A stretch of 55,173 bases of DNA from SAR86 cluster bacterium AG-447-A08. GTDB lineage: Bacteria; Pseudomonadota; Gammaproteobacteria; Magnimaribacterales; Magnimaribacteraceae. How positions within the stretch are numbered: the first letter of the stretch is position 1; each line of letters opens with the position of its first letter. A program made the position numbers and the translations under genes. Below are positions 1 to 55,173 of the stretch, piece after piece. The notes beneath the pieces are model-generated. The model had not been told where the DNA came from and did not search any database. It saw only the letters and a program-made list of their open reading frames with translations. The stretch spans positions 1 through 55,173 of the forward strand of contig QCQA01000006.1 in the NCBI GenBank assembly GCA_003212335.1. The letters are read 5' to 3'.

Positions 1-75
1 GGTTAGTAGGAGGGTAGTTAGAGTTTTCATATTCAAACGTTATATTTTACAAAGCTATAGGTCAATAGAACTCTA

Positions 76-104
76 GTGACTTACACAAGTTTGAATACTA
101 TAAT
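76..104 (+). promoter_or_regulatory. Promoter of tRNA-Val
   Basis: A -35-like GTGACT (76-81, 4 of 6 consensus bases), a 17-base spacer and a perfect -10 TATAAT (99-104) lie just before the tRNA. The -10 is followed by a GC-rich discriminator (CGCGC), typical of stringently controlled stable-RNA promoters. The predicted transcript start is near 111, a few bases before the mature tRNA. The rest of 1-75 shows nothing I can name. Confidence 0.6.
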
Positions 105-116
105 TCGCGCTTCTTG

Positions 117-192
117 GGGCGATTAACTCAATTGGTAGAGTGCCACCTTTACACGGTGGAAGTTACAGGTTCAAGTCCTGTATCGCCCACCA
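117..192 (+). tRNA. tRNA-Val (anticodon UAC)
   Basis: A full cloverleaf can be folded by eye. The acceptor stem GGGCGAT (117-123) pairs with ATCGCCC (182-188), followed by discriminator A and an encoded CCA (190-192). The D stem is ACTC/GAGT, the anticodon stem CCACC/GGTGG carries loop TTTACAC, and the T stem ACAGG/CCTGT carries loop TTCAAGT. The anticodon TAC reads valine GUA codons and, by wobble, other GUN codons. The gene stands alone, and the neighbouring gene converges on it after only 16 bases with no obvious terminator. Confidence 0.97.
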
Positions 193-208
193 ACTACTTA
201 TTTCGAAA

Positions 209-2470
209 CTAATATCCGCTGGACCATCCGAGGGGAACTTGTTGCTGCGGATTAAACACCTTGGGTCCATACAAAGGTTGAGCCTTAGATGCCTCTAATA
301 TCTCTTTTTCACTTAAATACTCACTTGGAGATAGTTTAAATACATCCAGACCCCTAGATATCTCTGTTCCATAGATAAAACCATCATAGTAATAAGCAGA
401 CCAATAACCACCCATTACGAGTAATTCTTCATCTATAGGGCCTCTGTCAAAGAAAGCTATTTCTTTTGGGTTGGCAGAATCTGTAAAATCCATTATTGAT
501 ATTCCACCTTGATACCAGGCCTGGACAAGGACATCTTTATTAGGAATTGGGATTAAAGAACCATTATGTGCAACACAATTTTCAGTTTCTAACTGAGGTG
601 CTGGCATTTTGTAATGACTTCTAAATTCTAATTTGTTGTCGACTATGTCATAAATTGCATTAGCTCCCCAATCAAGAGGATCCCATGCTCTACAGCGTGC
701 TCTTCCGCCTCCGCCCCATTCATCCGTGAAGATAATCTTAGTACCCTCATTATTGAAGGTGGCAGAATGCCAATAAGCAAAACCTACATCCGTCACGACG
801 TCTATTCTTTGTGGATTATATGGATCTGTAATATCAAAAAGAATTCCATTTCCTGAGCAAGCGCCAGCAGCTAAGTTTTTTGATGGAAACACAGTTATGT
901 CATGACATTGATCGGTACGCCTTGTTTCCTGAGTATCCTCTCCATGGTCACCTCCTGCCCACAGACCACCTAAAGCACCTGTTTCTGGATCTGCAAATAC
1001 GGTGGGGCTACTTACAATTCTTGACTTTGAAGGGTCTGCGACAGGAATTTCTATAACATCTATTCTGAAAAGAGCTGTCCTATTATCACCTGGTATATTT
1101 CCTATACATTCTTCCATTTCTTCATCATCTCTTACGCCTTGAGTACCAGAGTTGTAGACAATAATCTTTCCATCTTTATCTGGACCTGATACAACTGAAT
1201 GAGTATGAGAGCCTCTGCAAGTTTGAACAGCTCCAACTTGCTTAGGTTGTGATAAATTTGAGATATCAAAGATTCTTATTCCTCTAAATCTATCAGGACT
1301 TGCTTCTTTAGAGACACCTTGTAAACCACAATCAATGCGACTTCTAGTTTGTTCAACTGACATAATTAATAAATCATCGACGATTGATACATCTCCTTGT
1401 CCCCCTGGGCAAACAACAGACGAAAGAAGCTCCGGAACTCCCATTTGATCAATTTCGTATACGTTAAATCCATGATAATTACCAGCTACAAGAACATTGT
1501 CTCTAAATGCCATATCAGTATTTGCAAAGCTTAAGATAGGTGAACGAAGCGATCTGGATTTATCCGCTATAGTTTTCTCTGTCTTGTCATCTTTATCCTT
1601 CTCTACAGAAGTTTTTATTCCTTTTGACTGAGGGTTGTTTGGATTGTAAAACCCTATGGGCTTTTTGAGCGATGCTATTTTTTCTAAGTTTAATATAGCC
1701 TCTCCTGCGTCATAATGGCCAGGACTTAATTTTGATCTTGGATCGTCTGATAAGCCCACAGCAATAGCGTTCATTCGCTCTATTTCGACACTTTGATCAT
1801 TTACAAGATCAGAGACAAATTCATTCAAGATTGGATCATAAGCTGTTCCCGGAAATTCTTTTAAATCCTTAACCATTTTTAAGGCACCATCATGATGGGA
1901 GATCATCAGTTGTAAGAATAATTTATCAAAATCTGTACTCTCAGATTCTTCAAGATCCTTTAATTGACTTTCGCTGGCCATGCCAGCCATCCCAATGTGC
2001 ATATGATGATCATGATGTTTTACCGAGATATCTTCATTCCTAGCATCAAGCCAATTCTTCATAAAACTAATTTCGTCTTCTTGAGAAGCATCGATTCTAT
2101 TTGCCAGATCAACTATTGTTTTATTATTAGTTCGCTTATCTGCCATATTGGACATAACTATGGCTTGTTCATGATGGATTATCATTCCTTGAAGGAAATT
2201 TACATCTGCATCTACGTAGGTAGTAATTGCAATGTTGGTAGCTGATTCGGGGTCAATTAATTCTGAATCTTCTCCTGGTGCTCCAGGAAGTATGATTGGA
2301 TGTTTCAAAGACTTTTCTTCAACGCTAAGCTCATAGGACAAGAGTAAGTCTTCAGTTTCAGAGATTTGGGATGATTCAGGTTTGTTGTCTTCAGAGCATC
2401 CATGGAAAAAGAGAATTACTGAGACTAGTGATATAAATTTCAATTCTTTCTTTTTGATATTTTTTTTCAT
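209..2470 (-). CDS. DUF305 / LVIVD-type beta-propeller lipoprotein
   Basis: This 753-residue envelope lipoprotein has an N-terminal signal ending in a lipobox (FHGC, Cys25). Residues about 85-240 match the DUF305 four-helix domain, with two His-His segments (MIIHHEQA at 97-104 and MISHHDGA at 189-196) joined by a His/Met-rich linker (KHHDHHMHIGMAGM). Residues about 310-753 look like an LVIVD-repeat beta-propeller: repeated runs such as GIRIFDISNLSQPKQVG and GILFDITDPYNPQRIDVV. DUF305 proteins are often found with copper-handling genes, and the His/Met richness would suit metal binding. The fusion with a propeller is unusual, and no copper gene is adjacent. The exact role is unknown. The upstream gene yheS ends 36 bases before this start. 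Confidence 0.8.
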   Translation of the reverse strand: MKKNIKKKELKFISLVSVILFFHGCSEDNKPESSQISETEDLLLSYELSVEEKSLKHPIILPGAPGEDSELIDPESATNIAITTYVDADVNFLQGMIIHHEQAIVMSNMADKRTNNKTIVDLANRIDASQEDEISFMKNWLDARNEDISVKHHDHHMHIGMAGMASESQLKDLEESESTDFDKLFLQLMISHHDGALKMVKDLKEFPGTAYDPILNEFVSDLVNDQSVEIERMNAIAVGLSDDPRSKLSPGHYDAGEAILNLEKIASLKKPIGFYNPNNPQSKGIKTSVEKDKDDKTEKTIADKSRSLRSPILSFANTDMAFRDNVLVAGNYHGFNVYEIDQMGVPELLSSVVCPGGQGDVSIVDDLLIMSVEQTRSRIDCGLQGVSKEASPDRFRGIRIFDISNLSQPKQVGAVQTCRGSHTHSVVSGPDKDGKIIVYNSGTQGVRDDEEMEECIGNIPGDNRTALFRIDVIEIPVADPSKSRIVSSPTVFADPETGALGGLWAGGDHGEDTQETRRTDQCHDITVFPSKNLAAGACSGNGILFDITDPYNPQRIDVVTDVGFAYWHSATFNNEGTKIIFTDEWGGGGRARCRAWDPLDWGANAIYDIVDNKLEFRSHYKMPAPQLETENCVAHNGSLIPIPNKDVLVQAWYQGGISIMDFTDSANPKEIAFFDRGPIDEELLVMGGYWSAYYYDGFIYGTEISRGLDVFKLSPSEYLSEKEILEASKAQPLYGPKVFNPQQQVPLGWSSGY

Positions 2471-2506
2471 AATTCAGTCTAACTTTTTATTTATTTTATT
2501 ATTGAC

Positions 2507-4357
2507 TTAACCATTTTCAAGTTCTTCATTCAGTTCAAGCCACTCTTGTTCAGTAGATTTGATTGCTGTATCTAAATTTACCTGATCTCTTAGGAGATCA
2601 TGTAAATTCATTTTTGAAGAGTCATTATATAGCTCTGGAGAATTAAGAAATTCCTGTGTTTCAGCTAATTTTCTATTTAATCTTTTGAGAGTTTTCTCAA
2701 TAGCTAAGATTTGATTTTTAATTTTTTTCTGATCCTTTTTGTCTTTGACTTTGTCTTCGTTGTCTTTTTTGCTTTTAAAACTTTCTTTAAATGGCCCTTG
2801 TAGAATCATTTTTCGATAATCTAACAAGTCACCATTAAATCTTTCTATCTTTCCTTCATTTATAATTAAAAATTCATCAACAGTATTTGCGAGTAAATGC
2901 CTATCATGGGATATAAGGACAATTGCGCCAGAAAAATCTTGAAGGGCAACTGTTAGTGCCTGCCTCATGTCCATGTCTAAATGATTAGTTGGCTCATCCA
3001 TTAACAAAAGATTCGGCCTTTGAAAGGCTATAATTGCAAGTGCTAATCTTGCTTTTTCACCACCGGAAAAATTGTTTATAACATCTTTTGCTTTATCACC
3101 CCTGAAGTTGAAACCTCCCAAAAAATTTCTAATTTCAGATTCCGTCGCCTTTTCTTCTACTTTAACTAAATGATCTATAGGGCTTTTATCTAACATTAGG
3201 TCATCTACCTGATGTTGTGAGAAGTATCCTATTTTTAAATTTTTTCCTTCTATCTTATTACCTTGAAGGAGTTGTAGATCTCCTTTGAGACTCTTTACAA
3301 ATGTCGATTTACCAGCTCCATTTACACCCAATAATCCTATTCTATCTCCTGGACGGAAGGTAATTTTTACTTTATTTATAATTGCATCAGAGTAACCTAA
3401 ATCAGCATCTTCAAGTACGATTAAAGGATTAGAAATTTTTTCTGTTTCAGGAATTGTAAATTGGAATGGTGAGTCAATATGTGCTGGTGCTATCAGTTCC
3501 ATCCTTTCCAGTGCTTTAATTCTACTTTGTGCCTGACGAGCCTTAGTTGCTTTAGCTTTAAATCTTCTAACAAAATCTTGCATATGAGATATTTCACGCT
3601 GCTGTTTATTGTAATTACTCTCTAATTCAGCCAATCGAGCAGCTTTTCTTATCTCAAATTGAGAATAATTACCTTTATATAGCTCAATAGTACTGTTGTG
3701 TAGATGGGCTATAAAACCTACACATTCATCCAAAAACTCTCTATCGTGAGAGATTAATAGCATTGCTCCTTTAAAGGATTTAATCCAATTACCAAGCCAA
3801 ATAATCGCATCCAAATCTAGGTGATTAGTAGGTTCATCCAGGAGAAGTAGATCTGCAGGTTGCATCAAAGTTTTTGCTAGATTGAGTCTTACTCTCCACC
3901 CACCGGAGAAGTCTTTAAGTGGTTTAGAGAATTCCTCTTCAGAAAAACCTAAACCTACTAAAAGTTGCTCGGCTCTTGATTTGGCAGTAAACCCATCATG
4001 ATCTTCAAATTGAGAATGCAGTTCACCTAAAGCACCATAATCCTGTTCATTTTCTGCCTTAGTGATTGAATTTTGAATTTCGAGAAGTTTTAAATCTCCG
4101 CTCATTACATAACTAAGAGCAAGTTCATCTGTTCCGGGAACTTCTTGAGCCAAACATGCTATTTTTAGATCTGGAGGATATTTAAAGTCTCCTTCGTCAG
4201 AATCAATTTCTCCTTGGATCATTTTGAAAAGACTTGTCTTACCCGTTCCATTTGCTCCAATAAGACCAACTTTACTATCCCTATGAACAGTAAAAGACAC
4301 TTCTTCAAACAGCAAGTTTGTGCCTCTTCTTAAAGCGAGATTATTGAATGAAAGCAT
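2507..4357 (-). CDS. yheS: ABC-F family ATPase, YheS type
   Basis: This soluble protein has two ABC ATPase domains and no membrane segment, so it belongs to the ABC-F group that acts on ribosomes rather than as a transporter. Visible are Walker A motifs (GANGTGKTS and GVNGAGKST), signatures FSGGW and FSGGEKAR, and Walker B with LLLLDEPTNHLDLD and LLLMDEPTNHLDMD. The inter-domain linker has the run ATKARQAQSRIKALERMELIAPAH, cut here from a longer match to E. coli YheS as I remember it. The C-terminus is a Lys/Glu-rich coiled coil. The frame stays open to a TTG at 4387, but the ATG at 4357 (MLSFNNLALRRG) lines up with the family start, giving 616 residues against about 637 in E. coli. It is transcribed away from the hotdog gene at 4478. 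Confidence 0.93.
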   Translation of the reverse strand: MLSFNNLALRRGTNLLFEEVSFTVHRDSKVGLIGANGTGKTSLFKMIQGEIDSDEGDFKYPPDLKIACLAQEVPGTDELALSYVMSGDLKLLEIQNSITKAENEQDYGALGELHSQFEDHDGFTAKSRAEQLLVGLGFSEEEFSKPLKDFSGGWRVRLNLAKTLMQPADLLLLDEPTNHLDLDAIIWLGNWIKSFKGAMLLISHDREFLDECVGFIAHLHNSTIELYKGNYSQFEIRKAARLAELESNYNKQQREISHMQDFVRRFKAKATKARQAQSRIKALERMELIAPAHIDSPFQFTIPETEKISNPLIVLEDADLGYSDAIINKVKITFRPGDRIGLLGVNGAGKSTFVKSLKGDLQLLQGNKIEGKNLKIGYFSQHQVDDLMLDKSPIDHLVKVEEKATESEIRNFLGGFNFRGDKAKDVINNFSGGEKARLALAIIAFQRPNLLLMDEPTNHLDMDMRQALTVALQDFSGAIVLISHDRHLLANTVDEFLIINEGKIERFNGDLLDYRKMILQGPFKESFKSKKDNEDKVKDKKDQKKIKNQILAIEKTLKRLNRKLAETQEFLNSPELYNDSSKMNLHDLLRDQVNLDTAIKSTEQEWLELNEELENG

Positions 4358-4449
4358 AAAAGATTTAGGGTTTTTGGATTGTATCAAAAGGACCTAACAC
4401 TTTACCTTTAAGATAAATTTTCAGACTATATTGATAGATTAAAAAGACG

Positions 4450-4472
4450 TATAGTTTAACAAATTCGTTAAA
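4450..4472 (+). promoter_or_regulatory. Candidate promoter and operator before the 4478 gene
   Basis: A -10-like TATAGT (4450-4455) is followed by an imperfect 18-base palindrome (4455-4472): TTTAAC and GTTAAA arms around AAATTC, with one mismatched pair. The ATG is 6 bases further on. The palindrome would cover the predicted transcript start, a usual place for a repressor site. No convincing -35 box is present, and AT-rich palindromes arise by chance, so confidence is low. Confidence 0.3.
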
Positions 4473-4477
4473 AAATT

Positions 4478-5281
4478 ATGAATATATGGTCCGCAACAGC
4501 TCTTAATACTGCTCCTGATTCAGAAAATAAGATTCATGGAGATGATCTTGCTAAAAAGTATGGATTTGAGGGAGGCTTAGTTCCAGGAGTCACAATCTCT
4601 GCTTATTTAGTTCATCCTTTGATAGAACACTGGGGAAAGGATTGGTTAGATAGAGGTTATGCAAATTGTAGAATTACTTCTCCCTTATATGATAAAGAAT
4701 TATTTGAAGTAAAAACTGATATGGTTGAGCCTACTAAGGCAAATACCACCCTCATAAAAAGTAATGGAATTGTAAGCGCTAATGCTGAAGTTGCCTTAAT
4801 GCAAGAATTACAAACTAAACCAATTCTCAGACGAGATAAATTAGCAGATCTAGACTATAAAGCCCCCCAAGCAAGCAAGGAAATTTGGAAGAAACTAGAA
4901 TCAGACGGATGTTATGCATTTAAATTTCTGTGGTCAGATAATGACCCATTGATTTATCTAAACAAGGAAACGAATTTACCTTCACTGCTTCAACCTAAAG
5001 GAGGGGGCTACTCTAATTTGTGTTTCTTATTAGGCTGTTCAAATTGGATTTTAGCGGGTAATGCCTATATGAATCCTTGGGTTCATCTCCAAACCATATC
5101 GCAAAACTATAGAGCAGTAGAGATGAATAGTTCCTTAATTGCGGAAATGGAGATTAATAAAATTTATGAAAAAAAAAGGCATGAATTTATCGATGTCTTT
5201 GTCAACTTATTCGATGAAAATGATGAAACGTGTGTTATGTCTATAAATCTAATTGCAATTTATAAACTCAGAGGTTCATAG
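4478..5281 (+). CDS. MaoC-like hotdog-fold protein
   Basis: A 267-residue soluble protein without a signal peptide. The start resembles MaoC/hydratase-like hotdog domains: residues about 15-50 read NKIHGDDLAKKYGFEGGLVPG, then ISAYLVHPLIEHWG, equivalent to the 'NPIHxDxxxAxxxGFxGxIxxG' segment of MaoC proteins. Such domains usually bind acyl-CoA or related thioesters, either for hydration or only as a scaffold. The His is kept, but the rest is divergent and I cannot name a substrate. It is first in a likely three-gene operon: the next gene starts at the base after its stop, and a hydrolase follows with a 4-base overlap. Family call moderate, function unknown. Confidence 0.6.
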   Translation: MNIWSATALNTAPDSENKIHGDDLAKKYGFEGGLVPGVTISAYLVHPLIEHWGKDWLDRGYANCRITSPLYDKELFEVKTDMVEPTKANTTLIKSNGIVSANAEVALMQELQTKPILRRDKLADLDYKAPQASKEIWKKLESDGCYAFKFLWSDNDPLIYLNKETNLPSLLQPKGGGYSNLCFLLGCSNWILAGNAYMNPWVHLQTISQNYRAVEMNSSLIAEMEINKIYEKKRHEFIDVFVNLFDENDETCVMSINLIAIYKLRGS

Positions 5282-5665
5282 ATGGAACATATAACATTCA
5301 TATTAACCCTAGAAGCAAAAGGCAATGTTAAGGAGGTCACTACATTTATCAGAGAACTCTCCGTACCTTATGTATCTCAATGTGATGAGCCTAATACTAT
5401 GAGTTTCGAATGGTATTTTAATAAAGAAATAAATATCGCAACGATTCATGAAACCTTTGTCGATTCCGATGCAGCTACTCTACGTGTAGAGAATTTAATA
5501 AATAGCCCTGTAAATGAAGTTTTTCAAAAGTTGTTCAATGTTATTAGTTTTACTGTTTTAGGGAATGCTAATTCTTCTCTTATAAAAATCTTAGAAGCAT
5601 GGAGCCCTGTCTACTTTCAATACGAAGATGGTTTTAACAAAACTATTGATACTGACCCTACATGA
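5282..5665 (+). CDS. Small ABM-like (dimeric alpha/beta barrel) protein
   Basis: A 127-residue protein with no signal or membrane segment. Its pattern (beta ITFILTLEAKG, helix KEVTTFIREL, beta MSFEWYFN, helix DSDAATLRVENLI, beta NVISFTVLG) resembles the antibiotic-biosynthesis-monooxygenase / dimeric alpha-beta barrel fold. Members of this fold are small quinol monooxygenases or non-catalytic sensors. I see no diagnostic catalytic residue. It begins directly after the hotdog gene and overlaps the next gene by ATGA, so the three are almost certainly translated together. The function is unassigned. Confidence 0.5.
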   Translation: MEHITFILTLEAKGNVKEVTTFIRELSVPYVSQCDEPNTMSFEWYFNKEINIATIHETFVDSDAATLRVENLINSPVNEVFQKLFNVISFTVLGNANSSLIKILEAWSPVYFQYEDGFNKTIDTDPT

Positions 5666-6672
5666 AAAAGATTCTCATATTAGTCACGACTACTTTCTTG
5701 TTAAATCTAAGTGCTGAGCAAGGCAACATAACTAAATTAAATGGAATAGATATTTGGTGGGAGTCCCACGGAGATATAAACAATCCTACTGCTCTATTGA
5801 TAATGGGCTTAAATTCAAATAGTAAAGTTTGGTCAGATCAATATATTGAGGATCTGGTTGCTAATAATCTGCATGTTCTAGTGTTTGATAATAGAGATAT
5901 AGGAAAGAGCACTTGGATCACTGAAGAGCCTGGTTTAATAACATTCATTAAGTATTTACCAAATTTCCTCCAAGAGTATTTTGTAGAGTTTATTTTTGGT
6001 TTTATTTTTGATGAAGAAGGTAAGTTTAATATGGAGAATCCCACACCAGCAGAGTATAACCTTAGTGATATGGCTATGGATGGTATTGCTCTTTTGGATC
6101 ACTTAGAAATTTCTGAAGCCCATATAATTGGAGCCTCTATGGGAGGTATGATTGCTCAAGTCATGGCTTTGGAGCATTCCGATAGAGTAAAGTCTTTGAC
6201 TCTCTTCTTCACTACACCAGGATTTGATACACCAGGCCTATCTGGACCAACCGAATCTTTTAAATCGGCAATGAAAGAGTCTTTTTTACTCAATTTATCT
6301 GGAAATGAAATTGATGCTCTTACAGTGTCAGAAGAGGCATTAACCGGTTCTCGGTTTCCTTTCAATGAAAATAATTTTATTGAACAAGCAAAGATCAGAC
6401 TGGATCAAGGAATTAATACTTCAAATGCACAAACTGCTGCAGTTGGTGCAAGTCCTAATCGGGCCTCCAGTCTAAAAAATATTTATCAACCAACTCTTAT
6501 TATCCATGGAACAGAAGATCCTCTCATACCTGTAGATCATGGAATTTTTTTATATAACAATATTCCTAATACCACAAAGTTAATTTTAGAGGGGGTAGGC
6601 CACGAGATACCAGATGAACTTCTTGGAGAAATTATCCCTTTAATTAGATCACATATAATCAGTCAAACTTAA
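5662..6672 (+). CDS. Exported alpha/beta-hydrolase
   Basis: A 336-residue alpha/beta-hydrolase with an N-terminal signal peptide (about residues 1-18), so probably periplasmic. The catalytic triad is visible: nucleophile Ser159 in GASMGG, acid Asp286 in HGTEDPLIP, and His314 in GVGHEIPD. The oxyanion region is near LLIMGLNSNS (46-55). Residues about 85-135 form an inserted cap with a hydrophobic stretch. Relatives include esterases, lactonases and haloperoxidase-like enzymes, and the substrate cannot be read from sequence. The start ATG overlaps the stop of the preceding ABM-like gene by 4 bases (ATGA), a sign of translational coupling. Confidence 0.82.
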   Translation: MKKILILVTTTFLLNLSAEQGNITKLNGIDIWWESHGDINNPTALLIMGLNSNSKVWSDQYIEDLVANNLHVLVFDNRDIGKSTWITEEPGLITFIKYLPNFLQEYFVEFIFGFIFDEEGKFNMENPTPAEYNLSDMAMDGIALLDHLEISEAHIIGASMGGMIAQVMALEHSDRVKSLTLFFTTPGFDTPGLSGPTESFKSAMKESFLLNLSGNEIDALTVSEEALTGSRFPFNENNFIEQAKIRLDQGINTSNAQTAAVGASPNRASSLKNIYQPTLIIHGTEDPLIPVDHGIFLYNNIPNTTKLILEGVGHEIPDELLGEIIPLIRSHIISQT

Positions 6673-6713
6673 ACAAATCTATCTAAATTAATCTTTTTGT
6701 TTAGTATTACTAT

Positions 6714-8021
6714 ATGGATAACAACAAAACAGAATCAAATATAAGAAAAGTTGCACTTACCTCTTTATCAGGGACAAGCATCGAATGGTATGATTTTTTT
6801 CTATATGGTGCTGCAGCTGGATTAGTTTTTCCTAAACTGTTCTTTGGGGAAGTGGATCCAACTACTGCTTTAATTTTATCTTTCATGACTTTTGCTGCAG
6901 GTTTCATTGCCCGACCTGTTGGTGGAATTATATTTGGTCATTTTGGAGATCTTATTGGCAGAAAGAAGACTTTGGTGATTGCTCTAATGTTAATGGGTAT
7001 CGCCTCGACTCTTATAGGCTTATTGCCTACTTATGAGACCATTGGCATAGCTGCTCCCATACTTTTAACATTTTTGAGATTTTGCCAAGGCATCGCAATA
7101 GGAGGGCAATGGGGAGGAGCTATGTTGCTAGTGACTGAAAGTGCGCCTAGCAATAGAAGAGGTTATTACGGAGCATATGCCCAAGCTGGAGCTCCTGTAG
7201 GAGTAATTCTTGCAAATATAGCCTTCATTTCAGTGAGTTTGATGACAACTGAAGAAAGTTTTCTATCTTGGGGATGGAGGATCCCGTTTCTAATAAGTTT
7301 CGTTCTAGTGATCATTAGTATGTATATTCAATTGAAACTGGAAGATACCAAAGCATTTAAAGAGTTAGAAGCAATAAAAGCTTCTGATACTAGTAGCACT
7401 AAAGAGATCAAATCTTCACCAATTTTGGAAGCCCTAAGAAGATATCCTAAAAGGATATCCTTGGCAGCTGGTGCATTCCTGTCAATCCAAGTAACCTTTT
7501 ATATATTGGTAGCTTTCGTACTTGCTTACGGAGTTCAGACTACAGAACTTTCTAGAAATGATCTTTTAACGGCTGTCTTGATTGGATCAGCAATTATGGT
7601 TCCTATGCAATTTATGTTTTCTGATTATTCAGATAAAAATGGCAGGAAAGGTATCTTTATGTTGGGTGCAATATTTACAGCTTTATGGTCATTTGCTTTA
7701 TTTCCGCTTATAGATACTGGAAATTTTTATCTAGTAATATTGGGAGTTACAGGAGGATTAGTTTTTCTTGGGATGATGTATGGACCACAAGCAGCTTTTT
7801 TTGCGGAACTTTTTTCAACAGAAGTAAGATATTCAGGAGCTTCTTTAGGTTATCAAATAGGGGCTATCATTGGGGGTTCTTTTGCTCCTACAATAGCAAC
7901 ACTTTTGTGGAAAAATTATGATATCTTTTGGGTATCTGTCTACATTGCTTTTGCCTCTTTATTGTCTCTATTATCTGTATATTTTTTAACAGAGACATAT
8001 CAAAAAGATCTCAATGAATAA
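6714..8021 (+). CDS. MFS transporter, metabolite:H+ symporter (MHS) type
   Basis: A 435-residue inner-membrane protein with about 12 hydrophobic segments. The N-terminus (SLSGTSIEWYDFFLYG, residues about 14-29) is the hallmark of the MHS subfamily, which includes ProP, KgtP and ShiA. The MFS loop motif GHFGDLIGRKKT follows, then RFCQGIAIGGQWGGA. MHS carriers import organic acids, betaines or similar solutes with protons, and the specific substrate is not evident. A weak -10-like TAGTAT at 6702-6707 sits 6 bases before the ATG, so the gene may have its own promoter. It ends 3 bases before the converging fbpC stop. Confidence 0.88.
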   Translation: MDNNKTESNIRKVALTSLSGTSIEWYDFFLYGAAAGLVFPKLFFGEVDPTTALILSFMTFAAGFIARPVGGIIFGHFGDLIGRKKTLVIALMLMGIASTLIGLLPTYETIGIAAPILLTFLRFCQGIAIGGQWGGAMLLVTESAPSNRRGYYGAYAQAGAPVGVILANIAFISVSLMTTEESFLSWGWRIPFLISFVLVIISMYIQLKLEDTKAFKELEAIKASDTSSTKEIKSSPILEALRRYPKRISLAAGAFLSIQVTFYILVAFVLAYGVQTTELSRNDLLTAVLIGSAIMVPMQFMFSDYSDKNGRKGIFMLGAIFTALWSFALFPLIDTGNFYLVILGVTGGLVFLGMMYGPQAAFFAELFSTEVRYSGASLGYQIGAIIGGSFAPTIATLLWKNYDIFWVSVYIAFASLLSLLSVYFLTETYQKDLNE

Positions 8022-8024
8022 GCC

Positions 8025-8675
8025 TCATAGAAATTGACCCTTTTCCATTTTCATTTGCTTTTTGGTCATTATCTCTGCTTCCTGCGAGTCATGTGTTACC
8101 AAAAGGATTGTGGAACCTCTCTCTGAGAAAACTTGAGATATTTCCTCATATAGAACGCCTTTAAGGTCCTTATCTAGGGCGCTAAATGGTTCGTCTAACA
8201 TTAACAATTTGGGATTTGGAGCTAATGATCGCGCAAGAGCAACTCTCTGCTGCTCTCCACCTGATATTTCATGAGGATATTTATTTTTTAATGAATCAAT
8301 TTTTAAAAGTTCTAAAAGATCATTAGTGATAGTTTTCTTATCTATATTCTTTTTAATACCAAAGCCGATATTGTCATAAACAGATAGATGCGGGAATAAG
8401 GCTTTTTCCTGCACAACTAACCCTATTTTTCTTTTTTCAGGAGGTACTATAAATTTTTCAGTAGAAACAACTGTTCCATCAATAATAATCTGCCCCAAAT
8501 TTGGTTTTTCAAGTCCCGCTATTAATCTCAATAAAGTACTTTTACCGCATCCCGATGGTCCCAGTATTGCAACCCTATCTAATTTTTCAATTTCAAGATT
8601 GATATTTTGAATAATTTGATTTGTTTCATCGTATGAATGGCTAAGATTTTTTATTTCTAGAATTAAGTTACTCAT
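8025..8675 (-). CDS. fbpC: Iron(III) ABC transporter ATP-binding protein, short form
   Basis: A 216-residue ABC ATPase with Walker A GPSGCGKST (39-47), Q-loop VVQEKALFPHLSVYDN, signature ISGGEQQR, Walker B LLMLDEPFSALD and the switch His in LLVTHD. These are features of the FbpC/PotA-like import ATPases. Most FbpC proteins are about 350 residues with a C-terminal TOBE domain; this one stops right after the nucleotide-binding domain. The short form could be a natural variant, as no frame break is visible. It overlaps the permease gene by 4 bases (ATGA) and is last in the Fur-controlled iron operon. Confidence 0.88.
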   Translation of the reverse strand: MSNLILEIKNLSHSYDETNQIIQNINLEIEKLDRVAILGPSGCGKSTLLRLIAGLEKPNLGQIIIDGTVVSTEKFIVPPEKRKIGLVVQEKALFPHLSVYDNIGFGIKKNIDKKTITNDLLELLKIDSLKNKYPHEISGGEQQRVALARSLAPNPKLLMLDEPFSALDKDLKGVLYEEISQVFSERGSTILLVTHDSQEAEIMTKKQMKMEKGQFL

Positions 8676-10285
8676 TTTTCTGTGGCAGGTCGGGATGATC
8701 TTATCATTTTTGATAAAAATATAATTGGAATCAACCCAACTAAAACAATAGCTATTGCCGGTGCAGCTGCTTGCAACATTCTTTCTTCAGAGGCATATAT
8801 ATAAGTTGATACGGCTAGAGTTTCGAAGTTGAATGGTCGGAGTATAAGAGTTGCAGGTAATTCTTTTACAACATCAGACATAACTAACAAGACAGAAGTG
8901 AGCAAAGCTGTTTTCATCAAGGGTGTATGGATGTTAAATAACATAACCCAACTGGTAGACCCTAAAATCCTTGAAGAATCATCTATGGAATTACTGATCC
9001 TCTCGTAACCTGACTCAATGGAAGAGTTTGCTAAAGCGTAAGTCTTGATTATGTAAGCTACCAAAAGCCCAAATATAGAACCGGTTAATACAATATCTAG
9101 ATTAGAAAATATTAAATTATCAAGTCCAACCATTAATTGGACCATTCCTACTGCCAGTATTAAGCCAGGTACTGCATATCCAATTGATAAAAGAGAACTT
9201 AATCTTTTGATAAGCTTAGTAGGCTTAAATCTTAAAGAGAAGTTGATAAGTAAAGCTAGTCCTGCACAAATTAATCCAGTTCCTATTGATAAGGTGAACG
9301 TATTAATTGAGTTTTTAAAAAACTTTTCATTAAAAAATGCAATATTCACTTCAAAAGCCCATAGGCTTAACTCTAAAATCGGTAATATAAAGCCTATAAA
9401 AATAGGTAGTAGGCAAATCGAAAAAGCGAAAAAAGCTCTAAAGCCGCTTAAGACTTCTTCTTTATTAGGCGAGAAAGTTGAATTGCTAGATGTATAAATT
9501 CCATTGCCTCTAGAGTTCTTCTCAAGTATATAAAAAACACCTACCGTGATTAGCAGCAAAGAAGCTAATTGCATAGCAGTTTGTAAATCATACAACCCGT
9601 ACCAAGTTCTAAATATGCCAGTTGTAAAAGTTTCTATAGCAAAGTGATCAACTGCTCCAAAATCCGATAAAGTCTCCATTATCACTAACATCATGCCTCC
9701 CACTGCTGCAGGTCTTATAATTGGTAGAGCCAACTTATAAAAAACTTGGATCTGATTTAATCCAAGCATTCTAGATGCTTCTATCATTGATTTAGATTGA
9801 TTAATAAATGCACTTCTAGAAACTAAGTAGACATAAGGATATAGAGTAAAACCAAAAACTGTGATGGCACCGTAAATATTCCTTACACTAGGAAAGATTA
9901 TTACATCTTGATCAAGACCTAAAATTTCCCTAATGAGATTATTTGCATCACCGTAAGGATCAAATAGACCGGTAAAGGTATAAGCCAAGATATAAGGAGG
10001 TATTGCCAAAGGTAAAATTAAAGCCCATTCAAAAGTATTTCTACCTGGAAAATTAAAATTGGTTACCGTCCAAGCAGTTATGGTTCCAAGAAAAAAAACT
10101 AAAACTCCTACACCAGCAACTAAAATCAATGAATTACTAATGTAGTTAAATAGAACAAATTCATAGAGGTGAGACCAGTTCTCTGAATAATCTCCAAACA
10201 GGCTCGATAAGACAATAAGCAGCGGGGCAGTAAAGACTATAAGAACTGCAAAAGGGAGCGAGCTCCAAAAAGACAATCTATTCAA
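8672..10285 (-). CDS. fbpB: Iron(III) ABC transporter permease, fused two-domain type
   Basis: A 537-residue inner-membrane protein with two tandem permease halves, each with about six membrane segments. EAA-type loops for docking the ATPase are seen in each half: EASRMLGLNQIQVFYKLALP (about 177-196) and SRILGSTSWVMLFNIHTP in the second half. This matches FbpB/SfuB-type ferric iron permeases. The start is a TTG at 10285; I see no better ATG, and the first transmembrane helix begins within a few residues. It lies 39 bases after the binding-protein gene and overlaps the ATPase gene. Confidence 0.88.
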   Translation of the reverse strand: MNRLSFWSSLPFAVLIVFTAPLLIVLSSLFGDYSENWSHLYEFVLFNYISNSLILVAGVGVLVFFLGTITAWTVTNFNFPGRNTFEWALILPLAIPPYILAYTFTGLFDPYGDANNLIREILGLDQDVIIFPSVRNIYGAITVFGFTLYPYVYLVSRSAFINQSKSMIEASRMLGLNQIQVFYKLALPIIRPAAVGGMMLVIMETLSDFGAVDHFAIETFTTGIFRTWYGLYDLQTAMQLASLLLITVGVFYILEKNSRGNGIYTSSNSTFSPNKEEVLSGFRAFFAFSICLLPIFIGFILPILELSLWAFEVNIAFFNEKFFKNSINTFTLSIGTGLICAGLALLINFSLRFKPTKLIKRLSSLLSIGYAVPGLILAVGMVQLMVGLDNLIFSNLDIVLTGSIFGLLVAYIIKTYALANSSIESGYERISNSIDDSSRILGSTSWVMLFNIHTPLMKTALLTSVLLVMSDVVKELPATLILRPFNFETLAVSTYIYASEERMLQAAAPAIAIVLVGLIPIIFLSKMIRSSRPATEK

Positions 10286-10324
10286 TTTAAAAAACTTAAA
10301 GAATCAGCTTAAACTAGAAGAAAA

Positions 10325-11344
10325 CTATTTCCAACCCGACCTGTCCATAAGCCTTACAGCAGCTGGGTTTAATTCACCAAAATTTTTAACTGAGATTTGA
10401 TCTTCTTTGAAATTGATACCAAAACCAGCTATTTCTTTACTTGGTACGACATCTTCATGGATTGGATATTCATAAGATTTATCTACCATATATTTCTGTA
10501 CTCTTTTTGAAAGCAAAAACTCAAGAAACAGATTGGCATTATTGGTATTTGGGGAGTTTTTAAGTATTCCAGCTCCACTGATATTAATATGAGCTCCTCT
10601 GTTACTTTGATTAGGAAAAATCATATTAACTTTTTTAGCAGCTTCAAGTTGCTCTTGACCTGCAGATCCAGACAACATAATTCCAATATAGTAGCTATTA
10701 GCCACGGCAAGGTCTGCCTCTCCATTTGCAACAGCTATAATTTGAGATCTGTCATTCCCTTGTGGCTTTCTGGCTAAATTATTAACTACACTCTTAGCCC
10801 ATTTTTCCGTATTGGCTTCTCCAAGATTATCAATAAGAGAAGCAACCAAGGACTGGTTGTACATATTATTAGAACTTCTGATAACAATTTTCTTATTCCA
10901 CTCAGGATTGGCAAGGTCCTCGTAGTTGATATCTTTTATTAAATCTTTAGAAACATTTCTTGGATTATAAAAAATCACTCTTGCCCTTTTCGCTATGGCG
11001 GTCCATTCATCATTGGGACCCCTTAGATTCTCTGGAACGACAGTAAGAACCTTTTTTGATTTTATACTTTGAAATAGCCCTTCTTTTTGAACTTTCCAAA
11101 GATTGCCAGCATCAACTGTAAAAAATATATCTGCTGGAGAATTCTTGCCTTCAGACTTCAATCTTTGAAGTAGGGCGCTACCTTTACCTGAAATAATATT
11201 TACAGCAATGCCAGTTTCTCTAGTGAATTCTGCATACAAGGCATCATCAGAATCATAATGTCTGGAAGTATAAACATTTACTTCACTTGTCAGAATTGAA
11301 TTGCCAAAAAATGAAAGTAGCAAAAGAATATATATTTTTTTCAT
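10325..11344 (-). CDS. fbpA: Iron(III) ABC transporter periplasmic binding protein
   Basis: A 339-residue periplasmic binding protein with a signal peptide (about 1-19). The mature start VNVYTSRHYDSDDALYAEF and the later ANSYYIGIML (Tyr218-Tyr219) match FbpA/FutA-type ferric-binding proteins, in which clustered tyrosines and often the early His-Tyr bind Fe(III). It delivers iron to the permease/ATPase pair downstream. The gene heads the operon fbpA-fbpB-fbpC. The promoter overlaps a perfect Fur box, and its -10 lies only 6 bases before the ATG, so the mRNA is predicted to be leaderless and iron-repressed. Confidence 0.92.
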   Translation of the reverse strand: MKKIYILLLLSFFGNSILTSEVNVYTSRHYDSDDALYAEFTRETGIAVNIISGKGSALLQRLKSEGKNSPADIFFTVDAGNLWKVQKEGLFQSIKSKKVLTVVPENLRGPNDEWTAIAKRARVIFYNPRNVSKDLIKDINYEDLANPEWNKKIVIRSSNNMYNQSLVASLIDNLGEANTEKWAKSVVNNLARKPQGNDRSQIIAVANGEADLAVANSYYIGIMLSGSAGQEQLEAAKKVNMIFPNQSNRGAHINISGAGILKNSPNTNNANLFLEFLLSKRVQKYMVDKSYEYPIHEDVVPSKEIAGFGINFKEDQISVKNFGELNPAAVRLMDRSGWK

Positions 11345-11350
11345 TTCAGT

Positions 11351-11379
11351 ATTATCACCTTATTGAGAATCATTCTCAA
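11351..11379 (-). promoter_or_regulatory. Promoter of the fbpABC iron operon (leaderless)
   Basis: On the minus strand, a -35 TTGAGA (11379-11374), a 17-base spacer and a -10 GATAAT (11356-11351) are followed by 6 bases and the fbpA ATG. The predicted transcript start coincides with the start codon. The -35 box and most of the spacer lie within the Fur palindrome, so bound Fur would block RNA polymerase. Confidence 0.72.
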
Positions 11380-11382
11380 TAA
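11360..11382. promoter_or_regulatory. Fur box
   Basis: A perfect 11-1-11 palindrome centred on 11371. Its core TTGAGAATCATTCTCAA closely matches the classical Fur site (7-1-7 type TGAGAATCATTCTCA). It overlaps the fbpA promoter and lies 15 bases from its start codon. Iron-bound Fur is expected to repress the operon here. The divergent P450 gene starts 103 bases away on the other side, and its predicted -10 is about 60 bases off, so control of it is less certain. Confidence 0.9.
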
Positions 11383-11440
11383 CTTTATTTTTGACTTTTG
11401 AATATTTGTAAAAGAATTAATTTTATAAGAATTAAATAGG

Positions 11441-11449
11441 TGTTATACT
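11441..11449 (+). promoter_or_regulatory. Extended -10 promoter of the P450 gene
   Basis: TGTTATACT (11441-11449) is an extended -10 element (TGn plus TATACT, 5 of 6). No clear -35 is seen at 17 bases, as expected for the extended class. The predicted start near 11456 leaves a leader of about 29 bases without a Shine-Dalgarno sequence. Confidence 0.45.
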
Positions 11450-11484
11450 CATGTAATACACCTTCAAAAATAATTTAATAATCA

Positions 11485-12810
11485 ATGTCAGACGAAAATA
11501 CAAAACAACAAACTTTTGAGTATGTCTCAAATGCAGAGATGAAAGCAAAGTGGGGCTTGAAAGATAACGTGAGCCCACAAGAATTACCCTTAGATCAAAT
11601 TAACCCAGGAAATAATGACTGGTTTGCAAGAAATCAAGAATTAGAAGTCTTTGACAGATTGAGGGAAGAAGATCCAGTGCATTACACTCCTGATAGTCAA
11701 TTTGGATCCTATTGGTCGATTACATCTTATGAAGATGTAAAAGCAGTTGATATGGATCATGAAAGATTTTCTTCAGATATTATGAATGGAGGAATTCGTT
11801 TAGGGGGACAACCTTTATCAGAACCGCCTGATGAATTATTTCATTTACCTATGTTCATTATGCAAGATCAACCCAAGCACACGGGACAGAGGAAAGAAGT
11901 TGCTCCAATGTTCACTGGCGCACACTTGTCTACATTTGAAGAGCTTATAAGGAGCAGAACCAGCAAAATCCTTGATGATTTACCAGATGGAGAGAGCTTT
12001 AATTGGGTTTCAGAAGTATCTATTGAATTAACTAGTAGAATGTTGGCAACTTTATTCGATGTTCCACAAGAAGATAGACTGAAGTTAATCCACTGGTCAG
12101 ATACTGTAGAAAGAATCTCAGATCCAAACTTTTTTGAAACCCCTGAAGAGGGATTTCAAGAAATATGGAAATGCTTTGAATACTTTAATTCAGTCTGGGA
12201 GGATCGTAAGGCTAATGATCAAGGAGGAGGGGATCTAATCTCAATGCTTGCAAGAGGAGAGGCTACTAAGAATATGTCTCCTAATGAATTCCTTGGTAAT
12301 GTCTTATTGCTGATTGTTGCAGGAAACGACACAACAAGGAACTCTATGAGTGGCGGAATAAGCGCTTTTAATAAATATCCAGAACAGCTAGCAAAAGTTC
12401 AATCAGATCAATCTTTAATCCCAAGCATGGTATCGGAAATTATAAGATGGCAGTCCCCAGTTGCTCATATGTGCCGTACTGCGATGGAGGATGTTGAGCT
12501 TGGAGGTAAATTAATTAAAAAGTGGGATAAGGTGGCGATATGGTATGTTTCTGGTAATAGAGATACCAATAAATTTCCAGACCCCAATCAATTAGTTATC
12601 GATAGGAACGATGTAAGGCAACACTTATCTTTCGGTTTTGGAATTCACAGATGTCTCGGTAATCGACTTGCGGAGTTGCAATTAAAAATACTTTGGGAAG
12701 AAATTTTAAAGAGGTTTTCCCATATAGAAATAACCGGAGAGACACAATACCTTCCTTCAAGCTTTATAAGAGGAATAACGGAACTTCCCGTAATAGTTCA
12801 TAGACATTAA
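11485..12810 (+). CDS. Cytochrome P450, CYP153-like hydroxylase
   Basis: A 441-residue soluble P450. The heme-binding loop FGFGIHRCLG places the thiolate ligand at Cys390. The I-helix motif is AGNDTT (279-284), and the K-helix ExxR is EIIR (318-321). The stretches GNDTTRNSMSGG, MVSEIIRWQSP and NRLAELQLKILWEEILKRF are very close to what I remember of CYP153 enzymes. Those hydroxylate the terminal carbon of alkanes, fatty acids or related chains using a ferredoxin and ferredoxin reductase. Neither redox partner is encoded nearby, so they must lie elsewhere. The gene stands alone, diverging from the iron operon; heme demand gives a loose link to iron supply. Subfamily assignment is from memory of motifs. 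Confidence 0.88.
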   Translation: MSDENTKQQTFEYVSNAEMKAKWGLKDNVSPQELPLDQINPGNNDWFARNQELEVFDRLREEDPVHYTPDSQFGSYWSITSYEDVKAVDMDHERFSSDIMNGGIRLGGQPLSEPPDELFHLPMFIMQDQPKHTGQRKEVAPMFTGAHLSTFEELIRSRTSKILDDLPDGESFNWVSEVSIELTSRMLATLFDVPQEDRLKLIHWSDTVERISDPNFFETPEEGFQEIWKCFEYFNSVWEDRKANDQGGGDLISMLARGEATKNMSPNEFLGNVLLLIVAGNDTTRNSMSGGISAFNKYPEQLAKVQSDQSLIPSMVSEIIRWQSPVAHMCRTAMEDVELGGKLIKKWDKVAIWYVSGNRDTNKFPDPNQLVIDRNDVRQHLSFGFGIHRCLGNRLAELQLKILWEEILKRFSHIEITGETQYLPSSFIRGITELPVIVHRH

Positions 12811-12914
12811 AAGAATTTTTTTTAAGAAAATAAAATTTTAGAGATATGGTATTGATCATAGCTTAAAAAGCACTATTCTTATTCATACAAACCTTTAAAC
12901 AATTTATCTAGTAA

Positions 12915-13589
12915 ATGTTCCTTCTCCTAATCTTTTTATTGGTTTTTGTCTTACCAAAGTTATGGCTTTCTTATTCAATGAAGAAAAATGATAAGGAACT
13001 TATCAATATGCCATTTAATTCTGAAGAGTTTGGTAAATTGTTGTTAGAAGAAAATAATCTAAAAGAAGTGATAATTGAGGAGACTCCGTCAGTTGATCAT
13101 TACGATCTTAATGATAAGGCTGTTAGGGTACAAGAAGGGAGATTGCAGAAAAAGAGCCTTACCTCTTTAACAATAATATGTCATGAAATTGGACATGCCA
13201 TACAACATAAAGAAGATTATCCTCCTTTAGTTAGAAGAACTAGAATAGTTGAAAAAACTCAATGGATTACCAGAATAGGCGGAGTGGTGCTTTATAGTGG
13301 TTTGCCTTTAATTTTAGCAACCGGATCATTTGGATTGATAAAAATCTGCCTTTTTTTAGTTATAACCTCAGTACTCCTAGGAGTATTCATCCATTTGATT
13401 ACCTTAGATGTTGAGATTGATGCAAGTTTTAATAAGGCAATGCCAATCTTAGAGAAGAAGATTCCTGCTGAGTACCATGCTCAATGCAGAGATGTTCTAA
13501 GAGCAGCAGCTTTTACTTATGTGGTTGGTGCGCTAACCAGCTTCTTATCCTTAAGATATCTATGGCTTTTATTGTCGCGAGTAAGGTAA
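12915..13589 (+). CDS. Membrane zinc peptidase, YugP type
   Basis: A 224-residue membrane protein of the zinc-dependent peptidase family that includes Bacillus YugP (PF04298). The zinc motif ICHEIGHAIQH gives His90, Glu91 and His94. A hydrophobic segment is present at 1-20, with two or three more at about 128-160 and near the C-terminus. A glutamate in the later VEIDASF segment is the likely third ligand. Length is normal for the family. Targets are unknown, though a role in membrane-protein quality control is often guessed. The preceding 104-base gap is AT-rich with no clear terminator. It ends 1 base before the converging small gene at 13591. Confidence 0.85.
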   Translation: MFLLLIFLLVFVLPKLWLSYSMKKNDKELINMPFNSEEFGKLLLEENNLKEVIIEETPSVDHYDLNDKAVRVQEGRLQKKSLTSLTIICHEIGHAIQHKEDYPPLVRRTRIVEKTQWITRIGGVVLYSGLPLILATGSFGLIKICLFLVITSVLLGVFIHLITLDVEIDASFNKAMPILEKKIPAEYHAQCRDVLRAAAFTYVVGALTSFLSLRYLWLLLSRVR

Positions 13590-13590
13590 A

Positions 13591-13842
13591 TTAATTTTCT
13601 GTGCTCTCAGAAATTTCTTCAAAGGCGCATTCCATTTTTGCTTCTACACTACCTACTACCGCCAAATTTACTTTAGCCCTGCCTTGCATAGTTCCAGTTA
13701 CCTTGCATTCTTCGAGGCTTTCTTGAATTATCAACCTGACTATTTGAGTCAATTCATCTACCGTTAAGCTTTCAAGTGTTCTTGTGTCTGCAACTGAATT
13801 GAGAGTAAAGATTAAAGCTAAAGTGCAAATTATATTTTTCAT
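13591..13842 (-). CDS. Small exported protein, unknown function
   Basis: An 83-residue protein with a clear signal peptide (about residues 1-18, cleavage after SVA). The mature part is acidic and helical (LTVDELTQIVRLIIQESLEE) and has two cysteines, in EECKVTG and AKMECAFEE, which could form a disulfide in the periplasm. I do not recognise the family. It follows the photolyase-related gene by 9 bases on the same strand and may be co-transcribed. Its own upstream region has AAGGATAACC just before the ATG, a usable ribosome-binding site. Confidence 0.6.
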   Translation of the reverse strand: MKNIICTLALIFTLNSVADTRTLESLTVDELTQIVRLIIQESLEECKVTGTMQGRAKVNLAVVGSVEAKMECAFEEISESTEN

Positions 13843-13851
13843 TGGTTATCC

Positions 13852-15330
13852 TTATATTGTATTTTCTTCAATAAACTCATTCGCCTTAGAGAAAATCATT
13901 TCTTTCCTCTCTTTCTTCATTCTATCTAAACTTCTTGTAAGAAAACTCATCCTGGCATTTTTTTCATAAAATGTTCTGTGCTTATCTGTAAATCTCCAAT
14001 AGAGACCATCAACAATGTCGCACCAGTCTCCTCTGGGATAATTTGACATTTTTAGAATGTAATTTGAGCCACAAGTATAAGGTTTAGTTGACATGAGCCC
14101 CCCGTCCGAAAAAGTAGCCATTCCATAAACATTTGGAGTCATTACCCAATCAGAAGAATCTATATACATTTCCATAAACCATTTATATATTTCATCTGGA
14201 TTCACCTCGCACATATTCATGAGATTGCTAATGATCATAAGCCTAGGAATATGATGGTGATAACCATCTTTGATAGTGCTCTTAATGCAGTCATCTAAGG
14301 GTATTATTCCTGTGGTGCCGTCATACCAACTATCGGATAACTTATTTTTATGTTTCCAAAAATTTGCCGATTGCTGAGTCTCGCCTTTCATTTGATAAAT
14401 GCCTCTAATAAATTCCCTCCACCCTATTATTTGACGAATAAAACCTTCTATTGAATTTAGCGGAGCATCTTGCTTCTTAAAATATTTTAAGCATTCACTA
14501 ATAACTTCTTGAGGAGTTAATAGCCCTAAGTTTAAAGCGGGACTTAGGGTGCTGTGGAATAAGAAATTTTCTTTATTAACCATAGCATCTTCGTAAATAC
14601 CAAAATTATTAAGTCTTTCCTTCATAAAGGTTTTTAGACACTTTTTGGCTTCTTGTCTTGTAACAGGGAACCAAATATTTCTTGTATCGCCTGGGTGGTC
14701 ACTGAACATTTCTTGTATCAATTCTTTGACGTCTTCATCATATTTAGACAGTTTATTTTTTGGTACCTGAGGTATTTGCACACCTTTAGGAATTTTTTTC
14801 CTATTTTCCTCATCAAACGACCATTTCCCCCCTAAAGGATTCATCTCATTATCTACTAGTAAATTTAATTTCTTTCTTCCGAATTTATAGAAAGGTGCCA
14901 TCCTAAATAATTTCTTTCCTTCATGAAATTTAGCAAACTCTTCACGAGAAAATATAAACATAGGGCTTTGGTGTTTAATCAGCTTTATTTGTTTCGATTC
15001 GAGTTTTTGAAATTCTTCCTCAAAGGGCTTATCTTCTATTTCGAAAAAATTGACTGTATCTGTTTTATTTTTTACAAAGTCATTCAGGGTGTCTATATAT
15101 GGAATATTATCCTGTCCATTTAAGTTCTTATAATGAACATGGATTCCTGCAGCGTCTAATTCATCTTTGTATTCCCTCATAGCAGTCAGGAACATATATA
15201 ACTTTAGCTTATGATGCTTTTGGTAAGTGCATAGACCAAAATCCTCGGCCATGTATACATCAGTGCAGCCCAATTTTTTTAAATAAGAAGGATTAAAAAG
15301 TTGATTTCCAAATATTACAAAAAGATTCAT
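13852..15330 (-). CDS. Photolyase-related flavoprotein (PhrB/CryB-like), altered Fe-S site
   Basis: A 492-residue member of the deoxyribodipyrimidine photolyase-related family (PF04244 plus FAD-binding domain), which includes the (6-4) photolyase PhrB and CryB. The N-terminal Rossmann part (1-130, GNQLF, MAEDFGLCTYQKHHKLKLYMFL) would hold the ribolumazine antenna. The C-terminal part (about 240-470) holds FAD, with conserved GFIRQIIGWREFIRG, GYHHHIPRLMI and MTPNVYGMATFSDGG. PhrB proteins bind a [4Fe-4S] cluster with four cysteines. Here Cys348 matches the first, but the CxxC pair is replaced by YPRGD (431-435), and a stretch before the fourth ligand is missing, with Cys437 nearby. It is probably light-driven DNA repair or light sensing without the cluster. 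Transcribed upstream of the small exported protein. Confidence 0.85.
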   Translation of the reverse strand: MNLFVIFGNQLFNPSYLKKLGCTDVYMAEDFGLCTYQKHHKLKLYMFLTAMREYKDELDAAGIHVHYKNLNGQDNIPYIDTLNDFVKNKTDTVNFFEIEDKPFEEEFQKLESKQIKLIKHQSPMFIFSREEFAKFHEGKKLFRMAPFYKFGRKKLNLLVDNEMNPLGGKWSFDEENRKKIPKGVQIPQVPKNKLSKYDEDVKELIQEMFSDHPGDTRNIWFPVTRQEAKKCLKTFMKERLNNFGIYEDAMVNKENFLFHSTLSPALNLGLLTPQEVISECLKYFKKQDAPLNSIEGFIRQIIGWREFIRGIYQMKGETQQSANFWKHKNKLSDSWYDGTTGIIPLDDCIKSTIKDGYHHHIPRLMIISNLMNMCEVNPDEIYKWFMEMYIDSSDWVMTPNVYGMATFSDGGLMSTKPYTCGSNYILKMSNYPRGDWCDIVDGLYWRFTDKHRTFYEKNARMSFLTRSLDRMKKERKEMIFSKANEFIEENTI

Positions 15331-15347
15331 TATTTATTAGGATAAGA

Positions 15348-15370
15348 AAAAGCCCCTTTGAGGGGCTTTT
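15348..15370 (-). terminator. Intrinsic terminator after the 15373 gene
   Basis: A perfect 10-base stem (15348-15357 with 15361-15370; AAAAGCCCCT / AGGGGCTTTT) with a 3-base loop lies between the stop of the Gly-rich protein gene and the photolyase-related start. On the minus strand it is followed by a T-rich run. The A-rich flank makes it potentially bidirectional, but only the minus strand has a gene ending here. Confidence 0.85.
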
Positions 15371-15372
15371 CT

Positions 15373-15702
15373 TTAATTTATATTATATTTTAAATTTATT
15401 TGAAATTTGTTTTGAGAAGCAAAATCATCCGAAAAACCAGAGAACTTTGAACTATCTTGTAAAAAGTCTATTTCAAATTTTTTTCTGTCGTCATCATTTC
15501 GAAATTCCGATTCAGAATCATCTGAATTTCTATTGATAACAAAGTAAGCAACTAAACCAACACCTAGTAAGACAGCTGCAGTTGATCCTCCGCTTCCATA
15601 GCCACCGCTGTCACCACTTCCGGTTGATCCTTCACCTTCATGATAACTAGCGTGAGCTAAACTAGAAGCCACAGAGAAGAGAATGATAAATAAATATCTC
15701 AT
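15373..15702 (-). CDS. Small exported Gly/Ser-rich protein with one membrane segment
   Basis: A 109-residue protein of unknown function. It has a signal peptide (about 1-18, ending SLAHA), a low-complexity Gly/Ser stretch (EGSTGSGDSGGYGSGGS, about 23-39) and a hydrophobic helix (AAVLLGVGLVAYFVI, about 41-55), followed by an acidic charged tail. After cleavage it would be a single-pass inner-membrane protein with the tail in the cytoplasm or periplasm, depending on orientation. A good Shine-Dalgarno (AAGGA) precedes the ATG, and a strong terminator follows. It looks like a monocistronic unit. No family recognised. Confidence 0.6.
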   Translation of the reverse strand: MRYLFIILFSVASSLAHASYHEGEGSTGSGDSGGYGSGGSTAAVLLGVGLVAYFVINRNSDDSESEFRNDDDRKKFEIDFLQDSSKFSGFSDDFASQNKFQINLKYNIN

Positions 15703-15836
15703 ATTTTTTTCCTTATTTTTGTCTGGGCGTCTAAGAAATTAGCCAGAAACAATGGTGCCCCATTGATTTGTAGTCCTTAGCAAAACAGAAGAGTTAATTT
15801 GAGTGTTCCTTCGAACAAGCGCATTATAATCATAAA
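15703..15836. other. Intergenic region between two divergent genes
   Basis: No gene is supported here. It has a short GC-containing inverted repeat CAATGG/CCATTG with a 4-base loop (15750-15765) and a TATAAT (15825-15830) on the plus strand, 5 bases before a 34-codon open frame (15836-15940) that overlaps the Rieske start. Neither is proven functional. Confidence 0.3.
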
Positions 15837-15874
15837 TGTACCTTTTACAAGCGGCTGTACCTTTTATTAGCAGC
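15837..15874 (+). repeat. Two 19-base tandem repeats upstream of the Rieske gene
   Basis: Two adjacent 19-base units (15837-15855 and 15856-15874) match at 16 of 19 positions. The first 11 bases (TGTACCTTTTA) are identical, and both units end in a GC-rich (C/T)(A/T)AGC(G/A)GC block. They sit between a TATAAT at 15825-15830 and the extended -10 at 15913, so they could be paired sites for a regulator of the Rieske/exporter operon. Confidence 0.55.
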
Positions 15875-15912
15875 AAATCTATACATACTTTGCATAATTT
15901 TTTAATTTACAA

Positions 15913-15921
15913 TGATAGAAT
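15913..15921 (+). promoter_or_regulatory. Extended -10 promoter of the Rieske/exporter operon (leaderless)
   Basis: TGATAGAAT (15913-15921) is an extended -10 element (TGn plus TAGAAT, 5 of 6). The ATG at 15928 follows after 6 bases, so the transcript is predicted to begin at or next to the start codon. No Shine-Dalgarno sequence is present. Confidence 0.5.
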
Positions 15922-15927
15922 TAATAA

Positions 15928-17127
15928 ATGGAAAGAGTAGAGCAGCTAAGATTATTGAAGGGATTAATAAATCATCTCGATCATAATACAAATATCAATG
16001 CTGGTGGGATAATAAAAACTCCTGCGGATACTTACATTTCAGAGGAACGATTTGATCGTGAGTGGAATACTTTCTTTTTAAACCATCCTCAGATCATTGG
16101 ACTCTCTGGCGATCTGCTCAAACCTAATTCTTTTGTCACGACAGAGGATTTTGGAGTACCTATTCTTGCTGTAAGAGATGATACTGGAGAGTTTAAGGCG
16201 TATGCAAATGTTTGTCCTCACAGAGGGGTGACTATAGAGAGTTCTAAGAAAGGCGAGAAATCAAAGTTTTCATGTCCTTTTCATGGCTGGACCTTTAATA
16301 ATGAAGGTAATCTAATTGGATATCCTAAGAAAGAACAATTCGGTGAAATAGACAAAGACTGCTACGGCTTAAAAGAATTACCTGCTATAGAAAAATTTGG
16401 CTTCTTGTGGGTCCATCCAAAACGTGAGGGGATTATTGATCTTGACGAATTATTAGGCAAAGAACTTCAAGCTGAGTTTGATGCTTGGAATTTCCAAAGT
16501 TTGGTGTTTGCTAATGAGGACCTTTATTTTACAGATATGAATTGGAAATTGGCTATTGATACTTTTGGAGAAACGTATCACTTTTCCGTTTTGCATAAAG
16601 ATTCACTTTTTGAGTCCTTTTACGGTAACTGTCAGATGTTTGATAGCTTCCAACGGAATGGAAGATTGATCTTATGCAAAAGAACTATTGATGAGATGAG
16701 AAAATTACCTGACTCAGAGTGGGATATTTGCGCCGGATCTTTACCTGTTTATTACTTATTTCCCAATATAATTTTTATGCCAACTCAAGAAGGTGCGTTT
16801 CTTGTAAAAGAGTACCCCGCTGAAAATTCACCCCATAAAAGTTATTCAAAAATATCTTTTTATTTCTATCCTCATGTCTTAGAACAATTAAAAGAGTTAG
16901 AGAAGACAGGCATAGATGGTAAACAATTATTAGAAGATCAATACGGGGGTTTTGCATCTGTGATTAGAGATGAGGATTATGTTGCTGCAGCCTCTTCTCA
17001 TAAAGGTTTAAGGTCTGGGAATATTGATTATCTCACTTTTGGTAAAAATGAACCCGCACTTCATCATTATCACAACACTTACAGAGAAGCATTAGGTATG
17101 CAATCTCTTCCTTTAGAGGAAGCTTAA
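15928..17127 (+). CDS. Rieske non-heme iron oxygenase, alpha subunit
   Basis: A 399-residue ring-hydroxylating-type oxygenase. The Rieske [2Fe-2S] ligands are Cys96 and His98 (CPHRG) and Cys116 and His119 (CPFHGW). The mononuclear iron site is ETYHFSVLH, with His218 and His223, and an Asp in the later VIRDED segment is the likely third ligand. Such enzymes insert oxygen into aromatic rings, N-methyl groups or sterol-like substrates. No beta subunit, ferredoxin or reductase is nearby, so this is an alpha-only type with shared redox partners. It heads an operon with an ABC-2 exporter (gap 3 bases), so the product or substrate may be exported. A paralogue lies at 26743. Confidence 0.9.
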   Translation: MERVEQLRLLKGLINHLDHNTNINAGGIIKTPADTYISEERFDREWNTFFLNHPQIIGLSGDLLKPNSFVTTEDFGVPILAVRDDTGEFKAYANVCPHRGVTIESSKKGEKSKFSCPFHGWTFNNEGNLIGYPKKEQFGEIDKDCYGLKELPAIEKFGFLWVHPKREGIIDLDELLGKELQAEFDAWNFQSLVFANEDLYFTDMNWKLAIDTFGETYHFSVLHKDSLFESFYGNCQMFDSFQRNGRLILCKRTIDEMRKLPDSEWDICAGSLPVYYLFPNIIFMPTQEGAFLVKEYPAENSPHKSYSKISFYFYPHVLEQLKELEKTGIDGKQLLEDQYGGFASVIRDEDYVAAASSHKGLRSGNIDYLTFGKNEPALHHYHNTYREALGMQSLPLEEA

Positions 17128-17130
17128 CAA

Positions 17131-17883
17131 ATGGATATTCTTAAGGTCATAGACCTTGAAAAGTCCTATATTGATCCTGATACCAAAGATCACTTTAAAG
17201 CTGTTGATGGGATATCTTTTGAAATAAAAGCTAATCAAATATATGGAATATTGGGGCCAAATGGTGCAGGAAAAACCACAACACTTGAGATGATTGAAGG
17301 TTTAACTGACATAGATGGTGGATTTGCTTATGTGAAAGGTATCAATGTAGCCGAGAAACCTTTCGAAGTGAAAGAAATTATAGGAGTTCAACTTCAATCT
17401 AACGAATACTTTGATTCATTGAGTTTAAAGGAATTATTAATTCTTTTTGGTAAGTTGTATGAGAATGATGTAGATGTAGCTGAGCTTCTTAACAGTGTTA
17501 ACTTAATCGATAAAATTAATGCTAAACCCGAAGAACTTTCTGGAGGCCAGAAACAGCGTTTTTCTATTGCCTGCGCATTAGTTAATAAACCAGATGTTCT
17601 TTTCTTAGATGAGCCGACAACTGGACTTGATCCCCAAGCAAAGCATAACTTATGGAAGCTCATAAGACATTTAAATCAATTGGGCATGAGCATTGTTCTA
17701 ACTACTCACAACATGGAAGAGGCTGAAAATCTATGTCATAAAGTTGCTATCATGGATAAAGGTAAAATAATTACTGAAGGTTCTCCTAACGATTTAATAG
17801 CTAAATTCGATTCAGATAATACTGAGAAGGGTAATCTTGAAAATGTTTTTCTTCATCTCACCGGAAGAGACCTGAGAGACTAA
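17131..17883 (+). CDS. ABC-2 exporter ATP-binding protein
   Basis: A 250-residue ABC ATPase of the multidrug/CcmA-like type. Visible are Walker A GPNGAGKTT, Q-loop VQLQSNEYFDSLS, signature LSGGQKQR, Walker B VLFLDEPTTGLDPQ and the switch His in TTHNMEEAE. It would form the energising subunit for the permease encoded immediately after it with no gap (TAA-ATG). The start ATG comes 3 bases after the Rieske oxygenase stop. Cargo cannot be read from the ATPase; drugs, lipids or small metabolites are common for this type. Confidence 0.92.
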   Translation: MDILKVIDLEKSYIDPDTKDHFKAVDGISFEIKANQIYGILGPNGAGKTTTLEMIEGLTDIDGGFAYVKGINVAEKPFEVKEIIGVQLQSNEYFDSLSLKELLILFGKLYENDVDVAELLNSVNLIDKINAKPEELSGGQKQRFSIACALVNKPDVLFLDEPTTGLDPQAKHNLWKLIRHLNQLGMSIVLTTHNMEEAENLCHKVAIMDKGKIITEGSPNDLIAKFDSDNTEKGNLENVFLHLTGRDLRD

Positions 17884-18972
17884 ATGATTAACTCACTCCA
17901 ATTACACTTAGCTAAGGTCTTTCTGAAGATCTTTTTGAGAAATAGACAAGCAATTCTGTTTAGCTTATTTTTTCCACTCTTATTTATTGGAGCTTTTTCT
18001 TTTTCCGGTGGAGAAAGAGATCCTTTTCTTATTGGTATTAGTGATGGTTCCAAATCTCAATTTTCCTCAGACTTCATTCAGGCCTTGGAAAGAGAGGAGC
18101 TTTTTACCATTTTAGAAGGGAGTTTTGAGGAACTTCAAGCTTCTTTGGAAGAAGGAGAAATCGAGGGCTTTGTTGTGATTCCTGAAAATTTTAAAGACAT
18201 TTCAGATCTAGGAGTTCTTAAATTTTACGTTGACGCATCACAAACAAGACAAGTTACTATCATAAAACAGGCCCTTAACAATTCTCTTGTTTCAGTTGAA
18301 AGAAATATAAGGAATTTATCACCCTTGTTTTCTTTAGAGATTGAAGATGTAAAAGCAAGAAATCAAAGGTATATAGATTTTTTACTGCCAGGTTTATTAG
18401 CTTTTATGATTATGAATTTAAGTATTGCTGGTTCCGGTTTCAATATTGTTGAATACCGAAGGAGAGGCATACTCAAAAGACTATTTGTTACTCCAATTAA
18501 GCCCAAAGACTTCATAGTATCCATTGTACTAGCACGGATGTTGATTGTTCTAACTCAGCTTTCTGTTGTCTTGTCCATCGCTCTCCTTCTATTGGACGTG
18601 AATATAGTAGGAAGTTATTTTTCCTTTTATTTGGTGGTTATATTGGGCACCTTTATTTTTCTATGTATTGGCTTTGCCCTAGGTAGCTTAGCTAAGACTC
18701 AAGAAGGGATAAGGCCTATTGTAGGTTTATTTACTTTTCCTCAGGTTATCTTATCAGGAGTTTTCTTCCCCATTAGTTCTATGCCTGAGATTGTTCAACC
18801 AATTGTTTATTCGTTGCCCTTAAGCTCAGTCGTAGCATCATTAAGAGAGATTGCTAACGATGGCTCTTCTTTCTTTTTATTTAGCAATCCAACGATAGGT
18901 GTATTGCTCTGGGTGATAATCGCATTTGTTATCTCTACAAGATTCTTTATTTGGAAGGAAGTCGCAAAATAG
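17884..18972 (+). CDS. ABC-2 exporter permease
   Basis: A 362-residue inner-membrane protein of the ABC-2 family. It has one N-terminal membrane helix (about 20-40), a periplasmic domain (about 45-160) and then about five C-terminal helices from residue 165. The conserved YRRRGILKRLFVTPIKPKDF and FPQVILSGVFFPISSMP segments are typical of YhfE/DrrB-like permeases. It pairs with the ATPase just upstream. It is the last gene of the Rieske-ATPase-permease operon and converges on the FAD oxidase gene after 13 bases with no visible terminator. Confidence 0.9.
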   Translation: MINSLQLHLAKVFLKIFLRNRQAILFSLFFPLLFIGAFSFSGGERDPFLIGISDGSKSQFSSDFIQALEREELFTILEGSFEELQASLEEGEIEGFVVIPENFKDISDLGVLKFYVDASQTRQVTIIKQALNNSLVSVERNIRNLSPLFSLEIEDVKARNQRYIDFLLPGLLAFMIMNLSIAGSGFNIVEYRRRGILKRLFVTPIKPKDFIVSIVLARMLIVLTQLSVVLSIALLLLDVNIVGSYFSFYLVVILGTFIFLCIGFALGSLAKTQEGIRPIVGLFTFPQVILSGVFFPISSMPEIVQPIVYSLPLSSVVASLREIANDGSSFFLFSNPTIGVLLWVIIAFVISTRFFIWKEVAK

Positions 18973-18985
18973 ATAAGCCTTTAAA

Positions 18986-20362
18986 TCAATCAAATATCTT
19001 GCCTGGATTAAGAATATTCTTTGGATCTAAAGCCTTTTTAAGATTCCTCATTAAGCTAATTTCAGTCTCGGATCTAGATATTTCTAGATAATTTTTTTTC
19101 TCAAGCCCTATACCGTGTTCAGCAGATACGGCGCCTTTAATAGATTTAAGAGGCTCATAGATACAAGCTTCCATGAGTTCAGTAGCTTCTCCTTCATTAG
19201 AGCCAACACCACCAATTATGTGTAGATTCCCGTCTCCAACATGGCCAAAAACAACACATTTATATTCATTCCAATGAGCAGAAAAATTTGCATTCACTTC
19301 TTGAACATATTTTTCCATAAAGGAAATAGGCATGCTTACGTCAAACATTTTTACAGGACCATCTTTGTAATGTTGTTCTACATCATCTCTTATTGACCAT
19401 AATTTGGACCTTTCAGTTTCTGATTGAGGAATAACTGCATCTTTAATAATTCCTCCATCAAGAGCTACCTCTAATAGTTCCTCAAAAAGGGCAGTATCTT
19501 TATCTTGATCCGCTCCTAAAGTTTCTACGATTACGTAATAAGAGTAATTTAATGGCAGAGGAGGGTTGTGATTGGAGTTAGAAGATGTGACAACTTCATA
19601 AAAATTTCTCCACATAACTTCATATGCGCTTAAGTTACCCCCCAAACCTTTATCCATATATTTTAAACACTCTATAACCTCATCAAATGAATCCAAAGCA
19701 AGCAATACGGTATTAATGCTTGTAGGTTTCTCTCTTAATCTGAGCACGGCTCTGGTTACGAAACCTAGGGTTCCTTCTGTGCCTATAAACAGCTGTTTTA
19801 AATCATAACCTGAATTATTCTTTAACATTTTATTCATCGAAGTTATGATCTGCCCGTCAGCTAAAACAGCTTCTAGACCTAGAACAGAATCTCTCATCAT
19901 TCCATACTTAATAACCATATTTCCACCGGCATTTGTAGAAATATTTCCTCCAATAGTGCACGAACCTCTTGCACCTAAGTCAACTGGCAGCATTAAATTA
20001 TATTTTTCAGCTTCCTCTTGTACTTTTTCTAGAGGAACTCCAGCTTGCACGGTTATGGTTCTACCTATTTCGTCTACTTCTTCAATTGATGTCATTCTTT
20101 CAGAAGAAATTGCAATTTGTCCTTTTTGGGTAATGGCTCCTTCAGCCAGACCTGTCAGCCCGCCATGAGGTATTACTTTTTGATCAAATTTATTACAGAT
20201 AGATAATACTTTAGACAACTCTTTTGTATCTTTTGGTCTAATAATGGCATCAGCCTTGATGCCATCGTCAATCCAAATACCAGCCTTCCTATTAAAGACA
20301 TCATCACCGATGATTAATCCTTTTTTTCCAACCACTCCTTCAATTTCTTCAAGAATAGTCAT
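18986..20362 (-). CDS. FAD-linked oxidase, GlcD / D-2-hydroxyacid dehydrogenase type
   Basis: A 458-residue flavoprotein with an N-terminal FAD-binding domain (about 35-215; PHGGLTGLAEGA, GARGSCTIGGNISTNAGG, FIGTEGTLGFVT) and a C-terminal FAD-oxidase domain with FGHVGDGNLHI and SAEHGIGLEKK. This is the vanillyl-alcohol-oxidase superfamily branch with GlcD, D-lactate dehydrogenase and D-2-hydroxyglutarate dehydrogenase. It would oxidise a D-2-hydroxy acid and pass electrons to an acceptor. It is last in a five-gene leftward operon (receptor, cupin, double cupin, amidohydrolase, oxidase), 8 bases after the amidohydrolase. The substrate is probably a fragment of whatever the operon degrades; that is inference. 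Confidence 0.88.
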   Translation of the reverse strand: MTILEEIEGVVGKKGLIIGDDVFNRKAGIWIDDGIKADAIIRPKDTKELSKVLSICNKFDQKVIPHGGLTGLAEGAITQKGQIAISSERMTSIEEVDEIGRTITVQAGVPLEKVQEEAEKYNLMLPVDLGARGSCTIGGNISTNAGGNMVIKYGMMRDSVLGLEAVLADGQIITSMNKMLKNNSGYDLKQLFIGTEGTLGFVTRAVLRLREKPTSINTVLLALDSFDEVIECLKYMDKGLGGNLSAYEVMWRNFYEVVTSSNSNHNPPLPLNYSYYVIVETLGADQDKDTALFEELLEVALDGGIIKDAVIPQSETERSKLWSIRDDVEQHYKDGPVKMFDVSMPISFMEKYVQEVNANFSAHWNEYKCVVFGHVGDGNLHIIGGVGSNEGEATELMEACIYEPLKSIKGAVSAEHGIGLEKKNYLEISRSETEISLMRNLKKALDPKNILNPGKIFD

Positions 20363-20370
20363 ATTGCAAT

Positions 20371-21678
20371 TTATTTTTCTAGAATCTTATTTGAGTAAGC
20401 AGAAATCCTCCATCCGTCGGGATCTTTAAATCTTTTTGGTGCGGGAGTTAGATCGATGTCTTTTCCATTTAGAAAAACATGCTTAATAAGATTTTTATCT
20501 CCTAAAATTGTTACATCCTTTGACGGATCGCCATCTACAACCAACAAGTCAGCAATCTTCCCTTCGGCTATAAGACCAATATCGTCTCTTTTCATTGCTG
20601 ATGCTGCATTTTTTGTTGCGCAAGTTATAGCTTCTAGAGGGGTGAGACCCAGTTTTTCTACAAAAACCTCTAATTCTTTATAATGCCAGTCTCCATAAGG
20701 AGTTACCGAAAAACCACTCTCACTTCCGCATATAAAAGGAACTCCAGCCTCAAAAGCCTTTGTAAATATAGGAACATTATCTTGAATTTCTTTTTCAAAA
20801 ATCTCTTTGTAATCTGTTGAAGCTTCCATCTTTTCAGCGTAATCAATGAGATTAGCTTGAAATGTAAATGTAGGCACAAGAGGAACATTTCGTTCTATCA
20901 TTATCTCGAGGCCTTCCTCATCCATGTAGGTACCATGTAGAATCATGTCAAATCCTGCTAAGAGAGCATCTTTTACACTATCGGCCCCCCTGCAATGTCC
21001 AACGACAGGGATTCCTAATTCATGAGCTGTATCGCACGCTAGCTTGAGTTCATCAAGACTCCACGCCTTGAGCTCTCCTTCAGAAGATTGTCTGGGCACC
21101 ATTCCGGATACATGGATCTTTATCCAATCAACTCCCATTTTAATTTGTCTACGTATTTCGAGGATTATTTCATCTTTACTGGTAACTACAGCACCATATC
21201 CTCTTTTTCCTTCATCAGGTATTAATCTTCCTGCAGTTCCTCCTGCAGAAGTTAAGAGAGCATTACCTCCCACAGCCATTCTGGGCCCGACTATAACTCC
21301 ACTTTCAATCGCATCTCTTAAGTCAACTCCTACGCTGTAGAGACTATCTGCATCAAAAAAGCTAGTTACCCCAGATTGCAGAACTTTCAGTGCATTAGTT
21401 CCAGCTATTATTGCCGCTAGCCCCTCTCTTCTATGAAAAAAGAGTTCGTCATTGGATCTAGGTTCATCGAAACTAATATGACAATGAGCATCAATCAGTC
21501 CAGGCATCACCGTTTTGCCTTTTAAGTCAATAATACTAGCTTCTGTATCTTGGGAGAATGCGTCTTCTTGATGAATTGAATCTATCTTATTCTCTTTTAT
21601 AACTAAATGACCAGAATAGGGTGCTGATCCTGATCCATCAATAATGGAGGCATTCTTTAAAACTACGGAGTTGACCAT
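20371..21678 (-). CDS. Metal-dependent amidohydrolase (prolidase/imidazolonepropionase-like)
   Basis: A 435-residue amidohydrolase-superfamily enzyme with a TIM-barrel metal site. Metal-binding His65 and His67 lie in DAHCH. Lys186 (WIKIH) would be the bridging residue, and His227 (VVGHCRG) and His247 (ILHGTY) follow. The usual metal-binding Asp of GTDSG-type motifs is replaced by Glu319 in CGSESGFS. The C-terminal IGLIAEGKIADLLVVDGDP closes the composite beta domain. Relatives hydrolyse dipeptides, lactams or cyclic amides. There is no signal peptide, so it is probably cytoplasmic. It is fourth in the TonB/cupin operon, 31 bases after the double cupin and with no Shine-Dalgarno. Confidence 0.85.
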   Translation of the reverse strand: MVNSVVLKNASIIDGSGSAPYSGHLVIKENKIDSIHQEDAFSQDTEASIIDLKGKTVMPGLIDAHCHISFDEPRSNDELFFHRREGLAAIIAGTNALKVLQSGVTSFFDADSLYSVGVDLRDAIESGVIVGPRMAVGGNALLTSAGGTAGRLIPDEGKRGYGAVVTSKDEIILEIRRQIKMGVDWIKIHVSGMVPRQSSEGELKAWSLDELKLACDTAHELGIPVVGHCRGADSVKDALLAGFDMILHGTYMDEEGLEIMIERNVPLVPTFTFQANLIDYAEKMEASTDYKEIFEKEIQDNVPIFTKAFEAGVPFICGSESGFSVTPYGDWHYKELEVFVEKLGLTPLEAITCATKNAASAMKRDDIGLIAEGKIADLLVVDGDPSKDVTILGDKNLIKHVFLNGKDIDLTPAPKRFKDPDGWRISAYSNKILEK

Positions 21679-21709
21679 ATATCAATTAGGCCAATTCTAG
21701 ATTATTAAA

Positions 21710-22780
21710 TCAAGAACTTAATGGTGCCCAAGCAAGCAAACTAGAATCATCTGGTCTAGTACTTGGAACTAACTTAATTCCATTTGCTTCGGCCATGCCT
21801 TTGTATTCTACCCAAGAAAGTAAAGACTCTATTTGAGTACCTGGCCCAGAATCAAACATAACTGGACCATATAAATTAGCTGTATAGATCAAGTCTTCAT
21901 CTGTAACTCTTTGAGTGGCATCATGTCTTGCCCCAGCAGGTTCGTAAAACCATATTCCTGGTCCATAACCTTCAGGTGGTCCCGCTCTAACACCAAGTTG
22001 TCCTTGCAAGACTAAGAAATCACTTGCGCCAACATGTGTATGTGGATCAGCTACACCATTGTGTCTGACTATTAAGGACACATAACCTGTTTCTTGGCTT
22101 ACCCTCAGAATTTTAAGACCAACATCTTCCATGCCAGGTAAAACTAACCAAGGTACTTGTTTTGTGTCAACAAAGTGAGGATGAGTTACTTCTGAGTGCT
22201 TAGTAATGTCTGCATCATCATTAACTAGCTTGCCGGCATTTCCACTAGCAATTGCTAAGGGCGCTCCATTTCCATTGTACTGTTCACCTTCTATTTCCAT
22301 ACAGGCTTCAAGAGAGTTAGGAACAAGTATAATTTTATTATCTTTAGCCATTTGCATAACATCAAGCGCAGTTAATAGACTATCTAGCGATCCGTCTTCT
22401 TTCAGGAAGGCAACCCCGCTATAAAAGTTAGCCAAAACTTCCGTTTCTTCTATCGCCAAGAAAGAATTCACTCTTGAATTTGCGCAAACAAAACCCCAAG
22501 TTCCAGGATTTAGGATGCTTTTAGAACCTTCTTGTTCATATTCTGCCTTTCCAGACAAAATAAGCATATCCATTCCACCTAGATAAACTGAAGCAGGAAG
22601 AGAACTACCTGCATCCAGCTTAAAAATCAGACTAAAAATACCACTTTCACCACTTGCTCTCGCTGGCTTAATAGACATACCAGGTGCATTAGGAATAGGT
22701 ATCCATGGTAACTTGTTTGTATCTATACAATCACCAACACCTGAAGGGTTGTATTCTGGATTTGCTGCTGCTTCGGACAT
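21710..22780 (-). CDS. Double-cupin protein with one degenerate half
   Basis: A 356-residue protein made of two homologous cupin halves: about residues 20-160 and 204-345 share DT(N/K)xxPWxxxP starts and matching patterns. The second half has metal ligands: His247 and His249 (DPHTHVG), Asp254, and His286 (GARHD). In the first half the same positions read LPASVYLGG and ANSRVN, so no metal ligand remains. The family resembles ChrR-like cupins and acetylacetone- or dihydroxyacetophenone-cleaving dioxygenases, so C-C bond cleavage by the second half is possible. A strong Shine-Dalgarno (TAGGAG) precedes the ATG. It is third in the TonB operon. Confidence 0.8.
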   Translation of the reverse strand: MSEAAANPEYNPSGVGDCIDTNKLPWIPIPNAPGMSIKPARASGESGIFSLIFKLDAGSSLPASVYLGGMDMLILSGKAEYEQEGSKSILNPGTWGFVCANSRVNSFLAIEETEVLANFYSGVAFLKEDGSLDSLLTALDVMQMAKDNKIILVPNSLEACMEIEGEQYNGNGAPLAIASGNAGKLVNDDADITKHSEVTHPHFVDTKQVPWLVLPGMEDVGLKILRVSQETGYVSLIVRHNGVADPHTHVGASDFLVLQGQLGVRAGPPEGYGPGIWFYEPAGARHDATQRVTDEDLIYTANLYGPVMFDSGPGTQIESLLSWVEYKGMAEANGIKLVPSTRPDDSSLLAWAPLSS

Positions 22781-22797
22781 TTTTTTCTCCTAAAGTT

Positions 22798-23238
22798 TTA
22801 TGATGCTTCCCAAGCTCCCTGAGCATCTTCCCAGGTCACTAAAGCAATTGTATTACCTTCTTCGTCTATGAAATTAAGTGGACCTAAGAAGGTCATGTAG
22901 AATTCACTATCTTCTAAGAAGTGAGTATGGTCATGCCTTGCATTACAAGGTTCGTATCCATAACCAGGAGCGATGGCAGTAGAACCTCCCTCATCATGTC
23001 CACCTCTTACTTCCATATGACCCTTTGTTAAAAAATATTCACCAGGGCCTATATGTATATGCGCATTAAATGAAGATCCTTTTGGGCAGTCAAAAATTGC
23101 TGCCCAAGAACCCATTTCAGGAGAGACATTTAATAACTTCCATGTAATACCACCTTCAGATAATGCATCAGGGAAAGGTTTCCATTCATTGTCATTTATT
23201 TGGACATATCTCCCTTTTAATTGATCTTGATGCTCCAT
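22798..23238 (-). CDS. Single-domain cupin, ChrR-like dioxygenase candidate
   Basis: A 146-residue single cupin with an intact metal site: His60 and His62 (NAHIHIGPGE), Glu67, and His102 in NARHDHTH. It is similar in order to the active half of the double cupin downstream (both have GAxxHD/NARHD and an xGPLNFID/xGPVMFD strand), so the two genes probably arose from one ancestor. It could be an iron dioxygenase acting on a diketone or phenacyl compound, or a subunit partner of the double cupin. GGGGGAG, 5 bases before the ATG, is a strong ribosome-binding site. It lies 12 bases after the TonB receptor. Confidence 0.8.
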   Translation of the reverse strand: MEHQDQLKGRYVQINDNEWKPFPDALSEGGITWKLLNVSPEMGSWAAIFDCPKGSSFNAHIHIGPGEYFLTKGHMEVRGGHDEGGSTAIAPGYGYEPCNARHDHTHFLEDSEFYMTFLGPLNFIDEEGNTIALVTWEDAQGAWEAS

Positions 23239-23250
23239 ATGGCTCCCCCT

Positions 23251-25476
23251 TTATTCAAAGTAGTAAGTTAAACTAGCTGAATACAATCTAGGTTGACCCA
23301 AAGTACCGATAATTACATTACCACTACCATTATCATCAAGTGTGTAAAGGTTTGATAAATATTGCACATCAACATAGTAGGCTTCATCAGTTATATTCTC
23401 GATATTGAACATAAGCTCCCAGTTATCCTTTGACCAACCACTTTGTAAGTTCATAATTGTGAAACTAGGATTCTGGACAGGATCCCATGCTTGCAACCCT
23501 TTAAAGCTTCCGTTGTAGCTAACTTGGAAATCGAAAGAAAAATTCGTTCCATTCGATAGTGGTCGTAAGTAATTGGTAGCTAAAGTCGCACCACTATTGG
23601 GCACAACTGGAGGCCTCTCCCCAGACATATCAACACCTGAAATATTAGTTCCACTATCCCATTCGGCGTCTATAAACCCTGCAGAACCTGAGATTGTCAA
23701 ATAATCAGATGTTTTAATCGAGAATTCAGCCTCAATACCTTGTTGAGTACTATCTCCTGCATTAAATATTCCTTCAATTAGACCACCTCCATCTGGATTA
23801 GGTATTTGGAATTCAATCTGCCTATCTGAGTAATCAATATAAAATACTGCAAATCCAGCAGTACCTCTTCCGTCTGCAATTCTTCCTTTCCAACCGAATT
23901 CATATTGTTCTGCTTCCTCTGATCTAAAGTCATAAAGAGTTCCAGCTTTACTCGGAAGGTCCACACCGTTAAATCCACCTGGCTCCATACCTATAGAAGC
24001 AGAGGCATAGAATATTCCATTATCAAGATTCTTTGTTAATGATAGTTTTGGAAGGAATTCAGTATCATTTGCTGATCCGTATGAACCAGTATCAAGATTT
24101 GCAGAATCATTTTCCCATTTATCTATCCTTGCACCAAATCCAAGATCCCAATCTGCATTGAGAGGATATGTTAGGTTTACAAAGGCTGATTGATGCATTT
24201 TGTCCCTGAGCCTGTACTCAAAAGGTATTTCCAATGTATCCATTTCTTGACTTGCAGTTGGTACTTGTCCAGCCCAAACACCACCTCCAGTAGGAGATCC
24301 AACAGCTAAACCTAGCGCTCCAGTTATATTACCGTCTGCATCTACACGAGCATCCCTCCATAACTGCAGAGAATTCATTTCCTCTTCAAATTTAGAGTAA
24401 TAAACGCCAGCAATCCACTGTAAGTCTGAATCATCAGTAGAAGTAAATCTAATTTCTTGGGTAGTGACTTGCATATCTTCTGGCCTGATAAAATCTAAAA
24501 TAAATTCTGGCATCAGATCGACGTCCGTGAATCTTTCACTATAGGTATCTGTATAAGAGGTAAGTGAAGTTATATCATAACCATCTTGTTCAAAAGTTAA
24601 TTCAAGACTATATCCGTCTGTCTCTCTTTGATGATAAGGATTAATTCCTGTATCTAAAACATTAGGATGTGTTAAAGGTAAAGATAATTCACGAGTCCAC
24701 ATATTGACCGGACCATCATATTTATTATGACGTGCAGTGAAATATAGAGAGGCAATATCACTTAGGGAACCCGCTAAAGAGAGCCTCCATCCTTCTTCGG
24801 TGTAAGCGCCTGCATTCTCATCTGCGTTACTTCTGAGTCCATTTAATCTCGGAGTTCTGGGATTGGTTAGATACCCTTCATCCTCTCGATCAAAAGCAAA
24901 AAATCTCATTGCCCAATCATCATTTAAAGCAATATTAGTGCTTACTTCTAAATCTTCAATGGCTTGGCCACCAGCAAGGTATTTAATTTTTGTATTTGTC
25001 GCACCTAATTCAGGTCTTTTTGAAACATATTTGACGGCGCCACCAATGTTACTTCCTCCGAATAGCACACCTTGAGGGCCTTTCAAAACTTCTATTCTTT
25101 CAAGATCTCCAAATCTAGACGAAGCATCAGAGAAAAGCTGTACATCATCAATATAGAATCCAACACCTTGTGTATTTCCAAAAGAACCTAATCCTCGAAT
25201 TGATACGTTAGGAAAACCATCAGCTCTCATTGAAAGGTTTAAATTAGGAATCAGGAAACCGATATCATCAAGAGTTTTGATGTTTTGCGTTTCGATATTA
25301 GAACCAGAAATAGCAGTAATAGATTCAGGTATATCAAGAAGACTTTCTTCCCTTTTTCTTGCTGTAACTACAATCTCTTCAATTCCTGACGCTGATTCAA
25401 CAGATTCATCAGATGTTAGTGGAAATGTGATTAGCCCTAAAGCAGGCAATAACGACAGAATTTTATTTAGACTCAT
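23251..25476 (-). CDS. TonB-dependent outer-membrane receptor
   Basis: A 741-residue outer-membrane receptor. It has a signal peptide (about 1-23), a TonB-box-like EIVVTARKREE (about 33-43), a plug domain (about 45-160; SIRGLGSFGN, IEVLKGPQGVLFGG, GAVKYVSKRP) and a 22-strand barrel ending SLTYYFE with a terminal aromatic-rich strand. The RKREESLLDIPESITAISG type is common in marine and sphingomonad receptors for organic compounds as well as siderophores. No Fur box is seen upstream, so an iron role is not indicated. It heads a five-gene catabolic operon and has a very strong Shine-Dalgarno (GGGGAGGAATT). It likely imports the compound that the operon degrades. Confidence 0.93.
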   Translation of the reverse strand: MSLNKILSLLPALGLITFPLTSDESVESASGIEEIVVTARKREESLLDIPESITAISGSNIETQNIKTLDDIGFLIPNLNLSMRADGFPNVSIRGLGSFGNTQGVGFYIDDVQLFSDASSRFGDLERIEVLKGPQGVLFGGSNIGGAVKYVSKRPELGATNTKIKYLAGGQAIEDLEVSTNIALNDDWAMRFFAFDREDEGYLTNPRTPRLNGLRSNADENAGAYTEEGWRLSLAGSLSDIASLYFTARHNKYDGPVNMWTRELSLPLTHPNVLDTGINPYHQRETDGYSLELTFEQDGYDITSLTSYTDTYSERFTDVDLMPEFILDFIRPEDMQVTTQEIRFTSTDDSDLQWIAGVYYSKFEEEMNSLQLWRDARVDADGNITGALGLAVGSPTGGGVWAGQVPTASQEMDTLEIPFEYRLRDKMHQSAFVNLTYPLNADWDLGFGARIDKWENDSANLDTGSYGSANDTEFLPKLSLTKNLDNGIFYASASIGMEPGGFNGVDLPSKAGTLYDFRSEEAEQYEFGWKGRIADGRGTAGFAVFYIDYSDRQIEFQIPNPDGGGLIEGIFNAGDSTQQGIEAEFSIKTSDYLTISGSAGFIDAEWDSGTNISGVDMSGERPPVVPNSGATLATNYLRPLSNGTNFSFDFQVSYNGSFKGLQAWDPVQNPSFTIMNLQSGWSKDNWELMFNIENITDEAYYVDVQYLSNLYTLDDNGSGNVIIGTLGQPRLYSASLTYYFE

Positions 25477-25639
25477 AATTCCTCCCCAAAGTTATTTTTA
25501 GTCAAATTCTTTTCTCAATTTATCAGTTCTTTTGATGTTTTGTAAACAAAAATCGTGCACTAAATTGGGGCTTGAGATTGATTAAGTTAATACTTTTACA
25601 ATATGATAATTAATCTGATCATACGTGGGAGATATTTAA
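25477..25639. promoter_or_regulatory. Divergent control region of the catabolic island
   Basis: This 163-base gap must hold both promoters: leftward for the TonB/cupin operon and rightward for gloA-NTF2-Rieske-amidohydrolase. A perfect inverted repeat TTTTGT-AA-ACAAAA (25538-25551) sits near its middle. On the plus strand TTGAGA (25572-25577) and TACAAT (25597-25602) are a possible promoter, though the 19-base spacer is long, and GGGAG (25627-25631) is the gloA ribosome-binding site. On the minus strand GGGGAGGAATT precedes the receptor ATG. The repeat is a candidate operator for shared control. Confidence 0.5.
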
Positions 25640-26152
25640 ATGGATGAACTAACCAAAACTAAGGCCATAGGCACTGAAGAATTTGTATTTAATCAAACTA
25701 TGCTAAGAATCAAAGATCCTGAGGTTTCTCTAGATTTTTATGTAAATCAACTTGGAATGACTCTTGTAAAGCAATTAGATTTTCCTGAAATGTCTTTCAC
25801 TCTTTATTTTTTGGGTTATTTAAGAGATTTTGATGAAGAGGTTCCTGAAGATCCTGTACAAAGGGCTGAATATGCTTTTAGTCAAAAAGCTATGTTGGAA
25901 TTAACACATAATTGGGGCACTGAAAGCGATGCTAATTTTTCCTATCATGATGGTAATTCTGATCCCAGAGGTTTTGGCCATATTGGTATTACAGTTCCAG
26001 ACGTATATGCCGCATGTAAACAATTTGAGGAGTACGGTATAGAATTTGTTAAGAAACCTGATGATGGCAATATGAAAGGCTTGGCTTTTATAAAAGATCC
26101 TGACGGATATTGGATAGAAATATTATCTGCAAAAGCTTCTTCGCAATTTTAA
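25640..26152 (+). CDS. gloA: Glyoxalase I (lactoylglutathione lyase)
   Basis: A 170-residue glyoxalase I of the Zn type. Metal ligands line up with the human-type enzyme: Gln19 (FNQTMLRI), Glu87 (LELTHNWG), His114 (FGHIGITV) and Glu160 (YWIEIL). The fold has two beta-alpha-beta-beta-beta repeats, and the length is normal for the 170-180-residue class. The reaction turns the hemithioacetal of a 2-oxoaldehyde and glutathione into S-2-hydroxyacylglutathione. It heads a rightward operon with an NTF2-like protein and a Rieske oxygenase, so it may act on an oxoaldehyde formed in that pathway rather than only on methylglyoxal. That is inference. Confidence 0.92.
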
Positions 26153-26161
26153 ATTAGAAAA

Positions 26162-26716
26162 ATGGATAACGATATTTTAAAGCGTCTAGAGGTTCTTGAA
26201 TCTAAAGATGCGATTAGGGAACTAGTCTCAAACTATGCTGAATCATGCGATAGACAAGATTTAAAAGCACTTGAAAAGATATTTACTGAAGATGCTGAAT
26301 TTGATTCACCCAATGGCTCTTTAAAAAGCAAAGGCAGACAATCTATTCTAGATATGTATCACGAGGTTTTTCTTTCAAGAGGACCATCTTTTCATTGGAC
26401 TCATGATGTAAGCGTAACTATAAATTCTGATGATGCAGATTTGGCAGAAGGTACAGTCTATAGCCATGCTGAAACAACTAGAGATGGTGTTGCAAGTTTA
26501 GCTGCAATGCGCTACGACGATATTTATTCAAAAAGAGAAGGGAGTTGGAAGTTTTTAAAACGAACAATCAATTTCTTTTATTATGTAAAAACAGAAGATT
26601 ATTTAGATAGTTTAAATGACCCCATGAGGGTTAACATGGGGGAGGGCAAGATTGAGGCAGACATACCAGAATCGATACCTTCTTGGGTAGAATTTCAAAG
26701 AAAAAATAAAAGTTGA
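26162..26716 (+). CDS. SnoaL/NTF2-like protein
   Basis: A 184-residue cone-shaped NTF2/SnoaL-like domain. It begins with a helix and the family pattern IRELVSNYAESCDRQDLKALEKIFTEDAEF (residues about 19-48, abbreviated), then SKGRQSILDMYHEVF, FHWTHDVSVTINSDDADLAEGTV and AAMRYDDIYSKREGSWKFLKR. Relatives include dehydratases, isomerases and small ring-hydroxylating beta subunits of the same fold. A His-Asp pair in WTHDV is present, as in scytalone dehydratase-like enzymes, but catalysis is not assured. It lies between gloA (9-base gap) and the Rieske oxygenase, whose beta subunit it could replace; real beta subunits are similar in size. Confidence 0.75.
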   Translation: MDNDILKRLEVLESKDAIRELVSNYAESCDRQDLKALEKIFTEDAEFDSPNGSLKSKGRQSILDMYHEVFLSRGPSFHWTHDVSVTINSDDADLAEGTVYSHAETTRDGVASLAAMRYDDIYSKREGSWKFLKRTINFFYYVKTEDYLDSLNDPMRVNMGEGKIEADIPESIPSWVEFQRKNKS

Positions 26717-26742
26717 TAAAAAATAGTACCCATTCCCATGAG

Positions 26743-27888
26743 ATGATTTCTCTTGTTAAAAGAGCTCTTGATCATTACCAAAACAAGACAACTGATCAGG
26801 CCTCAGATGTTATGTCTAATTCAATAGATGCGTATGTTGATGAAGATAGATATCAAAAAGAAGTAGATAGAATTTTTAAAAGACTTCCCCTTGCTTTGTG
26901 TCTAAGTAGCGAGCTTCCTAAAGACAATACTCATAGAGCGATGAATGTTATTGATACTCCTGTCCTCATAACTAGAGGTAAAGATAGTAAGGTAAGGGCA
27001 TTTCTAAATATATGTAGACATAGAGGTTCCAAGATCTGTGAAGAAGGAACTGGTAAAAAAAGAAACTTTGTATGCCCATATCATGCTTGGACTTATGACC
27101 ATGAAGGTAAGCTAATTGGAATGTATGGAGAAAAAACTTTCGGTGATATTAAAAAAGAGGACTTTGGCTTAATTGAATTAATGTGTTCTGAGCGTTCTGG
27201 ATTAGTATGGGTTATGTTGAATCCTGAAGAAAATTTTAATATCGATAAATGGCTTGGAGATTTTGCCCCTGAATTGGATACCTTAAATTTAGAAAATTGG
27301 CATATCCATGAGCAAAGGGAAATTGATGGACCGGGTTGGAAAGTTGCTTTAGATGGTTATCTTGAGGCCTATCATCATAATCAACTACACGGAGATACTG
27401 TCGGCAAACATACAGTTGGTAATTTACTTGTACTAGATACTTATGGACCTCATCAAAGACTAACCTTTGGCAGAAAAACTTTAAAAGACCTCATTGATAA
27501 GCCTGAAACAGAATGGAAATCACCTCAAGAAAATATAAGATTAATCCATTCAGGTTTTCCAAACCTCTCAATTTCAGGTGTTTTAGGTGATCATTGTTTG
27601 GTAAGCCAAATATTTCCCACATCATCCCCTAACAGGACGATAACAAGACAAACGATCTTATCTGCAAAAAAACCTGAAACAGATAAACAATTACAGAATA
27701 CTAACGAGTTCAGCGAAATGGTTAGACAGGCCGTAGTAGACGAAGATTACAAAATAGGTTTGGAAATTCAATCTAATATATCTCATATGGGCTCGAACGA
27801 TTTTATTTATGGAAAGAATGAACCAGCTGTTCAGAATTACCACTCGTGGATAAAAAGTTTTATGTCAAAAGACGGAACTGAATGGTAA
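26743..27888 (+). CDS. Rieske non-heme iron oxygenase, alpha subunit (second copy)
   Basis: A ring-hydroxylating-type oxygenase of 381 residues from the ATG at 26743. A longer frame from TTG at 26713 would overlap the preceding stop (TTGA) and add 10 residues; the paralogue at 15928 supports a start near the ATG. Rieske ligands are Cys91 and His93 (CRHRG) and Cys111 and His114 (CPYHAW). The mononuclear iron motif is EAYHHNQLH. Its N-terminal region (ISLVKRALDHY) lines up with the first Rieske protein, so the two are distant paralogues. No ferredoxin or reductase is nearby. Context (TonB receptor, cupins, glyoxalase, amidohydrolases) suggests attack on a ring or demethylation. Confidence 0.88.
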   Translation: MISLVKRALDHYQNKTTDQASDVMSNSIDAYVDEDRYQKEVDRIFKRLPLALCLSSELPKDNTHRAMNVIDTPVLITRGKDSKVRAFLNICRHRGSKICEEGTGKKRNFVCPYHAWTYDHEGKLIGMYGEKTFGDIKKEDFGLIELMCSERSGLVWVMLNPEENFNIDKWLGDFAPELDTLNLENWHIHEQREIDGPGWKVALDGYLEAYHHNQLHGDTVGKHTVGNLLVLDTYGPHQRLTFGRKTLKDLIDKPETEWKSPQENIRLIHSGFPNLSISGVLGDHCLVSQIFPTSSPNRTITRQTILSAKKPETDKQLQNTNEFSEMVRQAVVDEDYKIGLEIQSNISHMGSNDFIYGKNEPAVQNYHSWIKSFMSKDGTEW

Positions 27889-27897
27889 ATAAACATT

Positions 27898-28869
27898 ATG
27901 GACGTAATTGATATCCACGCTCATATAGTTTTTGAAGAAACTCTGAATTTCCTTAAAAAAGAAGGCCCTGAAATTGGTGGAGATGAAAAAAATCCTTGGT
28001 TTAGAGTTGGAGAATATAAATTAGAGGGCGTCAGGTACCGCAATACGCCCTTCATGGACATAAATCTAAGACTCGATGCAATGGAATCTCTTGGAATTGA
28101 TTTTCAGGTCTTATCTCCAAATCCTATTACTTATTTCCATTTCATAGAAAAGCAATCGGCTGTTGATTATTGTCAACTCCACAACGACACAATGGCAGAG
28201 ATTGTTCATAAACATCCTTCCCTAGGAGGGTTTGCTTCCTTGCCAATGCAAGATCCTCATGAAGCATCTAAGGAGTTACAAAGATGTGTGAATGACCTTG
28301 GCTTATTAGGAGCTTATATAGGCACTGATTTTCCATTGGGTTTCGCAGATGAAGCACTCGATATGCTTTATAAGACCTTTGTTGAATTGGATGTTCCTCT
28401 GTTTATTCATCCAGCTCCTCAAGGCATAAATGGTCCTTACTCAGATAAGAGATTAGACGATTATAGTTTGGATTTAACTGTGGGTTTTGCTAATGACGAG
28501 ACAGTTGCTCTAGGGAATATAATTTTTGGAGGGGTGCTGCATAAAAATCCTGATTTAGATATATGTATTAGTCATGGTGGAGGAAATATCGCCTTTCTTG
28601 CCGGGAGAATGGCATTAGCTGCTGAGAACAGACATACCTCTCCAGAATGGATAAGAGAGAAGGGAGAATTTCTTAAACAATTAAAGTTAGTATGGTTTGA
28701 TAACCATGTTCATCAAGACAAATCGTTAGATTTACTAGATAGCTTGGTTGGACCAGGCAGGATGGTTTTAGGTACAAATTTTTTGGGGTGGGATCAGCCT
28801 GATAGAAACTCCCTAAAAGAATGTCCTCATTATTTAGCAGATAACGCTAGGCAATTGCTTAGGCTCTAA
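27898..28869 (+). CDS. ACMSD-type amidohydrolase with Asn in place of the metal-site Asp
   Basis: A 323-residue amidohydrolase-2 family protein related to 2-amino-3-carboxymuconate semialdehyde decarboxylase and 5-carboxyvanillate or gamma-resorcylate decarboxylases. Metal-site residues are His7 and His9 (DIHAH), His171 (LFIHPAP) and His226 (ISHGGG). The expected Asp of the LGTDYP-type motif is Asn294 (LGTNFLGWD). It would act as a C-C bond lyase (decarboxylase or diketone hydrolase) on a ring-cleavage product, though the Asn could weaken or change catalysis. It is last in the gloA operon, 9 bases after the Rieske gene, and ends 1 base before the converging SDR. Confidence 0.85.
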   Translation: MDVIDIHAHIVFEETLNFLKKEGPEIGGDEKNPWFRVGEYKLEGVRYRNTPFMDINLRLDAMESLGIDFQVLSPNPITYFHFIEKQSAVDYCQLHNDTMAEIVHKHPSLGGFASLPMQDPHEASKELQRCVNDLGLLGAYIGTDFPLGFADEALDMLYKTFVELDVPLFIHPAPQGINGPYSDKRLDDYSLDLTVGFANDETVALGNIIFGGVLHKNPDLDICISHGGGNIAFLAGRMALAAENRHTSPEWIREKGEFLKQLKLVWFDNHVHQDKSLDLLDSLVGPGRMVLGTNFLGWDQPDRNSLKECPHYLADNARQLLRL

Positions 28870-28870
28870 A

Positions 28871-29620
28871 TTAGCTCCTTCCTATATTTGCAAGAACGCT
28901 GTTCATAACGCCACCGTCAACTAGAATATTTTCACCGTGCACGTAGGAAGAGTCATCAGATAATAAAAACATCACCACCTTAGCAATATCATTTGCAGTA
29001 CCAATTCTTTGCATCGGAACCATCGCTTCTCTTTTCTTTCTCTCAGAATCATCACGATAATGTGGTGCAGACATACCAGCATCAATAAAACCAGGAGAAA
29101 CTGCATTTACTCGAATACCTAGCTTTCCCCATTCAAGAGACATCTGTTCACTTAACATCACTAACCCTGCCTTTGCTGCTGCATACGCGCCTGAATGAAT
29201 AGCGGGATGTTTGCCCCCGCTAATTGAACTGATGTTGACGATATTTCCTTCTCCTTTTTCTTTCATCAATTTGGCTACGGCACAACCAACAATAAAACTG
29301 CCTAAGAGGTTGACCTCAATGACATCTTTGAAATCCTTGATTTCTTGCTCTAAAAGGCTACCAAATCTGACAATTCCTGCACAATTAACTAGTGCTGAAG
29401 GTGTTTCTCCAAATTTTTTAAGAGTTTCGGCTACAGATTTTTCATCAGTAACGTCTGTCGGCAATGCTACTGAATTAGGAATCTTGGATTCAAATTCTTC
29501 AAGCACTTCTTTATTGAGGTCTAATAATCCAACTTTATATCCTTTTTGACTTGCTTGAATCGCAATTTCAGATCCGATTCCTCCACTAGCCCCTGTTATC
29601 AAAATACTTTTTGCCATCAT
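28871..29620 (-). CDS. Short-chain dehydrogenase/reductase, FabG-like
   Basis: A 249-residue classical SDR. The cofactor-binding glycine motif is TGASGGIG (9-16), followed by NCAG (79-82). The active-site residues are Ser132-133, Tyr146 and Lys150 (YAAAK). The C-terminal HGENILVDGGVMNS is typical. It uses NAD(P)H to oxidise or reduce a hydroxyl or keto group. Two ATG codons are adjacent; the second (29617) is better spaced from the AAGGTG ribosome-binding site. It faces the catabolic gene set and may belong to it functionally. An inverted repeat (29630-29652) lies just upstream. Confidence 0.9.
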   Translation of the reverse strand: MMAKSILITGASGGIGSEIAIQASQKGYKVGLLDLNKEVLEEFESKIPNSVALPTDVTDEKSVAETLKKFGETPSALVNCAGIVRFGSLLEQEIKDFKDVIEVNLLGSFIVGCAVAKLMKEKGEGNIVNISSISGGKHPAIHSGAYAAAKAGLVMLSEQMSLEWGKLGIRVNAVSPGFIDAGMSAPHYRDDSERKKREAMVPMQRIGTANDIAKVVMFLLSDDSSYVHGENILVDGGVMNSVLANIGRS

Positions 29621-29629
29621 TCACCTTAA

Positions 29630-29652
29630 TTTTAAGTAAATATAACTTAAAA
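29630..29652. repeat. Inverted repeat upstream of the 29620 SDR
   Basis: Perfect 8-base arms TTTTAAGT (29630-29637) and ACTTAAAA (29645-29652) flank a 7-base AT spacer, 9 bases upstream of the SDR start and inside the divergent gap with the 29721 gene. It may be an operator. The AT-only composition apart from one GC pair makes a chance origin quite possible. Confidence 0.35.
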
Positions 29653-29720
29653 CCTTTACCTTTAGAGTTAAAATTAGTATTTCTAATTCTATATCACTAA
29701 TATTTAAGCTAAAAATAGTC

Positions 29721-30158
29721 GTGGAAAAAAATCATAAGAACCCTAGGAAGCTTTTAAACTCATGGGAAGCGCAGGCATTGGCCACCCTAACTACCAAAGG
29801 TTTGCCAAATTCTTTTAAGGCTGTATCTGAAATAATCCAAGACGAAACCAAAGATGAAGATGCAAGAAGAGCATCAGAGATTTTGTTTTGGGGACGAGTC
29901 TGGAGACAATCCAAAACGAAGGAGGAGGTAACAACCTCATGGGATCATATATTAAGGCTAATAAAGCATTCTAATTATCAAGGTATTGCAACTTTTGATG
30001 AAGGAAAGGCATCAATGGAGGGATTTGATGAAAGGGTTGATTTACCAGCAACTGCAAGGATTAAAGAATTGATCGAAGAAGGACTATCCCCTGAAGAAAT
30101 CATCATGCGAGGATTCAGTTTTGAAAAAGTTACTGAGGCTATAAAAAATGGCGCATAA
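29721..30158 (+). CDS. Helical protein of unknown function, operon head
   Basis: A 145-residue soluble protein, mostly predicted helix, starting at GTG. It contains WEAQALATLTTKG, a run rich in charged residues, FWGRVWRQSKTKEEV, and a C-terminal ELIEEGLSPEEIIMRGFSFEKVTEAI that looks like a small helix-turn-helix or recognition-helix segment. I do not recognise the family. It overlaps the DUF2256 gene by 11 bases and heads a tight rightward operon. The C-terminal helices could bind nucleic acid; this is inference from pattern only. Confidence 0.55.
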   Translation: MEKNHKNPRKLLNSWEAQALATLTTKGLPNSFKAVSEIIQDETKDEDARRASEILFWGRVWRQSKTKEEVTTSWDHILRLIKHSNYQGIATFDEGKASMEGFDERVDLPATARIKELIEEGLSPEEIIMRGFSFEKVTEAIKNGA

Positions 30159-30285
30159 TAAAATTAACCTTCCCGAAAAGATATGTGTAAAGTGCAATAG
30201 ATCTTTTACCTGGAGGAAGAAATGGGAAAGAGATTGGGACAATGTGAAGTTTTGCAGCTTAAAATGTAAAAAGGAAAGTAAATGA
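30148..30285 (+). CDS. DUF2256 zinc-ribbon mini-protein
   Basis: A 45-residue protein missed by length cut-offs. The sequence pattern NLPEKICVKCNRSFTWRKKW, then WDNVKFCSLKCKKES, is a close match to DUF2256: CxxC (Cys13, Cys16) and CxxxC (Cys36, Cys40) form a probable zinc site around the conserved FTWRKKWER core. The function of DUF2256 is unknown. In many bacteria, from memory, it sits beside photolyase-related genes; here that gene is about 15 kb away. It starts within the end of the 29721 gene (11-base overlap), and its stop overlaps the next start (ATGA), so co-translation is likely. Confidence 0.88.
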   Translation: MAHNKINLPEKICVKCNRSFTWRKKWERDWDNVKFCSLKCKKESK

Positions 30286-30680
30286 ATAAATTAGATAAAA
30301 TTATCCTCAGTCTTCTGGCTATTGAACATCTAGGATTTGGAATTTATGGGCTGTATGCCCCTAATTCAATAGCAGGATTAATCGGCTATGAGCTAGGTAG
30401 CGAGTTTGCTTATTCTGAAATTAGAGCAAACTACGGCATGTTTACTATTTTAGGATGTATGGCTTTGCTTTCTATTTTTATTCACTCCATGGCTAGGCAG
30501 ACTTATATCATTTATAGCATCATATTCAGTAGTCTTATTTTAGGAAGAATTCTGAATTATTTCATTACCGGTGATCTAGTAACATCTATTATTGTGGCCG
30601 TAGTTGCTGAAGCGATAGTTGTAGGACTCTGCATTTGGAGGCTTGCCGCAAATAGACAGACCGCAGAAAGTATTGATTAA
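30282..30680 (+). CDS. Four-helix membrane protein, DUF4345-like
   Basis: A 132-residue inner-membrane protein with four hydrophobic helices (about 5-30, 45-65, 72-92 and 97-120). The pattern IAGLIGYELGSEFAYSEIRANYGMF (abbreviated) resembles the DUF4345 family, where an ER-x-xYGG-like motif follows the first helix. Function unknown. A usable ribosome-binding site (AAGGAAAG) lies within the end of the DUF2256 gene. The start overlaps that gene's stop by 4 bases, and the next gene starts at the base after this stop. Confidence 0.6.
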   Translation: MNKLDKIILSLLAIEHLGFGIYGLYAPNSIAGLIGYELGSEFAYSEIRANYGMFTILGCMALLSIFIHSMARQTYIIYSIIFSSLILGRILNYFITGDLVTSIIVAVVAEAIVVGLCIWRLAANRQTAESID

Positions 30681-30902
30681 ATGAGCTCTAATACCATCAC
30701 GTTAATATTTTGCCTCGGCGGCTTAACATTTTTAGCTAATTGGATATGCCTAAGTTACTTTTACTTCAAAAATAATTCGGTAACGCTCAATAGTAAAATT
30801 CAATTATTAAAAAAACTTTTTTATATGATAATTTTTTCAACAATTGGCGTTTTGGCAACGGGCGTATTATTTGTTTCAGCTTTAATGTTCTCTCATGGAT
30901 AG
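30681..30902 (+). CDS. Small two-helix membrane protein
   Basis: A 73-residue protein with two predicted membrane helices (about 5-28 and 47-70) joined by a short basic loop (NSKIQLLKKL). There is no recognisable family. It starts immediately after the DUF4345-like gene (TAA-ATG) and overlaps the following peptidase gene by 8 bases. Its place in a fully overlapping operon is the main support that it is real. Confidence 0.5.
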   Translation: MSSNTITLIFCLGGLTFLANWICLSYFYFKNNSVTLNSKIQLLKKLFYMIIFSTIGVLATGVLFVSALMFSHG

Positions 30903-31593
30903 ACATATCATAGCTATTGGAGGAGGTGGTTTTGGAAGAAATCCAGGAGAGGGGTTTATTGAACAATATATCCTAGATCAAACGAATAAAGAGATCCCTA
31001 ATATTTGTTTCATTCCAACAGCTACAGGAGATAATGAGGCTTACAAAGTTAATTATTACTCAACGTTTTCAAAACTGAATTGCAATCCTGTTCATTTAGA
31101 TTTTTTTAAAAGAACTCCTAATCTAGAAAAGCTCATATCTGAGCAAGATGCTATCTTTGTAGGTGGCGGCAACACTAAGAGTATGTTGGCTGTATGGAAG
31201 GATTGGGGTTTAGATGAGTTATTACATAAAGCTTATAAGGTTGGTGTAGTAATGAGCGGTGTTAGCGCCGGTGCTAACTGTTGGTTTGAAAGATCAGTTG
31301 TCGACTCGTGGGAAGAAGATCTTAAAGTGATTGATTGTATGGGATTTGTAAAAGGAAGTTACTGTCCCCATTATGATGAGGAACCATTAAGAAGGCCTGC
31401 AGTGAAAAAGTTTCTGCAAGATAATATTTTTGCAAGTTGTTATGCTTCTGAAGGCAATGCAGCTCTGCATATAAAGAATGAAAGTGATTATTTATCCATC
31501 AATTTTGGCAAGGATAAAAACTCGTATCTTGTATCGTTAGCTGAAGGGAAGGTTAAAGAAGTTCCTTTTGAAGTTCTCTCAATTCGAGCTTAA
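30895..31593 (+). CDS. Peptidase E-like serine hydrolase (S51 family)
   Basis: A 232-residue class I glutamine amidotransferase-like protein of peptidase family S51. The nucleophile elbow GVSAGANCW carries the Ser, and an upstream FVGGGNTKSML forms the second family hallmark. The later CPHYDEEP supplies His/Asp candidates for the triad. Family members are aspartyl dipeptidases (PepE) or cyanophycinases; the length and GGGN/SAGAN signatures fit PepE/YgaJ-type enzymes. It is the last gene of the overlapping five-gene operon, 60 bases before tRNA-Asp. Confidence 0.85.
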   Translation: MDRHIIAIGGGGFGRNPGEGFIEQYILDQTNKEIPNICFIPTATGDNEAYKVNYYSTFSKLNCNPVHLDFFKRTPNLEKLISEQDAIFVGGGNTKSMLAVWKDWGLDELLHKAYKVGVVMSGVSAGANCWFERSVVDSWEEDLKVIDCMGFVKGSYCPHYDEEPLRRPAVKKFLQDNIFASCYASEGNAALHIKNESDYLSINFGKDKNSYLVSLAEGKVKEVPFEVLSIRA

Positions 31594-31630
31594 AAAAATT
31601 AAAACTAATCTCTGCAAATTTCATCAGTCC

Positions 31631-31639
31631 TGTTAAAAT
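31631..31639 (+). promoter_or_regulatory. Promoter of tRNA-Asp
   Basis: TGTTAAAAT (31631-31639) is an extended -10 (TGn plus TAAAAT, 5 of 6), followed by a GC-rich discriminator GCCC as at other tRNA promoters. A weak -35 TCTGCA (31611-31616) is spaced by 17 bases. The transcript would start about 31646, 8 bases before the tRNA. Confidence 0.5.
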
Positions 31640-31653
31640 GCCCATCGTTCTAT

Positions 31654-31731
31654 GGACCGGTAGTTCAGTTTGGTTAGAACGCCGCCCTGTCACGGCGGAG
31701 GTCGCGAGTTCGAGTCTCGTCCGGTCCGCCA
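31654..31731 (+). tRNA. tRNA-Asp (anticodon GUC)
   Basis: The acceptor stem GGACCGG (31654-31660) pairs with CCGGTCC (31721-31727), then discriminator G and encoded CCA. The D stem is GTTC/GAAC. The anticodon stem CCGCC/GGCGG holds loop CTGTCAC with anticodon GTC. The T stem GCGAG/CTCGT (one G-U pair) holds loop TTCGAGT. It reads GAC and GAU aspartate codons. Confidence 0.97.
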
Positions 31732-31740
31732 TTCATGCTC

Positions 31741-31746
31741 TATAAT
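31741..31746 (+). promoter_or_regulatory. -10 box of the nuclease gene (leaderless)
   Basis: A perfect TATAAT lies 7 bases before the ATG at 31754 and 10 bases after the tRNA-Asp end. The predicted transcript start is at or next to the start codon. No good -35 is seen, because that stretch is tRNA sequence; read-through from the tRNA promoter is also possible. Confidence 0.5.
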
Positions 31747-31753
31747 TAGTGGT

Positions 31754-32218
31754 ATGAAAATCTTAAACATACTTTTTCTCCTTTCACTATCTTTACTCTG
31801 TAATGCTGAATATTTTGAGAATCTAAAAATCAAAAGAGTGGTTGATGGAGATACCGTACATACTTTTTATGGCGACGAAATCTTTAAGATAAGATTAACT
31901 GAAATCGATGCTCCTGAGCGTGATCAACCTTTTGGAAAAGCCTCTACTGAACATTTGAAAAGCCTTTTAAAAGAGGGGAGAGTTGATGTTGATATTTCTG
32001 GAACAGATAAATATGGAAGAAAACTAGGTAGGTTGTATTGGCAAGGCAAAGACATTAATAGAGAAATGGTTTCAGCTGGTTACGCTTGGGTATATGATAA
32101 ATACGTAATAGATATTTCTTTCTATGAAGATCAAGACAAAGCTAAGCAATTTAAAAAAGGTTTGTGGAAAGATTCCTCCTCTTTAGCGCCATGGGAATGG
32201 AGAAGCCTAAAAAGGTAA
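31754..32218 (+). CDS. Exported thermonuclease (SNase family)
   Basis: A 154-residue secreted nuclease of the staphylococcal nuclease family. It has a signal peptide (about 1-18, ending CNA) and then RVVDGDTV (calcium-site Asp33), IRLTEIDAPE (Arg47, Glu55) and YGRKLGR (Arg89), equivalent to the catalytic Arg-Glu-Arg set and metal ligands. The frame runs open back into the tRNA, but the ATG at 31754 gives a proper signal peptide. Such enzymes cut DNA and RNA in the periplasm or outside the cell, useful for nucleotide scavenging. It is monocistronic. Confidence 0.9.
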   Translation: MKILNILFLLSLSLLCNAEYFENLKIKRVVDGDTVHTFYGDEIFKIRLTEIDAPERDQPFGKASTEHLKSLLKEGRVDVDISGTDKYGRKLGRLYWQGKDINREMVSAGYAWVYDKYVIDISFYEDQDKAKQFKKGLWKDSSSLAPWEWRSLKR

Positions 32219-32248
32219 GCAACTTTGTTCCCTTTTTCTTATTTACAC

Positions 32249-32254
32249 TATAAT
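32249..32254 (+). promoter_or_regulatory. -10 box of the 32275 gene
   Basis: A perfect TATAAT is followed by AGGGAG (32261-32266), a ribosome-binding site 8 bases before the ATG. The predicted transcript start near 32261 gives a very short leader that begins at the Shine-Dalgarno itself. Confidence 0.5.
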
Positions 32255-32274
32255 GTTACCAGGGAGAATCTTTT

Positions 32275-32601
32275 ATGAAATGGTCTTACACCAATGGAAA
32301 ACTCAATGTTAGTTCTGATGAAACTGACCAACAGTTTTTGCTGAAAGAGCTCATTGAAGAAGCCTCACGACATCAAGCCTATCAAAAGAAAATAATTTCA
32401 TTATTTGTCATATTATCTTTACTTCTATTCTTTATGCAGAGCTACGGGGGAGATTTACCTACTAACGCTTCAACTTACTTTTACATCGGTTACTTTGCTA
32501 CACCTTTAATCATCTCAGGACTAATCTCCGCAGTGACTTATGTCCTAATGCGAAAACCTCCTAAGCAAGTTAGAAAGTTAAATAGATATTTTCGAGATTA
32601 A
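32275..32601 (+). CDS. Small two-helix membrane protein, unknown
   Basis: A 108-residue protein with an N-terminal soluble part (about 1-38), two membrane helices (about 40-60 and 70-92) and a basic C-terminal tail (RKPPKQVRKLNRYFRD). The positive tail suggests both ends are cytoplasmic. I do not recognise a family. It has its own TATAAT and Shine-Dalgarno. Its stop codon overlaps the stop of the converging SDR gene by 4 bases. Confidence 0.6.
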   Translation: MKWSYTNGKLNVSSDETDQQFLLKELIEEASRHQAYQKKIISLFVILSLLLFFMQSYGGDLPTNASTYFYIGYFATPLIISGLISAVTYVLMRKPPKQVRKLNRYFRD

Positions 32602-33395
32602 TAAAAAGTTCGTGCCGAACCACCATCTACCTGAATAGCAAGACCAGTCATGTAATCAGCTTTTTCTGAAGCCAGGAATGTTATCAGACCAGCTAAATCT
32701 TCAGCTTCACCGACTCTTTTCATGGGTATGTTTTCAGCAATAGATTTCTCTATCTCCTCTTTTTTTAAACCCGAAGAATTTGATTGCGTTTCAAGAATAG
32801 CCTCCACTCTTTCAGTTCTAGTATAACCAGGGCATACAGTATTCACTGTAATTCCATGTGGTGCTAATTCATCTGATAAAGCTTTAGCCCAACCTAAAAC
32901 TCCCATTCTCAAGCTATTGGAGAGAAATAGTCCATTCACAGGTGTTTTTACTGATACTGACGAAATGTTAATTATTCTTCCCCATCCATTTTTTTTCATA
33001 TTAGGCATTACTAATTTAGAAAGTCTAAGGCAGGACATCATTGTCGAATTAAATGCCTTTTGCCAATCTTCATCAGATAACTGTTCAAAGGTACTTGGAG
33101 GAGGTCCTCCATTATTGTTCACTAAAATATCGACCGATCCAAGATCATTTTCAACTTGTTTATAGAAGGCTTGAATTTCATCAGGAGAATCAAGGTCTAC
33201 TTGGAGAGCTATGACTTTAATTTCACTGTTAATCTTCTGATGAATCTCTTCTTTTACTTTATTGATTTTATCTTGATCTCTAGAGCAAATAGCAAGATTT
33301 ACACCTTCTTCTGCTAAATCTAATGCTGCAGCCTTACCCAGTCCTTGACTAGAAGCACACACAATTGCATTTTTATTTTTTAGGTTTAAATTCAT
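32598..33395 (-). CDS. Atypical SDR lacking the Tyr-x-x-x-Lys motif
   Basis: A 265-residue protein with a normal SDR cofactor fold: ASSQGLGKA (14-22) in place of TGxxxGxG, NNNGG (93-97) and ISSVS with Ser145-146. At the usual catalytic YxxxK the sequence reads LFLSNSLRMG (about 156-165), with no Tyr or Lys. I recall a group of FabG-like SDRs with LSNxLR at this spot, so this may be a subfamily trait. It may use other residues or serve as a non-catalytic binding protein. A TTGATT / TAATTT promoter with 17-base spacing ends 6 bases before the ATG. It shares stop bases with the 32275 gene. Confidence 0.82.
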   Translation of the reverse strand: MNLNLKNKNAIVCASSQGLGKAAALDLAEEGVNLAICSRDQDKINKVKEEIHQKINSEIKVIALQVDLDSPDEIQAFYKQVENDLGSVDILVNNNGGPPPSTFEQLSDEDWQKAFNSTMMSCLRLSKLVMPNMKKNGWGRIINISSVSVKTPVNGLFLSNSLRMGVLGWAKALSDELAPHGITVNTVCPGYTRTERVEAILETQSNSSGLKKEEIEKSIAENIPMKRVGEAEDLAGLITFLASEKADYMTGLAIQVDGGSARTFY

Positions 33396-33473
33396 ATCTA
33401 AAAATTACAGTTTAGTCTTAAATTAATCAAATTATTCAGTATCATTGTCCATAATAAACTTATTGGGGTAATT

Positions 33474-34835
33474 ATGTTTAAATCAAAATGGATTTTCTTA
33501 TTTATATTTTCAACTTTAACTTTCTATTCAAGTGCTAGTTCTTACGAGGCCAGCCAAGTAGGTATATCTAAAGATAGATTAGATAAAATTGTACCTGTAC
33601 TTGAAGACAATCTTAAAGCGGGTAGATTTCCTGGATTTATAACCGCTGTTGCTAGGAAAGGAAAAGTTGTACATTTTGAAACTCAAGGATATTCCGATGT
33701 AGAAAAGCAAATTCCTCTGCAAAAAGACTCCTTGTTTAGAATCTATTCTATGAGTAAGCCAATAACAGGCGTTGCTCTAATGATACTCCTAGAGGAAGGA
33801 AAAATAAGGCTTAACGATCCTGTGTCTCTTTATATTCCTGAATTTGCTAATACTGAGGTAATGGTTGTTAATGCAGATGGTACTACCTCTCTAGAAAAAC
33901 TCAAAAGACAGGTAACAATTAGAGATTTAGCTACTCATACTTCAGGTATTGCTTATAGTTTTACAGCTAACCCACAGTTACAAAAAATTTACGCCAAGGA
34001 AAGATTGTCTCCCTATTTCTTTATTGATAATTTTGAAGCACTTGAGGTTAATGGAAATACAGTTGTGAGTTCTGGAAAATCTTTTCCAGATATTTGTTCT
34101 TTTTCAGCTGCCTTGGCCTCTAAAGCCCCTTTGATGCATCAACCTGGCGCAAAATATACCTATTCAATGGGCATGGATGTTTTAGGTTGTGTGATTGAAA
34201 GAGCCTCAGGACAAACATTTGATGTTTTTCTTGAAGAGAGAATCTTCAAACCTCTCCAAATGGATGATACTTCTTTTTCAGTTCCTGCATCAAAAATTGA
34301 TAGATTTACATCTTTATATGCCTACCCTGGGGATTTAGGTCGTTTAATTCCAGAAATGAAAAACAAAATACCCGAAGACCTCTTGATGATTAAAATTGAC
34401 GATAGATCTTTCAGTCCCTATTTAAAACCTGCCACTTTATTCGACGGAGGTTCAGGCTTAGTTTCTTCTGCTGAGGATTATTTAAAATTTGCTCAAATGC
34501 TTCTTAATGGAGGGGAGCTAGCTGGAGAGAGAGTTTTAAGTAGGAAGTCAGTAGAATTAATGTCATCAAATCTTCTACCTGATCGTATCAAAGGATCAGA
34601 TGATTACATTCCAGGTGCTGGTTTTGGGATTACTGTAGGAGTTATTGAAGATCCTGCTTTGCTTGGTCAATATGGATCAAAAGGCATGTATTTTTGGGGT
34701 GGCGCTGCAGCAACTTTCTTTTGGGTAGATCCAAAAGAAGAATTGGTTGCCGTTGTAATGACACAATTATTGGCAAGCCCTTGGCCAATGAGAGAAACAT
34801 TTAATGCTCTTGTTTATCAAGCGATTGATGATTAG
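33474..34835 (+). CDS. Exported serine hydrolase, class C beta-lactamase family
   Basis: A 453-residue periplasmic protein with a signal peptide (about 1-22). It has the beta-lactamase/esterase fold: nucleophile Ser92 in SMSK (SxxK, Lys95), the second-motif Tyr in YTYSMGMD, and late WGGAAATFFWVDP as the third box. Relatives include EstB-type esterases, D-amino-acid peptidases and LACTB-like proteins. Resistance to beta-lactams should not be assumed. A short leader with GGGG as ribosome-binding site precedes the ATG. Two gamma-glutamyltranspeptidases follow, giving a cluster of exported amide- or ester-cleaving enzymes. Confidence 0.88.
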   Translation: MFKSKWIFLFIFSTLTFYSSASSYEASQVGISKDRLDKIVPVLEDNLKAGRFPGFITAVARKGKVVHFETQGYSDVEKQIPLQKDSLFRIYSMSKPITGVALMILLEEGKIRLNDPVSLYIPEFANTEVMVVNADGTTSLEKLKRQVTIRDLATHTSGIAYSFTANPQLQKIYAKERLSPYFFIDNFEALEVNGNTVVSSGKSFPDICSFSAALASKAPLMHQPGAKYTYSMGMDVLGCVIERASGQTFDVFLEERIFKPLQMDDTSFSVPASKIDRFTSLYAYPGDLGRLIPEMKNKIPEDLLMIKIDDRSFSPYLKPATLFDGGSGLVSSAEDYLKFAQMLLNGGELAGERVLSRKSVELMSSNLLPDRIKGSDDYIPGAGFGITVGVIEDPALLGQYGSKGMYFWGGAAATFFWVDPKEELVAVVMTQLLASPWPMRETFNALVYQAIDD

Positions 34836-34860
34836 TTATGGTTTTATAAATAAATGTTAT

Positions 34861-34889
34861 TAGACAAAAACTTATTTAAATCCTAATCT
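34861..34889 (+). promoter_or_regulatory. Promoter of the tandem ggt genes (leaderless)
   Basis: TAGACA (34861-34866, 5 of 6), a 17-base spacer and TAATCT (34884-34889, 4 of 6) are followed by 6 bases and the ATG at 34896. The predicted transcript begins at the start codon and has no Shine-Dalgarno. Confidence 0.55.
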
Positions 34890-34895
34890 TTAAAA

Positions 34896-36611
34896 ATGAA
34901 AAAAGTAGTTTCATTAGTCATTTTTACAATCCTCTCCTTCCCATTTTTTTCAAATGATTTACCTATTGTTGAATACGGCTCAATCAATCATCCTGTCATT
35001 GATGATGGGGGAATGGTTGTTTCCCAAAGAATGATAGCAAGCGAGGTCGGAGCTCAGATTCTTGCACAGGGCGGTAATGCAGTTGATGCTGCAGTGGCAA
35101 CAGGCTTAGCTTTAGCAGTAGTGCTACCCCGAGCAGGAAACTTAGGCGGCGGCGGCTTCATGGTTATCTACTTAAAAGAAGAAGATAAAACCATTGCAAT
35201 TGACTATAGAGAAAAGGCCCCCTCAGCAGCAACGAGGGATCTCTTTTTAGATGAAAACGGTGATTACGACAGAAAAAAGGCTCAATTCTCACTTCTTTCT
35301 GCCGGTGTTCCAGGATCGGTAGCAGGATTTCATCATGCTCTCACTAGATATGGAACGCTTACTTGGGAAGAGGTTCTACAACCTGCCATAAAATTAGCCG
35401 AAGATGGGTTTGTTATACCTCATGATTTAGCGAATACCCTGGCATCTAAAAGATACAGAGAAAGACTTTCTGCTGATCCAGCTGCAGCTAAAGTATTCTT
35501 TAAGAAAAATAATGAGATCTATTCTGCAGGTGAAATTCTTGTACAAAAAGATCTTGCCTGGACTCTGAAACAACTCAGTCAAAATGGACCAGAAGCTTTT
35601 TATTCTGGCGACATAGCTAAGCTAATAGTTAAAGAAATGGAGAGAAACGGCGGTCTCATAACTTTACAAGATCTTAAAAATTACAATGTAGCGGAAAGAC
35701 AGCCTCTAGAAGGTAGCTATAAAGGATATAAGGTTGTTTCGATGCCTCCGAGCAGTTCAGGCGGAACGCATTTGATACAAATGTTAAATATGCTTGAAGA
35801 CTTTCCTATAAAAGAAATGGGTTTTGGAAGTGCAGATACTATTCATATTCTCGCAGAAGTTATGAAAAGAGCTTATGCAGATAGAAGCAAATATTTAGGG
35901 GATAGTGACTTTTACAAAGTACCTTCGAGTCTTGTCAGTAAAAAATATGCAAAAGCTCTGAATAAAGAGATTTCTTTAGACCAAGTCACACCGTCTAATG
36001 AAGTATCTCCAGGTAACCCTTACCCATATGAAAGTCCCGATACAACTCATTTTTCGGTTATGGATAGTTATGGCAACGCAGTTTCAAACACATACACTCT
36101 AAATTTCTCTTACGGATCAGGGAAGATGATTCCAGGTACCGGAATGTTGATCAATAATGAAATGGATGATTTCTCTTCTAAACCTGGAACTCCCAATGGT
36201 TATGGTCTTTTAGGATCTGAGGCCAACGCTATTGAAGGCAATAAAAGACCACTATCCTCGATGACTCCTACTATTATTTTTAAAGATCAAAAGCCCTATA
36301 TGGTTTTCGGCAGTCCCGGAGGGAGCAGAATTATAACTACAGTATTACAAGTAGCTCTAAACGTGATGGAGCATGAAATGAACATAGCGCAAGCGGTTCA
36401 TAGCCCGAGAATGCATCATCAGTGGTTGCCCGAAGTTCTAATGTTAGAAAAAGGATTTGGTTCCGATACAGAAAAACTTTTGGAGAATAAAGGATATAAG
36501 CTCTATCAGTCATCAACAATGGGAAGTGTGCAAGCCATTGTCAAAGAAGGGAACTATTTCTATGGTTCTGCAGATCCTAGGCGACCTAGTGCAGGCGTGG
36601 CAACACCTTAA
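34896..36611 (+). CDS. ggt: Gamma-glutamyltranspeptidase, first copy
   Basis: A 571-residue periplasmic enzyme with a signal peptide (about 1-19). Gamma-glutamyltranspeptidases are made as one chain and cut themselves before a catalytic Thr. Here PDTTHFSV places it at Thr383, the first residue of the small subunit. Other family stretches are GGNAVDAAVATGLALAV, RAGNLGGGGFM, VVSMPPSSSGG and SPGGSRI. It cleaves glutathione and other gamma-glutamyl compounds. It is followed by a second copy after 3 bases. Confidence 0.95.
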   Translation: MKKVVSLVIFTILSFPFFSNDLPIVEYGSINHPVIDDGGMVVSQRMIASEVGAQILAQGGNAVDAAVATGLALAVVLPRAGNLGGGGFMVIYLKEEDKTIAIDYREKAPSAATRDLFLDENGDYDRKKAQFSLLSAGVPGSVAGFHHALTRYGTLTWEEVLQPAIKLAEDGFVIPHDLANTLASKRYRERLSADPAAAKVFFKKNNEIYSAGEILVQKDLAWTLKQLSQNGPEAFYSGDIAKLIVKEMERNGGLITLQDLKNYNVAERQPLEGSYKGYKVVSMPPSSSGGTHLIQMLNMLEDFPIKEMGFGSADTIHILAEVMKRAYADRSKYLGDSDFYKVPSSLVSKKYAKALNKEISLDQVTPSNEVSPGNPYPYESPDTTHFSVMDSYGNAVSNTYTLNFSYGSGKMIPGTGMLINNEMDDFSSKPGTPNGYGLLGSEANAIEGNKRPLSSMTPTIIFKDQKPYMVFGSPGGSRIITTVLQVALNVMEHEMNIAQAVHSPRMHHQWLPEVLMLEKGFGSDTEKLLENKGYKLYQSSTMGSVQAIVKEGNYFYGSADPRRPSAGVATP

Positions 36612-36614
36612 AGT

Positions 36615-38318
36615 ATGAAAAAAAGTTATTTGGTTAGTATTTTTCTTGCTTCACTGCTATGCACTGGCTTAATCCAGGCAAGAACACAAACTACTCTAGA
36701 CTATCAAAGTCGAATTCACCCTGAAATTGCTTCTGATTTTATGGTTGTAACACAAAACAAACATGCTACGGAAGTTGGTTACGACATACTGCAAAAAGGT
36801 GGAAATGCTGTTGATGCGGCAGTAGCAGTGGGTTTTGCTTTAGCCGTTACATTGCCTAGAGCAGGAAATCTTGGAGGCGGTGGATTTATCTTAATCTATG
36901 ATAAAGAGTCTGACGAAATCTCTGCAATTGATTATCGTTCTGCAGCTCCCTCATCGGCAACCAGCGACTTATTTTTAGAAAAGGATAAAGTAATCAGATT
37001 TGGGCATCTCGTTAATGCAGTGCCAGGATCGGTAGCAGGGCTACTTAAAGCCCATAAAGATCATGGAAGCCTCCCTTTAGATGATTTGCTCAAACCTGCA
37101 ATCTCTTTAGCCAAAGACGGTTTTGAAGTAACTCATGATTTGAACTATGTTCTGGAGTGGGGCAAGGAATCAATGCTTGCTAATCAAGTTTCAAAAGATA
37201 AGTTTTATGATTTGAATGAGGCTCCTTTAAAAGTTAGGAGTATTTTGAAGCAACCTAACTTAGCAAAAACTTTATTTAAGATCGGTAAAAAAGGAAGTGA
37301 AATTTTTTATAAAGGTGAAATCGCTAAATGGATATCAGAAGAATCATTATCTAGCGGAGGACTTATAACGATGGAGGATATGGCTGCTTACAAAGCCAAG
37401 CTCCGGGAACCTATTGAAACTTCTTATAGAGGTTACAGAGTGGTAACTATGCCACCTGCAGCAAGCGGCGGTTTAGTTTTATTACAGACACTCAATATTT
37501 TAGAAAATTTTGATCTAAAAGAATTAGGTCATAACTCGGCTAAAACAGTTCATTTACTATCTGAGTCTATGCAAAGAGCTTACGCCGATAGAGCAGCTTA
37601 CCATGGCGATCCTGATTATTACGAGGTACCAATTAAGCAAATGCTAAATCGGCAATATTCAAGGGATCTGGCTGGCCAAATATCTGAGACGAGAACACCT
37701 AATGGTCAAATTTTTGCAGGTGATTTAAGTAAGTATGATGAGAGTCCTGATACCACTCACTTTTCGATAATAGATTCCAAAGGAAATGCAGTTTCTAATA
37801 CATATACTTTAGGGTCCTCTTTTGGATCTGGAGTAACTATCGAAAAAGGTGGATTCTTGATGAATAACCAGATGAGAAATTTTTCTCATTTCTATGGAAG
37901 AGAAGATGTTAAGTTTGGAGCCAGTGAAGCAAATAAGCTGGAACCTGGTAAAAGAATGATCAGCACTCAAACACCAACTTTAGTATTTAAACCTGATGGT
38001 CAGTTATTAATGATTCTAGGTTCACCAGGTGGAGGCAGGATTCCTAACATTATTACCCAGGTAATAAGCAATGTTATTGATCATGACATGAGCTTTTCTG
38101 AAGCAGTAATGGCCCCAAGAATAAATCAGAGATTAGAAGGGAAGCTTCAGTTAGAAACCGGTTTTAGTCCTGACACAATTCAACTCTTGAAACAAAGAGG
38201 ACATGAACCTGAAATATCTACTACCATGGGAAGCGTTCAAGCTATATTTCTTGGAAATGAGACTATATATGGAGTAGCTGATATGCGAAGACCTGGCGCT
38301 CTGGCAAAAGGTTACTAA
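36615..38318 (+). CDS. ggt: Gamma-glutamyltranspeptidase, second copy
   Basis: A 567-residue paralogue of the preceding gene, also with a signal peptide (about 1-22) and all core motifs: GGNAVDAAVAVGFALAV, RAGNLGGGGFI, MPPAASGG and PDTTHFSI with catalytic Thr380. The two proteins are clearly diverged along their length (for example VLEWGKESMLANQ has no match in copy one), so the duplication is old and both are probably active with different substrate preferences. The stop overlaps the stop of the converging transporter gene by 4 bases. Confidence 0.94.
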   Translation: MKKSYLVSIFLASLLCTGLIQARTQTTLDYQSRIHPEIASDFMVVTQNKHATEVGYDILQKGGNAVDAAVAVGFALAVTLPRAGNLGGGGFILIYDKESDEISAIDYRSAAPSSATSDLFLEKDKVIRFGHLVNAVPGSVAGLLKAHKDHGSLPLDDLLKPAISLAKDGFEVTHDLNYVLEWGKESMLANQVSKDKFYDLNEAPLKVRSILKQPNLAKTLFKIGKKGSEIFYKGEIAKWISEESLSSGGLITMEDMAAYKAKLREPIETSYRGYRVVTMPPAASGGLVLLQTLNILENFDLKELGHNSAKTVHLLSESMQRAYADRAAYHGDPDYYEVPIKQMLNRQYSRDLAGQISETRTPNGQIFAGDLSKYDESPDTTHFSIIDSKGNAVSNTYTLGSSFGSGVTIEKGGFLMNNQMRNFSHFYGREDVKFGASEANKLEPGKRMISTQTPTLVFKPDGQLLMILGSPGGGRIPNIITQVISNVIDHDMSFSEAVMAPRINQRLEGKLQLETGFSPDTIQLLKQRGHEPEISTTMGSVQAIFLGNETIYGVADMRRPGALAKGY

Positions 38319-39760
38319 AGAAGGAAGTAGGGCACTGAAACCACCGCTACAAGAGATACGATCATAATGCCCAATATATTAATCAAAAAACCTGCTCTTG
38401 CCATCTGAGGCACCCTAATTAACCCTGATCCAAAAACGATTGCGTTGGGTGGCGTAGCTACAGGCAACATAAAAGCACAACTTGCTGCTAATGCAACCGC
38501 AGCAGTTACCAATAAAGGTTCAAAGTTGGATTGAATAGCTATAGCGGCTACAACTGGCAAGAAGGTAGCTGTAGTTGCCATATTAGAAGTTAGCTCCGTT
38601 AAAAATATAATCATAGCAACCACTAAGATTACTATTAAGGCTAAGCTGATTCCTTGCGGTATAAGATTACCTATCCAAACAGCTAAACCAGTTGTCTGGA
38701 CGGCATTTGCTAAACTTAAACCCCCTCCAAATAGTACAAGAAGGCCCCACGGAACATTCTCTTGAGCATCTTTCCATTCTAATAATGCTCCTTTCTTTTC
38801 TTTATTTCCACTGGGAAGAAGAAACAAAAAGAGTGCAGATATCATTGCTATGCCAGCATCAGACAAACCACTTAGAAGGGAATAATTATCTAATACAGTT
38901 CTAAACATCCAAGCCATAGCTGTAATAAAGAAGACAATTAAAACCTTGAGTTCAGGACCTTCAAGTTTTCCCAATTCCTCTTTCATAGAAGATAGCAATT
39001 CTCTTGTTTCAGATGAAGTTTCAAAGTTAACTTTAAATATTAACCTTGTAAGGATAAACCAACTACATGGAAGCATGACTGCACTTAGAGGAACTCCTAC
39101 TTTCATCCAGTCAACAAAACTTATATCCAAGTCATAGTTGTCTGCCATAAAAGCAGCCAACATACCATTTGGGCCAGTACCTATCAAAGTAGACATTCCC
39201 CCAATGGTAGCCCCGTAAGCTATACCAAGTAATAGGGCAAGTTGAAAAGATTCCAGATCTTCATCAGATAGATAATTTACTGTCGTTTTTACAACTGAAA
39301 CAACTGCCAAACCTATAGGCAAAAGCATGATTGTTGTAGCGGTATTCATAACCCACATACTTATTACAGCTGCTGTTAACATAAAGCCAAATACTAACGA
39401 TGCACCATTTGATCCAGCATTTTCTAGTACAAAGAGAGCTATCCTTTTATGTAAATCCCATTTTTGAATAGCTGTTGCAATTAAAAAGCCACCAAAGAAA
39501 AGATAAATAGTTTTATTTGCATACGGATCTGCAGCACTTTGTATATCTATTACTCCTAATAAAGGAAATAGGGCAAGAGGTACTAAGGCAGTAACTGCAA
39601 CAGGCACAGCTTCAGTGGCCCACCAAGTTCCCATCAGAAAGAAAATTGCTGCTGTTCTATGAGCTTCAATCGAAAGACCTTCAGGTGTAGGCAGTCCAAG
39701 AATAAGCAATGCTATTAGTAACCCTAATCCAAAGCCTTTATTTTGAAGTAGAAAATTCAT
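38315..39760 (-). CDS. DASS (SLC13) sodium/anion symporter
   Basis: A 481-residue inner-membrane protein with about 12 hydrophobic segments. DASS signatures are GGFLIATAIQKWDLHKRIA and TELTSNMATTATFLP, the latter including the SNT-like sodium/anion site, plus ATPPNAIVFGSG near the end. Members bring in dicarboxylates, citrate or sulfate with sodium. Which one is not clear. Bicarboxylic-acid use would fit a marine heterotroph. It has its own start 57 bases after the TonB receptor stop, past a terminator. Confidence 0.9.
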   Translation of the reverse strand: MNFLLQNKGFGLGLLIALLILGLPTPEGLSIEAHRTAAIFFLMGTWWATEAVPVAVTALVPLALFPLLGVIDIQSAADPYANKTIYLFFGGFLIATAIQKWDLHKRIALFVLENAGSNGASLVFGFMLTAAVISMWVMNTATTIMLLPIGLAVVSVVKTTVNYLSDEDLESFQLALLLGIAYGATIGGMSTLIGTGPNGMLAAFMADNYDLDISFVDWMKVGVPLSAVMLPCSWFILTRLIFKVNFETSSETRELLSSMKEELGKLEGPELKVLIVFFITAMAWMFRTVLDNYSLLSGLSDAGIAMISALFLFLLPSGNKEKKGALLEWKDAQENVPWGLLVLFGGGLSLANAVQTTGLAVWIGNLIPQGISLALIVILVVAMIIFLTELTSNMATTATFLPVVAAIAIQSNFEPLLVTAAVALAASCAFMLPVATPPNAIVFGSGLIRVPQMARAGFLINILGIMIVSLVAVVSVPYFLL

Positions 39761-39777
39761 CCTGATATTTTAAATAG

Positions 39778-39801
39778 AAAAGGGAGCATCCACTCCCTTT
39801 T
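39778..39801 (-). terminator. Intrinsic terminator after the large TonB receptor gene
   Basis: A 9-base stem AAAAGGGAG (39778-39786) / CTCCCTTTT (39793-39801) with a 6-base loop sits between the receptor stop and the DASS start. On the minus strand it is followed by TTTTCTATTT. It separates the two genes transcriptionally. Confidence 0.8.
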
Positions 39802-39816
39802 TTATTAGAAAGAAAA

Positions 39817-42726
39817 TTACATTCTAAGCCTGAAATCTAAATAATAATTTCTTCCATAGTCTTGATGAGCGTCAGCAAAGAAACCGTAGAATCTATCAGC
39901 CAATGGAGCTCTTTCATCATCAATATTTTTTACAGCCAATCTGAGCCTAGCATCATAATCACCAATATCAAAGTTATAGTAGACAGAGGCATTCACGGTT
40001 CTCATGGAAGGTATGACATATTTTGTTCCATCAGATCTAGTCTCACTACTCTGATAAAAATCCCCTTTTTTCAAACTTGAAATCTGAGCACCCCAATCGC
40101 CATATCTATAACTTAGTTTCATGCTAGTTTTTGCTGTGTAATTACCATCTAAACCTGCTAAATCTCCAAATCCTGAAAGAGTTACATCAAACGGAATCCT
40201 TCCACTAGCTTGCGCAGCTGTTAATTTTGCATATTCAGCTGTTGGTTTTTGGGTAAACTCATCTGTTTCAGAGTAGTTAATTGTAAGTTTAAAACTTCCA
40301 ATATCTGTATCTAAATCATAATAAACACCAATATCTTCTCCGGAAAGAGTTCTTGTTGCAGCGTTAGCATAAGGATCTGTGACTAGATAAGCTTCTCCAA
40401 CTGGACAAATACCTGCAGCGGTAAATACTGCAATATCCGATGCAGAATAACCAGGATTTGGATCTCTTAACACGTTAGGATTGTTGTAGCTTGAGCAATT
40501 TGAAGTACCATAATCTAGTAAATCAACTAGGTCTGCAACCATCCTATTTTGTCTTCCAAGCAAGACAATTGTATTTTCTTTTTCGATCTCCCAAGAATCA
40601 TATGTGATTGTCAGTCCTTCTAATATTTCCGGAGTCCACACTAAACCCAAAGAAGTATTTTCGGACTCTTCAGGTTTCAAATTTGGATTACCAATTCTGT
40701 AGCTACCAATTTGGTACCTATCATCTAGTACTTGCCCTCCAACAAATTCTCCTACAGCATCATCTACATTTCCGCTTCTAGTAACGTAAGGTTGATTCTG
40801 TTGAATTAAGTTTGGCACTCTAAAAGACGTTGAGACAGATCCTCTAAATGATAGATTTTGAGTAGCATTCCATCCAATGGCAAATTTTCCAACGGTAGAA
40901 GATTCTGTGTCATCTGGATCTTCATGTCTAATTGCGACTTGTGATTCAATATTATCAGCTAAAGGAATAATTAATTCTGCAAAGATAGAATTAGTTTCTC
41001 TTTCTGCTTTAGTATCAACGGTTGGACTTGATCCGAGAACATCTCCTACAAAAGGGAAAGTAAGACCTGTTACAAAAGAAGTGTACTGTATTGTCCCATC
41101 TAACCTAGGGTCTCTGTCATCGGAATATTTTTCTTCTCTATATTCGAAACCGACTAATAAAGCTACTGGCCCCGCTGGCATATCAAATAATTCAGGATTA
41201 GAGGCTTTGAAATCTATAGAGTTCAACTCACTTGTGTCATTTCTATATACATCAACAATAGCTGGAGCTAGTGCAGTTTTTACATCTGAAGAAAAGATAT
41301 TAATTGCATTTGAAGTAGGGTCATTCAATCCAGCCTGTAGCAAGCTATTTGATAAACGATTTTGAGTGAAATCCTCCGATTTTGCTTTGGATTTTAGAAT
41401 AGCAGTTTCCCAATCCCAGCCCGAATCAGTTTTTCCCCTTAACCCAATGAGGTATCGTGATGTATCTTTATCGACATTTATAATTCTAGGCCCTATATCG
41501 GGTCTCCAATTATCGATTCTTATATTCTTATTCGAACTGCTGTTATCATCGTTTATACCAAGCTGGTTAGTAAAATAATAGTCTGGACCTATATTCAAAA
41601 GAGCTGTTGAGAAGTCACCAGCTGGCTCTTTTAGACGTCTATAATCAGAATTATACTGACCAATTTCTGCAAAGAGTTGATTACCATTATCCATCTCATG
41701 ATTAACGAATATAAAAGTATTATCTCTTTCCAGTTCGCCCCTGAAATCTCTGAATTGACCTGGATTTATCCAGTATTCACCATTTGCAAGAGAGGTAGTA
41801 TCGACTCCAAGGCAAGTACCATAACCGGTATCTTTAGAGTCAGATCTGGAACATCTAGGATCAGAGGAAGGCATGATCTGGATTTCGCCTGCTGAGTCGG
41901 TATAGCTTGTTCTTCCACGAAGATCTAGTTGTGCCCATTTTCCAGAATAAAGATTTCTAAATGAAGTATCTCCTGCCCATAATGAATCTGCAGGAATCCA
42001 TTTTCTGTGATCTGAATCACCCCATCTTGGATCTTCTGATGCGGCTATTGCGTCTCTATCATAATAGTCAAACATAATAGAAATATTTGTACGACCTTCA
42101 TTAAAATCGCCACCATACTTGATTTGTACTCTGTCATCGTTTGCAGCAAAATGATCATAGCCCGTGCCTCTGAACGAAACTTCAAAGCCTGTAAAATCTG
42201 TTTCAAGAACATTATTTACAACCCCTGCAACAGCGTCCGCACCGTAAATAGCTGAAGCACCATCTTTTAAAAGTTCTACTCTATCTAGCGCATTTGAAGG
42301 TATTAGGTTTGTATTAACCGACATGGTGGGGACGTAATCACCGCCAAGTAATTCAGTTTGGTAACCTGCATTATTTACTAGCCTTCTTCCATTTAGTAAA
42401 ACTAAAGTATTTCCAACACCTATATTCCTCAGGTTATAAGCTCCTACATCACCCCTTGCAGAATTGACTCCACCTGAATCAGATTCCGCTTCTGAAAAAT
42501 AATTTAATCCTTGCTCTGTTATATTTTCCATGAGTTCAGTACCATCATCTGGACCGATTGCATCTATATCTTCAGAAGTTAGAACCGTTACAGGCAAAAC
42601 CCCTGTAATTTGAGCTCCTTTAATTTGTGAACCGGTGACTACCACTTCTTCAACTTCTTCATCTGCAAATAAAACAGCGAAAGGAAAGAAAATTGTAAAA
42701 GAAATCAATAAACTGAATTTTTTCAT
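39817..42726 (-). CDS. Large TonB-dependent outer-membrane receptor
   Basis: A 969-residue outer-membrane receptor with a signal peptide (about 1-21). It has a TonB-box-like VEEVVVTGSQIKG (about 24-36), a plug (about 38-170; NLRNIGVGNTLVLLNGRRLVN, VELLKDGASAIYGADAVAGVVN, both abbreviated from longer runs) and a long barrel. This VLLNGRR/ELLKDGASAIYG type is common in marine receptors for large organic ligands such as peptides or glycans. Two pairs of Cys in extracellular loops (DPRCSRSDSKDTGYGTC and SNCSSYNNP...GICPVG) may form disulfides. A good promoter and GGGGG ribosome-binding site precede it, and a terminator follows. Ligand unknown; no Fur box seen. Confidence 0.93.
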   Translation of the reverse strand: MKKFSLLISFTIFFPFAVLFADEEVEEVVVTGSQIKGAQITGVLPVTVLTSEDIDAIGPDDGTELMENITEQGLNYFSEAESDSGGVNSARGDVGAYNLRNIGVGNTLVLLNGRRLVNNAGYQTELLGGDYVPTMSVNTNLIPSNALDRVELLKDGASAIYGADAVAGVVNNVLETDFTGFEVSFRGTGYDHFAANDDRVQIKYGGDFNEGRTNISIMFDYYDRDAIAASEDPRWGDSDHRKWIPADSLWAGDTSFRNLYSGKWAQLDLRGRTSYTDSAGEIQIMPSSDPRCSRSDSKDTGYGTCLGVDTTSLANGEYWINPGQFRDFRGELERDNTFIFVNHEMDNGNQLFAEIGQYNSDYRRLKEPAGDFSTALLNIGPDYYFTNQLGINDDNSSSNKNIRIDNWRPDIGPRIINVDKDTSRYLIGLRGKTDSGWDWETAILKSKAKSEDFTQNRLSNSLLQAGLNDPTSNAINIFSSDVKTALAPAIVDVYRNDTSELNSIDFKASNPELFDMPAGPVALLVGFEYREEKYSDDRDPRLDGTIQYTSFVTGLTFPFVGDVLGSSPTVDTKAERETNSIFAELIIPLADNIESQVAIRHEDPDDTESSTVGKFAIGWNATQNLSFRGSVSTSFRVPNLIQQNQPYVTRSGNVDDAVGEFVGGQVLDDRYQIGSYRIGNPNLKPEESENTSLGLVWTPEILEGLTITYDSWEIEKENTIVLLGRQNRMVADLVDLLDYGTSNCSSYNNPNVLRDPNPGYSASDIAVFTAAGICPVGEAYLVTDPYANAATRTLSGEDIGVYYDLDTDIGSFKLTINYSETDEFTQKPTAEYAKLTAAQASGRIPFDVTLSGFGDLAGLDGNYTAKTSMKLSYRYGDWGAQISSLKKGDFYQSSETRSDGTKYVIPSMRTVNASVYYNFDIGDYDARLRLAVKNIDDERAPLADRFYGFFADAHQDYGRNYYLDFRLRM

Positions 42727-42758
42727 GTATAACCCCCAAAATTATGAAATCTCACATA

Positions 42759-42787
42759 AGAATAGAGAATTTCTTCAACTTTGTCAT
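42759..42787 (-). promoter_or_regulatory. Promoter of the large TonB receptor
   Basis: On the minus strand ATGACA (42787-42782, 5 of 6), a 17-base spacer and TATTCT (42764-42759, 4 of 6) precede a leader of about 25 bases that ends with GGGGG before the ATG at 42726. Its -35 box overlaps the -35 of the opposing patatin promoter. Confidence 0.5.
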
Positions 42788-42810
42788 TACTTAGAAATAA
42801 ATGAGATAAT
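42781..42810 (+). promoter_or_regulatory. Promoter of the patatin/M48 operon (leaderless)
   Basis: TTGTCA (42781-42786, 5 of 6), an 18-base spacer and GATAAT (42805-42810, 5 of 6) are followed by 7 bases and the GTG at 42818. The predicted transcript begins at the GTG start. The -35 overlaps that of the divergent receptor gene, so the two promoters should compete or share control. Confidence 0.5.
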
Positions 42811-42817
42811 CTTAAAA

Positions 42818-43714
42818 GTGGATAAAAAGTATATATTGTCACTTGATGGCGGAGGAGTAAGAACACTTGCTTCAATAACTTTTTTAAAATTATTAGAGAA
42901 AGAAACCAATATCAAGGTCCATGAAAAATTTGACTTCTTTGTGGGTACTTCAGCAGGAGCAATATCTTGTTTAGCTTTAGCAGTAAAGAGATTTTCTTCA
43001 AGAGAATTAGAGGGTATGTGGGGCACACCAAATCTTAGAAGAATAATGCCAACTTCATCTTGGGATAGAAGGCTAGGATTATTGCAGTCAAAACCTAAGT
43101 ACACAAGTGAAGGAAAAAGAACAGTTCTTAAAAATTATTTTGGTAGCTCCACCTTAGGTGAAGCCTTAAAACCGGTAGCAGTTTTGAGCTATGATATTCA
43201 GACAAGATCTCCAGTTTTATTTAAATCTTATGTTGAGAAAGATAAGCATGTTTCTTTGATTGATGTGGGAGATGCTACTAGTGCAGCACCTATTTACTAT
43301 CCAACCGCTAAAGTTGGGGATAGATATTTGATAGACGGAGCTATTGTCGCTAATCATCCCGTTTTACATGGTTATGCTGAAGCAAAAAAATTATTTCCTA
43401 AATCAGAACTAAGGGTGTTAAGCATAGGAACAGGTCTAAGTAAAAGACCTTTAAAAGGAGAGGCTTCTAAGAATTGGGGCATAGTCGGATGGCTGATGCA
43501 TGATTTGTTTGGCTTGATGGTCGAAAGTAGTCTAGATCATGAATTGGCCGGAGATTTAATTGGTAAAGATTATTTACGAGTTAATTCTGCCCTCGATGGA
43601 GTTAATCGTCGTTTGGACGATACAAGTGAATCAAATTTAAAAAAAATAGTTCAGATGGGCGAATTTTGGTGGGATAAATTTGGAGACGAAGCTGTCAAAC
43701 TTTTAACAAGATGA
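42818..43714 (+). CDS. Patatin-like phospholipase
   Basis: A 298-residue patatin-family lipid hydrolase. From the GTG start at 42818 the oxyanion motif is DGGGVR (10-15), the nucleophile Ser45 lies in GTSAG (43-47), and the catalytic Asp173 is in IDGAIVANHP. The Ser-Asp dyad is complete. An in-frame ATG at 42725 would add 31 residues, but these overlap the receptor's start and promoter and do not look like patatin sequence, so I prefer the GTG, which sits right behind a -10 box. No signal peptide, so it is likely cytoplasmic. The stop overlaps the start of the M48 gene by 4 bases. Confidence 0.85.
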   Translation: MDKKYILSLDGGGVRTLASITFLKLLEKETNIKVHEKFDFFVGTSAGAISCLALAVKRFSSRELEGMWGTPNLRRIMPTSSWDRRLGLLQSKPKYTSEGKRTVLKNYFGSSTLGEALKPVAVLSYDIQTRSPVLFKSYVEKDKHVSLIDVGDATSAAPIYYPTAKVGDRYLIDGAIVANHPVLHGYAEAKKLFPKSELRVLSIGTGLSKRPLKGEASKNWGIVGWLMHDLFGLMVESSLDHELAGDLIGKDYLRVNSALDGVNRRLDDTSESNLKKIVQMGEFWWDKFGDEAVKLLTR

Positions 43715-45135
43715 GAATTATTTTAATTATTTTTGCTCTAAGCTTTTTAACAAACTGTGCTGTAAATCCAGTTACTGGTAAGCAGGATTTTGTGGTGATA
43801 AGTGAAAATCAAGAAATACAAATGGGTAGAGAATATAACGCTCAGATACTCAGACAGAATCCAGTTTATCAAGACCAAGATTTACAAGATTATGTTCAAG
43901 CCATTGGCGAATCTCTTGCTGCTAAAAGCCACAGACCTAATCTCATATATAGATTTACTATCCTCGACAGTCCTGATATCAATGCTTTCGCTTTACCTGG
44001 TGGTTATATATACATAAACAGAGGTTTAATGAGCTACCTATCTTCAGAAGAAGAACTGGCCGCAGTACTTGGTCATGAAATAGGACACGTCACTGCAAGA
44101 CATAGTGTTAGACAATATTCTCAATCTCAGCTTTTAGGAATTCTCTCAACTGCAATAGAGATCAATGCTGGAAGTACAGCAGGAAACGTAGCTAATGTTG
44201 CTTCTGGTGCTCTACTTTCTGGTTATGGCAGAGATATGGAACTAGAAGCTGATGATCTTGGGGCCCAATATATATATCAAGACGGATATTCTCCACAAGG
44301 TATGTATGAGGTTTTATCAGTTTTAAAAGATCAAGAAATCTATTCAAAACAACTCGCAGAAAGAAGAGGGCAAGAACCCAGAAGTTATCATGGAGTTTTT
44401 GCAAGTCATCCTTCTAATGACAAGAGATTGCAAGAAGTGCTCAATAATGTCAGTAATTCTTTTCAAAAAGGTAACCAAAAGAAAAATGATACATATCTTC
44501 AGAAGATTGAAGGCATGGTCTTTGGAGATTCAGAACAGTCAGGTATCAGAAGAGGAACTGAATTTTTTCACGGGCCGTTAAACCTTTATTTAGCTTCCCC
44601 TGAGACTTGGGAAATCATTAATACCCCCAATCAATTGATCTTTAGTTCACCTTCAGGGGAAGCAGTTTTGCAAATGACATTGGAAGATTTGAATTTTAAA
44701 GAGACTCCTGAAGAATACTTAAAGAGATTTGCTCCTTATACTTTTGAAGATCAAAATTTGAATGTTAATGGTTATGATGGCTTTACTGCAAAAGTAAATC
44801 GATCTGGAAGATTAATTAGAATGGGAGTTATTTTTAAAAATGATCAAGTCTTTCAATTTATTGGTTATACCAAGGATCAAAGATTTGATTTATCTGCATA
44901 TGATGGTCAATTCTTACAGATAATGAAATCTCTTAGATCCTTGAAGAGGGAGGAACAGCCCTTATCCAAACCATTGAGGTTAAGGTCTTATAAAGTTAAA
45001 AAAGGAGATACATATAAATCCTTAGCAGCAATTAGCAGCATCAATATAAATGCTGAAGATCAATTGCGTCTAATCAATGGAGATTACCCTGATAAGAAAT
45101 TAGAAATTGGTAGGGTGATTAAGATTGTGAATTAA
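43711..45135 (+). CDS. M48 metallopeptidase lipoprotein with C-terminal LysM-like domain
   Basis: A 474-residue lipoprotein with lipobox LTNC (Cys16). The M48 peptidase domain (about 25-245) has zinc motif HEIGH (122-126) and third ligand Glu179 in MELEADDLGAQY. A middle domain (about 265-410) of unknown type follows. The C-terminus (about 423-474; YKVKKGDTYKSLAAIS, LRLINGDYP, IGRVIKIVN) resembles a LysM fold, which binds peptidoglycan. It is related to BepA/YfgC and LoiP-like quality-control proteases of the outer membrane. It starts inside the patatin stop (ATGA), so the lipase and protease are co-translated. It ends at the base before the converging SDR stop. Confidence 0.88.
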   Translation: MRIILIIFALSFLTNCAVNPVTGKQDFVVISENQEIQMGREYNAQILRQNPVYQDQDLQDYVQAIGESLAAKSHRPNLIYRFTILDSPDINAFALPGGYIYINRGLMSYLSSEEELAAVLGHEIGHVTARHSVRQYSQSQLLGILSTAIEINAGSTAGNVANVASGALLSGYGRDMELEADDLGAQYIYQDGYSPQGMYEVLSVLKDQEIYSKQLAERRGQEPRSYHGVFASHPSNDKRLQEVLNNVSNSFQKGNQKKNDTYLQKIEGMVFGDSEQSGIRRGTEFFHGPLNLYLASPETWEIINTPNQLIFSSPSGEAVLQMTLEDLNFKETPEEYLKRFAPYTFEDQNLNVNGYDGFTAKVNRSGRLIRMGVIFKNDQVFQFIGYTKDQRFDLSAYDGQFLQIMKSLRSLKREEQPLSKPLRLRSYKVKKGDTYKSLAAISSININAEDQLRLINGDYPDKKLEIGRVIKIVN

Positions 45136-45894
45136 CTATAAGGGGTTAATCAAATGGCCCCCGTCAACTGGAATAATAGATCCAGTCATAAAAGCCGAGG
45201 CATCACTGGACAGAAGTAGCAAAACTCCATCTAAGTCAGATTCAAGACCAAGTCTTTTCATTGGTATATTTTTTATATAGCTTTGACCTTCCTCCGTAGC
45301 AAAAAAATCATCGTTAATTTCGGTCAATATATAACCTGGAGCAATAGCATTAACACGGATATTGGATCTTGCTAACTCTAGTGCCATACTTTTTGTCAAC
45401 TGAACTAGACCTGCTTTGGCGGTAGCGTAACTTGCAAGATTCAGTCCCACTCTTAGCCCAAGAATGGAGGCAATATTTATAATAGTTCCAGGTTTTTTTT
45501 CTTCAATTAAAGAGTCTGTAAAGTTTTTAGCAACTCGATATGCTCCGTTTAAGTTAGTCTCGAGAACATACCTCCAACTTTGTTCATCCAAATCTTTAAA
45601 CCTTTTTGGATCTGAAGTACCTGCATTATTTATAAGTATATCGGCAGAGCCAACTGACTTTTTTACCTCAGAATAAAAATCCAAAACACTTTCTTCTGAA
45701 GTAACATCTAGGGGTAGAACTAAAACTTCTCCATCTATTTCTTTTCTTAGGTCCTCTAAGTTTTGTAATCTTCTTGCACAGATAACTAGATTGGCTCCAG
45801 CAGCGGAAAGCGTTTTAGCGAAATGTCGCCCAAGACCGGATGAAGCCCCAGTCACAATGGCTGTTTTACCTTTTAAATCAAAAATGTCATTCAT
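45136..45894 (-). CDS. Short-chain dehydrogenase/reductase
   Basis: A 252-residue classical SDR with TGASSGLG (15-22), NNAG (89-92), Ser143, Tyr156 and Lys160 (YATAK), and a C-terminal GSIIPVDGGH. It is third in a leftward operon after the glutamine synthetase-like and deacetylase-like genes (gap 2 bases). In a polyamine pathway it could act on an aldehyde or hydroxy intermediate, but the sequence alone only supports an NAD(P)-dependent oxidoreductase. Confidence 0.9.
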   Translation of the reverse strand: MNDIFDLKGKTAIVTGASSGLGRHFAKTLSAAGANLVICARRLQNLEDLRKEIDGEVLVLPLDVTSEESVLDFYSEVKKSVGSADILINNAGTSDPKRFKDLDEQSWRYVLETNLNGAYRVAKNFTDSLIEEKKPGTIINIASILGLRVGLNLASYATAKAGLVQLTKSMALELARSNIRVNAIAPGYILTEINDDFFATEEGQSYIKNIPMKRLGLESDLDGVLLLLSSDASAFMTGSIIPVDGGHLINPL

Positions 45895-45896
45895 AT

Positions 45897-46997
45897 TTAT
45901 TTAATTTTTTTTATAAGTGATTCTGCCTCTCTTATTAAGGAATCTTGATGAGGCTGGAGTTCTTGTTGGCCTAGATTCCCGATTATCCTTTGAAAAGGAT
46001 CTTTGATGCCCATATTTTCATCAACTAAAGTTTCTATAACCGCATGAGCAAAAAAGGGAACGGTTGCTGCACTATAGCCACCTTCATGAGTCATAAGTAT
46101 CTTTCCATCGCATACTTCATCAGCACATTTTTTTATCTTCTGAGTAAGAGATTTAAAGCCTTCACTTGTCATCATCTGTCTGCCAATTGGATCTCCCGCC
46201 CCTCCATCAAAACCAGATGGAACAATAATTAATTCAGGTTGATATGCCTCGAGAGCGGGTATAACTACTCTATCAAATGCAGCTTCATAAGCTCCTACTC
46301 CTGATCCGGGAGGTAAGGGAATGTTGATATTAAATCCATCTCCTTTTGCTTCGCCATTCTCAGAAACTAAACCCGAATTTGTAGGAAAATTTCTATCTTG
46401 ATGGATAGAAATAGTCAGTGCGCTGTTGTCTTCATAGAAGGCAGCTTGGGTTCCATTTCCATGATGAACATCCCAATCAACAAAAGCTATTTTATTTAAC
46501 CCTTTATTTTGTAAAGCATGTTTACCCGCAATTGCTGCATTACCAAATATACAAAAGCCCATTGCTTTATCTGGCATAGCGTGATGTCCAGGAGGTCTTA
46601 CAAGGGCGTAAGCATTATCTACTTTACCTTCGATTACATGATCAATTGCTTCTATTACACCACCAGTAGACAGGAGGGCTATGTCAAAACTACCAATGCC
46701 TGTAGGTGCACTTATTCCTGAATCAATACTGATCGAATCGTTTAGTGATTTGATATGTTCGTAATGATTCTCGGTATGGAAAAGCAAAATCTCTTCTCTT
46801 GTAGCCTTTCTAGGAGATATAGGTGTTAACTTATCGTATAGTCCTGAAACATCCATTAAATTCTTAATCCTTCTCTTTGTATCCGGACTTTCTGAATGAT
46901 GAAACGGTTCGACAGGAAAACCGTATGGCACATAATCGGCATGATTGCCTGTTTGGTGCCATAAATAAAGCTCGTGAAAGACTATACCTGTATTCAT
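45897..46997 (-). CDS. Class II histone deacetylase-like amidohydrolase
   Basis: A 366-residue member of the arginase/deacetylase superfamily related to acetylpolyamine amidohydrolases. Active-site His138-His139 are in RPPGHHA. Zinc ligands are Asp176 and His178 (DWDVHHGNG) and Asp264 (SGFDGGAGDP). The transition-state Tyr308 lies in EGGYS. All catalytic residues are present. It would remove acetyl or another acyl group from an amine such as N-acetylputrescine. It lies 2 bases after a glutamine synthetase-like gene of the gamma-glutamylpolyamine type, which supports a polyamine role. No signal peptide. Confidence 0.9.
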   Translation of the reverse strand: MNTGIVFHELYLWHQTGNHADYVPYGFPVEPFHHSESPDTKRRIKNLMDVSGLYDKLTPISPRKATREEILLFHTENHYEHIKSLNDSISIDSGISAPTGIGSFDIALLSTGGVIEAIDHVIEGKVDNAYALVRPPGHHAMPDKAMGFCIFGNAAIAGKHALQNKGLNKIAFVDWDVHHGNGTQAAFYEDNSALTISIHQDRNFPTNSGLVSENGEAKGDGFNINIPLPPGSGVGAYEAAFDRVVIPALEAYQPELIIVPSGFDGGAGDPIGRQMMTSEGFKSLTQKIKKCADEVCDGKILMTHEGGYSAATVPFFAHAVIETLVDENMGIKDPFQRIIGNLGQQELQPHQDSLIREAESLIKKIK

Positions 46998-46999
46998 AT

Positions 47000-48394
47000 T
47001 TAAATTATTTCAAAGTATCTTTTTAACTCCCATGGTGATACTGCATCAGATTCCAAGAAGCTTCTATTTTTTTGAAATTCTTTGTACTCCCAGATTCTCG
47101 TATTTGCAAAATGATTCACAAAGTCTTCGCCGAAAAGCTCTTTTGCCGGTTCAGAATTCTTAAAAAGATTTGCTGCTTCACCTAGATTCTTTGGAACTTG
47201 ATATTTTTTTTCCACATTAAGATCGTAAGCTCCACCTAAAGTTTCATTTGTTGGTTTTATTTTTTCTTTGATCCCCAAAAATCCGGCACCAAGTGTTGCT
47301 GCCAGAGCTAGATAAGGATTTGAATCTGCTCCAGGGAGTCTATTTTCAATTCGTTGACTAGAAGAATCTCCTTTGATTGCCCTAAATGCAGTTGTTCTGT
47401 TCTCAATCCCCCAAGTCATATTAATTGGTGCCCAAGCTCCAGGACATAGTCTCTTGTAGGAGTTTACTGTTGGAGCAATCAAAACCGAAAACTCTCTCAT
47501 ATACCTCTGTAAACCACCCAAGAAGTAATATAGTTCCTTTGGCAATTCATCTTTTTTGGAACTGAATAAAGATTTTCCATCTAAATCTTGAAGAGACACA
47601 TGAATATGTCCCGATTGACCAGGGTATTTATCTGACCATTTAGCCATAAAGTTTGCTATAAGGTTGTTTCTTTGAAACATAACCTTAGAAAAGGTTTTAA
47701 ATAATGTAGCTTTATCAGCCGCATTCATAGAGTCATCTACCATGATGGCGGCTTCAATCACACCAGGTCCCGTTTCCGTATGAAGGCCCTCTAAATGCAT
47801 ATCCATCGCGCTGCAAAGATTTAATAACTCGTTATATAAATCTGAATGAACAGAATTTCTTAAGATCGAGTATCCATACATTCCCGGAGTAAAGTTATTA
47901 AGACCAGTATATTTTTTCTCTCTGATTGAATGTGGTGTTTCATTGAAAAGAAAGAATTCATACTCAAAAGCCGACTTTGACATTAATCCTTCCTTTTCCA
48001 TTTTAGATAGAACTTTTTTTAACAATCCCCTAGGACAAACATTTCCTTCTGCCAATTCAGCCAAGAAGAAGGGAACTTCTTCTTCATAAGGATTGATTCT
48101 TCCGGAGTTCGGAACAATAGAAGCCTTTGCATCTGGAAATCCTGAATGCCAGCCGGTATAGAGCTCTTCTCGCTTAACATTTAATTCATATAGCTCATCA
48201 TTGCTATCCCAACCAAAAATAACATCGCAAAATCCAAATCCGTTCTTAGATGATTTAACAAATTTATCAACATGCATATATTTTCCACGAAGAATGCCAT
48301 CTATATCCGTAAGTGCCACTTTCACGTACTTAGTTTTAGACGCTTCCAAGAACTTTTTTATCTCTCCAGCTGATTTTAATTTTCTAATTTTCAT
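47000..48394 (-). CDS. Glutamine synthetase-like gamma-glutamyl-amine ligase
   Basis: A 464-residue member of the glutamine synthetase superfamily. Motifs include EYEFFLFN and HTETGPGVIEAA (metal site), GQSGHIHVSLQD, YKRLCPGAWAPIN and ENRTTAFRAI (ATP site), and RIENRLPGADSNPYLALAA. The N-terminal domain is short and the tyrosine adenylation site of GlnA is not evident, which fits PuuA/GlnA3-type ligases that join glutamate to putrescine or other amines. It heads a three-gene operon with a deacetylase-like gene and an SDR. An AAGG ribosome-binding site is present, and an inverted repeat lies 20 bases upstream. Confidence 0.88.
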   Translation of the reverse strand: MKIRKLKSAGEIKKFLEASKTKYVKVALTDIDGILRGKYMHVDKFVKSSKNGFGFCDVIFGWDSNDELYELNVKREELYTGWHSGFPDAKASIVPNSGRINPYEEEVPFFLAELAEGNVCPRGLLKKVLSKMEKEGLMSKSAFEYEFFLFNETPHSIREKKYTGLNNFTPGMYGYSILRNSVHSDLYNELLNLCSAMDMHLEGLHTETGPGVIEAAIMVDDSMNAADKATLFKTFSKVMFQRNNLIANFMAKWSDKYPGQSGHIHVSLQDLDGKSLFSSKKDELPKELYYFLGGLQRYMREFSVLIAPTVNSYKRLCPGAWAPINMTWGIENRTTAFRAIKGDSSSQRIENRLPGADSNPYLALAATLGAGFLGIKEKIKPTNETLGGAYDLNVEKKYQVPKNLGEAANLFKNSEPAKELFGEDFVNHFANTRIWEYKEFQKNRSFLESDAVSPWELKRYFEII

Positions 48395-48413
48395 TTATAC
48401 CTTCTAATTAGGT

Positions 48414-48451
48414 TTGAGGATAAAACAAATACAAACTGTTAGAATCCTCAA
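48414..48451. promoter_or_regulatory. Inverted repeat between the glutamine synthetase-like gene and gpsA
   Basis: Perfect 8-base arms TTGAGGAT (48414-48421) and ATCCTCAA (48444-48451) are separated by 22 bases, so their centres are 30 bases apart, about three turns of the helix. They lie 20-57 bases upstream of the leftward operon. The arms are not pure AT, so this is a fair candidate for a dimeric regulator of the operon. It does not look like a terminator. Confidence 0.45.
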
Positions 48452-48488
48452 TGAATTGTAACTTCTTACACTTAATTGTTAAAAATAA

Positions 48489-49496
48489 ATGAATAAAAAC
48501 AAAATATCAGTTCTTGGAGGAGGGAGCTGGGGTACAGTTTTAGCATATTTGGCATCACTCAATGGCAACGAGGTTACTTTATGGATGCGCGATGAAGAAG
48601 TCGCTAAAGAGATAAATAACACTAATATCAATAGTAGGTATTTACCCTATTTAACTTTAGGTTCTAATTTAATTGCTACTACAGAAATGGTGGATATATC
48701 TGATTCAGGAATAATAATTTTTTGTATTCCAAGTGATGCTTTCAGGGATGTGTCTGGTTTAGCATCTAACTATATAAAAGAAGAATCTTTTTTGGTGACT
48801 GCAACAAAGGGAGTTGAGAAAGATGGTTTTAGTCTCATGAGTAACATACTTGCAGATTACTTTCCTAGGAATGCCATAGGTGTTCTGAGTGGACCAAATC
48901 TTGCTGAAGAGATTGCTTCAAATCATTTATCCGGAACGGTGATAGCTAGCGAAAATAAAATTTTGGTCCAAACTATTATAGAAGGTCTCTCTACTGAGTT
49001 TTTTAGAGTATATGAGAATGATGATCCGTATGGAGTAGAGATGGGAGGAGCCTTAAAAAATATATACGCTATTGCTTGCGGTATAGCCGATGGATTAGAT
49101 TCTGGAGAAAATACTGTAGGAATGATAATGACTCGAGGTTTAGGTGAGATGGGTCGTCTAGCCTCAGAATTAGGAGCTAACCCTCAGACCTTCTTAGGTT
49201 TGGCAGGAGTGGGTGATTTGATAACCACGTGTGCTTCCCCTTTAAGTAGAAATCATCAATTTGGTAAGTTGATAGGAAAAGGCATGTCAGTTGATGATGC
49301 AAAAAAACAAATAGGACAAACTATAGAAGGTTTAAAGACCCTGAAAGTGGTTAAAATCATTTCAGATGAACATAAAGTAAAAATGCCCATAGTGGATTCT
49401 CTATACAAAATCATCTATAAAGGGAATAGTCTTGATGGCTCGATTCAAAATGTACTGGGTCAAGATATGATAAAAGATGTCGAATTTATAAAATAA
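48489..49496 (+). CDS. gpsA: Glycerol-3-phosphate dehydrogenase [NAD(P)+]
   Basis: A 335-residue GpsA. The N-terminal Rossmann motif GGGSWGT (9-15) binds NAD(P)H. TKGVEKDG, LSGPNLAEEIA, MGGALKNIYAIACG (with catalytic Lys) and GLAGVGDLITTC are family signatures. It reduces dihydroxyacetone phosphate to sn-glycerol 3-phosphate, the backbone for phospholipids. Normal length. It is followed by a DUF4389 gene after 4 bases. Confidence 0.96.
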   Translation: MNKNKISVLGGGSWGTVLAYLASLNGNEVTLWMRDEEVAKEINNTNINSRYLPYLTLGSNLIATTEMVDISDSGIIIFCIPSDAFRDVSGLASNYIKEESFLVTATKGVEKDGFSLMSNILADYFPRNAIGVLSGPNLAEEIASNHLSGTVIASENKILVQTIIEGLSTEFFRVYENDDPYGVEMGGALKNIYAIACGIADGLDSGENTVGMIMTRGLGEMGRLASELGANPQTFLGLAGVGDLITTCASPLSRNHQFGKLIGKGMSVDDAKKQIGQTIEGLKTLKVVKIISDEHKVKMPIVDSLYKIIYKGNSLDGSIQNVLGQDMIKDVEFIK

Positions 49497-49500
49497 ACAA

Positions 49501-49845
49501 ATGTCAGATATACAAGAAGAAAAAATTATCGATGTTGGAAATGAAGAATTCATTGATAGCGAGGAGTGGAAGGATAACTTTTTAAAACAAGGCAAATGGA
49601 TAAGGCTTTTTTGGATGCTAGCTTTCTCCTTTGTTTATTACCTCTCAATGCCGGTTTTATGGTTGATAGTATCATTACAATTTCTATTTGTTTTGATTAC
49701 GGATAAAAGGAGCGAGAATATTTCTAAAGTATCTGTAGGATTCAGAAACTACATGGTCCAAATTCTAGATTACTTAACTTATCACTCAGGGGAAAAACCT
49801 TTTCCTTTTGGAGAATTCCCTAGTGATAAAGATAAAGAAAGCTAA
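49501..49845 (+). CDS. DUF4389 membrane protein
   Basis: A 114-residue protein with an acidic N-terminus (about 1-25) and two membrane helices (about 34-56 and 58-72), then a DUF4389-type tail: FRNYMVQILDYLTYHSGEKPFPFGEFP. DUF4389 proteins are of unknown function; many are small membrane proteins with this YLTYHSxEKPFPF signature. It lies 4 bases after gpsA and may share its transcript. A TAGAAT (49853-49858) after it suggests that a separate promoter drives the following SDR genes. Confidence 0.82.
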   Translation: MSDIQEEKIIDVGNEEFIDSEEWKDNFLKQGKWIRLFWMLAFSFVYYLSMPVLWLIVSLQFLFVLITDKRSENISKVSVGFRNYMVQILDYLTYHSGEKPFPFGEFPSDKDKES

Positions 49846-49871
49846 GAAAATATAGAATAAGTTTCTTCAGG

Positions 49872-50801
49872 ATGGATAACTTCACAAATAAAATAGCAGT
49901 TGTTACTGGCGGTGGTACCGGAATGGGTAGAGAGCTTGTCAGACAATTAGCAAAAGAAGGATGTCATGTCGCAATGTGTGATGTCATTGAAGAAAATATG
50001 CTTGAAACTTTTGAAATAGTTTCAAAAGAATCTCCAGATATTACTCTTAGTAAACATGTTTGTGATGTCTCTGACGAAGAGCAAGTGAATAATTTTAAAG
50101 ATGAAGTATTAGCTCAACAAAATACTCAAATAATAAATCTTTTATTTAATAATGCAGGAATAGGTGGTGGTGGTAGTTTTATAACAAGTACTAGAGAAGA
50201 ATGGGAAAGGTGCTTTGCCGTTTGTTGGTATGGGGTTTATTACTGCAGCCGTGCTTTTATGCAAAGCATAGTCGAAAGTGAAGAAGGGCATATTGTAAAC
50301 ACTAGTAGCGTCAATGGGTTTTGGGCAAGTCTTGGTGGAACTCCGCATACTTCATACTCAGCAGCTAAATTTGCTGTGAAAGGTTTTAGCGAAGCTTTAA
50401 TAGATGATTTCAGGGTTAATGCTCCACATGTTGGAGTTTCTGTAGTCATGCCTGGGCATATTGGTACTTCGATAGCTGAAAATACGGGTAAGATTTTGGG
50501 TGGAGAAAGATCAGACGAAGATTATGAGAAGATAAAAGAGAATATGATAAAAATGGGTATGCCTGTTCATAATTTCTCAATAGATCAAATCAAAGAACAA
50601 ATAAAAGAGAATGCTGAATCATTCAAGAATAATGCTCCAACTTCCTCTGCTGAGGCTGCAGAGATAATACTTTCAGCAGTGAAGAGAAAAGAATGGAGAA
50701 TCTTAGTTGGTGATGATGCTAAAGCAATCGATCAATGGGTAAGAAATGACCCCGAAAATGCATATGAAATAACTTTTCATGGAGAAAAAAGAGGAGAGTA
50801 A
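49872..50801 (+). CDS. Short-chain dehydrogenase/reductase, tandem copy 1
   Basis: A 309-residue SDR with TGGGTGMG (12-19), NNAG (93-96), Ser145-146, Tyr162 and Lys166 (YSAAK). It is longer than a standard 250-residue SDR, because of a C-terminal extension (about 205-309) that includes AAEIILSAVKRKEWRILVGDDAKAID (abbreviated), as in a group of uncharacterised SDRs. The next gene, a paralogue, starts at the base after its stop. The pair may form a heteromer or act in series on related substrates. Confidence 0.9.
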   Translation: MDNFTNKIAVVTGGGTGMGRELVRQLAKEGCHVAMCDVIEENMLETFEIVSKESPDITLSKHVCDVSDEEQVNNFKDEVLAQQNTQIINLLFNNAGIGGGGSFITSTREEWERCFAVCWYGVYYCSRAFMQSIVESEEGHIVNTSSVNGFWASLGGTPHTSYSAAKFAVKGFSEALIDDFRVNAPHVGVSVVMPGHIGTSIAENTGKILGGERSDEDYEKIKENMIKMGMPVHNFSIDQIKEQIKENAESFKNNAPTSSAEAAEIILSAVKRKEWRILVGDDAKAIDQWVRNDPENAYEITFHGEKRGE

Positions 50802-51713
50802 ATGAAAACTTTTAAAGATAAGGTTGCCGTAATTACAGGAGCAGGTTCCGGAATGGGGAGATATTTAGCTGTTTTACTCGCACAAGATGGAGCAGATGTT
50901 TGTGTGTGTGACGTTAATGAAGAAACTTTAAATGAAACAGTAGAGATGTTGAGAAAATATAATGTTTCAGTATCTTCACATATTTTAGATGTTTCAGATA
51001 AAGATTCTATTGAAGCTCTTCCTCAAAAAGTAATTGATCAGCATGGAAAAGTAGACATGGTTTTCAATAATGCGGGGGTTGCAACTGGTTCTCATTTTAA
51101 AGATATGGAGGAGGAAAACTGGGATTGGGTAATGGGAATAAACTTTGATGGAGTTATAAACAGCACCAGAGCATTCATCCCGCATATGATAGACAGTCCA
51201 GAAGCAGCTATCGTCAATACTTCATCAATCTTCGGCATGGTAGCGGTACCAGGTCAAACTGTATATCACGCTACTAAATTTGCAGTTAGGGGCTTCACTG
51301 AAAGTCTTGCACTTGAGATGAAAGAGACCAATCCTAATCTGCAAATACACTGTGTTCATCCTGGACACATAGGAACAAACATAGCAGCATCTGCCAGATT
51401 TGATGAAGAGGAATTTGCTAAAGCACAAGAAGAGGGATCGAAAACTCCTAGTATTTTCACTAGAAATGCCCCTAAGTCTCAAAAAGAAGCTGGAGAAATG
51501 TTTAGAGAGGGAGGGATGCATCCCAGTAAAGCGGCCCAGATTATTCTGAATGGCGTTAAGAAAAATAAAAGCAGGATTTTTGTTGGATTAGATGCAAAAC
51601 TTCTAGATTTATCTCAAAGAATTTTTCCTAAGCACTATCACAAGACATGGCTTTTATTTATGCCATTGTTAATGATGTTCAGGAATAAAAAGCCTTTAGA
51701 TTCAGTCGAGTAA
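50802..51713 (+). CDS. Short-chain dehydrogenase/reductase, tandem copy 2
   Basis: A 303-residue paralogue of the preceding SDR with TGAGSGMG (12-19), NNAG (89-92), Ser141-142, Tyr155 and Lys159 (YHATK). It carries the same C-terminal extension (AAQIILNGVKKNKSRIFVGLDAKLLD), and its last stretch (TWLLFMPLLMMF) is hydrophobic and might touch the membrane. Both copies keep all catalytic residues. Its 3' end overlaps the converging DUF6285 gene by 12 bases. Confidence 0.9.
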   Translation: MKTFKDKVAVITGAGSGMGRYLAVLLAQDGADVCVCDVNEETLNETVEMLRKYNVSVSSHILDVSDKDSIEALPQKVIDQHGKVDMVFNNAGVATGSHFKDMEEENWDWVMGINFDGVINSTRAFIPHMIDSPEAAIVNTSSIFGMVAVPGQTVYHATKFAVRGFTESLALEMKETNPNLQIHCVHPGHIGTNIAASARFDEEEFAKAQEEGSKTPSIFTRNAPKSQKEAGEMFREGGMHPSKAAQIILNGVKKNKSRIFVGLDAKLLDLSQRIFPKHYHKTWLLFMPLLMMFRNKKPLDSVE

Positions 51714-52064
51714 TTTTTTGTAAGTTGAATAGTTAGGATTATCTACTGCAATTTTGTTTTTAGATAGTTTAACTAGAATATTTTGTAAGTCTTGATCTTC
51801 TAGATCGATCTTTTGTTCCTTAATTAGATTAGCCAAGTCTTCCAAGCTAGCAATATCACTATTTATTAATTTCTTAAGATCGTTAATGACTTCCTCTGAC
51901 AAGGCATCACCTTGTTCTATTTCTCGGCAAACTATCTTTAAGACATTTTCTACAATTCTAAGCTTAAAGGCTAAATGAGGAGGAACCTCCTTCTTTATTT
52001 TCTCATCTAAGAAAAAGCTAACTGCTTTTAATAATTCAACACTACTGGGCCTATCAAAGATCAC
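51702..52064 (-). CDS. DUF6285 protein
   Basis: A 120-residue soluble helical protein. The start RPSSVELLKAVSFFLDEKI, then LAFKLRIVENVLKIVCREIEQGD, fits DUF6285, a family that, as I recall, is usually next to an aminoglycoside-phosphotransferase-like gene and an acyl-CoA dehydrogenase. That same order is seen here. Function unknown; it may be an accessory factor for the ACAD10/11-like pair. It overlaps the phosphotransferase gene by 1 base, and its end overlaps the opposing SDR gene by 12 bases. Confidence 0.82.
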   Translation of the reverse strand: MIFDRPSSVELLKAVSFFLDEKIKKEVPPHLAFKLRIVENVLKIVCREIEQGDALSEEVINDLKKLINSDIASLEDLANLIKEQKIDLEDQDLQNILVKLSKNKIAVDNPNYSTYKKLLD

Positions 52065-53047
52065 TATTTACCTCCTAAAAAAAGTAAATCCACTATATCA
52101 ATTTCAGTTTCGGAGACTCTTCTGCCAATTGCAGCTTTCTCAACTGAGTTTACGGATCCAGTTAAATGAGCTGAGGCTTGTATCAAACAAATTACTCCCC
52201 ATCTAAAGGTTCCAAAGACTTGCCAGGCTCTCACAGTTTTTGTATCAACTTTATATTCGCTTATAGAGTTATATCCATCAAGAAGATCCTCTATGTTACC
52301 GAAACCACCTACTACTTTATCCGTATTTCCAAAACGCCAGGAATTTCCGCAGATCCATCCTAAATCTTGTAATGGATTTCCTATGTGAGCTAATTCCCAG
52401 TCTATAATTGATTCAAGCCCCATCTGACTTACTATGATATTTCCTAATCGAAAGTCGCCATGAACAAGGGAGTCATTTATTTCTCCAAAGCTCTGTTCTT
52501 TAAGCCATAAATAGGTATATTCAAAGACAGGGGAATGTTGATTAAACGAGACATAAGTATTGTAAAGATCATTAATTTGATCGGAAACAGACTTTCTGGG
52601 AAGAAAAGGAAATTCGCTGATGTCTGCTTGATGTATTTTTGCAATGGATTCTCCACATTCAAAAGCTAAATTCTTCAAGGCATTCTTATATTCATCATCT
52701 CTAAGTATCTTCCTGGCTATTGATTCTCCTTCTACAAATTTCATTATGTAAGCGTCACCTAGAGGTTCTTCGAGGGAAGAGACACTAACTATCTCTGGTA
52801 CAGATGCCCCTAGACTTTTAACTATTTTTTGGATTTTTGCTTCATCCGAAGTTTTAATCGCAAGAGGTCCCTCGATTCCAGAACCTCTTCTGAGTATATA
52901 TTTTTCTGTTTGTGCTTTTGTTTTTAACTCAAATTTCCAAATTTCTTTAGAGGCTCCACCTGTTAAAGGTTCAAGATCGAAGATTTCGCCTGCAATAGAC
53001 TCTTCGCTGAGTTTTTGAGATAAAACTTTTTCTAAATCTTGACTCAT
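52064..53047 (-). CDS. Phosphotransferase (APH fold), ACAD10/11-associated type
   Basis: A 327-residue kinase-like protein with the APH fold. The catalytic loop is HGDFRLGN (196-203), and the metal-binding Asp216 lies in DWELAHIGNP. An N-terminal lobe with RRGSGIEGP and MKFVEGES is also visible. This group phosphorylates hydroxylated acyl-CoAs in concert with acyl-CoA dehydrogenases in eukaryotic ACAD10/11, a role reported for 4-hydroxy acids. It starts at the base before the dehydrogenase stop and precedes DUF6285, so the three act together. Confidence 0.88.
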   Translation of the reverse strand: MSQDLEKVLSQKLSEESIAGEIFDLEPLTGGASKEIWKFELKTKAQTEKYILRRGSGIEGPLAIKTSDEAKIQKIVKSLGASVPEIVSVSSLEEPLGDAYIMKFVEGESIARKILRDDEYKNALKNLAFECGESIAKIHQADISEFPFLPRKSVSDQINDLYNTYVSFNQHSPVFEYTYLWLKEQSFGEINDSLVHGDFRLGNIIVSQMGLESIIDWELAHIGNPLQDLGWICGNSWRFGNTDKVVGGFGNIEDLLDGYNSISEYKVDTKTVRAWQVFGTFRWGVICLIQASAHLTGSVNSVEKAAIGRRVSETEIDIVDLLFLGGK

Positions 53048-54256
53048 TTAGTCTATCAAGCTTGCATCCCTTTCACCAAAATCCCAACCTGCTCCATTAT
53101 TTTGATAATTTTTTAATATTCTTCTCGCAACAGACTGAACATGAACTTCGTCAGGTCCATCATAAATCCTAGCTTCTCTTGCGTGTCTGTACATTTGACT
53201 TAGGGGAGTATCATCGGTAAGTCCTTTAGCTCCGTGCACTTGAATGGCCCTATCAATTACATTATGTAGCATGCTTGCCCCAACAACTTTGATCATACCA
53301 ATCTCAATGCGAGCATCATCTCCTTGATCAATTCTTTTTGCAGCATCTAATGTTAATTGCCTGCTAGCTTGAATTTCACATGCACTATCAAATACAAATT
53401 TTTGCATAAGTTGTTTATCGGCCAATGGACTGCCAAAAGCCTCTCTTTCATGAAGCCTGAGACACATTAAGTCAAAGGCTCTTTGAGCCTGACCAAGCCA
53501 CCTCATGCAATGGAATATGCGACCAGGACCTAATCTTCTTTGGGCTATTATGAAACCTTGTCCTCTGGGGCCTAGAAGATTTTCTTTAGGTACTCGTACA
53601 TTTTCATATGCCACTTCGTAATGACCTCCATGACCTCCTTGCATACCCAAGACAGGTGTTTCTCTCAAGATCTTATATCCAGGGTTGTCTGTTGGCACAA
53701 TAATCATACTGAAAGCTCCATGACTTGGAACGTCCACCTCTGTTTTGCACATTACAGTTGTATAGGCTGCTCCCGCAGCACCACTCGTAAACCACTTCTT
53801 TCCGTTAATAACCCATTCATCTCCCTCTAATACAGCTGTAGTCTCTAATTGCGTTGGGTCAGAACTAGAAACATCGGGTTCAGTCATACCAAAACTCGGA
53901 AAAATTTCACCTTGCACTAAGGGTTCAAGATACCTATCTCTCCATTTTTCTGAAGCATATTCCCTAAGCATGATTGAGTCTTGAAGAGAATGAGTACCCA
54001 GCGCAACCATTGCGCTTGAAGATCTTCCTACAACTTCATTAATGTAGACATATTCCATAAAGGGCATGCCTTCTCCTCCAATATCTTTAGGATGACCTAG
54101 CGCCCATAAAGACTGATCTTTTGCCTTTTGCATTAGATCGGACATTATTTTTTTTGATTCTTCGTCTCTTTTTTGCAGCGCAGGCTCGGCAGGATAAACT
54201 TCTTCCTCAACAAATTTTTTGACTTCTTTTCTGACTTCTTGCCAATTTTTTTCCAT
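53048..54256 (-). CDS. Acyl-CoA dehydrogenase, ACAD10/11-like
   Basis: A 402-residue FAD-dependent acyl-CoA dehydrogenase. Features are FGMTEPDVSSSDPTQLET and GKKWFTSGAAGAA (FAD and substrate contacts), EAFGSPLADKQLMQ, and the C-terminal IYDGPDEVH. The last has Asp where many family members have the catalytic Glu in a YEGTxE motif. The DGPDEVH form is typical of the ACAD10/11 branch as I know it. With the phosphotransferase and DUF6285 it likely degrades 4-hydroxy or unusual fatty acids. It lies 1 base after the ketoacyl synthase gene. Confidence 0.92.
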   Translation of the reverse strand: MEKNWQEVRKEVKKFVEEEVYPAEPALQKRDEESKKIMSDLMQKAKDQSLWALGHPKDIGGEGMPFMEYVYINEVVGRSSSAMVALGTHSLQDSIMLREYASEKWRDRYLEPLVQGEIFPSFGMTEPDVSSSDPTQLETTAVLEGDEWVINGKKWFTSGAAGAAYTTVMCKTEVDVPSHGAFSMIIVPTDNPGYKILRETPVLGMQGGHGGHYEVAYENVRVPKENLLGPRGQGFIIAQRRLGPGRIFHCMRWLGQAQRAFDLMCLRLHEREAFGSPLADKQLMQKFVFDSACEIQASRQLTLDAAKRIDQGDDARIEIGMIKVVGASMLHNVIDRAIQVHGAKGLTDDTPLSQMYRHAREARIYDGPDEVHVQSVARRILKNYQNNGAGWDFGERDASLID

Positions 54257-54257
54257 T

Positions 54258-55173
54258 TTATTTCCTCTTTAAATTGATAGCATTCTTAAAACTTTTAAGT
54301 TTTATTTTCCCTCTTTCTATTGTTAGATCTGTCTCGCCTTGAAGAACATTTTCATTGAATTTATAAACTACGTTGTAGTTACCTTTCAAACTTTGCTTAT
54401 TATGCTGAGAAGACTTTTGCATAGTTTCCTGAGCTTTAGAACGATAATTTGCCATTTTACTTTTTGAATACTTCTGCTCTAAAAGATCTTCTGATTCAAC
54501 AGGAGAAAGAATCATTGCTGATGCATTGTTCCCACCAAATCCTTTAGCATTCAAAAAAGCAGCACTGTAATAATTTTTTTCCTCTACTTTGTTTTCTAGC
54601 AAAATATCTAAATTATCATTGAATACGTCATCAGCTATTGCCTCCGTAGAGTGGATTCCAGGTATAACACCTTTGTTCCAAGTGCCGAGTGCTGTTACCA
54701 ATTGATCACCTGAAGCAGGAGCCATGCTATGACCAAGATAAGATTTAATTCCAGTAACGGGCCAAGACTTAATTCCATATGTAGAAGCTATCTCATTGAG
54801 TATATGTGATTCAGTTGTTCTATTAGCAGGTGTACCAGTTCCATGTGCATGTACAAAGCTGTTATTTCTTACTTTCTTTAAGCCCAATATCTTTTCCGCT
54901 TCAGACACACATTTTGCTACAGTAATATAATTACCAATTCCAGGACCACTTATAGAACTTTTGAAGCCATCAGAATGAGATGAAACAGAAGCTACAGTTC
55001 CATATATTTTCGCTCCTAAATCCACCGCTAATGAGTCTTCCATTAAAATAATAAATTGGGCTGATTCTCCCAGAACCATTCCCACATTATTTCCGAAAGG
55101 ACGACATGCTTTTTCTTGTATTGGACCATTGGATATATCTTCGTTATTTTGTGCTTGAAGCTCTATCATTCTT
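54258..55173 (-). CDS. Beta-ketoacyl synthase, C-terminal part (cut by window edge)
   Basis: The frame runs off the right edge (an Arg codon precedes the first Met), so only the last 304 or so residues are seen. The C-terminal thiolase domain has His109 in HAHGTGT and Lys142 and His147 in KSYLGH, the two active-site histidines and lysine; the catalytic Cys must lie outside the window. After the core ends (GGNNASAMIL, about 215-224) there is an 80-residue extension, rich in Lys, Ser and Asn, unlike FabF. It may act on a modified fatty acyl chain that the following ACAD genes also use. Confidence 0.85.
   Translation of the reverse strand, partial: RMIELQAQNNEDISNGPIQEKACRPFGNNVGMVLGESAQFIILMEDSLAVDLGAKIYGTVASVSSHSDGFKSSISGPGIGNYITVAKCVSEAEKILGLKKVRNNSFVHAHGTGTPANRTTESHILNEIASTYGIKSWPVTGIKSYLGHSMAPASGDQLVTALGTWNKGVIPGIHSTEAIADDVFNDNLDILLENKVEEKNYYSAAFLNAKGFGGNNASAMILSPVESEDLLEQKYSKSKMANYRSKAQETMQKSSQHNKQSLKGNYNVVYKFNENVLQGETDLTIERGKIKLKSFKNAINLKRK

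Follow-up and report, generated by a model that had tools for sequence, protein, structure and literature searches.

A predicted catabolic island of one SAR86 family combining a Dke1-like cupin with glyoxalase and Rieske oxygenase genes

What might a SAR86 bacterium do with ten adjoining genes that combine an outer-membrane receptor, two cupins, a glyoxalase and a Rieske oxygenase? SAR86 is an abundant ocean clade that long resisted cultivation (PMC11582366, excerpt). The window, that is, the whole analysed stretch of 55,173 nucleotides from SAR86 cluster bacterium AG-447-A08, contains this locus at positions 18986–29620. A sequence-only reading had described it as two operons diverging from a 163-base gap, with a short-chain dehydrogenase (SDR) closing the set. 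An open-frame check and a Pfam scan, in which family labels were taken from matches over curated cut-offs, confirmed all ten frames, the divergent layout with its convergent SDR, and the family labels (Table 1). Intergenic gaps measure 8, 31, 17 and 12 bp in the left operon and 9, −4 and 9 bp in the right one. We propose, at a probability of roughly 0.55, that this locus is a catabolic island, belonging to one SAR86 family and directed at a natural compound carrying, or converted to, a beta-diketone.

Table 1. Genes and divergent intergenic region of the island (window coordinates)
Feature	Position	Strand	Family match and predicted identity
FADox	18986..20362	-	Pfam FAD_binding_4/FAD-oxidase_C; FAD-linked D-2-hydroxyacid dehydrogenase-like
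AmHyd1	20371..21678	-	Pfam Amidohydro_1; metal hydrolase, nearest Xaa-Pro dipeptidase / arginine carboxypeptidase type
dCupin	21710..22780	-	Pfam Cupin_7 twice; double cupin
sCupin	22798..23238	-	Pfam Cupin_7; Dke1-family (acetylacetone-cleaving) cupin
TonB-dependent outer-membrane receptor	23251..25476	-	Pfam TonB plug + barrel
Divergent intergenic region, 163 bp	25477..25639	.	presumed promoters, both operons
GlxI	25640..26152	+	Pfam Glyoxalase; lactoylglutathione lyase, human-type
NTF2-like protein	26162..26716	+	Pfam SnoaL_4; possibly LinA-kind dehydratase/isomerase
Rieske_A	26713..27888	+	Pfam Rieske + Ring_hydroxyl_A; Rieske non-haem iron oxygenase alpha subunit
AmHyd2	27898..28869	+	Pfam Amidohydro_2; ACMSD-like
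SDR	28871..29620	-	short-chain dehydrogenase, convergent with right operon

The small cupin (sCupin) matches 3bal, an 'acetylacetone-cleaving enzyme', with 205.3 bits (E 6.4e-60) over residues 9–145 of 146; among its three solved matches Dke1 is the only relative with a named activity. The catalytic residues given for Dke1 (His62, His64, His104, Tyr70, Arg80, Glu98 and Thr107; PMC4019311, excerpt) all have counterparts in sCupin, namely H60, H62, H102, Y68, R78, E96 and T105. Y68 is invariant in the six island orthologues, and the other six residues in all 10 aligned rows. The protein is a member of the Dke1 family and plausibly cleaves a carbon–carbon bond; such cleavage by a cupin, with diketones among the candidate substrates, had already been suggested from the sequence alone. 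A role of the cupins as ChrR anti-sigma regulators was considered and rejected, since sCupin has the Dke1 catalytic set; the Pfam scan of the ten island genes also matched no sigma-factor family.

The 'double cupin' (dCupin) of the sequence-only reading does contain two Cupin_7 domains, but the first lacks metal histidines, which occur only in the second. There, H247, H249, H286, R265, E280 and T289 match the Dke1 set, with Phe255 at the position of Tyr70, and the three histidines, arginine, glutamate and threonine are invariant in 14/14 aligned proteins of two classes. The relation to Dke1 is only a distant Cupin_7 one (22.8 bits to 3bal, 34.6 bits to 2o1q). The structure model is a predicted bicupin (mean pLDDT 79), for which Foldseek returned generic bicupins with low TM-scores.

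The glyoxalase I label proved sound: GlxI scores 198.4 bits against NCBIfam TIGR00068 (cut-off 120) and 237.6 bits against a solved lactoylglutathione lyase, and by that cut-off it is a genuine lactoylglutathione lyase. Residues Q19, E87, H114 and E160, which we take to be the metal ligands from their roles in the human enzyme, are invariant in 12/12 sequences. It is the sole GlxI over the cut-off in the window's genome. Of the 35 SAR86-family genomes, 12 encode a different, short GlxI (103–114 bits); the island is absent from 11 of these and present in one (G017), and the island GlxI may replace the housekeeping enzyme. GloB is present over its own cut-off in the window's genome, on another contig. 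FADox aligns with 3pm9, a putative oxidoreductase (316 bits), human D-2-hydroxyglutarate dehydrogenase 6lpn (273 bits) and a D-lactate dehydrogenase, 8jdc (148 bits), the last two matches spanning residues 39–456 and 37–456 of 458. Judged by these alignments it belongs to the D-2-hydroxyglutarate/D-lactate dehydrogenase group; it stays below the NCBIfam equivalog cut-offs (282 bits against 568 for glcD, with lower scores for the D-lactate and D-2-hydroxyglutarate dehydrogenase models). All genes predicted for an acetylacetone-type route are therefore in the genome, three of them (sCupin, GlxI, FADox) within the island and GloB outside it.

Rieske_A retains C101, H103, C121, H124, H221 and H226 in 9/9 sequences, corresponding to the Rieske CxH...CxxH pattern and the catalytic-domain histidines. 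AmHyd2 shares the fold family of the ACMSD / gamma-resorcylate decarboxylase group, and the four site histidines align. The 'ACMSD-like amidohydrolase' of the sequence-only reading thus holds for the Amidohydro_2 family and these histidines, but not for the full ACMSD metal site: Asn replaces the Asp of the GTD motif in 9/9 sequences, the window's included. In ACMSD this Asp has a metal role, and roles are likewise given to the aligned histidines. The NTF2-like protein conserves D30 and H78, spaced 48 residues apart like the LinA dyad D25/H73 (PMC3507683, excerpt). Its low-confidence model (mean pLDDT 49) most resembles lyases of the LinA, bile-acid 7-alpha dehydratase and scytalone dehydratase kind; bile-acid dehydratase and LinA rank first, and Rieske beta subunits stand at ranks 18 and 43 among the best 50 listed. 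The protein is possibly a LinA-kind dehydratase/isomerase. Its assignment as a Rieske beta subunit is not favoured by the fold ranking from this weak model.

Promoter-like sites in 25300–25800 number 4, against 2.1 (sd 1.3) in shuffles, which is not clearly above expectation. The alignment of 12 intergenic regions has no invariant column and reveals no conserved operator; the top shared 8-mer occurs in 7/12 regions, and shuffling two-base blocks 100 times gave up to 8. One 11-mer, present in 4/12 regions, compares with a shuffled maximum of 3; the regions of G118, G025 and G085 are near-copies of each other.

Island cupins define 12 carriers among the 35 genomes of the family. Their island proteins are 64–98% identical to those of the window, except for the receptor (49–97%) and FADox (55–84%). 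The arrangement is more than chance, because it recurs in these other genomes: GlxI faces the TonB gene in 10/12 carriers and sCupin in the remaining two. In seven of those ten a cupin gene follows the TonB gene on the same contig; the receptor is cut by a contig end in G085 and G001, and G097 is rearranged. AmHyd2 is confined to genomes with left-operon cupins (9/9). Failure of the two operons to co-occur in relatives would have refuted the single island proposed from sequence; they do co-occur, as the GlxI–TonB and AmHyd2–cupin linkages show, which supports one co-inherited set. GlxI exceeds the family cut-off in exactly the 12 genomes that have island cupins, a match that counts few independent events because all lie within one family.

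The remaining parts vary more. AmHyd1 and dCupin are each present in 10/12 carriers and sCupin in only six; FADox adjoins the island in only eight, and the SDR adjoins AmHyd2, or sits one further SDR away, in nine. An MFS transporter follows AmHyd1 in G118 in place of FADox, and a frame of the same length occupies this place in G025 and G085. The island is modular, not one indivisible pathway: the GlxI/Dke1-like pair (without the Rieske part in G017, G115 and Tistrella) and the Rieske/double-cupin pair occur separately, and receptor type covaries with sCupin presence across carriers. A recent transfer of dCupin between genera, considered for G000 and G118 at 97% protein identity, is unsupported, the nucleotide identity being 83.8%.

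Outside SAR86, the surroundings of Dke1 relatives were examined on two plasmids and in three gammaproteobacterial genomes. Both plasmids show an independent Dke1–glyoxalase linkage. On pTM2 of Tistrella mobilis a GlxI and a Dke1 relative, each 66% identical, are divergent; the annotation of the latter reads '2,4'-dihydroxyacetophenone dioxygenase family protein', and an AraC-type regulator is nearby. On pSYMBR3459 of Paraburkholderia phenoliruptrix a 64%-identical Dke1 relative lies less than 8 kb from two gloB genes, a VOC protein distant from GlxI (35%) and a D-lactate dehydrogenase distant from FADox (26%, over part of the chain). In the three gammaproteobacterial genomes, the 19.5–20 kb read around the Dke1 relative yielded no glyoxalase relative.

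In one marine alphaproteobacterial family Rieske_A orthologues occur in 18/18 genomes and dCupin in 16/18. Their co-occurrence was withdrawn as evidence after this control, since genes so widespread are uninformative by mere presence; the informative part is adjacency, observed in 9/18 genomes plus one remnant, where the pair stands without the rest of the island. GlxI, present in 16/18 of these genomes and not tied to dCupin, is likewise uninformative there.

We suggest the following route for the island. The TonB receptor would take up the compound, which the Rieske oxygenase, the NTF2-like enzyme and the two amidohydrolases, judging by their families, may convert toward a beta-diketone. A Dke1-like Fe(II) cupin would then use O2 to split a carbon–carbon bond, yielding a carboxylic acid together with a 2-oxoaldehyde, for example methylglyoxal; we infer this step because of the Dke1-family membership and complete catalytic set of sCupin. 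GlxI would convert the glutathione adduct to a D-2-hydroxyacyl-glutathione, the GloB encoded elsewhere would free the D-2-hydroxyacid, and the FAD dehydrogenase would oxidise it to a 2-oxoacid. The second domain of dCupin and sCupin could be alternative or successive cleaving enzymes.

The chemistry itself has precedent. Excerpts of PMC4019311 and PMC7226712 describe cleavage of acetylacetone by Dke1 to methylglyoxal and acetate, conversion of methylglyoxal to lactate by glyoxalase, and a homologue from Burkholderia xenovorans that also cleaves acetylacetone. The sequence-only claim of an uncharacterised pathway therefore needs dividing: literature searches of open-licence papers found no described pathway with this gene set, but the cupin chemistry is not of an unknown type, because this route is published for acetylacetone. 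Acetylacetone is stated to be no naturally occurring metabolite (PMC7226712, excerpt), so the natural substrate of the island is presumably another compound. According to an excerpt of the same paper, strains carrying the Dke1 relatives of Tistrella and P. xenovorans did not form detectable acetylacetone by the reverse reaction. This failure counts against our preferred explanation, as do the patchy distribution of sCupin and FADox among carriers, the possible housekeeping role of the island GlxI, the few independent events behind its match with the cupins, the gammaproteobacterial surroundings in which no glyoxalase relative turned up, the distance of the Paraburkholderia enzymes from FADox and GlxI, and the lack of a Rieske reductase gene among the ten.

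Three other explanations deserve weighing. The locus might hold two unrelated operons sharing a promoter region. GlxI would then be the housekeeping enzyme that detoxifies methylglyoxal, and the other genes would form a cluster for ring or steroid oxidation, with cupins that release no oxoaldehyde. In the window's genome, indeed, no second GlxI exceeds the cut-off, 11/23 non-carriers have the different, short enzyme, and in the alphaproteobacterial family GlxI occurs independently of dCupin. We nevertheless regard this explanation as unlikely: GlxI is divergent from an adjoining Dke1 relative in G017, G115 and Tistrella, and G017 retains its short GlxI (103 bits) besides that of the island.

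It is more doubtful still that the cupins are of the 2,4'-dihydroxyacetophenone dioxygenase type, or have some other hydroxyketone as substrate; the Rieske enzyme would then make an aryl ketone, from which the cupins would release formate plus an aromatic acid. Formate is among the products of that dioxygenase, the Tistrella relative is annotated accordingly, and the Rieske enzyme and ACMSD-like protein suggest ring chemistry. However, among the three solved matches the only relative with a named activity is Dke1, whose whole second-shell set is conserved, and GlxI and the D-2-hydroxyacid dehydrogenase would be left unexplained. We see a slim chance that the receptor imports a ferric siderophore whose ligand the oxygenases take apart. 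The receptor's top NCBIfam match is TonB-siderophore (163 bits, under the 223.5 cut-off), and siderophores are raised as a possible SAR86 carbon source (PMC11582366, excerpt); against this, neither a ferric reductase nor an inner-membrane siderophore transporter came up when the ten genes were scanned with Pfam, and the glyoxalase and Dke1-like enzyme would have no evident role.

If beta-diketone catabolism is the correct reading, the island provides a natural setting for a relative of Dke1, a studied example of a three-histidine iron dioxygenase whose known substrate, acetylacetone, is the compound stated not to occur as a natural metabolite (PMC7226712, excerpt): uptake, oxidation, cleavage and removal of a toxic oxoaldehyde are predicted at one locus. 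Sargasso Sea DNA has been noted to contain sequences highly similar to Dke1 (PMC4019311, excerpt). More tentatively, and with somewhat less than even confidence, we speculate that the Rieske oxygenase acts together with the double Dke1-like cupin as a unit that cleaves a carbon–carbon bond of an abundant natural metabolite in two oxidative steps, an undescribed marine pathway common to SAR86 and a PS1-like alphaproteobacterial family, to which SAR86 would add uptake, a second cleaving cupin and the glyoxalase branch. Such a pathway, if true, would give Dke1-type chemistry a natural role in the ocean. Two cupins, one Rieske enzyme and a defined product class are testable handles on part of the SAR86 diet.

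Compared with known systems, Rieske_A has the same alpha-subunit Rieske and catalytic domains as GbcA, carnitine monooxygenase and biphenyl dioxygenase, but it scores at most 130 bits against any NCBIfam model, far under the cut-offs (670 for GbcA). Unlike the Rieske aromatic-ring hydroxylases and N-demethylases with which it was compared, the island has no reductase gene among its ten. The Tistrella and Paraburkholderia plasmid regions resemble it in linking a Dke1 relative to glyoxalase genes and to a gene annotated as NTF2-family; they also contain an AraC-type regulator, but their 16.4-kb stretches have no annotated TonB receptor, Rieske protein or amidohydrolase, and no dCupin relative was found in them. 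The closest parallel is acetylacetone degradation by Dke1 of Acinetobacter johnsonii (EC 1.13.11.50): the island's small cupin is of Dke1's family and has the catalytic residues published for it. The glyoxalase step of that pathway is represented by a gene adjoining the cupin operon, and a D-2-hydroxyacid dehydrogenase-like enzyme shares the operon of the cupin. Beyond the Dke1 pathway, the island adds the TonB receptor, Rieske oxygenase, NTF2-like enzyme, two amidohydrolases, SDR and double cupin.

The ten island genes have the order and strands proposed in the sequence-only reading, as seen from their reading frames, and Pfam places them in the same families. Gaps within the leftward operon measure 8, 31, 17 and 12 bp, those within the rightward operon 9, −4 and 9 bp, and 163 bp separate the two operons. 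The window is one entire contig (55,173 bases) of a genome of 1.54 Mb in 31 contigs (completeness estimate 88%). A second Rieske oxygenase gene (Rieske_B) and, behind it, the genes of an ABC-type transporter pair adjoin the island; this order recurs in the related genome G021, and Rieske_B also lies close to the island in G065. A tandem gamma-glutamyltranspeptidase gene pair stands behind a beta-lactamase-family gene, and in G021 the first gene of this pair is visible at the border of the stretch read.

Coordinates of features in the window and in the loci compared
Feature	Location	Strand	Remark
Rieske_B and ABC-type transporter pair	window 15928-18972	+	
ABC ATPase	window 17131-17883	+	
ABC2 membrane protein	window 17884-18972	+	end 13 bp from the FAD oxidase gene
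Gamma-glutamyltranspeptidase gene pair	window 34896-38318	+	
Divergent single-cupin paralogue	G000:C17:10826-11203 (L057)		
Rieske oxygenase match, G025	L047:10959-12124		frame break
Single cupin, G151	G151:C51:13827-14255; L123:9821-10282		
AraC-type regulator, G017	L055:6053-7069		
AraC-type regulator, Tistrella	L127:8809-9789		
AraC-type regulator, Paraburkholderia	L128:12932-13891		

Searches with the single cupin (sCupin) and the double cupin (dCupin) at E 0.001 returned one or the other in 12 of 151 genomes sampled across the order, all from one SAR86 family and representing six genera. The ACMSD-like amidohydrolase (AmHyd2) matches in 11 of the 151: strongly (68–100% identity) in nine, all of them cupin carriers, and weakly, at 27%, in G115 and G041. 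The loci of the 12 carriers show that the divergent operons do occur together in relatives, contrary to the refuting case raised in the sequence-only reading. The glyoxalase I gene (GlxI) diverges from the TonB-dependent receptor gene in 10 of the 12, and a cupin gene comes next after the receptor on the same contig in seven of these; contig ends cut the receptor in G085 and G001, and G097 is rearranged, with dCupin on a separate contig and the Amidohydro_1 gene (AmHyd1) and sCupin past the SDR. In the other two carriers, G017 and G115, the genes divergent from GlxI are sCupin and the FAD oxidase gene (FADox) instead of the receptor; the Rieske oxygenase alpha subunit (Rieske_A), AmHyd2 and dCupin were not found there, except for the weak AmHyd2 match in G115, and G017 retains a 54-residue NTF2-like remnant downstream of GlxI.

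Counted at identity above 38% within the stretches read, the 12 carriers contain GlxI (12), the receptor (12, one a fragment), dCupin, AmHyd1 and the NTF2-like gene (10 each), Rieske_A, AmHyd2 and SDR (nine each), FADox (eight) and sCupin (six); every carrier has at least one of the two cupins. The right operon of G109 is only partly visible, as its contig stops within the NTF2-like gene. In G025 the Rieske_A match falls in two pieces across a frame break, reflecting a pseudogene or an assembly error. Across 369 genomes sampled at class level, full-length dCupin occurs only in the window's genome; eight others match in part, none scoring above 36 bits.

Protein sCupin scores 205 bits against the acetylacetone-cleaving enzyme 3bal and 227 bits against the structural entry 2o1q. 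A review lists the Dke1 metal ligands His62, His64 and His104 and the hydrophilic active-site residues Tyr70, Arg80, Glu98 and Thr107 (PMC4019311); all seven have aligned counterparts in sCupin (H60, H62, H102, Y68, R78, E96 and T105). The relationship of dCupin to Dke1 is distant (22.8 bits to 3bal). In dCupin the metal histidines are missing from the first domain; the second possesses H247, H249, H286, R265, E280 and T289, six residues that do not vary among 14 aligned gamma- and alphaproteobacterial proteins, with Phe at the Tyr70 position, a substitution reported to lower the Dke1 rate 3-fold (PMC4019311). A divergent single-cupin paralogue, 31% identical to sCupin, is encoded outside the window and has relatives in G001, G097 and G115.

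From these genes we infer a catabolic pathway in which Dke1-like cleavage of a beta-diketone would yield a 2-oxoaldehyde, converted by GlxI and GloB to a D-2-hydroxyacid and by FADox to a 2-oxoacid. GlxI scores 198 bits against a lactoylglutathione lyase cut-off of 120. Of 35 family genomes, all taken as covered by the cupin search, 12 exceed this cut-off and are the same 12 that carry cupins, with a second copy in G115; a different, short GlxI (103–114 bits) is found in 12, namely 11 without the island and G017, which has both. By its distribution the island-type GlxI tracks the island, yet it may serve a housekeeping job there as well. GloB exceeds its cut-off in 18 of the 35, including the window's genome. 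The closest relatives of FADox are D-2-hydroxyglutarate and D-lactate dehydrogenases, a kinship that would fit the last step, but it scores below every named-family cut-off.

AmHyd2 aligns with ACMSD across about 290 residues, but Asn replaces the Asp of the GTD motif in all nine proteins, and a plain ACMSD reaction is therefore not to be assumed. The nearest relatives of AmHyd1 are peptidase-like amidohydrolases, hinting that the substrate may contain an amide. Asp30 and His78 of the NTF2-like protein are conserved in all 10 sequences, with the same 48-residue spacing as the D25/H73 dyad of LinA (PMC3507683); the protein's low-confidence model (mean pLDDT 49) is closest to bile-acid 7-alpha dehydratase and LinA.

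The island receptors form two groups separated by one fully supported branch, five with sCupin and six without. A tree built on six further island genes, with nine genomes represented, places G021 with G000 (the window's genome) and G033 with full support; all three belong to one genus, but G021 lacks the sCupin present in the other two and has the other receptor type. Identity between G000 and G021 is 49% in the receptor versus 80–87% in eight other shared genes, so receptor and sCupin changed jointly at least once inside the genus. This single event weakly suggests that sCupin may be linked to the compound imported by the receptor.

Relatives of dCupin with 65–67% identity are also encoded in marine alphaproteobacteria (PS1 clade, OCS116, Rhodobiaceae, Hyphomicrobiales), which account for seven of 15 loci. 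In one such family, 18 of 18 genomes searched encode a Rieske_A orthologue (585–682 bits; next paralogue at most 374) and 16 encode dCupin. The two genes are same-strand neighbours, Rieske_A 5′, in nine; a tenth, G527, has a dCupin remnant behind Rieske_A. They lie on separate contigs in six, and dCupin is absent in two. Adjacent pairs have a CarD-like gene upstream where the contig shows it and mostly YgjP-like and aldo-keto reductase genes downstream, with no island. The adjacency across these related genomes may represent one event. The Rieske_A–dCupin association is present in two classes; in SAR86 the genes sit in facing operons. The alphaproteobacterial genome G151, having dCupin and Rieske_A, also encodes a 76% identical sCupin beside an OsmC-like gene, which suggests a between-class transfer; no GlxI relative occurs within the 20 kb read around it.

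No description of this gene set was found in the open-licence literature searched, in line with the sequence-only reading, which knew of no such pathway. The words "glyoxalase" and "cupin" are absent from the main text of a 2024 SAR86 comparison, where near-universal catE/gloA-labelled genes are interpreted as catechol dioxygenases (PMC11582366). At E 1e-25, sCupin relatives occur in four of the 369 class-level genomes, the window's included; the other three show no glyoxalase relative in the surrounding 19.5–20 kb, which counts against a Dke1–glyoxalase linkage. AraC-type regulators lie near Dke1-like genes in G017, Tistrella and Paraburkholderia; Pfam finds none among the ten island genes of the window.

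A search of plasmid records (E 1e-20) gave four sCupin relatives, and the surroundings of two were read; on both plasmids Dke1 relatives are linked to glyoxalase genes independently of the SAR86 island. On Tistrella mobilis pTM2, gloA (66% identical to GlxI) is divergent from a Dke1 relative (66% to sCupin), behind which lie an NTF2-family-annotated gene and the regulator. On Paraburkholderia phenoliruptrix pSYMBR3459, a relative annotated as acetylacetone-cleaving protein has two gloB genes, a VOC-family protein, the regulator and a D-lactate dehydrogenase within 8 kb; the D-lactate dehydrogenase is only distantly related to FADox (26%), and the VOC protein to GlxI (35%). A Burkholderia xenovorans homologue is described as cleaving acetylacetone (PMC4019311), whereas strains with the Tistrella or P. 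xenovorans proteins reportedly gave no detectable acetylacetone by the reverse reaction (PMC7226712).
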